This document shows positions 1 to 25,633 of a DNA stretch of 25,633 nucleotides, one piece after another (position 1 is the first letter of the stretch; each line of letters starts with the position of its first letter). Where the stretch lies: IMG/VR virus record IMGVR_UViG_3300032282_002297, positions 1 to 25,633 of that record, one strand, 5' to 3'. The notes beneath the pieces are model-generated. The model ran no database searches. It was not told the origin of the DNA and worked only from the letters and a program-made list of their open reading frames with translations. The DNA is from a virus. The translations under genes and the position numbers were made by a program.

Positions 1-1
1 T

Positions 2-298
2 TCAGGATCAAGCGGTTCATCTGGAACAAGTGGATCGTCTGGCACAAGTGGTTCGTCGGGTACAAGTGGAACCAGCGGTAGCAGTGGTACCTCTGGAACA
101 AGTGGTTCGTCTGGTAGCAGCGGCTCATCGGGAACAAGCGGTACAAGTGGAAGCAGCGGAACAAGTGGCACCAGCGGTTCATCTGGAACAAGTGGCTCGT
201 CTGGCACAAGTGGTACCAACGGAACAAGTGGAACCAGCGGCGGCAGTGGTACATCTGGAACCAGTGGATCATCTGGCACCAGTGGGACAAGTGGCGCG
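2..298 (+). repeat. Gly-Ser/Thr-Ser triplet repeat (collagen-like periodicity, no proline)
   Basis: About 33 consecutive Gly-x-y triplets, almost all GSS or GTS, encoded by varied synonymous codons. Single exceptions include GTN and GGS. Every third residue is Gly, as in collagen-like or polyglycine-II helices, but proline is absent. More than 60 Ser/Thr hydroxyls are exposed in one run. Such tracts in phage fibres act as shaft or linker and as sites for recombination between fibre tips. In this genome they are also a candidate glycosylation substrate (see findings). Confidence 0.9.
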
Positions 299-754
299 GG
301 AACAATAAATGGTGGAACATCAAACTATGTTGCAAGATTTACTGGAGCAACAACGCTTTCTACTGGTAGCATATATGACAATGGAACCAATGTAATCATA
401 ACAGGATCCTTGAATGTATCAGGTAGTATCAGTGACGCATATGGAGATCTAAGAACAGTTCCATTAAATTCAAAGACTTCTGGGTATACACTGCAGGCTT
501 CTGACACAGGAAGATTAATCAGTATCACGACTGGTGGAATAACTGTTCCAACCGCAGCTTTGTCTGCGGGTCAAGTAGTTACAATATACAATAATTCTTC
601 ATTGGATCAAACAATCACACAAGGTTCTGGTGCGACGATGTATTTGGCAGGAACTGCCAATATTGGAAATAGGACACTTGCGCAAAGAGGAATTGCATCT
701 GTCATTTGTGTGGGCACTAATACATTTGCAATAAGTGGAACGGGGTTGACATAA
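2..754 (+). CDS. Tail fibre / tail tip protein, C-terminal part (5' end outside window)
   Basis: The frame is open from base 2 to the TAA at 752-754, so the gene begins upstream of the window; the ATG at 410 is only an internal Met. The first 99 or so codons are an unbroken Gly-x-Ser/Thr triplet repeat. They are followed by a segment (NYVARFTG..., IYDNGTN..., GSLNVSGSI) of a kind I recognise from tail-fibre proteins of T4-like marine phages, and then by a beta-rich domain of about 100 residues (TLQASDTGRLI..., VTIYNNSS..., ending AISGTGLT). The likely role is host recognition or fibre shaft/tip structure on the virion. It sits directly before an adhesin-like polyglycine gene (6-nt gap), as fibre and adhesin genes usually do. 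The exact T4 counterpart cannot be named. The fibre assignment is fairly sure; the receptor is unknown. Confidence 0.75.
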   Translation, partial: SGSSGSSGTSGSSGTSGSSGTSGTSGSSGTSGTSGSSGSSGSSGTSGTSGSSGTSGTSGSSGTSGSSGTSGTNGTSGTSGGSGTSGTSGSSGTSGTSGAGTINGGTSNYVARFTGATTLSTGSIYDNGTNVIITGSLNVSGSISDAYGDLRTVPLNSKTSGYTLQASDTGRLISITTGGITVPTAALSAGQVVTIYNNSSLDQTITQGSGATMYLAGTANIGNRTLAQRGIASVICVGTNTFAISGTGLT

Positions 755-759
755 AATAT

Positions 760-1590
760 ATGAGTGGTGTTATATCAGCCATAATAGCATCATTGGGGGC
801 AAAGCCTATGGAATATATCACAGCCATCGGTGGAACAATAACAACAGACGGAGATTATAAGATACACACCTTTACGTCGGCGGGCACCTTTTCCGTTACA
901 AATATTTCCAATACATCTGCGCCAGTGTTGATTGAAGTAGTTGCAGGTGGAGATGGTGGCGGTAATGGAGATAATGTAGATGCATATGCAGATCCATATA
1001 GTTCTGCGGAATCGGGTGGCGGAAATGGCGGAGGAGGAGGCGGTGGAGGTTATCATAATACACTTTCAACGACTGCAGCATATCTTAGTGTGCAGAACTA
1101 TAGTGTGATTGTTGGTGGCGGTGGAAGTGACAGTTCAATTGCAGGAGTATCTGCACAAGCTGGTTCACCGAGTGGAGGCGGTGGATCTGGCGGAGGTGGT
1201 GGAGGACCGGGCGGAGACGGAAGTTCTGGAGATTTGGGATGGTCTGGGACTTTGGTGAATGGTGGTGGCGGCGGGGGTGGAGGTGGTGGTGGAGGAAATG
1301 TGAAGTCGGGTGGTGGGTGGGGTGGAGGTGGCGGTGGAAGTCCATATGGAGGCGGAGGAGGTGGGGGTGGAAATTACACGGATGTCAGCAATGATGCACA
1401 GGGAGACAACGGATCAAATGGATCCAACGGATCTACAAATTCAGGAGAAGGTGGTGGCGGCGGTGGCGGAGGTGGTGGATGTTACAACGCATCTGGTGGA
1501 GATTATGGAGATACCGTTTCTTCGTCTGGAGGTGCGGGTGGCTATGGTGGCTCTGGTATCGTAGCAATTCGTTATAAGTTTCAAAATTAA
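760..1590 (+). CDS. Glycine-rich tail adhesin-like protein
   Basis: A 276-residue protein. The N-terminal 60 residues form a beta-type segment (HTFTSAGTFSV...). The rest alternates long polyglycine runs (up to about 10 Gly) with short polar loops, and ends in a GGSGIVAIRYKF motif common to the glycine-rich surface and tail proteins of phages and marine bacteria. The organisation resembles the polyglycine-II sandwich adhesins at fibre tips (gp38 of T2/S16-type phages), where the loops between glycine strands contact the receptor. That is a structural analogy, not proven homology. The start at 760 lacks a Shine-Dalgarno; ATG 808 (MEYITAIGG...) is an alternative. The antisense proline- and histidine-rich frames are shadows of the Gly codons. 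Confidence 0.7.
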   Translation: MSGVISAIIASLGAKPMEYITAIGGTITTDGDYKIHTFTSAGTFSVTNISNTSAPVLIEVVAGGDGGGNGDNVDAYADPYSSAESGGGNGGGGGGGGYHNTLSTTAAYLSVQNYSVIVGGGGSDSSIAGVSAQAGSPSGGGGSGGGGGGPGGDGSSGDLGWSGTLVNGGGGGGGGGGGGNVKSGGGWGGGGGGSPYGGGGGGGGNYTDVSNDAQGDNGSNGSNGSTNSGEGGGGGGGGGGCYNASGGDYGDTVSSSGGAGGYGGSGIVAIRYKFQN

Positions 1591-1596
1591 AATATT

Positions 1597-1914
1597 ATGG
1601 CACACTTTTCAGAAATTGATGAAAATAACATAGTTATCAGGATGGTGGTGGTACCAGACGAACAAGAACACCGTGGACAAGAATTCTTGGCAAATGATCT
1701 GGGATTGGGTGGTACTTGGTTAAGATGTTCATACAATACTCGCCAAGGAAAACATATCTTGGGTGGAACTCCTTTCAGAAAAAACCTCGGAGCAAAAGGT
1801 TATACATACGATCCCATTAGGGATGCATTCATTCCACAAAAACCTTTGGATACCGAAACACATACTTGGGTGCTTAACGAAGACACGTGTTGGTGGGTAA
1901 AAGTAAAGAAGTAA
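1597..1914 (+). CDS. Conserved phage protein of tail region, function unknown
   Basis: A 105-residue soluble protein beginning MAHFSEIDENNIVIRMVVV and containing a GGTWLRCSYNTRQ-like centre and aromatic/Trp-rich C-terminus (WVLNEDTCWWVKVKK). From memory, proteins with this opening and the YNT...GYTYD spacing recur beside or within tail-fibre genes of T4-like marine phages; I cannot name a domain. It starts 6 nt after the adhesin gene, in the same direction, and is followed by a terminator-like hairpin, so it is probably the last gene of the tail-fibre transcription unit. A virion or fibre-assembly role is inferred only from position. Confidence 0.65.
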   Translation: MAHFSEIDENNIVIRMVVVPDEQEHRGQEFLANDLGLGGTWLRCSYNTRQGKHILGGTPFRKNLGAKGYTYDPIRDAFIPQKPLDTETHTWVLNEDTCWWVKVKK

Positions 1915-1938
1915 ATTATATACCAAATGTGTATATAT

Positions 1939-1962
1939 AAATTGAATTGTGTGTCAATTTTT
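1939..1962 (+). terminator. Weak terminator-like hairpin after tail genes
   Basis: AAATTGA (1939-1945) and TCAATTT (1954-1960) can pair as a 7-bp stem with an 8-nt loop; the 3' arm runs on into two more T. The stem is AT-rich and so weak, but its place after the last tail gene and before a promoter-like box fits a transcription boundary. Confidence 0.35.
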
Positions 1963-1982
1963 AAGGTATAATAAGATACTGA

Positions 1983-1994
1983 TATATATTTATA
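1983..1994 (+). promoter_or_regulatory. AT-rich late-promoter-like box TATATATTTATA
   Basis: An exact TATATATTTATA lies 4 nt before the ATG at 1999. The same 12-mer occurs at 17128-17139 and 22798-22809, with close variants upstream of 19166 and 24156. It resembles the T4 late -10 box TATAAATA only on the opposite strand (its reverse complement is TATAAATATA). Acting as a plus-strand -10 it would give a nearly leaderless transcript. Function is inferred from recurrence in gaps. Confidence 0.4.
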
Positions 1995-1998
1995 CCAT

Positions 1999-4900
1999 AT
2001 GGATATTTCTATAACCAACGTTAAGACTCATGTGTTTGGACCAAAGACTGAAGCTATTCGAGTAAAGAAGGCTTTGGATATACTGTCACATGACATGGAA
2101 ATAACAGAAAAGGTGGATGGAACCAAGCTGACGTTAGTGCGTACAGAGGCAAATGATGCTGATTATACAAAGAATTGGATCGTTGCATACAAGGGACAAA
2201 TTCTGTATGCCAAGGAGTTTGGACACATTTCAGATAAAGATAAGAAGGATATTACAAAGGTTTCGATTGGAAGAGCACAATATGTGTTGATATTTGATCA
2301 CTTGAAGAAGATTAATGGCAAGGTTGGATCAATACCATCAAATACAGAATTCAGCGTTGAGTTTGCTCAGAACAAAGACACGTTGACAAGAACATATGAA
2401 AATCTTGGTGGGATGTTTCTTAGAAGTTATGGCAAAGTAGAGTATAGAATTGTAGCAGGAAAGTTATACACTCAGGTTGTTGGTGAAGAAGTCACGGACT
2501 ATGTTTCCGTGAATAAAATGGCAAATTTACTTGAAATTGCCACATTCCCAGTAATGTTCAATGGGAAAGTAACTCAGGATAATATCAAGAACTATCCAAC
2601 CATAGCATCAAAGATGGCCGGCGTTGATTGGAAAAATCCGTTGGATGTATTGACCAAGTTTGAAGCCGCGATGCTTTCAATACAATCAACTCTTGGTGGA
2701 AAAACAGAAGGAGTTGTTCTTAAACTTGATGATGGTAGATTTTTCAAGTTCGTGCAAGCTGATCAATATGACACAGAAGCTGGTGCACGTGCGGAAAAAC
2801 AAGCAGCGTTGAAGATAGATCCAGAGGCAAAGACTCCATATTTTCAACTAATACGCAGTCTTATAAACAAGATATTCAAGGAAGTTGGCACAGAAGGTAA
2901 GACTGAAGAAGATATCATTTCAGACGTGAACTTCTATATAGCAAAGAATGACAAGTCCCTTGCAAAGTTCTTTAATGAGCTTATCAAGATTTCTGGTGGC
3001 AAGAGATCCGTTATGGGAGTCCGCGACGACATACATGATACAATCCGCACAATATTGGATAATGAAACATTGCTTACTCAGAACAAGAAGACTGTTGCTC
3101 TTATCCCAATGGGAGCAAAGCCATTTCACAAAGGGCACTTTGAACTAATCGAATTGGCGGCAAAGGAATGTGACAATGTGATTGTGTTTGGATCTCTAGC
3201 AGACAGAAAGGAAAAGGGAGAGTTTCCAATCAAAGGTGAGACATATCTCAAATTCTGGCATGATATGTTCATGCCAATATTACCAAAGAATGTACGCTTC
3301 AAGTTTGCTGACAAGCCAATATCGGCTGTTTATATGCAACTTCGTTGGTTTGAGCAAAGCTTTGTGCAAGACAAAGTTGCGCCACCTATTGTAAGAATAT
3401 ATTCCGACCCAGAAGATCTTAAAACCAATTGGTCAGATGATGTGTTTACAGATCCAAAACGTGGTGGATGTCCTACATTGTTTAATGCTGGAAAGATAGA
3501 AAAGAAAGAAGTGGCAAGAGGATCAAAAACCACGGACATAAGCGGAACAAAGATGCGTCAATTTCTTCAGAGTGGAGACAAAGAGTCTTTCATGAATAAT
3601 TTGCCGCCAGTGACAGATAAGCAGAAGGAAGAAATTTGGGATACTATCATTGCCAGCAAGCCAAAGGAAGTTAACGAAGTCAATCCATATGCCGCATTGG
3701 CAGAGACACTAATCAATGAAGTTGCGGCAGAATTACTTGGTGAAGGTGGTTGGAGAAATCCAACAACACAAGATTGGTCTGTAACACCAAAGATTGTTGC
3801 CAAGATAGATAGTGCAATGGATAAGTTTGTCTCTGCATTCAACGCATATTCAAAGTTACCTCCTATAAAGTCAAATGGTCCAGTAGGAAGCGGAACATAC
3901 TACAAAGATGATTTGAATGACCCAAACGCAAGTTATGGTGACGTAGATATACAACTTGTTCTTCCTGTAGAAAGCAATCTACGCCCAGATCAATTAGAAG
4001 CAAACAAGACATTCAGTGAAAAGATCCGCGAGTTTATCAAAGTAAAAAAGCCAAGTTATATCTATGCTGATCTAACCGATCCAGCATTCGGAATAGGATA
4101 TTTAATATTTGATATTGATGGTCGTAAGATACAAGTTGATCTTGTGCTTTCTTACACAGTGTCGGCAGATTGGACCAAGGTTCGTACAACTCCAGAAAAA
4201 GGATTAAAGGGATTTGTCACAGGAATGATGCTTAGTGCATTAAGTGAAACAATCAATGTTGTGCTAGGTTCTAGTACAAATCCATACATCAACACGTTGA
4301 ATGGTAAAGTTGTATCTTCCGCCACCAAGAAAGGTGCAGTACAGCACTTCTTGAAACCAAATGAAGTGTTTGCTGAAATTGCAAGATATTATGGCAAACT
4401 GGCCGGCGTGCAGAATGTGAATTTATCTGCATTGTCTGGATATCATGGGTTGGATCCACAAGACCCATCTCTAAAAAAGAAATGTGAAACCGTTGTTGCT
4501 TTGGCAAATGCGTTGGATCAGAACGGCATATTTGCCAAGAATGTGATAATAACCAAAGATGGCAAGGTCATCAAATCAAGAAAAGAATTTATAGATAACG
4601 TTTTAAATACCTTTATTGGTATGATGGAGCGTGCAAAAACAGCAAAGAAGTTAGAAAAAGCTCAAACACCAAGCGCTATGAAGACAATAGATAAAATAAA
4701 AGCAGATGCAGATCGTGGAATACAAATGGCAAAACAGATTTTGCGCGAATCTATCATGATGTTGATAGAGTCTGGTCAATCTGTTGCTGCTGTCGATGAC
4801 AAGACACCAAAGATGGTAAACGGCCAACCAGCACAAGCTACAACCAAGTTACGCATCGTTGATCCAAATGGTAAAGACATCAAGAATGCAGTTTCTACAG

Positions 4901-5943
4901 ATGTAAAAGAATTGGTGCATGCTCTAAACGGCAAGGTTCGTTTCTGGAAAAAAGACAGCCCATATATCGAGAACGGCTTCGTGTTCAACGGCAGTTCTCA
5001 GTATTTGATGAGCGGCGATGAAAAATACAAAGAGCTTTCAAAGTATAAGTCTTCATTTGGTGATATTGACGTTATTGTGCCAAAAGAAAAGCTAGATGCT
5101 ATGGAAGCATATCTAGACAGCATTGACGATAAGCAAGTAGATTGGAAACCAACGCCAAAGAACAAAGTAAGCAAGAACTTCTATTATGTTGGTCGCACAA
5201 AGAGCCAACGTGCACTTGCTGGTCAGACTGTAACACTTTGGTATTATGTGCCAACAAAGCAAGTTGTTCAAATTGACTTTGAAGGTGATGAAATGATCTT
5301 GGACCCACAAGGATATGAAAAGCCATCCGAATGGATCAAGTTCATCAAGGATTCACCATATACAGATCTTCAGTCTGGTATCAAGGGCTTGGCTGGTGCT
5401 ATTCTTCTTCGCGGATTGACACGTGCTGCAACAGCACTGCCAAACGCCGTGTATGTTACTAATACAACAGCAGCAAAGATTGAATCTGGTCAACTAAAAG
5501 GATTGGTCGATGCCAAGGGCAAGAGTGTTGTATCTGTTAATGCCACACATGCATTGCCAGCAGAATATACACTAAATACAAGTGGTTCTGGTTTCCAAGG
5601 TGTTCGTAAGGCATATCGCCTTGTTGCAAAGAACATGGACTATCAAGGCAAGAAGGTTGATGTTTATACCGACATTCCAACAAGCGAAAGCAAGCCAGAA
5701 GATCGTATCAATAGTGTATCGAAGGTATTTGAACTTATTTTCAAGCGCAAGCCTTCTGCCGATGACTTAGCAAACTTCAGAAGTTATGTTGGATTGCTAA
5801 AACTAATGAAGACACTGCCAAAAGATGTTCAAGTTAAAGCACTTGAACGTGCTAAGGAAGGCTTTGCTCAATCAGGTTTGGATCCCGCAGAATATGCTCC
5901 AATCCAAAAAGCAGCCAAAGCAACACTTGGAATATCCATATAA
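1999..5943 (+). CDS. Multidomain nucleotidyltransferase: ligase-type domain + HxGH domain + two Pol-beta-like domains
   Basis: A 1314-residue protein with four visible modules. Residues about 1-260 are a covalent nucleotidyltransferase (RNA-ligase type): motif I EKVDGTK with catalytic Lys38, motif III-like FSVEF near 118-122, motif IV EGVVLK at 237-242, motif V FFKF around Lys250. Residues about 360-540 are an NMNAT/cytidylyltransferase-like domain with HKGH at 377-380 and ISGTKMR at 514-520. Residues about 560-900 are a Pol-beta-superfamily domain: GSG at 630-632, D648-x-D650, probable third acid D714. Residues about 910-1200 hold a second one: GSS at 998-1000, D1022-x-D1024, third acid D1093. 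The last 110 residues are helical and unassigned. Likely roles are RNA repair or end-modification, with an adenylyltransferase step (NAD or nucleotide-sugar) as an option; substrates are unknown. It stands alone between a hairpin and promoter-like box upstream and a hairpin downstream. Confidence 0.8.
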   Translation: MDISITNVKTHVFGPKTEAIRVKKALDILSHDMEITEKVDGTKLTLVRTEANDADYTKNWIVAYKGQILYAKEFGHISDKDKKDITKVSIGRAQYVLIFDHLKKINGKVGSIPSNTEFSVEFAQNKDTLTRTYENLGGMFLRSYGKVEYRIVAGKLYTQVVGEEVTDYVSVNKMANLLEIATFPVMFNGKVTQDNIKNYPTIASKMAGVDWKNPLDVLTKFEAAMLSIQSTLGGKTEGVVLKLDDGRFFKFVQADQYDTEAGARAEKQAALKIDPEAKTPYFQLIRSLINKIFKEVGTEGKTEEDIISDVNFYIAKNDKSLAKFFNELIKISGGKRSVMGVRDDIHDTIRTILDNETLLTQNKKTVALIPMGAKPFHKGHFELIELAAKECDNVIVFGSLADRKEKGEFPIKGETYLKFWHDMFMPILPKNVRFKFADKPISAVYMQLRWFEQSFVQDKVAPPIVRIYSDPEDLKTNWSDDVFTDPKRGGCPTLFNAGKIEKKEVARGSKTTDISGTKMRQFLQSGDKESFMNNLPPVTDKQKEEIWDTIIASKPKEVNEVNPYAALAETLINEVAAELLGEGGWRNPTTQDWSVTPKIVAKIDSAMDKFVSAFNAYSKLPPIKSNGPVGSGTYYKDDLNDPNASYGDVDIQLVLPVESNLRPDQLEANKTFSEKIREFIKVKKPSYIYADLTDPAFGIGYLIFDIDGRKIQVDLVLSYTVSADWTKVRTTPEKGLKGFVTGMMLSALSETINVVLGSSTNPYINTLNGKVVSSATKKGAVQHFLKPNEVFAEIARYYGKLAGVQNVNLSALSGYHGLDPQDPSLKKKCETVVALANALDQNGIFAKNVIITKDGKVIKSRKEFIDNVLNTFIGMMERAKTAKKLEKAQTPSAMKTIDKIKADADRGIQMAKQILRESIMMLIESGQSVAAVDDKTPKMVNGQPAQATTKLRIVDPNGKDIKNAVSTDVKELVHALNGKVRFWKKDSPYIENGFVFNGSSQYLMSGDEKYKELSKYKSSFGDIDVIVPKEKLDAMEAYLDSIDDKQVDWKPTPKNKVSKNFYYVGRTKSQRALAGQTVTLWYYVPTKQVVQIDFEGDEMILDPQGYEKPSEWIKFIKDSPYTDLQSGIKGLAGAILLRGLTRAATALPNAVYVTNTTAAKIESGQLKGLVDAKGKSVVSVNATHALPAEYTLNTSGSGFQGVRKAYRLVAKNMDYQGKKVDVYTDIPTSESKPEDRINSVSKVFELIFKRKPSADDLANFRSYVGLLKLMKTLPKDVQVKALERAKEGFAQSGLDPAEYAPIQKAAKATLGISI

Positions 5944-5948
5944 TAAAT

Positions 5949-5979
5949 TGCGCTCTGATGTATTAACACTATGAGCGCA
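5949..5979 (+). other. GC-rich inverted repeat after the nucleotidyltransferase gene
   Basis: TGCGCTC (5949-5955) and GAGCGCA (5973-5979) are perfect inverted repeats around a 17-nt AT-rich loop, 5 nt past the stop codon. This is the most GC-rich stem in a local AT-rich gap. No T-run follows, so it is not a standard intrinsic terminator; RNA processing, mRNA 3'-end protection or a protein site are possible. Confidence 0.4.
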
Positions 5980-6003
5980 TATATATGATAAAGGTTATAT
6001 AAT

Positions 6004-6618
6004 ATGAAGAATACAGACATCATTAGGTCATATCTCGCAGGAGAGCGTCCATATATCAAAGTTGGTTATACCGGCGACAAGGATAAATACATCATTCGCA
6101 AAGTTGGTGAAAGATGGACAGACAACAATGGAAAAGAATGGGAACAGAAAGACTATGGTCCAGTAGCTGTTACCAGAGTGTCTGACATCATAAGAGAGGA
6201 AATGAACCAAAAGTGCGAATGCTGCAAGCGAGAGATACGATGGGGATCAAGGCACGACCAAAAGATGTATTATAAGACCAAGAAATGCTTTGATTGCCTC
6301 ATTGATGAAGAAACCCAACTTAGAGTAAAGGGCCAATTCAAGTTATATGAAACCAAAAAATTATTGGAAAACGAGTTGTCTTACTTGAATGATGTTCGTG
6401 CGAAATTGAAGGAAAGTAAAGAATATCTTGAAACACACAAGGAATTACAATTTCCAAACGGAAATGGAACAATGGAAGTTTGGAGCAATGATGCCAGAGC
6501 AGAATTGTTGGAAGGCGTAAAAAAAGATTTTGTTACATGCCTCAAGAAGATCAAAGCCGGTGAGAAGGAATTGAAAAAAGTAAATGATCTTGTTGCCGAA
6601 GTATTGAAAAATAAATAA
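6004..6618 (+). CDS. Four-cysteine zinc-ribbon-like coiled-coil protein, unknown function
   Basis: A 204-residue protein that I do not recognise. It has an N-terminal basic segment, then C71-x-x-C74 and C95-x-x-C98 (an extra Cys at 73), spaced like a zinc ribbon or knuckle. After that come about 100 residues of charged helix (EETQLRVKGQFKLYETKKLLENELSY... is a likely coiled coil) ending in a Lys-rich tail. No signal peptide or membrane segment is visible. The upstream gap has AAAGG 9 nt or more before the ATG, at best a weak ribosome site. The gene lies between the nucleotidyltransferase gene and the glycosylation operon, 42 nt before the first glycosyltransferase ATG. A nucleic-acid-binding role is possible from the Cys pattern alone. 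Confidence 0.7.
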   Translation: MKNTDIIRSYLAGERPYIKVGYTGDKDKYIIRKVGERWTDNNGKEWEQKDYGPVAVTRVSDIIREEMNQKCECCKREIRWGSRHDQKMYYKTKKCFDCLIDEETQLRVKGQFKLYETKKLLENELSYLNDVRAKLKESKEYLETHKELQFPNGNGTMEVWSNDARAELLEGVKKDFVTCLKKIKAGEKELKKVNDLVAEVLKNK

Positions 6619-6660
6619 TTTGTATTGACAGATATAAATTTGGTTATATCGTGTGAGAGA

Positions 6661-8796
6661 ATGAGCAATTTAAATGTTTTTGGTCACACTTCTTATATTG
6701 GGACAAATGGTATAAATGCGCATTTTAGGCACTTCTACCGAGAGTTATCTGCGCATTGTAATGTCAAGATAAGAAACTTTACAATAGGCAGTACTTGGAA
6801 AGGACTAAGTGCAGAGCCTCATAACAATGAGCAATATATCAATGATGTTGACAAGAAGCTGCTACAACATCAAACGCTGTGGACAAATGGAAAGAGGGTA
6901 GACTATCCTATATACAATCAGTATACTGGCTCATTTGATGTCAACATAGTATCTGATATAGTCGATCATTATTACTATTACGATAGTTATCTTCAGCCAA
7001 GCGTTGCGTACACGGTGTGGGAGTCAACAAAGCTATATTCCAATTTCTTCAATCGTCTCAAGCAATTTGAAGAAGTATGGGTACCAAGCTCATGGCAAAA
7101 AGATTGCATGGTCAATCAAGGGTTTGATAGTAATAAGATACAAATAATGCCCGCTGGTGTAGAAGATGAAATATTTTTCCCAGAAGATGTATCGTATGAT
7201 GAATATTATTCAGACGGTCGGTTCAAGTTCGTAGTGTTTGGAAGATGGTGCTTTAGAAAATCCACGAAAGAACTTGTAGAAACATTCCTAAAGACGTTTG
7301 ATAAGTCCGAACCAGTTGATATCATCATATCTGTTGATAACAGCCATCCAGATGACAATCTTAAGAGTACCGAAGAAAGACTAAAGCATCATGGACTTGA
7401 TGATCCTCGAGTAAAGATTGTACATCACGCTTCCAGAAAAAATTATGTGAAATTTATCAAGAAGGGTCATGTGTTCTTGTCATGTTCACGCGGAGAAGGA
7501 TGGAACCTACCGTTAATAGAAGCAATGGCGGCAGGAACGCCATCCATATACTCAAAGTGCTCTGGTCAGTTGGAGTTTGCAGAAGGCAAGGGCCACCCAG
7601 TTGACATAATCGGCACAACTCAAAGTATCATGGGAGATGGTGGAGACTATTATCAACCAGACTTTGATCATTTGTCCAAGGTAATGAGGGATGTATATGC
7701 AAATTACTCAGCATACAAGCAGAAGGCATTACAAGAGTCCGAAGAAATCAGAAAGAATTTTTCGTGGAAGAGAATAGGAGAAATCGGATCCGAGAAAGTG
7801 CACTCGTTTGCTAAAAGATATAGCAGAAAAATCAACGAGAACAAATCAAAACTGAAAGTGCTGTGTGTTACGCCGCATCTATCGACCGGAGGTGCACCAC
7901 AATATCTATTGAAGAAGATTGAACTTCTCAATGAAGATCATGATGTATATTGCGTTGAATACAATCAAATCGCAACCTTATACGTTGTACAAAGAAACAA
8001 GATCAAGAACATCTTGAAAGAAAAGTTCTATAGTCTTCAAGATCGCCCAAAGGAAGATCTGTTGGATATAATCCAAAGCATTGGTCCAGACGTTATTCAT
8101 TTCGAGGAATTTCCAGAAACTTTCATGGCAAAGCATATTGCCGAGCAGATATACAAGAAACAAAGAGACTACCTTCTATTTGAAACATCTCATGGAATAT
8201 ATTTCAAACAGGATGAAAAGATTTATTACCCCGACAAGTTTTTGTTTGTGTCGGAATACCAAGCCGATCTTTATAAGCAATATAATGTTCCTTGTGAAAT
8301 TATAGAATATCCCGTTGAAATATATACACCAGACAAGCAGAAATACAGAAAAGAATTGAACTTTGAGGATGGTTATAAGCATATCATCAATGTCGGCTTG
8401 TTTACTCCGGGAAAAAATCAAATGGAATTGGTAGAGTATGCAAGACTGCTACAGGATAAAAATGTAAAAGTACACTTTATAGGAAATCAGGCTGGTAATT
8501 TTGAAAATTATTGGAAGCCTATAATGAAGACATTGCCCAGTAATTGTGTGATTTGGGGAGAGCGTGATGATGTGGAAAAATTCTATCAGGCTGCGGATTT
8601 GATGGTATTTACTTCCATAATGGAGTGCTCACCAATTGTTATACGCGAGTCAATAAGTTGGCAGCTGCCATGTTTCATACACAATTTGCCAGCATATAAA
8701 AACATGTATAATAAATACAAGTCTGTGAAATTCTTGACCAGAGCAAGCTTTGAACAAAATCTGAACATGATAAAGAAAGAATTGAATATAACATGA
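6661..8796 (+). CDS. Tandem GT4-type glycosyltransferase (two GT-B domains)
   Basis: A 711-residue protein from ATG 6661; a TTG at 6625 would add 12 residues but places the first Rossmann strand unusually far in. The first GT-B unit (about 1-390) starts NVFGHTSYIGTNG, has a KFVVFGRW strand opening the C-lobe, and carries the GT4 nucleotide-sugar motif E-x7-E (E279 to E287 in RGEGWNLPLIEAMAAG). The second unit (about 400-711) restarts with KLKVLCVTPHLSTGGAP, has INVGLFTPGKNQ, and has a second E-x7-E (E655 to E663 in MECSPIVIRES). Two retaining transferases in one chain suggest two successive sugar additions or one catalytic and one helper domain. Its stop overlaps the next start (ATGA). There is no membrane segment, so it is cytoplasmic. 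It is probably the glycan-extending enzyme of the operon; donor and acceptor are unknown. Confidence 0.85.
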   Translation: MSNLNVFGHTSYIGTNGINAHFRHFYRELSAHCNVKIRNFTIGSTWKGLSAEPHNNEQYINDVDKKLLQHQTLWTNGKRVDYPIYNQYTGSFDVNIVSDIVDHYYYYDSYLQPSVAYTVWESTKLYSNFFNRLKQFEEVWVPSSWQKDCMVNQGFDSNKIQIMPAGVEDEIFFPEDVSYDEYYSDGRFKFVVFGRWCFRKSTKELVETFLKTFDKSEPVDIIISVDNSHPDDNLKSTEERLKHHGLDDPRVKIVHHASRKNYVKFIKKGHVFLSCSRGEGWNLPLIEAMAAGTPSIYSKCSGQLEFAEGKGHPVDIIGTTQSIMGDGGDYYQPDFDHLSKVMRDVYANYSAYKQKALQESEEIRKNFSWKRIGEIGSEKVHSFAKRYSRKINENKSKLKVLCVTPHLSTGGAPQYLLKKIELLNEDHDVYCVEYNQIATLYVVQRNKIKNILKEKFYSLQDRPKEDLLDIIQSIGPDVIHFEEFPETFMAKHIAEQIYKKQRDYLLFETSHGIYFKQDEKIYYPDKFLFVSEYQADLYKQYNVPCEIIEYPVEIYTPDKQKYRKELNFEDGYKHIINVGLFTPGKNQMELVEYARLLQDKNVKVHFIGNQAGNFENYWKPIMKTLPSNCVIWGERDDVEKFYQAADLMVFTSIMECSPIVIRESISWQLPCFIHNLPAYKNMYNKYKSVKFLTRASFEQNLNMIKKELNIT

Positions 8797-11309
8797 AATA
8801 CCAATTAATTAGCAGCTATACACAAACGTCAATAAATCCAAAGGACATTGGGGATTTTCGCAATTCCATAGACATCACATTCAGAGATGGTGCCAAGGTT
8901 GAAATCACTGGACAAGCGGATGAAGAATATGAGATAAACTTTGTAAATGGAGATACAAATCAAAGCATTTATGGCACGCGCATACGCAATAATATGTGGT
9001 GTTCTCCCACACAAAAGCATTATGTGAATTGGAGAGTTGAAGTACGCCGTAACGGTGGGTTGATCAAGCAGGAGATCTTTTCTCTGAAGGACAAGAAGGT
9101 AAAGATTGTAATGGACACTCAAAGTATGGGCGACATCATTGCATATATCGGCGCAGTTGAGGCATTCAGAAAGAAGCATGGCTGTCAGATGAATTGCGTG
9201 ATATTCAATGCAGACGTTCGTAAGATAATGGAAAACAGCTATAAAGATATAAATTTTCTTGCAATAAATGAAAGAGATGAGGAATTTTATGCCGTATACA
9301 AGCTTGGATTTTTCAATGATTGGCAAGGTAGACTTCCAGAAAGTGCACAGAGTATGTCTTTGGCAGACATTGCTGGTAGTATTCTTGGCTTTGGTCAGTT
9401 GGAATTCAAGCCTACACTTGAGTTCAATAGAACAAAGAAGAAGAACGCAAAGAAGTATGTATGCATAAGCACTCAAAGTACCGCGCAATTCAAGTATTGG
9501 AATAATCCAAAGGGATGGAGTGAAGTGATAAAGTATCTGAATAACATCGGGTATGAGGTTTGGTGCATAGACAGATACAACACATTTGGCCACCCAGCAT
9601 CAAATATGATGAACACCATGCCGGCGGGTGCAATAGACAAGACTGGTGAAGTTTCTTTGCAGGAGCGAATGGAACAGATATATAACGCAGAGTTCTTTAT
9701 TGGTCTAAGCTCTGGACTATCTTGGTTAGCTTGGGCGGTTGGAGTTCCAGTGATAATGATCAGCGGCATTGGAAAAAAATGGACAGAATTTTTCACCCCA
9801 TACAGACTGATCAATGAGAATGTATGCAATGGTTGCACAAATAATCCAGAATATCCATTCAATAAAGCGGAGTGGGCTTGGTGTCCAACAAAGAAGAACT
9901 TTGAGTGTACAAAGGAGATTTCATCAGAAATGGTCATCTCGTGTATCAACGACATAATCAATGGAAATGCCAATTTATCGTCATTTGATTGGGGCACTCA
10001 CCAATCCACGAAACAAAAATTCAATCTATATCAGGAATTCTTCGCAACTGGAAAGACAATCTATGAAGATCTATTTGATGTGGAAGAAGGCGATGTGGTT
10101 GTTGATATCGGTGCTCATATCGGCGCATTTTCATATGCAATCAGAAATAAGAAGCCGAGTAAGATCGTAGCAGTTGAGCCAAGTTCAATACGTCACGCCA
10201 CTTTGAAGAAAAATCTGGAAGGACTTCCCGTCACATATATCAAGAAAGGAATTGATGCCACCAATCAGAAGATAACAAATGGCTTGGAATTTGACGGCAT
10301 TGTTGAAGATTTGGAGATAACAACATTCCAAGACTTGGTGAAAGAAAACAATCTTACTCACATTGATTTTCTCAAAGTTGACTGCGAAGGAGGAGAATAT
10401 TCAATTCTCGATGAAAAGAATATTGATTGGGTACTTGCAAATGTAAAAAAGATATCTGGTGAATGGCACTTGGGAAACAAGCAGAGAAAAGAACAATTTA
10501 GAAAGTTTAGAGACACATATCTGAAGAAGTTCAAGAAATATTCCGTATATGCCATCAATGGAGTTGATATCAAATGGGATCTGTTTAATGACCACTTCAT
10601 TGAATTTTATAATGAAGTCATCATTCATATAGACAACCGCGAAGGATTGGTTCAACCGATAGAGACAAATGGGATGTCTGTTCTCATCACGGGCGCATCT
10701 GGTGGGTTGGGTAAATCCTTGGAACAATGTGCTACTTCTCGTGGCATAAAGAACATCGGACAAGGAAACAAGAATGCCAACAAATCTATCAAGTGTGACT
10801 TTACTGATATATCCCAAGTATACAGCATGGAAAAGTATATTGTTGATAATAATATCAACTGTCTTATCAATAATGCTGGCGTATACAACAACAAGCCGAT
10901 TGTGGACATGAGTGATGTTGAAATACAGAATATAATAAACATCAATCTGCTTACTCCTATTCTGCTATCAAAGTATCTGTATAAGCACCTAACAAACACA
11001 AATCAAAAAGGATATATTGTAAATATCAATTCATTGGCTGGAAAGTACCCGAATTATAATGAGGCTGTATATTGTGCTTCTAAATATGGACTGACTGGTT
11101 TGGGCGCTTCACTTTCTATAAATCAAAAGAATTCGCGTATAAAAATAATAGACATACATGTTGGTGCAATGAAGACAGCAATGACATCAAATCGCCCAAA
11201 TCACAACGATTTGATAGATCCAAATGAAATTTCTAATTTTATATTTGACTTGTTGCAGTCGAACTGCGAATATATAACTTCTTCAATTGAAATAAGAAAT
11301 ACTAAATGA
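8793..11309 (+). CDS. Fusion: TibC-type O-heptosyltransferase + FkbM methyltransferase + short-chain dehydrogenase
   Basis: A single 838-residue frame. Residues 1-400 match the autotransporter strand-loop-strand O-heptosyltransferase (TibC/Aah, BAHT) family: the opening SSYTQTSINPKDIGDFRNSI..., the beta-barrel-like N-lobe, and C345-x2-C348-x15-C364-x7-C372, which fits the family's four-Cys iron-finger. These enzymes move heptose from ADP-heptose to Ser on proteins. Residues about 405-620 are an FkbM-type SAM methyltransferase (DIGAHIG 438-444, then LKVDCEGGEYSIL), which usually O-methylates sugars. Residues 628-838 are a classical SDR: TGASGGLG 633-640, NNAG 693-696, Ser747, Y760-x3-K764. An in-frame ATG at 10674 could also start the SDR separately. 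The gene overlaps its neighbours by 4 nt on both sides (ATGA). Domain calls are strong; substrates are inferred. Confidence 0.88.
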   Translation: MKYQLISSYTQTSINPKDIGDFRNSIDITFRDGAKVEITGQADEEYEINFVNGDTNQSIYGTRIRNNMWCSPTQKHYVNWRVEVRRNGGLIKQEIFSLKDKKVKIVMDTQSMGDIIAYIGAVEAFRKKHGCQMNCVIFNADVRKIMENSYKDINFLAINERDEEFYAVYKLGFFNDWQGRLPESAQSMSLADIAGSILGFGQLEFKPTLEFNRTKKKNAKKYVCISTQSTAQFKYWNNPKGWSEVIKYLNNIGYEVWCIDRYNTFGHPASNMMNTMPAGAIDKTGEVSLQERMEQIYNAEFFIGLSSGLSWLAWAVGVPVIMISGIGKKWTEFFTPYRLINENVCNGCTNNPEYPFNKAEWAWCPTKKNFECTKEISSEMVISCINDIINGNANLSSFDWGTHQSTKQKFNLYQEFFATGKTIYEDLFDVEEGDVVVDIGAHIGAFSYAIRNKKPSKIVAVEPSSIRHATLKKNLEGLPVTYIKKGIDATNQKITNGLEFDGIVEDLEITTFQDLVKENNLTHIDFLKVDCEGGEYSILDEKNIDWVLANVKKISGEWHLGNKQRKEQFRKFRDTYLKKFKKYSVYAINGVDIKWDLFNDHFIEFYNEVIIHIDNREGLVQPIETNGMSVLITGASGGLGKSLEQCATSRGIKNIGQGNKNANKSIKCDFTDISQVYSMEKYIVDNNINCLINNAGVYNNKPIVDMSDVEIQNIININLLTPILLSKYLYKHLTNTNQKGYIVNINSLAGKYPNYNEAVYCASKYGLTGLGASLSINQKNSRIKIIDIHVGAMKTAMTSNRPNHNDLIDPNEISNFIFDLLQSNCEYITSSIEIRNTK

Positions 11310-12319
11310 GAGCCGCAATACTTGTTAAAAAGAATGAACCGTTGGTAGTAGATGAAATACATCTTCCAGTAAATTTGGAATATGGCCAAGTGTTGGTAAA
11401 GATACTTGTCAGCGGTTTGTGTGGCGCACAATTACAAGAGATTGCAGGATTGAAGAACAACGAAAAGTTCATGCCACATCTTGTTGGCCATGAAGGTTGC
11501 GGGTTGGTTGAAAAGGTTGGAGCAGGAGTATCAAAGGTAAAGGTCGGAGACAAAGTTGTATTACATTGGAGAAAAGGTTCTGGAATAGAAGCTAATTTCC
11601 CACAATACAATTGGAACGGAAGACAAATGTCTGGCGGCAAGATCACCACTTTATCTGAGTATTCTGTTGTATCCGAGAATAGAATGACAAAGATAGACCA
11701 AGACATTGGCAATGACTTTGCTGCACTTCTTGGTTGTGGAATATCAACTGGCTTTAGTGTTATAAACAAAGATGCAAATGTAAAGTTTGGAGAAAGTGTT
11801 CTTGTTATTGGCTGCGGTGGAGTCGGACTAAACTGCATCTATGCTTCCAAGATGTCTCATGCGTCCGTAGTCGGCATTGATATCAACAAAGACAAAAAGA
11901 AGTTGGTAGAAAAGAACGGCGGTGTATTTTATACTCTTGATGAAATCGAGACTGTAAAGAGCATGAAGTTTGATTGTATTGTGGACACCACGGGTGTGCT
12001 TGAACTTGTGTCTTCTGTATTGCCCACAATGTCAGAACAAGGCAGATGTATACTTGTAGCACAGCCAAAGATTGGTTCTCAGTTATCCATCAACAACCCA
12101 ACGAGATTATTTTCTACAAATGGACAAACTATAAGAACCACACAAGCGGGTGGATTTGATCCAGACGTAGACATTCCAAGATATATAAAGTTATATAAAA
12201 ATAATCAAATTGATGTAGAAACTCTTATCACCGATAGATATGATCTAAACGATATCAATTTGGCAATAACAAAGCTAAAGTCGGGAACGGCAGGTAGAAT
12301 AATGATCAATATATGCTAA
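11306..12319 (+). CDS. Zinc-type medium-chain alcohol dehydrogenase (MDR) of sugar-biosynthesis type
   Basis: A 337-residue MDR enzyme. The N-terminal GroES-like domain has GLCGAQ with the catalytic-zinc ligand Cys39, then GHE with H62 and E63. The Rossmann domain carries GCGGVG at 169-174 and an acidic residue after beta2 (VVGIDIN), pointing to NAD(H). The four-Cys structural zinc lobe of classical alcohol dehydrogenases is absent: the VVLHWRKGSG region has no CxxCxxC. From memory, similar proteins starting MRAAIL...PLVV sit in LPS/capsule loci next to split transketolases. It likely oxidises or reduces a sugar or sugar-phosphate hydroxyl. It overlaps the fusion gene by 4 nt and the transketolase gene by 7 nt, so translation is probably coupled. 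Confidence 0.85.
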   Translation: MRAAILVKKNEPLVVDEIHLPVNLEYGQVLVKILVSGLCGAQLQEIAGLKNNEKFMPHLVGHEGCGLVEKVGAGVSKVKVGDKVVLHWRKGSGIEANFPQYNWNGRQMSGGKITTLSEYSVVSENRMTKIDQDIGNDFAALLGCGISTGFSVINKDANVKFGESVLVIGCGGVGLNCIYASKMSHASVVGIDINKDKKKLVEKNGGVFYTLDEIETVKSMKFDCIVDTTGVLELVSSVLPTMSEQGRCILVAQPKIGSQLSINNPTRLFSTNGQTIRTTQAGGFDPDVDIPRYIKLYKNNQIDVETLITDRYDLNDINLAITKLKSGTAGRIMINIC

Positions 12320-13038
12320 ACGAACGCTCAAAACAAATTAGACGAGATTTATACCATCTCTCCAAAGCAAACGGCGGCTATCATTACGGTGGCACCTTTT
12401 CTACAATAGAAATTCTAATTGCTCTATATGATACAGTATTGAAGAAGGATGACAAATTTATATTAAGCAAAGGACATGCATGTTGGGGATATTATGTATT
12501 GCTTCGTGAGAAAGGATATAATCCATTTCTTGAAGGACATCCTCATTTGGATTTGGCAAATGGAATACATTGGACAACAGGTAGTGAAGGTCATGGAGTT
12601 CCAGCGGGTCTTGGAATGGCATTTGCCAAGAAGAAAATGAACAAGAAGGGACGAGTGTATGTTATCGTTGGAGATGGTGAATGCCAAGAAGGTACAACAT
12701 GGGAAAGTCTATTGTTAGGAGGATACCACAAGGTAAACAACCTAACCGTAATCATGGATAATAACAAAATCCAAGGGTCTGGATATGTGAATGACATTCT
12801 TCCAGTAAATCATATGAAGACTGTTGCCGAGTCTTGTGGATGGGCTGTTACAGAGATTGATGGACATGAAAATCTGCAAATTCTAACCGCACTTCAAGCA
12901 CAATACGACAAGCCTCACTTCATCATTGCAAACACAGTGAAGGGTAAAGGTGTTGACTTTATGGAAAACAAGCCAGCATGGCACTCAAAGTGGCCAAATC
13001 CAACAGAAGAAGCGGAAATTATAAAACAACTTTCATAA
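12313..13038 (+). CDS. Transketolase-like protein, N-terminal (thiamine-diphosphate binding) subunit
   Basis: A 241-residue protein equal to the first domain of transketolase. The thiamine-diphosphate/Mg signature is complete: G120-D-G122, then N150-N151 after 27 residues, with ECQEG directly following GDG. The substrate-side SKGHA (H55) and TTGSEGHG (90-95) motifs are present. In the latter, Glu92 replaces the more usual Leu. Transketolase moves two-carbon ketol units between sugar phosphates and yields sedoheptulose-7-phosphate or its reverse. Split two-gene forms are common in bacteria and in polysaccharide loci. The partner domain follows after one base. Start ATG 12313 overlaps the dehydrogenase stop. 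A pentose-phosphate or heptose-precursor function is inferred from the neighbours. Confidence 0.88.
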   Translation: MLNERSKQIRRDLYHLSKANGGYHYGGTFSTIEILIALYDTVLKKDDKFILSKGHACWGYYVLLREKGYNPFLEGHPHLDLANGIHWTTGSEGHGVPAGLGMAFAKKKMNKKGRVYVIVGDGECQEGTTWESLLLGGYHKVNNLTVIMDNNKIQGSGYVNDILPVNHMKTVAESCGWAVTEIDGHENLQILTALQAQYDKPHFIIANTVKGKGVDFMENKPAWHSKWPNPTEEAEIIKQLS

Positions 13039-13039
13039 T

Positions 13040-13522
13040 ATGAGAAAAGCATTTGGAAAAACAATCGTTGATCTTGGAAAAAAAGATCCTAATCTTTTCC
13101 TACTCACAGGAGATGTGGTGCAGGAAATGGATGAGTTCAAGAAGCTATATCCAGAAAGATTTTACAACTTGGGATTGTGTGAACAATCTATGATCAGCAT
13201 GGCGGCAGGTATGTGCCTTGAAGGCGCACGCCCAGTCGTATATTCTATCACCCCATTCCTATTGGAGCGTCCATTTGAGCAGATAAAGATAGACATTGAT
13301 GAACAATGTCTGCCAGTTATCTTGGTCGGGTTTGCCGATTATCCCACACACGGACCAACCCACCGTCCATTGAATGCCGAGGGCATGTCCAAGTTGTTCA
13401 AGAACATTGTCAGCTTCTTCCCAAGAAATGGTGAAGAAACCGAAAGATCAATGATAGAAGCATATTTGCTCAGAAAACCCGCTCTTATTTGTCTAAAGAA
13501 AGATGGCAAACACCTCCTCTAA
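13040..13522 (+). CDS. Transketolase-like protein, pyrimidine-binding subunit lacking the C-terminal domain
   Basis: A 160-residue protein matching the central (Pyr) domain of transketolase, the half that grips the aminopyrimidine of thiamine diphosphate. NLGLCEQSM holds the expected catalytic Glu (E48), followed by MAAGMCLEGARPVVYSI. The THGPTHRP segment (around 105-112) matches the family's His-containing loop. Stand-alone C-terminal subunits usually run about 300 residues with a third domain; this one stops after LICLKKDGKHLL, so that domain is missing. No frameshifted remnant follows, since the next gene is a methyltransferase. The third domain is not part of the catalytic centre, so an active minimal enzyme with the 12313 partner is plausible. 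Confidence 0.82.
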   Translation: MRKAFGKTIVDLGKKDPNLFLLTGDVVQEMDEFKKLYPERFYNLGLCEQSMISMAAGMCLEGARPVVYSITPFLLERPFEQIKIDIDEQCLPVILVGFADYPTHGPTHRPLNAEGMSKLFKNIVSFFPRNGEETERSMIEAYLLRKPALICLKKDGKHLL

Positions 13523-13523
13523 A

Positions 13524-14312
13524 ATGGTAAAGAAATTCTTCAATTCTATCAAGATATACGATGTTGGATACAACAGAGTACGTCTTGGCAATAAACGCGA
13601 TGGAGGATATGTCGTATTGGATGAAATATGCCAAAAATCCAAAGTGATGTATTCTTACGGAATAAGTGATGATATATCATTTGAGGAAGACTTCTACAGC
13701 AAATATCCAAATAACAAAATTCGTTTATTTGATCACACCATAAATGGCATCAATACAAATAATCCAGATTTTCACTTTGTAAAGGAAGGATTGGCTGCAG
13801 ACAAAGGTCCAAATCTAAATACGTTGGAAAATCATATGGATCATTTCGGTGATACATTCGTTCCAAACAAGACCCTCAAAATTGACATTGAGTGGAATGA
13901 ATGGGATTTCTTCGAGAAACTCAGCATCAAAACATTGCAGGGGTTTGATCAGATATTGTGCGAGTTTCATACTGTTCCTGTGTTATATAAGGACTCTCAT
14001 AGTCCATACTTCACGGGCTTTCATAAGCAAGTATACAACAATATCAACGAGTTAATGTTCAAGAGATACAAGGATATAATGGAAAAGATAACAAAGTATT
14101 ATTTGCCATTTCATGTTCATATCAACAACTCTATCCAACCCGTGGATGTCAACGGTATGTCTATTCCTTCTTTGGTTGAACTAAGTTTGGTAAACCGCAG
14201 CTTGGTCAAAAATTATAGTTTATCCAAAGATAAATACCCAATCGATGGTTTGGATTATCCAAACAAAACAGATAGACCAGATTACTTAAACTTCAAATGG
14301 AACGATGAATAA
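13524..14312 (+). CDS. FkbM-family-like methyltransferase
   Basis: Start ATG 13524 lies one base after the previous stop. An ATG at 13503 would add 7 residues but overlap the transketolase frame. The 262-residue product shows the RLGNKRDGGYVVLDE motif, the YSYGISDDISFEEDF motif I equivalent, and LKIDIEWNEWDFF in place of the usual IDIEGxE; the Gly after Glu is replaced by Trp. This pattern fits the FkbM/Methyltransf_22-like group that methylates sugar hydroxyls with SAM. It is the second methyltransferase of the operon, alongside the FkbM domain in the 8793 fusion, so the final sugar may carry two methyl groups. It overlaps the kinase gene by 8 nt. Confidence 0.75.
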   Translation: MVKKFFNSIKIYDVGYNRVRLGNKRDGGYVVLDEICQKSKVMYSYGISDDISFEEDFYSKYPNNKIRLFDHTINGINTNNPDFHFVKEGLAADKGPNLNTLENHMDHFGDTFVPNKTLKIDIEWNEWDFFEKLSIKTLQGFDQILCEFHTVPVLYKDSHSPYFTGFHKQVYNNINELMFKRYKDIMEKITKYYLPFHVHINNSIQPVDVNGMSIPSLVELSLVNRSLVKNYSLSKDKYPIDGLDYPNKTDRPDYLNFKWNDE

Positions 14313-15036
14313 AACTATTTTAGTCATAGGAGATAGCTGTAGGGACGTGCATGTATATTGCACCGCTAATAGAATGTGCCCAGATAAACCCGTGCCTATT
14401 CTTAAGATTGTTGATCAGAACGACAACCCCGGCATGGCAAAGAATGTATACAGAAATATCAAGACCATGATTGATGGCTGTGATATCATGACCAATCCAA
14501 ATTGGTACAACATAACAAAGACCAGATATGTTCATAAATCAACAAATCATATGTTCTTTAGATTAGACTCTGCCGAGGAAATCAAAAGAATAAACATAGA
14601 CAAAGTTGATTATGATTATGATCATATCGTGGTGTCTGATTACGATAAAGGATATTTGACAGAAGAAGACATACAGACCATTGCTGAAAACCATGACTCG
14701 GTGTTTCTTGATACCAAGAAGATACTTGGTCCTTGGGCAAACAAGGTAAAGTTTATCAAGATCAATAATCATGAATATGCTCGCTCTGCCAATCATATAA
14801 CGCCAGTAATGGCAAATAAGATAATACAAACCAGCGGAGCAGATGGTTGTTACTATCTTGGAGAAAAATATCCAGTAGAACAACAGGACGTTATAGACGT
14901 ATCTGGCGCAGGTGACTCATTCTTGGCAGGACTTGTTATAGAATACTCAAAGAGCAATGACATCATATCTGCCATCAAGTTTGCGAATGAATGTGCCAGC
15001 AAGGTTGTAAAACAACGCGGAGTTTCTGTCATATAA
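14305..15036 (+). CDS. PfkB-family sugar kinase, HldE/RfaE kinase-domain-like
   Basis: A 243-residue ribokinase-fold protein. The N-terminus (ILVIGDSCRDVHVYC...CPDKPVPIL, then NPGMAKNV) follows the heptose-7-phosphate kinase half of HldE (RfaE domain I) and related phage kinases. VSGAGDSFLAG holds G201-A-G-D204 with the catalytic Asp. HldE kinase domains are usually near 310-320 residues, so this copy is compact, with shortening in the region around residues 50-110 (lid and substrate side). HldE's adenylyltransferase half is not fused; an HxGH domain exists elsewhere in the window (1999 gene). Likely reaction: phosphorylation of a heptose or other sugar phosphate. It is the last gene of the glycosylation operon, followed by a 36-nt AT-rich gap. 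Confidence 0.78.
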   Translation: MNKTILVIGDSCRDVHVYCTANRMCPDKPVPILKIVDQNDNPGMAKNVYRNIKTMIDGCDIMTNPNWYNITKTRYVHKSTNHMFFRLDSAEEIKRINIDKVDYDYDHIVVSDYDKGYLTEEDIQTIAENHDSVFLDTKKILGPWANKVKFIKINNHEYARSANHITPVMANKIIQTSGADGCYYLGEKYPVEQQDVIDVSGAGDSFLAGLVIEYSKSNDIISAIKFANECASKVVKQRGVSVI

Positions 15037-15072
15037 CAGTATAAAAATTATATTTTTTCATATATATTGGTG

Positions 15073-15471
15073 ATGGACCTTAAAGGTATAATTCCCAAAG
15101 CCAATTTGATACTCGGAATAGCCGAGAGAATTCGTAATAAATACCCTAATCCAAATGGAGCATGCGAGTTAATGGCAAAGGATTTGGTCAAGGCTTTAAC
15201 TCGCGACGGCATATATGCCAAGCATGTTGTTGGTAATTTCAGATTAGACGAGCCAGATGCCGAGAAATATATGGCATGTGATGATTGGGATAATCAAGAC
15301 GAATATAATGTAAACCACGATTGGGTGGAAATTGAAGGCAAGATATTGGATATATCAGCTTCGCAGTTTAAAAAGAGCGTATATGAGAATATACCAGATA
15401 TAGTATATATAGATTATAAGAGCCCGCTGTATATCAGATATGAAAGAGTAAACTATTATGGCGGAAAGTAA
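15073..15471 (+). CDS. Small transglutaminase/papain-like fold protein
   Basis: A 132-residue protein from ATG 15073, the first ATG; TTG 15067 is possible but unneeded. C31 opens a helix (GACELMAKDLVKAL), followed by a beta segment (GIYAKHVVGNFRL), then NHDWVEIEGKILDISASQF with H82 and D93. The Cys-His-Asp order, the His before Trp-Val-Glu and the ILD spacing are those of transglutaminase-core and related papain-like domains. This is a fold call from pattern, not a close family match. It overlaps the terminase gene by 14 nt, so it is cotranscribed with g17. It could crosslink, cleave or amidate a virion protein or act on cell wall, or be inactive. Confidence 0.6.
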   Translation: MDLKGIIPKANLILGIAERIRNKYPNPNGACELMAKDLVKALTRDGIYAKHVVGNFRLDEPDAEKYMACDDWDNQDEYNVNHDWVEIEGKILDISASQFKKSVYENIPDIVYIDYKSPLYIRYERVNYYGGK

Positions 15472-17101
15472 GACAAAAAATCTCAAGGATGTAATCAAAG
15501 AAGAGTACATCAAGTGTGCCAAGGATCCTATATACTTCATGAAGAAGTATGTTAAGATCCAACATCCTACTCGCGGCACGTTGCCATTCCTTACATATCC
15601 ATTCCAAGACAAAGCACTTGAAGACTTCGTAACTCATAATCAGAATATTATTCTCAAGAGTCGTCAGATGGGTATCACAACACTTGTTGCTGGATATAGC
15701 ATGTGGTTGATGACGTTCCATAATGACAAGCAGATATTGTGCTTGAGTATCACACAAGAAACATCCAAGGCGATTGTTACTAAAGTTAGATTTGCCAATG
15801 AAAATTTGCCAAGTTGGCTCAAGGTTCCTGCGGTAGAAGATAACAGATTGTCATTGAAGCTTAAGAATGGGTCAGAAATCAAAGCCGCATCAAGTGCTGG
15901 AACATCTGGTCGTTCGTCTGCATTGTCTCTACTCGTAGTGGACGAAGCTGCATTCATTGATAACATTGAAGAAATCTGGCTATCATCTCAATACACACTG
16001 TCTACTGGTGGTAAAGCAATCATTCTATCTACTCCAAATGGTGTAGGTAATTGGTTCCATAAGATGTGGACAGAGTCTGAGGCTGGTCTGAATGATATGA
16101 ACCGTATCAGTTTGCCTTGGCAACTTCATCCAGAGCGCGATCAAAAGTGGAGAGATGAACAAACCAAACTATCTGGAGAAAAAGGTGCAGCACAAGAATG
16201 TGATTGTGAATTCAGCACATCTGGTAACACAGTCATTGATATTCCTATTCTTGAATGGTATGGAAAAACTCATGCAATTGATCCATTGGAAAAGCGAGGC
16301 TTTGACAAAGGACTATGGATGTTCAAGTATCCAGAAGCTGGAAAGAGTTATATGGTAAGTGCCGACGTTGGTAGAGGCGATGCAGCAGACTTTAGCGCGT
16401 GCCAAGTTATTGAAATAGAAAGCATGGAACAAGTTGCAGAATATAGAGGAAAAATTCCAACAAAAGATTATGCTAGATTGCTCATGACAATCTCGACTGA
16501 ATATAATCAAGCATTACTTGTTATAGAAAATGCAAATATTGGATGGGCGGTAATACAAGAAGTATTAGACAATAACTACCTAAATCTATTTTATAGTTCT
16601 GCAGATCTACAGTATGTTGATGCCGAAGAGCAAACAACAAACAAGATAAACGCAGAAGAACGCAAAATGAAACCGGGCTTTACCACGTCCAACAAGAGCA
16701 GACCACTTCTTATATCAAAACTCGAAAGTTACTTTAGAAACAAAGAGGTTATAGTACATAGCAAGCGACTGCTTGAAGAATTGAATGTATTTATCTGGAA
16801 AAGCACAGGAACGGTATCTGCAAAGGCAGAAGCCATGAGTGGCTATAATGATGACCTCGTAATGTCATTGGGTATTGGATTATGGATCAGAGATGTTGCA
16901 TTAAGATTAAGAAAAGAAGCAGATGCGTCTACTCGCACAATTCTTGATAGAATTGGATCAACATCAAGTCAACAGATTAAGAATAATAGCCAAGCTTTAT
17001 ATAAGAATAATGTATTTGGTACACAACCAAATCCGTGGCAAATGCATGTTGGTGGTCCAGGGTCACAACAGAAACCAATCGATTTAACTTGGTTATTGTG
17101 A
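15458..17101 (+). CDS. terL: Terminase large subunit (T4 gp17-like)
   Basis: A 547-residue two-domain packaging motor. The ATPase half has KSRQMGITT at 67-75 as a deviant Walker A: the usual P-loop Lys position is Ile73 and a Lys stands at the start (K67), as in lambda-type terminases. LLVVDEAAF gives Walker B D162 and E163. STPNG (about 190) is the coupling motif. The nuclease half opens with SADVGRGDAADFSA (D303), then VIENANIGW, and ends with GYNDDLVMSL, giving the acidic RNase H-like triad. It powers DNA entry through the portal encoded just downstream and cuts the concatemer. No small terminase (g16) is recognisable upstream. The leader shares AAACTATTATG with g22. Confidence 0.95.
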   Translation: MAESKTKNLKDVIKEEYIKCAKDPIYFMKKYVKIQHPTRGTLPFLTYPFQDKALEDFVTHNQNIILKSRQMGITTLVAGYSMWLMTFHNDKQILCLSITQETSKAIVTKVRFANENLPSWLKVPAVEDNRLSLKLKNGSEIKAASSAGTSGRSSALSLLVVDEAAFIDNIEEIWLSSQYTLSTGGKAIILSTPNGVGNWFHKMWTESEAGLNDMNRISLPWQLHPERDQKWRDEQTKLSGEKGAAQECDCEFSTSGNTVIDIPILEWYGKTHAIDPLEKRGFDKGLWMFKYPEAGKSYMVSADVGRGDAADFSACQVIEIESMEQVAEYRGKIPTKDYARLLMTISTEYNQALLVIENANIGWAVIQEVLDNNYLNLFYSSADLQYVDAEEQTTNKINAEERKMKPGFTTSNKSRPLLISKLESYFRNKEVIVHSKRLLEELNVFIWKSTGTVSAKAEAMSGYNDDLVMSLGIGLWIRDVALRLRKEADASTRTILDRIGSTSSQQIKNNSQALYKNNVFGTQPNPWQMHVGGPGSQQKPIDLTWLL

Positions 17102-17127
17102 TGATTATTTTATAAAAATACCACTAG

Positions 17128-17139
17128 TATATATTTATA
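17128..17139 (+). promoter_or_regulatory. AT-rich late-promoter-like box TATATATTTATA
   Basis: An exact copy of the 12-mer also found at 1983 and 22798, here 33 nt before the portal ATG, in the 71-nt gap after terL. An AGCGCT palindrome and a long AT alternation follow. The spacing would leave room for a normal short leader. Function inferred from recurrence. Confidence 0.45.
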
Positions 17140-17172
17140 GTATAAGCGCTCATATATATATATACAATACTT

Positions 17173-19116
17173 ATGGCAGATCAAAAAGATTTATTTACAA
17201 AGCTGAAGAAGATGTTCTCTACGGACGTTATTGTCCGTAATGTGGGCGGCAAGAAGATCAAAATTATTGACACGGATGAGATCCAATACGCCACAGACAG
17301 AAACAGTTTGCGTGACCGTTTCAATCGTTTAAGAAGTAGCACTTTCAACTTGCACAACCGCGATATGTCTATGGCATATCAAGCAAGTCGTTTGGAGTTG
17401 TTTAGAGATTATGATGTCATGGACATGGATCCAATCATTGCTTCTGCACTTGATATCTACTCTGATGAATGTCTTGTACCAAGTGAATTCGGTAATGTGC
17501 TTACCATCCGCTCCAAGAATGAAAACATCAAGCGCATATTGCACAACTTGTTTTATGACATCTTGAATGTTGAGTTCAATATGTGGAGTTGGACACGTAA
17601 CATGTGCAAATATGGTGACTTCTTTCTGCGATTGGAAATATCACCAGAGTATGGTGTATATATGGTACATCCTATCAGTCCATATGAACTAACTCGTATT
17701 GAAGGCAGTGATCCAAAGAACTTGAACTACGTCAAGTATCAACACGATGGCATGGGTGGCGGTATGGAATATGAAAACTTTGAGATTGCTCACTTCAGAC
17801 TATTGAGTGATAGCAACTTCCTACCATATGGTAAATCAATGATCGAGCCTGCTCGTCGTGTATGGAAGCAATTGAGCTTGATGGAAGATGCCATGTTAAT
17901 TCACCGCATCATGCGTGCGCCAGAAAAGCGTATCTTCTCCATCGATGTTGGTAATATACCTCCAGCCGACATTGATGCTGCAATGCAAAAGATCATCAAT
18001 CAGGTAAAGAAGGTTCCGTATATTGATGAAAAGACGGGTGATTATAACCTACGTTTCAATCTAAACAACATGGTGGAAGATTTTTATCTGCCAGTTCGTG
18101 GTGGAGACAGTGGTACAAAGATTGATACATTACCGGGTATGGACTTTACTGGTATTGATGACCTTGAATATATCCGTAACAAGATGATGGCTGCACTCAA
18201 GATACCAAAGGCATTTCTTGGGTATGAAGAAGGTTTGTCTGGTAAAGCTACCTTGGCAGCAGAAGACGTTCGCTTTGCTCGTACTATTGGTCGCATTCAA
18301 CGCATTATCGTTTCCGAATTAACCAAGATCGCCATTGTACACTTGTATGTGCAAGGCTATCAAGATGCATCGCTTGTTGACTTTGAGCTTGAACTAAGCA
18401 ATCCAAGTACAATCTTCGAGCAAGAAAAACTAGAAATTTGGCAAAACAAGATCAATCTTGCCACCGACATGATTGAAAGCAACATGTTTAGCAAGAAATG
18501 GATATATCACCAAATCTTCAGCGTATCAGAAGATGACATTGAAAAGATAAGCTCGGATGTTATTGCGGATAAGAAGAATGAATGGAGAATAAAGCAAATC
18601 ACCGATGAGGGCAGCGATCCCGCATTTGCATCTGGCGAAGGTGAGGGAGGCGGTGGTGGTGGTGGTGGTGGCGAAGGCGGAGGTTTGGGTGACCTCGGTG
18701 GCGGTGGCGGTGGTGGAGAAGAGGGTGGCGGCGGCGGTGGCGAAGAGGGCGGCGGACTGCCTCCACTTGAAGAAGAGAAAAATGCCGACGAACCTATTCT
18801 TGATGAAGAAACAAGAAAAGAACGCGAAAGAGGTATTCGTCCAAGCCAAGAAGGTAACAAGGAAAAATATACATCATCTCATACAAAAAACTTTGGAGAA
18901 GATCCTCTTGGAAACAAGGAAAATACTGAAAAATCAAAGTCTGACCGCAGAACCCGTCATATATACAGAGGCTCTGCTTTGAGCATGGATGAGGATCTAA
19001 AAAGTATAAAAAAATCATTAATGGATAGGTATAATGGCAAAAATAAGAAAATTATAACCGAAGAAAAGTCCATACTAGATGAGTCTAATCTAATTCAAGA
19101 GGATAAACCTCTCTAA
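17173..19116 (+). CDS. Portal vertex protein (T4 gp20-like)
   Basis: A 647-residue protein, longer than T4 gp20 (about 520). The body (1-470) is a clear gp20-type portal: YQASRLELFRDYDVMDMDPIIASALDIYSDE, MWSWTRNMCKYGDFFLRLEI, RAPEKRIFSIDVGN and the DLEYIRNKMMAALKIPKAFLGYEE block. It forms the dodecameric ring at the head vertex that nucleates head assembly and conducts DNA. The C-terminal 160 residues are unusual: a Gly/Glu low-complexity tract at 488-528, then a charged, probably disordered tail. It is preceded by a late-promoter-like box and no Shine-Dalgarno. The tail sheath and tube genes (g18, g19), which separate g17 from g20 in T4, are missing here. Confidence 0.95.
   Translation: MADQKDLFTKLKKMFSTDVIVRNVGGKKIKIIDTDEIQYATDRNSLRDRFNRLRSSTFNLHNRDMSMAYQASRLELFRDYDVMDMDPIIASALDIYSDECLVPSEFGNVLTIRSKNENIKRILHNLFYDILNVEFNMWSWTRNMCKYGDFFLRLEISPEYGVYMVHPISPYELTRIEGSDPKNLNYVKYQHDGMGGGMEYENFEIAHFRLLSDSNFLPYGKSMIEPARRVWKQLSLMEDAMLIHRIMRAPEKRIFSIDVGNIPPADIDAAMQKIINQVKKVPYIDEKTGDYNLRFNLNNMVEDFYLPVRGGDSGTKIDTLPGMDFTGIDDLEYIRNKMMAALKIPKAFLGYEEGLSGKATLAAEDVRFARTIGRIQRIIVSELTKIAIVHLYVQGYQDASLVDFELELSNPSTIFEQEKLEIWQNKINLATDMIESNMFSKKWIYHQIFSVSEDDIEKISSDVIADKKNEWRIKQITDEGSDPAFASGEGEGGGGGGGGGEGGGLGDLGGGGGGGEEGGGGGGEEGGGLPPLEEEKNADEPILDEETRKERERGIRPSQEGNKEKYTSSHTKNFGEDPLGNKENTEKSKSDRRTRHIYRGSALSMDEDLKSIKKSLMDRYNGKNKKIITEEKSILDESNLIQEDKPL
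18634..18756 (+). repeat. Gly/Glu low-complexity tract in portal gene
   Basis: Codons for residues 488-528 are almost only GGN and GAR, giving runs of up to 9 Gly broken by Glu, followed by LPPLEEEK. The tract keeps frame and codon variety, so it looks like a real flexible linker rather than a sequencing artefact. Confidence 0.85.
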
Positions 19117-19142
19117 AATATGAGTTTTTATCACCCAAGCAC

Positions 19143-19155
19143 ATATTTATAAATA
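19143..19155 (+). promoter_or_regulatory. Late-promoter-like box ATATTTATAAATA
   Basis: This site holds both the recurring ATATTTATA core and, on the plus strand, an exact T4 late -10 box TATAAATA (19148-19155). It lies 10 nt before the ATG at 19166, in a 49-nt gap after the portal gene. Confidence 0.45.
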
Positions 19156-19165
19156 ATAAAACTGT

Positions 19166-20041
19166 ATGAAGAAGCTGAAACACTCTAAGTATAAGAATGC
19201 TGGTATACTATTCGAACTGTTGGTGCGTCAAGTTACTGCCGACATTCTTAATGGGCAAGAGGACTCTAAAGCTAACAACATATTGCGCAAATATTTTTCA
19301 GAGTCAACAGAGCTTGGTAGAGAAAATAGATTGTATCGTATCATCATGGAAGAAAAGGCCAAGGATACTACATCTGCCGATAGACTATTGGAAACAATCA
19401 TTCGTACACGCAAGAAGTTAGACGAGAAGGCTCTTAATCTACAGAAGTATAATTTGATCAAGGAAATTGGTAATAACTATCCAATTGATGATTTTCTAAA
19501 GGGTAGCATATCAAACTATAAGCTTCTTGCTAGTATTTATAAAGTATTTGAGGAAAGTGTTAACAGTGTTGTTTGTGATCCTCGTGAAATCTTCAAGGCT
19601 CGCAGTTGCATCGTAGAAAGCATTGCTGCCAACAAGACATTGACTCGTCTTGTTAGCGAAGAAGAAAAGAAAGATCTCGTCAAGGTATATCAGCAGCAGA
19701 ATGAAGATGTTCGTTTGCTTGCTTATAAGTTGCTCGTTGACTCATTCAATGAAAAGTACAAGGGATTGGATGAAAAGCAGAAGGTTTTGATCCGTGAGTA
19801 TATCAATAATATCAGCAATACCAATTCATTGCGTCAGTATATCAACGCCGAAGTTCCTGAAGTTCGCAAGCAGATCATGGAACTAAAGAGCAAGATTGAT
19901 AATGATGTTGTTCGCATCAAGCTCGATGAAACACTCAATCAATTGGACAAGATCACCAAGGGAACATTGGTGAAGGAAAACCAAATCATGGCTCTTATGT
20001 TGAGCTATGAACTCATCAAAGAACTTAAAAACCTAAAATAA
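19166..20041 (+). CDS. Conserved helical protein between portal and protease, unknown function
   Basis: A 291-residue, highly charged and almost wholly alpha-helical protein (MKKLKHSKYKNAGILFELLVRQVTADIL at the start; no Cys cluster, signal or membrane segment). From memory, proteins with this KxSKYKNxGILFELLVRQ opening lie next to gp20 in T4-like marine phages; no function is attached to them. In T4 the interval between g20 and g21 holds the prohead core genes g67 and g68, so a head-assembly or core role is a position-based inference. It starts an apparent unit under its own promoter-like box, with the next gene 8 nt on. Confidence 0.7.
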   Translation: MKKLKHSKYKNAGILFELLVRQVTADILNGQEDSKANNILRKYFSESTELGRENRLYRIIMEEKAKDTTSADRLLETIIRTRKKLDEKALNLQKYNLIKEIGNNYPIDDFLKGSISNYKLLASIYKVFEESVNSVVCDPREIFKARSCIVESIAANKTLTRLVSEEEKKDLVKVYQQQNEDVRLLAYKLLVDSFNEKYKGLDEKQKVLIREYINNISNTNSLRQYINAEVPEVRKQIMELKSKIDNDVVRIKLDETLNQLDKITKGTLVKENQIMALMLSYELIKELKNLK

Positions 20042-20049
20042 TAAAACAT

Positions 20050-20382
20050 ATGAAAAAATCAGAACTAAAAGCGTTGGTTAGAGAAGCGATCTCGGAAATG
20101 TACGATGATCCATATGCTGGTGTAAAATTTGCCAAGTCAGTAACCACATTGGATCCTGTTCTGACGAATGAAGCCAAGAAGACAAACGCAACTTTGAGTC
20201 AATTACATGCCAAATTAAAATCCGCAGTTCTGGCCAAGTATGGTGAGAAATTTACAAACATTGAAATTTACTTTGAGGTAAATGCTCAAGGAAAATCAAC
20301 AATCCATGTCTCTGGAAACAATCCAGAAATAGAGCATGGCGGACGCCTTGATGTGAAAATCGCGTCGGACGGAACTGTTTAA
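20050..20382 (+). CDS. Small protein with capsid-targeting-like N-terminus (g67/g68 position)
   Basis: A 110-residue protein. The first 16 residues form an amphipathic helix ending I14-S15-E16 (MKKSELKALVREAISE), which fits the T4 prohead-protease cleavage consensus [I/L]-x-E. The rest has an acidic loop, a basic helix (QLHAKLKSAVLAKYGEKF) and a small beta-strand domain (IEIYFEV...STIHVSG...RLDVKI). It lies where T4 encodes prohead core proteins and 1.1 kb upstream of the protease gene. Core component or head-packaged internal protein are the two likely roles; neither is proven. Confidence 0.65.
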   Translation: MKKSELKALVREAISEMYDDPYAGVKFAKSVTTLDPVLTNEAKKTNATLSQLHAKLKSAVLAKYGEKFTNIEIYFEVNAQGKSTIHVSGNNPEIEHGGRLDVKIASDGTV

Positions 20383-20398
20383 TCTTCATAACTAACAC

Positions 20399-20893
20399 AT
20401 GAAAGACACCAAGCAACTAATCCGCGAACTTGTTGAAGAAGTCATTGAAGAGATGACAGCAACGGGTGCTGTTGCTGGTTATCAAACCCCAGCAGCATTC
20501 CGTGGTCACAAAAGCAAGAAGAAAGCCGCTGAACGCAGCATGCCGGGCGGCAAAGTTGTTGGCAAAGAAGAAACAGATGATACGACAGTTGGTGAGGGCG
20601 AAACTCTCACATTGCGCAGAGATGTACAAGTAATGGAAGAAGCTCGCAGTCGTTATCGCAACTTCAAGGAGAGCGATATGATGAGAAATCATGCCAAGAT
20701 TTCATATGGCATAAATCAAGCAAAGAAAATGCTTGGTGAAGTTGAATATCTTGTTGGTATTTGCGAGCGTCTAAAGACAGAGTGTGGATACAGCAAAGAT
20801 AATCTGTGGGCACGCACTCAACCAGACATGAATGAAATACATCGTAGATTAAAGGAAATTGCCAAGAGAATTAACAGAATGGGAAAACAATAA
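20399..20893 (+). CDS. Small basic protein with capsid-targeting-like N-terminus
   Basis: A 164-residue protein. The N-terminal helix MKDTKQLIRELVEEVIEE ends in I16-E17-E18, matching [I/L]-x-E. It is followed by TGAVAGYQTPAAFRGH, a motif I remember from small structural proteins of T4-like marine phages, then a Lys-rich stretch and a C-terminal helical half with two Cys (GICERLKTECGY) and a basic end. The pattern, an acidic leader removed to leave a basic body, is what T4 internal head proteins look like. There is a 16-nt gap to the gene before and 5 nt to the gene after. Confidence 0.65.
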   Translation: MKDTKQLIRELVEEVIEEMTATGAVAGYQTPAAFRGHKSKKKAAERSMPGGKVVGKEETDDTTVGEGETLTLRRDVQVMEEARSRYRNFKESDMMRNHAKISYGINQAKKMLGEVEYLVGICERLKTECGYSKDNLWARTQPDMNEIHRRLKEIAKRINRMGKQ

Positions 20894-20898
20894 CATTT

Positions 20899-21423
20899 AT
20901 GAACCTATCCGACATTGCCAAAAAGATCATTAGTGAAGATACATGGGGTAACAACCCATCTGCTGCTGGAGGCATGTCGCCGGGCCGTACACCAACTGCC
21001 ACCCCTCCGCCAGCTACACCAAATGCAAAGATGATTGATATTTCCAATTTGTTCAAGAATTTCAAGTCGCAATTGGAAAAGCAGGAAGATGCCGCAATCA
21101 GAAAATTGGAAAATGACCTTAAGAGACAATTTCTAAAGAAACACGTCAAAGTAAAAGCTTCAAAAGGAAGCGTAGGTCAGATTGAAAAGGAATATGATGT
21201 AACGGTCAACAACATCGACGTGCGTTATATGAAGGACAAGTATTATATCGTATTCAATGGCAAAGAAGGTAATTCAGCCGAAAGCGAATATTACTTGGAT
21301 GACTCTGTCATAGAAGTTGATAACACCGCTGCGCCAGTTTCGCCCACAGGAACAACAGGTGGAATGAGTGTAACGCCACAATCAACTGGCAACACAAATA
21401 GAAACATCGTACCTCAAAGATAA
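20899..21423 (+). CDS. Small head-region protein with capsid-targeting-like N-terminus
   Basis: A 174-residue protein. The first 13 residues (MNLSDIAKKIISE) end in I11-S12-E13, again the [I/L]-x-E protease consensus. After a Gly/Pro/Thr-rich linker (about 17-45) comes a basic coiled helix (LFKNFKSQLEKQEDAAIRKLENDLKRQFLKK). It is followed by a compact beta domain (about 90-145: YDVTVNNIDVRYMKDKYYIVFNG...SEYYLDD) and a Thr/Gly-rich tail. No known family is recognised. It lies 6 nt before the protease gene, so core protein or internal head protein are the best guesses. Confidence 0.65.
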   Translation: MNLSDIAKKIISEDTWGNNPSAAGGMSPGRTPTATPPPATPNAKMIDISNLFKNFKSQLEKQEDAAIRKLENDLKRQFLKKHVKVKASKGSVGQIEKEYDVTVNNIDVRYMKDKYYIVFNGKEGNSAESEYYLDDSVIEVDNTAAPVSPTGTTGGMSVTPQSTGNTNRNIVPQR

Positions 21424-21429
21424 AAACAT

Positions 21430-22056
21430 ATGAGCAAGCAACTATTAGTAGACTTTATTCCATTTGAAATTTCTCCTCAATTATTGAGCGAGGCCAAGGC
21501 AAATCCAAATGCTCCATTGGTGCTGAAGGGACCATTGCAAAAAGCAGGAGAAAAGAACCATAATGGTCGTGTGTATCCAAAGGAAGTTCTTGCGCGTGAA
21601 GTTGAAAAGTATCAACAAATCATCAGAGAACGTCGTGCACTTGGTGAACTTGATCACCCAGAAAGTTCAGTAATCAATCTTAAGAATGTATGCCATAATG
21701 TAACAGAATGTCATTGGGAAGGTGACACTGTTGTTGGCACGATTGAAATCTTGACCACACCATCTGGCAATATTGCTCGCGATCTTATTCGTAACAATAT
21801 CCGCATCGGTATCAGCAGCCGTGGTCTTGGCAGCGTTCGTCAAATGAACGAAAACACCGTAGAAGTTCAAGATGACTTTGAGCTATTGTGCTTTGACCTT
21901 GTGTCATCACCATCAACACGCGGTGCATATATGAACCTTGCTGAAGGAGTCAACCGTGACAAGCAATTGATCGGCGGAACTCAAGACCGCAAAGACATCA
22001 ACAAATATCTCAAGATTGAAAGCATCATTCGTGACATCCTTTCAGAAACTCGCTAA
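21430..22056 (+). CDS. Prohead maturation protease (T4 gp21-like)
   Basis: A 208-residue serine protease of the gp21/assemblin fold, close to the T4 length. GELDHPE carries the catalytic His76; IGISSRGLGS carries Ser129/Ser130 (second Ser of the pair is the usual nucleophile); FDLVSSPS follows with D156. NHNGRVYPKEVL and VGTIEILTTPSGNI are further family blocks. It is made as part of the prohead core, self-activates, then cuts scaffold and capsid after [I/L]-x-E. Such a site (ILSE) lies three residues from its own C-terminus and another (LLSE, 18-21) near the N-terminus, both suited to autocleavage. Confidence 0.92.
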   Translation: MSKQLLVDFIPFEISPQLLSEAKANPNAPLVLKGPLQKAGEKNHNGRVYPKEVLAREVEKYQQIIRERRALGELDHPESSVINLKNVCHNVTECHWEGDTVVGTIEILTTPSGNIARDLIRNNIRIGISSRGLGSVRQMNENTVEVQDDFELLCFDLVSSPSTRGAYMNLAEGVNRDKQLIGGTQDRKDINKYLKIESIIRDILSETR

Positions 22057-22059
22057 TTT

Positions 22060-22779
22060 ATGCCATATAAAGCAAAAGGAAAATGCGTATATAAAGCAGA
22101 CACTGGTAAAAAGGTGGGATGCACCAAAGGACCAGTTAAGAAATATCTCGCCGCACTACACGCAAATGTTCCTGATGCAAAAACTGAAAACTTAACCCAT
22201 AATACAAATATGAACGAAGCAGCAAAAGTACCAAACGAAGCAGCAACAAATAAGCTTGTCAAATTTCTTGCTAAGAAAGCAGAAGACCATATGCTCATGA
22301 TTGACCTCGATTCTCCTGAACAAATAACGTTTTACGAACTTGAGAACGTTATAGAAATGGATGTTAGAAGTGAAAAAGTCAAAAAGATTTGGAATTTAAT
22401 GAAGACTAGACAGAAACACGATTTGTATGAAAAAGTTATCGATGTATTGGAAAAGAAATATGGCGATGATGGATATGACGACGATTTGTACGAAGATCGC
22501 AGACTCGGCAGACTAGCTAAAAAGATAATGGAAAATCGCGGAAAACCTATCATGCTAAATGGAAAAGAAGTCGAAGTAGGTAGCATCATGATTGCTGGCA
22601 TTGATACAAAAGATTATCCAGAATTCTCTGAAGCATATATCGAAAGCGCAGAATATGTTGATGGTACTCCATTGAACCACGATGAGGTTGCACAGTTGGG
22701 TGAAGAACACCGAGAATTGGTCAATGAACTGGCGTTTGATCAAATACAAGGAATGATGGGAGAAGGTTCTAACAAATAA
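22060..22779 (+). CDS. Conserved phage protein downstream of protease, unknown function
   Basis: A 239-residue protein starting 3 nt after g21. The first 38 residues, with C9 and C21 (GKCVYKADTGKKVGCTKGPVK) and KKYLAALHANV, form a short basic domain that recurs in T4-like marine phages as I remember it. A helical middle section (about 65-150) contains an Asp/Glu-rich turn (YGDDGYDDDLYEDRR). The end (about 160-230) is a second compact domain: GKEVEVGSIMIAGIDTKDYPEFSEAYIES, then PLNHDEVAQLGEEHRELVNELAFDQ. No catalytic signature is seen. An alternative start at 22210 would drop the Cys domain. Head-related by location only. Confidence 0.65.
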   Translation: MPYKAKGKCVYKADTGKKVGCTKGPVKKYLAALHANVPDAKTENLTHNTNMNEAAKVPNEAATNKLVKFLAKKAEDHMLMIDLDSPEQITFYELENVIEMDVRSEKVKKIWNLMKTRQKHDLYEKVIDVLEKKYGDDGYDDDLYEDRRLGRLAKKIMENRGKPIMLNGKEVEVGSIMIAGIDTKDYPEFSEAYIESAEYVDGTPLNHDEVAQLGEEHRELVNELAFDQIQGMMGEGSNK

Positions 22780-22797
22780 CTAATTTTAAATTATTGG

Positions 22798-22809
22798 TAT
22801 ATATTTATA
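22798..22809 (+). promoter_or_regulatory. AT-rich late-promoter-like box TATATATTTATA
   Basis: Third exact copy of the 12-mer, 4 nt before the ATG at 22814, the same distance as at 1983/1999. It lies in a 34-nt gap. Confidence 0.4.
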
Positions 22810-22813
22810 ATAT

Positions 22814-23533
22814 ATGAACAACAAGATATCCAATCCACTTCTTAAGCAGCTTATATCTGAAATTGCCAACAAGGCAAATGAAGGTAGAGTCACAAATTTG
22901 AATTGGGGATCTTTGTATGAGTCAAAGAATATTCTAAAGAAAGAAGCGGACGAAAAAGACAAACCATCACCAAAAGAAGAACCTGCTGATAAAAAAGGCG
23001 GAGATGATGCTGGCGAATTACCACCATTGGGAGGACCAGACGATGCAGAACCAAGCAAACCAACCACGCCAGAAAAAGGAAAATCTACAAACGTTCCAAC
23101 AGACAAAGACGTTGGTGCTGACAAAGGTGCCAAGGATAAAGGAATTACACCACCCGCAGGAGAAGAAGATACTGAAAAAGCACAGGCTGATGCAGCCAAG
23201 GCAAAAGCAGAATTAGAAAAAGCAAAAGCGGAAAAGGATCAAGCCGAAAAAGAATTGAAAAAACATTCTTATGTCAAACTGAAGTCTTCTGGTGGACTGC
23301 AATTCATGCTTGGAAAAATTTTAAATCAAGCATTTAAAACCAACACAATTGATGCGCTTGCTTCTGATATGGTACAAAAGCTAAAGATTTCAACTAAAGA
23401 CGATGCAACTGCATTTGAAGAAGATATGGCAATGTACAAGAATATACCGGGTATGACAAATCTACTATCTTCTATAAAAGGAATGGCAGTTGAACAACCA
23501 AAAGTTCCATCGGAAGAAGAAGCATCTAAATAA
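22814..23533 (+). CDS. Lys/Glu-rich protein with capsid-targeting-like N-terminus
   Basis: A 239-residue protein. The N-terminal helix MNNKISNPLLKQLISE ends I14-S15-E16, a third I-S-E at about the same place. Residues about 45-120 are a disordered Pro/Lys/Glu/Asp-rich tract; 120-152 is a heptad-like Ala/Lys/Glu coiled coil (DAAKAKAELEKAKAEKDQAEKELKK). The remainder is a small helical domain (SGGLQFMLGKILNQAF...DDATAFEEDMAMYKNIPGMTNLL). Prohead core or scaffold-associated is the best guess: composition and coiled coil resemble scaffold proteins, and it lies between protease and scaffold genes. I do not recognise a family. Confidence 0.65.
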   Translation: MNNKISNPLLKQLISEIANKANEGRVTNLNWGSLYESKNILKKEADEKDKPSPKEEPADKKGGDDAGELPPLGGPDDAEPSKPTTPEKGKSTNVPTDKDVGADKGAKDKGITPPAGEEDTEKAQADAAKAKAELEKAKAEKDQAEKELKKHSYVKLKSSGGLQFMLGKILNQAFKTNTIDALASDMVQKLKISTKDDATAFEEDMAMYKNIPGMTNLLSSIKGMAVEQPKVPSEEEASK

Positions 23534-23546
23534 AATTATAATATTT

Positions 23547-24011
23547 ATGAATACATTGAAACTAAGACCACTTATTGAAAACTTACAACCAACTGCTCCA
23601 TCTCAAGAGCCAAAGAAGGAATGGACAACAGAAGAAAAGAAGGCCGCTTTGGAAAACATTGGAATGTACAATGAAACCGGTCGCCATCTTTATCGTGAGC
23701 ACAATCTAATGGAGATTGCTCACAAGCTTTCTGAAATCACAAAGATGGCAGAAGAATTGGCATTGCATGAAACAGCAAAAGTCTCAGAAGGAGATCAAGC
23801 ATGGTTTGATGAGCAAACCGTAAAAAAGAACTTCGGCAGTCTTCGCAGAATTAGTGAAGAATTCAATAAACTAGCCAAAGACGCACATACCCTTCAACAG
23901 CGCATGGAAGCTTTGTATGAAGATGGTGCACATATCGTTGAGCGTTATTATGAGATCAAAGATCTTAATGAAAACGCTGCTCCTGCAGTTTCCAAGATTG
24001 TTCGTCAATAA
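23547..24011 (+). CDS. Helical head-region protein, unknown function
   Basis: A 154-residue protein from ATG 23547; in-frame codons upstream overlap the previous gene and look non-native (Lys-rich). The N-terminus MNTLKLRPLIE gives L9-I10-E11, another [I/L]-x-E. A Pro/Glu linker follows, then a long helical bundle (about 25-140) with two probable coiled coils (REHNLMEIAHKLSEITKMAEELAL; SLRRISEEFNKLAKDAHTLQQRMEALYE). The upstream gap reads TATAATATTTATG, so the ATG overlaps a degenerate copy of the recurring AT box. Likely a head or core component, by location. Confidence 0.65.
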   Translation: MNTLKLRPLIENLQPTAPSQEPKKEWTTEEKKAALENIGMYNETGRHLYREHNLMEIAHKLSEITKMAEELALHETAKVSEGDQAWFDEQTVKKNFGSLRRISEEFNKLAKDAHTLQQRMEALYEDGAHIVERYYEIKDLNENAAPAVSKIVRQ

Positions 24012-24031
24012 TCAAAAAATATAAAATATTT

Positions 24032-24050
24032 CGTATTTTTCATAAATACG
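24032..24050 (+). other. AT-rich hairpin in g22 leader region
   Basis: CGTATTT (24032-24038) and AAATACG (24044-24050) pair as a perfect 7-bp stem with a 5-nt loop (TTCAT), 20 nt after the preceding stop codon. It could be a weak terminator or processing site. The 3' arm contains CATAAATA, one base off the T4 late box. Confidence 0.4.
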
Positions 24051-24070
24051 TATATATTTATTTATTATAA
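24051..24070 (+). promoter_or_regulatory. Late-promoter-like AT box upstream of scaffold gene
   Basis: TATATATTTATT matches the recurring 12-mer in 11 of 12 places and is followed by TATTATAA. It sits about 105 nt before the g22 ATG in a 144-nt gap, the longest gene-free stretch of the head region, and would drive g22 and g23. Confidence 0.45.
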
Positions 24071-24113
24071 AATGAATCATTATTTGATGCGAAGTCGGAT
24101 TAAAACAATTTCT

Positions 24114-24133
24114 TGAAACTCTTAATAGTTTCA
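24114..24133 (+). promoter_or_regulatory. Leader hairpin just before g22 ribosome site
   Basis: TGAAACT (24114-24120) and AGTTTCA (24127-24133) form a perfect 7-bp stem with a 6-nt loop (CTTAAT), ending 9 nt before the AGGA box. Position between promoter-like box and ribosome site suggests mRNA stability or translational control. Confidence 0.4.
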
Positions 24134-24142
24134 TCAACCAAA

Positions 24143-24146
24143 AGGA
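24143..24146 (+). promoter_or_regulatory. Shine-Dalgarno of g22
   Basis: AGGA in CAAAAGGATAAAC, 9 nt before ATG 24156. Most other genes here lack such a box, so its presence marks a strongly translated gene. Confidence 0.7.
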
Positions 24147-24155
24147 TAAACTATT

Positions 24156-25445
24156 ATGTCAGATCTATTAAAACAAGCAATTGCCGACGCCAAAGCCGTC
24201 CGCGCAACTGCTCTATCAAACGCAAAGGCCGCTCTAGAAGAGCACTTTGCTCCAAAGCTACAAAGCATGCTTTCTGAAAAGCTAGCTGCTGAAATGGCTG
24301 AAGAAGAAACTGCTGCACCAGAAGTTCACGCAGACGCCGCTCAAGATGCCGCTCAAGATGCAGCCATGATGGGAGGAGAAGCTCCTGCTGCTCCTGCTGC
24401 TCCTGCTGCTCCTGCACCAGAAGCACCAGTTGAAGAACCAGCACCAGTTGCTGAAGAAACCGAAGAAGAAATGGAAGAAGATACAAATTCATATCCGGGC
24501 ACACATGCTGCCCCAGGCTACCCAGGTCATAATCTGGAAGAAGCCAAGAAAGCTTCCTCAAACTACAAGACCAAGACCAAGGGACACAAGACGGTCAACA
24601 AGGGTCAAGAAGTTGTTGATGCTGAAAAGCTTCACACTCCGGGCGGTCCAAAGGCAACAGCAGACAGCCACACCGCTTCTCCTGATTACAAGAAGACCAC
24701 CGCTGGCCACAAGACTGAAGACCCACAAGGTCAAGGCAATGAATTGTCCAAGGGCGGATATCACAACGACACCGCTGCCTTGAAGGAAAATGAAGAAGAA
24801 GTTGATGAAGCTTCTTTGGATGAAATCCTAAAAGAATTGGAAGACGGTATGAATGAAGTCGGTGTGGAAGAAATGGCTGCTCCTATGGAAGCCGCCGCTT
24901 CTACAGAAGCCGATGAAGAAATCAATCTTGATGAAATCTTGGGCGAAGAAGCCGAAGAAACAGATGAAGTCAAGCTTGATGAACTCCTAAAGGAAGAATC
25001 CGAAGAGGAAGAAACAGATGAAGCCGTCAAAGAAAACATTTCGTTGAAGAAGGAACTAGCAGAATACCGTAGCGCAGTCATTTATCTACGGGACCGAATC
25101 AATGAAGTTAACCTGCTCAATGCAAAGCTGCTTTACACGAACAAGTTGTTCAAGCAAGCCAGCCTAAACAATGAGCAAAAACTAAAAGTAATCGAGTCAT
25201 TTGACCTCACGAAGTCGGTTCGTGAAGCAAAGCTTGTTTACGCTACACTAGCCGAATCATTTAGTTTCGGTGGCAAAAAGACAGTAGACACAGCCAAAAA
25301 GCCATTGTCAACAACTGTCAAGACCATCACCGAAGGACTCGCTAGCAAGCCAGTTGCATCGACAAAGCCGACAAAAGCCGCTGTTCTTACAGAAGGAGCC
25401 GAAATGGCAAACCGCTTTAAGAAGCTAGCCGGTATTCGTAAGTAA
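24156..25445 (+). CDS. Prohead core scaffold protein (T4 gp22-like)
   Basis: A 429-residue acidic protein, longer than T4 gp22 (about 270). The N-terminus is a helix (MSDLLKQAIADAKAVRATALSNAKAALEEHF). An Ala/Pro/Glu-rich tract follows (about 50-110) with APAAPAAPAAPAP. Two related Lys-rich repeats come next: NYKTKTKGHKT at 136-146 and DYKKTTAGHKT at 177-187. Three acidic modules each hold LDE-[I/L]-L-x-E: 221-227, 258-264, 274-280. The C-terminal third has the gp22 signature: a coiled coil, then NEVNLLNAKLLYTNKLFK and SVREAKLVYATL, ending RFKKLAGIRK. It forms the core around which the capsid is built and is then cut to peptides by gp21; the L-x-E modules supply sites. A 30-nt gap and no new promoter separate it from g23. 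Confidence 0.88.
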   Translation: MSDLLKQAIADAKAVRATALSNAKAALEEHFAPKLQSMLSEKLAAEMAEEETAAPEVHADAAQDAAQDAAMMGGEAPAAPAAPAAPAPEAPVEEPAPVAEETEEEMEEDTNSYPGTHAAPGYPGHNLEEAKKASSNYKTKTKGHKTVNKGQEVVDAEKLHTPGGPKATADSHTASPDYKKTTAGHKTEDPQGQGNELSKGGYHNDTAALKENEEEVDEASLDEILKELEDGMNEVGVEEMAAPMEAAASTEADEEINLDEILGEEAEETDEVKLDELLKEESEEEETDEAVKENISLKKELAEYRSAVIYLRDRINEVNLLNAKLLYTNKLFKQASLNNEQKLKVIESFDLTKSVREAKLVYATLAESFSFGGKKTVDTAKKPLSTTVKTITEGLASKPVASTKPTKAAVLTEGAEMANRFKKLAGIRK

Positions 25446-25464
25446 CCTCAACAACACAAAATAT

Positions 25465-25468
25465 AGGA
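25465..25468 (+). promoter_or_regulatory. Shine-Dalgarno of g23
   Basis: AGGA in ATATAGGAAAAC, 7 nt before ATG 25476, the other clear ribosome site in the window, as expected for the most abundant virion protein. Confidence 0.7.
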
Positions 25469-25475
25469 AAACATT

Positions 25476-25633
25476 ATGTCAGATATCAAATCACTACTAA
25501 CTGAGACAACCAATCCAATGGTTAAGCTCATGAGCGAAACCCGTGGACTCGTGTCCAAGTGGGAAAAGACTGGCCTACTAGAAGGCATCAAGAGCGACAT
25601 GGAAAAGTCACACATGTCCATCCTTCTGGAAAA
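25476..25633 (+). CDS. Major capsid protein (T4 gp23-like), N-terminus only; runs off window
   Basis: Fifty-two codons and two bases are visible. The order g21-g22-g23, a strong ribosome site, and the N-terminal text (MSDIKSLLTETTNP..., SKWEKTGLLEGI...) fit the helical propeptide of gp23, which binds the core and is removed by gp21. [I/L]-x-E sites (LLTE at 7-10, GLLEG at 33-37) are visible in it; which is used, or whether the main site lies beyond residue 52, cannot be told. Identity rests mainly on synteny. Confidence 0.85.
   Translation, partial: MSDIKSLLTETTNPMVKLMSETRGLVSKWEKTGLLEGIKSDMEKSHMSILLE

Follow-up and report, generated by a model that had tools for sequence, protein, structure and literature searches.

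The window analysed here is a 25,633-nucleotide stretch from a T4-like phage (positions 1 to 25,633 of IMG/VR record IMGVR_UViG_3300032282_002297); all features below lie on its plus strand. Among its late head and tail genes, positions 1999–5943 hold a single unbroken reading frame that starts with ATG and encodes 1314 residues, a predicted polyprotein in which an RNA ligase and a HIGH nucleotidyltransferase (together module A) are followed by two Pol-beta-type domains, B1 and B2. Relatives of the protein occur on 24 viral contigs, relatives at 62–90% identity have invariant catalytic residues, and the reading frame is real, intact and conserved. The initial annotation had reported four sets of active-site residues, all of which are indeed found: K38-V-D-G41, H377-K-G-H380 with ISGTKMR at 514–520, D648/D650/D714, and D1022/D1024/D1093. 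Conservation across the relatives of module A, B1 and B2 places these four sets far beyond chance, and we consider the domain assignments near certain. The check by profile and structure that had been proposed for each module placed the folds of the ligase, HIGH and B1 domains; B2 is classed as probably of Pol-beta type from its motifs and predicted secondary structure only.

The RNA-ligase domain (aa 1–355; 1999–3063) carries the nucleotidyltransferase motifs I, III, IV and V of Rnl2-like ligases, namely K38xDG, E121, E237GVV and K250. Across 37 diverse relatives of module A, residues K38, D40, G41, K43, E121, E237, G238, K250 and, in the HIGH domain, H380 are invariant. When compared with solved structures, its AlphaFold model matched Naegleria RNA ligase (Z 12.7) and T4 RNA ligase 2 (Z 12.1) and also resembled fungal tRNA ligase. 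The same adenylyltransferase core and motifs are thus shared with the T4 and Naegleria enzymes, but at 12–16% identity, with a HIGH domain following the ligase and with one conserved lysine (K250) retained in motif V. From about aa 263 the C-terminal part is all-helical, in place of the OB domain of DNA ligases. Pfam yielded no DNA ligase match for the domain and instead matched RNA_ligase, at 24.3 bits for the single window sequence, below the gathering cut-off of 27, and at E 1.1e-6 for the best relative.

The HIGH domain (aa 361–555; 3079–3663) combines HKGH (377–380) and ISGTKMR (514–520) in a Rossmann-like fold, as in the (H/T)xGH/ISxTxxR superfamily, an assignment that Pfam and PDB profile matches also support. 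Its AlphaFold model matched PPAT (Z about 12) and NMNAT (Z 11.7), and ATP sulfurylase matched the fold as well as these two did. In standalone relatives, the first histidine of HxGH is replaced by threonine in 26 of 37 and G379 is frequently alanine; a T/HxGH variant also occurs in phosphopantetheine adenylyltransferases. A PHROG family of nicotinamide-nucleotide adenylyltransferases matches the domain, and a role in NAD or NMN metabolism is no more than possible, as the fold fits PPAT, NMNAT and ATP sulfurylase alike.

B1 (predicted mature aa 583–917; 3745–4749) shows the GS, DxD and third aspartate of the Pol-beta superfamily, with G630-S631, D648, D650 and D714 invariant in nine relatives. 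Its AlphaFold model aligned with DNA polymerase beta over 182 residues (Z 9.3), and the palms of Pol beta, mu and lambda were the best matches. For B2 (predicted mature aa 925–1314; 4771–5940), which has standalone homologues, the invariant residues in 32 relatives are G998-S999, D1022, D1024, Q1091, D1093 and E1095. The comparisons from the fold search with the joint B1–B2 model cover B1 alone; in a viral structure library, the top matches of this model were A0A7D7ILJ5 and A0A6J5TD12. Scans against Pfam, PHROG, NCBIfam and PDB sequences assigned neither domain to a nucleotidyltransferase family, and a Pfam scan of 37 members gave no match to RlaP (PF10127). A profile comparison of B1 with B2 was not significant; in a MAFFT alignment, a standalone copy of B1 (L159) fell on B2 motif by motif. 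A single pattern scan of bacterial and archaeal genomes found no B2 relatives.

The same phage encodes a T4 gp21-type prohead protease of the Peptidase_S77 family (about 21430–22056; PF03420, E 1.1e-24; phrog_207, E 2.2e-53), which we propose as the processing enzyme. Between the portal gene and the protease, three small head-cluster genes (20050–21423) carry the N-terminal tags LKALVREAISE, KQLIREL and AKKIISE; comparison of tags adds a fourth head-cluster gene (22814–23533), tagged LLKQLISEIANKANE. The major capsid propeptide of the clade contains AKQLIDE|A plus additional LxE sites. Similar signatures are found in both linkers of the fused protein. Linker 1 (aa 560–582; 3676–3744) has predicted prohead-protease sites at LAE569, INE574 and LGE582|GGW, and hydrophobic-x-E|GGW, with leucine or phenylalanine at P3 in the fused protein and a variable P2, is present in every B1-bearing relative, including the standalone copy that begins MRIRDLFE|GGW. 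Linker 2 (aa 908–924; 4720–4770) contains the tag KQILRE and predicted sites at LRE917 and LIE924|SGQ; fused relatives retain LxE|SG(Q/K)S with P2 free, and the KQ(L/I)(L/I)xE tag is otherwise seen only near the N-termini of head-cluster proteins.

Standalone relatives carry T4-like capsid-targeting and prohead-protease signatures as well. In each of the 15 standalone B2 proteins that have a leader, this leader closes with (I/L/F/M)xE|GGN, compared with 2 of 1335 background GG pairs. The remaining 23 B2 proteins begin M-GGN, and a loose pattern, counted without a control, gives suggestive C-terminal tags in 13 of 38 for this type. Ligase leaders were scored in two ways: a strict T4-tag regular expression matched 11 of 34 proteins (background 1.3%), and a cleavage-site test found (ILVFM)xE(ASGTN) at most 13 aa ahead of the domain in 27 of 33 (background 5–16%); hydrophobic-x-E is a short motif, and the sequences counted in these tests are partly non-independent. 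Leaders of standalone relatives such as MKTFKQYITEA (L071) resemble the MKTYQEFIAEA of T4 ipII/ipIII. The T4-type arrangement of a tag and an (I/L)xE site before the mature protein is therefore found in B2 leaders, ligase proteins and fused linkers, in the last case together with a gp21-family protease. It is lacking in Vibrio phage Va1, where both proteins of the pair are untagged, and partly lacking in Campylobacter phages, where the ligase-HIGH N-terminus is untagged although B2 is tagged (CP220, CPt10 and IBB_35); packaging thus does not extend to all of these phages. At the N-terminus of the fused protein, a tag is likewise missing.

Taken as predictions from these motifs, packaging and cutting of the polyprotein are likely. 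The initial annotation had proposed an all-in-one RNA-repair enzyme; its combination of ligase and nucleotide addition is supported, but the single enzyme is probably wrong, since sites of the prohead-protease type lie exactly at the start points of standalone homologues, and capsid targeting had been missed. A chain split within the head into three enzymes appears more likely. The contrary view, that an uncut enzyme is produced during infection and acts in the cytoplasm, with linkers that are ordinary flexible helices, would account for the enzymatic evidence equally well; the untagged Vibrio and Campylobacter proteins speak for it, and fusing the domains already unites their activities. We nevertheless hold it to be fairly unlikely, as it leaves aside the invariant P3 and P1 with free P2 at the cut sites, the head-protein tag in linker 2 and the location of the gene in the late head/tail region. 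Internal translation starts in place of proteolysis are also unlikely, because most fused relatives have no methionine in linker 2. For Campylobacter phage IBB_35, 38 virion proteins were detected by mass spectrometry and the authors saw little proteolysis among them; the main texts on the virion proteomics of IBB_35 and CP21 do not name the products considered here.

Gene linkage bears on what the enzymes might do together. In divergent T4-like phages, module A and B2 are separate neighbouring genes in the same orientation, with B2 upstream of A and co-oriented in nearly all loci that have both. They co-occur in the same phages, in 22 and 23, respectively, of 50,697 phage records (Campylobacter, Vibrio and Xanthomonas X1), and in Xanthomonas phage X1, B2, a KLDG ligase-like protein and the HIGH protein are encoded by three separate adjoining genes. 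At about ten loci, a P-loop kinase (AAA_33, E 1.5e-8; PNK-family match weak) is directly upstream of, close to or fused with ligase-HIGH. The RNA-ligase fold with its helical tail, the tight linkage of ligase and Pol-beta genes and the adjoining or fused kinase support a reading as RNA repair, and RNA is a plausible substrate. In one longer relative (G001), an ordinary separate RlaP gene and AAA_33 kinases are also present, which would make such repair partly redundant there.

Non-homologous end joining pairs a ligase with a Pol X. A kit of ATP-dependent ligase and Pol-X-type polymerases, injected to join ends and fill gaps in the incoming phage genome, would also explain the pairing seen here; the match of B1 to Pol beta/lambda/mu palms and packaging in the head, which suits protection of incoming DNA, point the same way. 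The resemblance of the ligase to RNA ligases and the corresponding Pfam result, the secondary structure without an OB fold after the ligase core, the lack of a visible Ku-like partner and the absence of sequence matches between B1 or B2 and DNA polymerases make this quite unlikely. Less likely still is an injected nucleotide-cofactor system, in which HIGH would counter NAD-depleting defences by resynthesising NAD+ or a different adenylylated cofactor, and the other domains would modify not RNA but proteins or small molecules: the NMNAT and PHROG matches favour it, and Pol-beta nucleotidyltransferases of polyvalent proteins are described as predicted protein modifiers (PMC5512222), but the PPAT match is equally good, no NadV or Nudix partner was seen in the window, and ligase and kinase suggest nucleic acid ends.

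Our preferred explanation, to which we assign a probability of about 0.52, is a head-packaged polyprotein that is cut by the prohead protease, injected, and repairs RNA on arrival. The polyprotein would be synthesised together with the head proteins, and its linker tags would pull it into the prohead core, where the T4-type protease may cleave at hydrophobic-x-Glu and release ligase-HIGH, B1 and B2 as three enzymes. These would leave the head with the DNA into the new host; we infer this ejection, as well as the role of the HIGH domain. The targets, most plausibly tRNAs, would be RNAs that rapidly acting defences have broken, with host anticodon nucleases as the presumed opponent. A Pol-beta module could refill missing nucleotides before the ligase seals, and the P-loop kinase, in relatives possessing one, could ready 5' ends. 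Known phage RNA repair is produced after infection begins, and host anticodon nucleases can halt translation at once; a virion-delivered repair kit would abolish this race. We are somewhat more tentative, at just under even odds, about the fuller proposal that some T4-like heads carry such a premade kit of ligase-HIGH, Pol-beta-1 and Pol-beta-2, cut and injected so that tRNA repair precedes phage gene expression.

The closest parallels for delivery are the T4 internal head proteins and Alt, which are capsid-targeted, cut by gp21 and ejected. Alt has prohead-protease sites at ITE-6 and LTE-619 (PMC5694885), and (I/L)xE sites, leaders resembling MKTYQEFIAEA on standalone relatives and an S77 protease in the same cluster are found here as well. 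The predicted cargo differs, consisting of RNA-repair-type enzymes rather than an ADP-ribosyltransferase or nuclease inhibitor, and in the fused clade three enzymes share one chain with tags inside the linkers. If correct, our reading would extend the known injected proteins, such as Alt and IPI, by a new cargo class, and would provide a case in which an enzyme polyprotein is matured by the head protease of a phage. Phage RNA repair (T4 Pnkp/Rnl1, Rnl2 and the RNA ligase-associated Pol-beta, or RlaP, systems predicted in jumbo phages; PMC7824862) likewise pairs a ligase with a Pol-beta nucleotidyltransferase, and a P-loop kinase frequently accompanies them, whereas here the ligase is fused with HIGH, head tags are present, and B1 and B2 do not match the RlaP family. 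Polyvalent proteins of phages and plasmids also unite several unrelated activities in one chain and are predicted to be injected with DNA (PMC5512222), as we infer here; the accessible account does not describe this domain set and proposes processing by built-in peptidase domains, in contrast to the prohead protease suggested here. Finally, phrog_27149 and phrog_19290, which have no function assigned in PHROG, match ligase-HIGH and B2, respectively, and the window protein joins both with B1. Our proposal would thus offer a testable function and delivery route for these families, which occur in cultured Campylobacter and Vibrio phages.

A single uninterrupted ORF at window positions 1999-5943 (+ strand) encodes the 1314-aa protein, and on re-reading it we located all the motifs that the initial annotation had assigned to four nucleotidyl-transfer active sites at the residues claimed. 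The 25.6-kb viral record is from a T4-like phage: downstream of the gene lie a terminase (window 15458) and a portal (17173), followed by small head-cluster genes, the S77 prohead protease (21430) and a gene that probably encodes the scaffold (24156), an order resembling that of the T4 head cluster, whose known gene order served for comparison. In a longer relative record (G001), ~21 kb separate the related gene from the major capsid gene that lies downstream of it. The C-terminal part of the window's portal gene has a long Gly/Glu-rich stretch (18605-18850). Collagen-like GSSGTSG repeats and a very glycine-rich ORF (2-754 and 760-1590) probably belong to tail-fibre proteins, and a sugar-metabolism island (6625-15036), flanked by tail-fibre and terminase genes, includes a double glycosyltransferase, an alcohol dehydrogenase, a PfkB-type kinase, an 838-aa fusion (heptosyltransferase-like, FkbM methyltransferase and short-chain dehydrogenase) and an apparent transketolase, of putative identity, split across ORFs 12313-13038 and 13040-13522.

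That the protein carries four real enzyme domains is hardly in doubt. Relatives on 24 viral contigs, many full-length at 62-72% identity, keep the catalytic residues of all four sites. With distant relatives included, ligase residues K38, D40, G41, E121, E237, G238 and K250 and H380 of the HIGH nucleotidyltransferase were invariant (n=37 sequences), as were the GS, DxD and third Asp of the second Pol-beta-type domain, B2 (n=32); in standalone relatives HxGH is mostly replaced by TxxH/TxGH, and the ISxT motif is retained. In fold comparisons, the predicted model of the ligase-HIGH module (pLDDT 89.7) resembled RNA ligases (T4 Rnl2, Naegleria ligase, fungal tRNA ligase) across aa 1-265, and across aa 363-555 it resembled PPAT/NMNAT. 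An architecture of the DNA-ligase type is unlikely on this model, since the region C-terminal to the ligase core is entirely helical and no OB fold was seen there in the secondary structure. In the B1-B2 model (pLDDT 82.1, pTM 0.51), the first Pol-beta-type domain, B1, matched Pol beta/lambda/mu (Z 9.3). B2 is assigned as Pol-beta-type from its motifs. The B1-B2 model also resembles A0A6J5TD12 (structure library, E 8e-17), a 1096-aa phage protein named ParB/sulfiredoxin that may likewise be fused and packaged.

Divergent phages encode the modules as separate genes (B2 ~400 aa, ligase-HIGH ~500 aa), with B2 upstream on the same strand in essentially all loci having both (exception L066), at spacings from a slight overlap up to ~2.9 kb. 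Among 50,697 phage records, ligase-HIGH occurs in 23 and B2 in 22. The two turn up together in Campylobacter and Vibrio phages and in Xanthomonas phage X1, with a HIGH match alone in one extra record, and both are present in CP220 though 66 kb apart. This co-occurrence comes from few lineages and does not amount to 22 independent events. In X1, separate genes adjoining B2 encode a ligase-like protein with KLDG (WEM34319, whose profile match is weak) and a HIGH protein (WEM34320). B1 is an optional module, absent from L047 and L051, internally deleted in L021 and standalone in L159. A P-loop kinase (AAA_33, weakly polynucleotide-kinase-like) lies directly upstream of ligase-HIGH in five loci; in four others it is nearby, and in L055 the two are fused. 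Kinase, Pol-beta and ligase form the set expected of a system that heals, rebuilds and seals RNA ends. Members of phrog_1462, an unknown phage family, sit between or beside B2 and ligase-HIGH (L062:4571-5932, L075:7431-8828), with a similar recurrence judged by eye at L078:3298-4659. Tandem pairs of B2-type ORFs occur in L084, where the gene appears broken in two, and in L086 and L130, where both start M-GGN.

The N-termini of the standalone proteins point to head targeting. Among 38 B2 proteins, 23 start M-GGN. The other 15 carry a short leader, which in every case ends with (I/L/F/M)xE immediately before GGN (for example MKSFRAYLNDTLINE↓GGN, MKTYLNE↓GGN and MKLSELMFILE↓GGN), against a background of 2/1335 GG pairs. 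Methionine before glycine is normally removed by methionine aminopeptidase (PMC10052503), and cleavage by a gp21-type protease would fall behind the leader Glu, so that mature B2 would start GGN from either form. A hydrophobic-xE-type site lies within 13 residues before the domain in 27/33 ligase-HIGH proteins and 6/33 begin at the domain (background 5% of random windows, 16% of N-termini), all these leader and cut-site counts including related sequences. Between B2 and the P-loop kinase of L119 lies a 265-aa gene (L119:4796-5590) for a possible packaged metalloprotease, a product that begins with a sequence resembling a head tag (MKFVDFLNEK) and contains HExxH (HELNHW).

The fused protein retains these boundaries, with (L/F)xE↓GGWR ahead of B1 and LxE↓SG(Q/K)S ahead of B2; hydrophobic P3 and Glu P1 are fixed and P2 varies freely, L051 being a partial exception (LSE↓AEGKS). 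In the window protein and in related proteins, the B1-B2 linker contains KQ(L/I)(L/I)xE. Fused-clade loci (124,667 residues) gave 23 matches to this motif, every one either within that linker or close to the N-terminus of a small head-cluster protein; standalone-clade loci (124,036 residues) gave none. This distribution, together with the AKQLIDE↓A and several LxE sites in the propeptide of the fused clade's major capsid protein, connects the linker with targeting to the prohead and with the S77 protease that the phage itself encodes. The predicted cleavage products are ligase-HIGH (1-569), B1 (583-917) and B2 (925-1314).

The sequence itself shows the intact active sites, the modular make-up of the enzymes, the tags with their cut sites, and the protease. 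We propose that the polyprotein would be co-packaged in the prohead core and cleaved, its products then being ejected together with the DNA to repair RNA, a function raised in the initial annotation. Pol-beta RlaP enzymes are predicted to replace nucleotides lost from cut tRNA ahead of ligation (PMC7824862); B1 and B2, neither of which is RlaP by profile, would supply such nucleotide restoration, and the HIGH domain could alike serve adenylylated cofactor supply, tRNA modification or NAD+ restoration. Packaging may be confined to part of the family, as several relatives have no tags, among them Vibrio Va1 (both genes) and the Campylobacter ligase; one relative encodes a further RlaP and kinases, perhaps for use at a later stage of infection. 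Head targeting and cutting are quite probable, RNA repair is the somewhat favoured function, and we put real domains, head targeting with cutting, and RNA repair all together at about 0.5.

Among the closest parallels are the packaged proteins of T4. Leaders such as MKTFKQYITEA resemble the start of T4 ipII/ipIII (MKTYQEFIAEA, read from the T4 record), and T4 Alt is cleaved at ITE-6 and LTE-619 (PMC5694885). Tails resembling tags (LRESFRDYLNTLGE, VNETFRSYLNSLEK) are frequent in M-GGN-type B2 proteins (L064, L067, L073, L083, L119 and L123) and are possibly C-terminal capsid tags, as in T4 Alt.

Follow-up and report, generated by a model that had tools for sequence, protein, structure and literature searches.

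A candidate protein-glycosylation operon with a TibC-family heptosyltransferase domain in a T4-like phage genome fragment

The gene block and its setting

The window, meaning the whole stretch of DNA that was analysed, is an entire IMG/VR record of 25,633 bases and represents a genome fragment of a large, environmental tailed phage. Seven plus-strand open reading frames (6661-8796, 8793-11309, 11306-12319, 12313-13038, 13040-13522, 13503-14312 and 14305-15036) follow one another with junctions of -4, -4, -7, +1, -20 and -8 nt, and all of the reading frames are intact and tightly overlapping. The flanks are T4-like: genes for terminase, portal and head protease follow downstream, and an ORF resembling a tail fibre lies upstream. 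Both the run of seven same-strand genes joined by overlaps or a 1-nt gap and its setting in a T4-like virion block had been described in the original prediction, and both were found as described. No known phage near-identical to the window was found. Searches of the window for promoters and terminators gave no excess over shuffled sequences, and those for tRNAs and Rfam RNAs gave no matches. The features discussed below are as follows.

2-754, plus strand: tail-fibre-like protein, 5'-truncated by the record end; candidate acceptor (PHROG tail fibre/collagen-like matches, repeat count)
6661-8796, plus strand: tandem GT4 glycosyltransferase, with GT4a as the N half and GT4b, carrying the motif HLSTGG.PQYLLKKIE, as the C half (Pfam/PHROG)
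8793-9990, plus strand: TibC/Aah-family (BAHT) O-heptosyltransferase domain (TIGR04414, PDB 4rap, kept residues)
10050-10590, plus strand: FkbM-type methyltransferase domain in the same polypeptide as the TibC domain (PF05050, 4.9e-11)
10668-11309, plus strand: SDR oxidoreductase domain with YxxxK, also in the same polypeptide as the TibC domain (PF00106, 2.3e-28)
11306-12319, plus strand: zinc-type (MDR) dehydrogenase, phrog_2640 (52% identical to P-TIM68, 51% to S-SM2)
12313-13038, plus strand: transketolase-like TPP-binding (PP) subunit (PF00456, Transketolase_N, 2.1e-25; closest solved structure 6yak)
13040-13522, plus strand: transketolase-like pyrimidine (PYR) subunit, 160 aa (PF02779, Transket_pyr, only)
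13503-14312, plus strand: putative methyltransferase of Methyltransf_22-like type, associated with the transketolase-like pair (PF13383, 1.9e-05; 11-homologue alignment)
14305-15036, plus strand: short HldE/HldA-like PfkB kinase, phrog_8133 (rfaE_dom_I 99.8 bits; Foldseek top seven HldA)
15458-17101, plus strand: large terminase, given for context (nearest terminases 53% identical, Microcystis phage Mel-JY01, and 51%, Flavobacterium phage immuto)

Matches of the seven ORFs to Pfam and NCBIfam domains were all far above chance except that to Methyltransf_22. Several earlier assignments were borne out by these searches: two GT4 domains lie in 6661-8796 (Pfam/PHROG), the FkbM and SDR domains are fused to the TibC domain, and 11306-12319 is a zinc-dependent dehydrogenase (ADH) by both Pfam and PHROG. 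The sixth gene had been taken for a second FkbM-like enzyme and instead gave a weak match to Methyltransf_22 (24.8 bits against a cut-off of 22.4). Its predicted model (pLDDT 88) had O-methyltransferases as best matches, which were weak and of low TM-score, and its predicted fold is methyltransferase-like.

A TibC-family domain and a Ser/Thr-rich fibre

Placement of the N-terminus of 8793-11309 in the heptosyltransferase family, as originally predicted, was a test set beforehand. Residues 25-388 matched TIGR04414 at 335.2 bits (E 4.5e-100), against a curated NCBIfam cut-off of 200 bits, and the PDB match was E. coli TibC (4rap, E 4.4e-67). It was previously reported for TibC that Asp110 is the catalytic base, that Thr226, Lys230, Arg286 and Trp305 bind the sugar, and that four cysteines form an iron finger (PMC4358343). 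All of these residues are kept in the window, as D114, T230, K234, R292 and W311 and as C345, C348, C364 and C372. Judged by its sequence, the N-terminus belongs fully to the TibC/Aah O-heptosyltransferase family. The stereoselectivity position (residue 300) is Ser306 in the window, as in Aah; most other viral copies have Gly there. Aah accepts both ADP-D,D- and ADP-L,D-heptose, and by analogy the phage enzyme may use both as well.

A profile scan identified TibC relatives in at least 494 viral stretches other than the window. Among 68 distinct viral relatives, Asp110, Trp305 and the four iron-finger cysteines were kept in all 68 and Lys230 in 66; Arg286, mutation of which impairs TibC, was kept in 44. 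Viral TibC genes lie in virion blocks, typically in the order giant fibre, LSTGG GT4, second GT4, TibC, tail sheath. The LSTGG-type GT4, equivalent to the C half of 6661-8796, was present within 4 kb of TibC at 59 of 90 viral loci and was not seen at any of the 99 kinase-only loci. Known phage records with TibC numbered only four, two of them with identical match coordinates, and in Mel-JY01 GT4 and TibC are joined in one protein at a position equivalent to the window's. No report of a phage O-heptosyltransferase, of a phage heptose/transketolase module or of a tie to Gly-Ser/Thr fibres was found in the open-access literature. The TibC/Aah family has so far been recorded from bacterial adhesins, and its phage members are new as far as we found.

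The earlier reading had overlooked the Ser/Thr-rich fibre encoded at the 5' edge of the window. Bases 5-301 of ORF 2-754 encode 33 G-X-Y triplets, including 18 GTS and 12 GSS, and Ser or Thr occupies 62 of the 66 X/Y positions. A first control based on kinase-only loci was biased by genome position, and 80 tail-sheath neighbourhoods were therefore compared for runs of at least eight triplets. Such fibres stood beside the tail sheath at 13 of 30 loci with TibC and at 1 of 50 without (Fisher p 4e-6, which is too small because the contigs are related to one another and not independent, although the direction is clear). Chance was considered as the source of the association and rejected, the association having held under this control. 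When only the listed contigs longer than 9 kb were counted by us, triplet runs were present in 13 of 19 with TibC and 1 of 21 without. A triplet fibre was present at only about half of the viral TibC loci, many contigs were short, and two TibC-positive loci carried triplet runs poor in Ser/Thr. From its sequence, the repeat of ORF 2-754 is probably the acceptor of the TibC-family enzyme, and it would then be glycosylated; the repeat could also serve some other purpose. On balance, we favour a phage-encoded protein-glycosylation operon that places a heptose-type sugar on the phage's own tail fibre.

Glycosylation of DNA is familiar from T4-like phages, and on that general ground the sugar might be put on phage DNA. 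We consider this highly improbable, as TibC-family enzymes modify Ser in proteins, the operon stands in a virion block, and no hydroxymethyl-pyrimidine synthesis gene was seen in the fragment.

The sugar module and its relatives

The kinase retained the invariant motifs GAGD and KTR...N..RxD and scored 99.8 bits against rfaE_dom_I (TIGR02198), compared with 38.8 for ribokinase; the score falls below the NCBI cut-off of 345 bits for TIGR02198 (HldE). In a Foldseek search with the predicted model, ranks 1-7 were all HldA (E 2.7e-17) and the next match was at 1.3e-12. In sequence and predicted fold the kinase is nearest to HldE/HldA, and the HldE-like assignment made originally stands over other PfkB enzymes. 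Members of phrog_8133 were present in 31 known phage records, almost all of them cyanophages or marine viruses.

The predicted split transketolase was upheld in its PP and PYR subunits with TPP motifs (GDGECQEG...DNN in PP and the catalytic Glu, EQ), and not as a canonical enzyme. The PYR subunit is without the C-terminal domain; it has 160 aa in the window, and almost all of its phage relatives have 158-170 aa. A DYPTHGPTHRP-type motif is invariant among the phage relatives, and the acceptor-site Asp of the transketolase G-E-D-G-P-T-H motif is replaced by His104 in all 16 phage sequences; in cellular relatives this position is mostly Leu, Gln or His. A canonical transketolase is not supported by these sequences. 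In a sister phage (L039), a single E1-like TPP protein lies between ADH and kinase in place of the transketolase-like pair and the Methyltransf_22-like gene, and the surrounding genes are closely similar to the window's (ADH 81%, kinase 82% and terminase 79% identical; ADH, kinase, terminase and portal 79-85%). The E1-like form is also present in S-SM2 and P-TIM68. Because the two TPP forms replace each other at the same spot, they seem interchangeable, and this swap fits poorly with an enzyme dedicated strictly to sedoheptulose-7-phosphate synthesis. Two-carbon donors of the hydroxypyruvate type could serve both forms, which makes transfer of a ketol unit to an aldose phosphate the favoured TPP reaction.

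The order SDR-ADH-TPP enzyme-kinase is a recurring phage unit, and the SDR domain of the window is homologous to an SDR gene that in P-TIM68 stands alone and precedes ADH. As the original prediction had it, GmhA, GmhB and HldD are absent from the window: domain and profile searches of the 25,633-base fragment found no isomerase, phosphatase, adenylyltransferase or epimerase of the ADP-heptose pathway (GmhA, GmhB, HldE-II, HldD), and a complete pathway inside the window is not supported. A HIGH-type nucleotidyltransferase domain in 1999-5943 was considered as the heptose adenylyltransferase and rejected; it was unmatched by the phage HldE-II profile and resembles NMN/cytidyltransferase families. 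At 46 of 88 distinct viral kinase loci, HldE-II-like nucleotidyltransferase, HAD-type phosphatase, cupin and HldD-like genes lie within 6 kb. These neighbours read as adenylyltransferase and HldD-like steps, and we infer a GmhB-like step for the HAD and a GmhA-replacing step for the cupin gene. Two relatives (L068 and L069) have the window's order, SDR-ADH-TKN-TKpyr-MT22-kinase, followed by EPI-NTase-CUP, with the HAD as the next gene in L069 and about 1.4 kb further on in L068. The PYR subunit has relatives in Pelagibacteraceae, Chlorobiaceae, Ignavibacteriales and other groups. At one Pelagibacteraceae locus (L200), a single run contains GmhA-like, MT22, kinase, ADH, transketolase pair, SDR, HldE-II-like and HldD-like genes, the place of GmhA being assigned by conversion of contig coordinates. 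The contigs of the closest relatives and the complete Mel-JY01 genome were searched for the missing steps as well; no adenylyltransferase turned up, and some records gave just weak generic epimerase matches. ADP-heptose or a precursor is therefore probably supplied by the host in the window clade.

NTase, HAD and cupin genes were absent at 15 kinase loci with ADH, the window clade included. This would fit a block of ADH, TPP enzyme and kinase that is the remnant of a captured cluster with no coherent role, in which case only GT4 and TibC would matter. Such decay appears quite unlikely, insofar as the frames are intact and tightly overlapped, the kinase motifs are present, and the proteins of the block are 67-88% identical in one relative (L013) and 66-85% in another (L016).

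The TPP enzyme and ADH might instead add a two-carbon branch to a nucleotide-linked keto sugar, so that the transferred sugar would not be a simple heptose. The exchange of TPP forms between ADH and kinase, the replacement of the acceptor-site Asp (His in phages, Leu or Gln in cellular relatives) and the many cellular relatives that adjoin epimerases and apparent aminotransferases are in keeping with this route, whereas the kinase and its usual neighbours fit phospho-heptose steps better than nucleotide-sugar modification, and gmhA lies in the same run at the Pelagibacteraceae locus. We regard the branched sugar as a possible but rather doubtful product.

Similar genes have been discussed before. 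The cyanophage 'LPS' genes T4-GC 304-308 co-occur, and their function has not been agreed since 2010 (PMC3037559); PfkB kinases, cupins and HIGH nucleotidyltransferases were assigned to surface-sugar synthesis by reviewers of jumbo phages (PMC7824862), and pelagimyophages were reported with rfaE (PMC7029224). As was proposed for the LPS clusters of cyanophages and pelagiphages, the operon might make a modified heptose, place it on the LPS or on a surface protein of the host, and so block superinfection. The sugar module does lie within the LPS-like clusters of S-SM2, P-SSM2 and P-TIM68, its cellular relatives lie in polysaccharide-type clusters, and the authors of these three publications favoured an O-antigen change. 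Against this, the TibC family modifies proteins and not LPS, viral TibC genes are flanked by fibre and tail-sheath genes and tend to occur together with Ser/Thr-rich fibres, and a lipid-linked glycosyltransferase and an O-antigen polymerase are absent from the window. Remodelling of the host surface is thus judged unlikely.

Proposed function and comparison with known systems

In the favoured reading of fibre glycosylation, the TibC-family domain would move an ADP-heptose-type sugar onto Ser/Thr hydroxyls, most likely in ORF 2-754, the tail fibre of the phage itself, at its Gly-Ser/Thr-Ser repeats. The glycan may be lengthened or varied by the two GT4 domains, and the FkbM, SDR and Methyltransf_22-like enzymes may trim or methylate it. 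A conserved module for sugar making would comprise ADH, the TPP enzyme with its two subunits and the HldE-like kinase. If these enzymes are active and flux runs towards synthesis, the TPP enzyme would most likely add a two-carbon unit to give a heptulose-type precursor, and the kinase would act on a heptose phosphate derived from it; the isomerase, phosphatase, adenylyltransferase and epimerase steps would be provided by the host or encoded by the phage beyond the fragment. The core of the original prediction, that the phage makes a heptose-like sugar and attaches it to protein, draws support from TibC membership, the HldE/HldA-like kinase and relatives that adjoin the missing steps, while the full pathway and a canonical transketolase do not stand. 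More tentatively, we suggest a widespread virion-glycosylation cassette in environmental phages, in which a TibC-type enzyme densely decorates Gly-Ser/Thr-Ser repeats and the sugar of the window clade is a phage-made derivative and not plain ADP-heptose, its two-carbon extension being provided by interchangeable TPP enzymes.

Glycosylation of phage virions has been documented in few systems. A solved enzyme family, a concrete candidate acceptor repeat and a defined precursor module yield a testable hypothesis that covers hundreds of viral contigs and one cultured isolate. If true, protein O-heptosylation would extend from bacterial adhesins to virus particles, and phages may be borrowing from a sugar pathway, as yet uncharacterised, in cells such as Pelagibacter. 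The 'LPS' sugar genes themselves were already known in cyanophages; what appears new, judged against the open-access literature, is the presence of TibC relatives in phages, the link of TibC to Gly-Ser/Thr fibres and the swap of TPP enzymes in a recurring sugar module.

Several known systems share parts of this arrangement. HldE/HldA heptose-7-phosphate kinase (TIGR02198; PDB 4e84) is both the best family match and the best structural match of the window kinase, which is about 70 residues shorter, scores below the family cut-off and is without the fused adenylyltransferase. The split transketolase of Carboxydothermus hydrogenoformans (6yak) likewise has separate PP and PYR subunits (PP match 1.2e-42), but the window PYR subunit differs in its missing C-terminal domain and its acceptor-site His in place of Asp. 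Among the cyanophage 'LPS' sugar genes (P-SSM2, S-SM2, P-TIM68, S-CAM1; PMC3037559), the phrog_8133 kinase is 35-58% identical to the window's, and S-SM2 and P-TIM68 share the order ADH-TPP enzyme-kinase; in these clusters, unlike in the window, the TPP enzyme is of the E1-like form and HldE-II-like, HAD, cupin and HldD-like genes are present, and a TibC relative was not found in any of the four phages. Microcystis phage Mel-JY01, which has the terminase nearest to the window's, resembles it in having GT4 and TibC upstream of the terminase and a Gly-Ser/Thr triplet fibre. Its gene 4750-8430, annotated 'methyltransferase FkbM', encodes the 1226-aa protein that joins GT4 and TibC, and the kinase, ADH and transketolase module are all absent. 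TibC and Aah themselves (TIGR04414; PDB 4rap, 4rb4; PMC4358343) share with the window a whole-domain match, the catalytic residues and the four iron-finger cysteines, whereas the window version is phage-encoded, fused to FkbM and SDR domains and paired with GT4 enzymes. An autotransporter partner is absent from the window and a G-S/T-S fibre is present instead; known BAHT acceptors are beta-helical autotransporters, and the candidate acceptor here consists of G-X-Y repeats.

Genes beside the sugar operon

The following genes are referred to here, the coordinates being those of the window except where L013 is named:

760-1590, glycine-rich protein of 276 amino acids with poly-Gly tracts, directly after the triplet fibre gene
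1999-5943, protein of 1314 amino acids with weak RNA-ligase-like and HIGH-type nucleotidyltransferase matches
6004-6618, small conserved gene (8895-9503 in L013, a viral locus with a related operon)

The small conserved gene lies upstream of the GT4 gene in the window, whereas in the viral loci L013 and L014 it is found downstream of the kinase gene. This difference in placement suggests that the operon moves as one block, by insertion or shuffling. The glycine-rich product looks like a phage adhesin. In the 1314-residue protein, weak Pfam, NCBIfam and PHROG matches marked the N-terminus as RNA-ligase-like and placed a HIGH-type nucleotidyltransferase domain within the chain. Two segments of this protein were judged by eye to be similar to Pol-beta-type nucleotidyltransferase motifs, and an immuto protein from a comparable region is annotated as NadR-like.

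Relatives of the operon enzymes in other viruses and cells

Active sites were intact in relatives of the O-heptosyltransferase TibC from the huge phages LR756501 (735 kb, L009) and LR756504 (636 kb, L010). In viruses TibC is often part of a very large multidomain protein that also contains FkbM and GT4 domains (L119-L130, L144, L147), and some of these proteins carry two TibC-like segments. Cellular transketolase-like pairs lacking the C-terminal domain (L204-L252) commonly neighbored epimerases and a nucleotidyltransferase-kinase fusion in reversed domain order, with aminotransferase-like genes noted nearby in L204 and L223. These loci apparently represent an uncharacterized surface-sugar pathway in Pelagibacter and others.

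Annotation of cyanophage sugar genes

The "phosphoheptose isomerase" of cyanophage S-SM2 matched HAD phosphatase families, and its T4-GC 307 "putative nucleotidyltransferase" is a cupin. T4-GC 306 and 307 are likely misannotated in the sugar gene clusters of both P-SSM2 (L005) and S-SM2 (L002).
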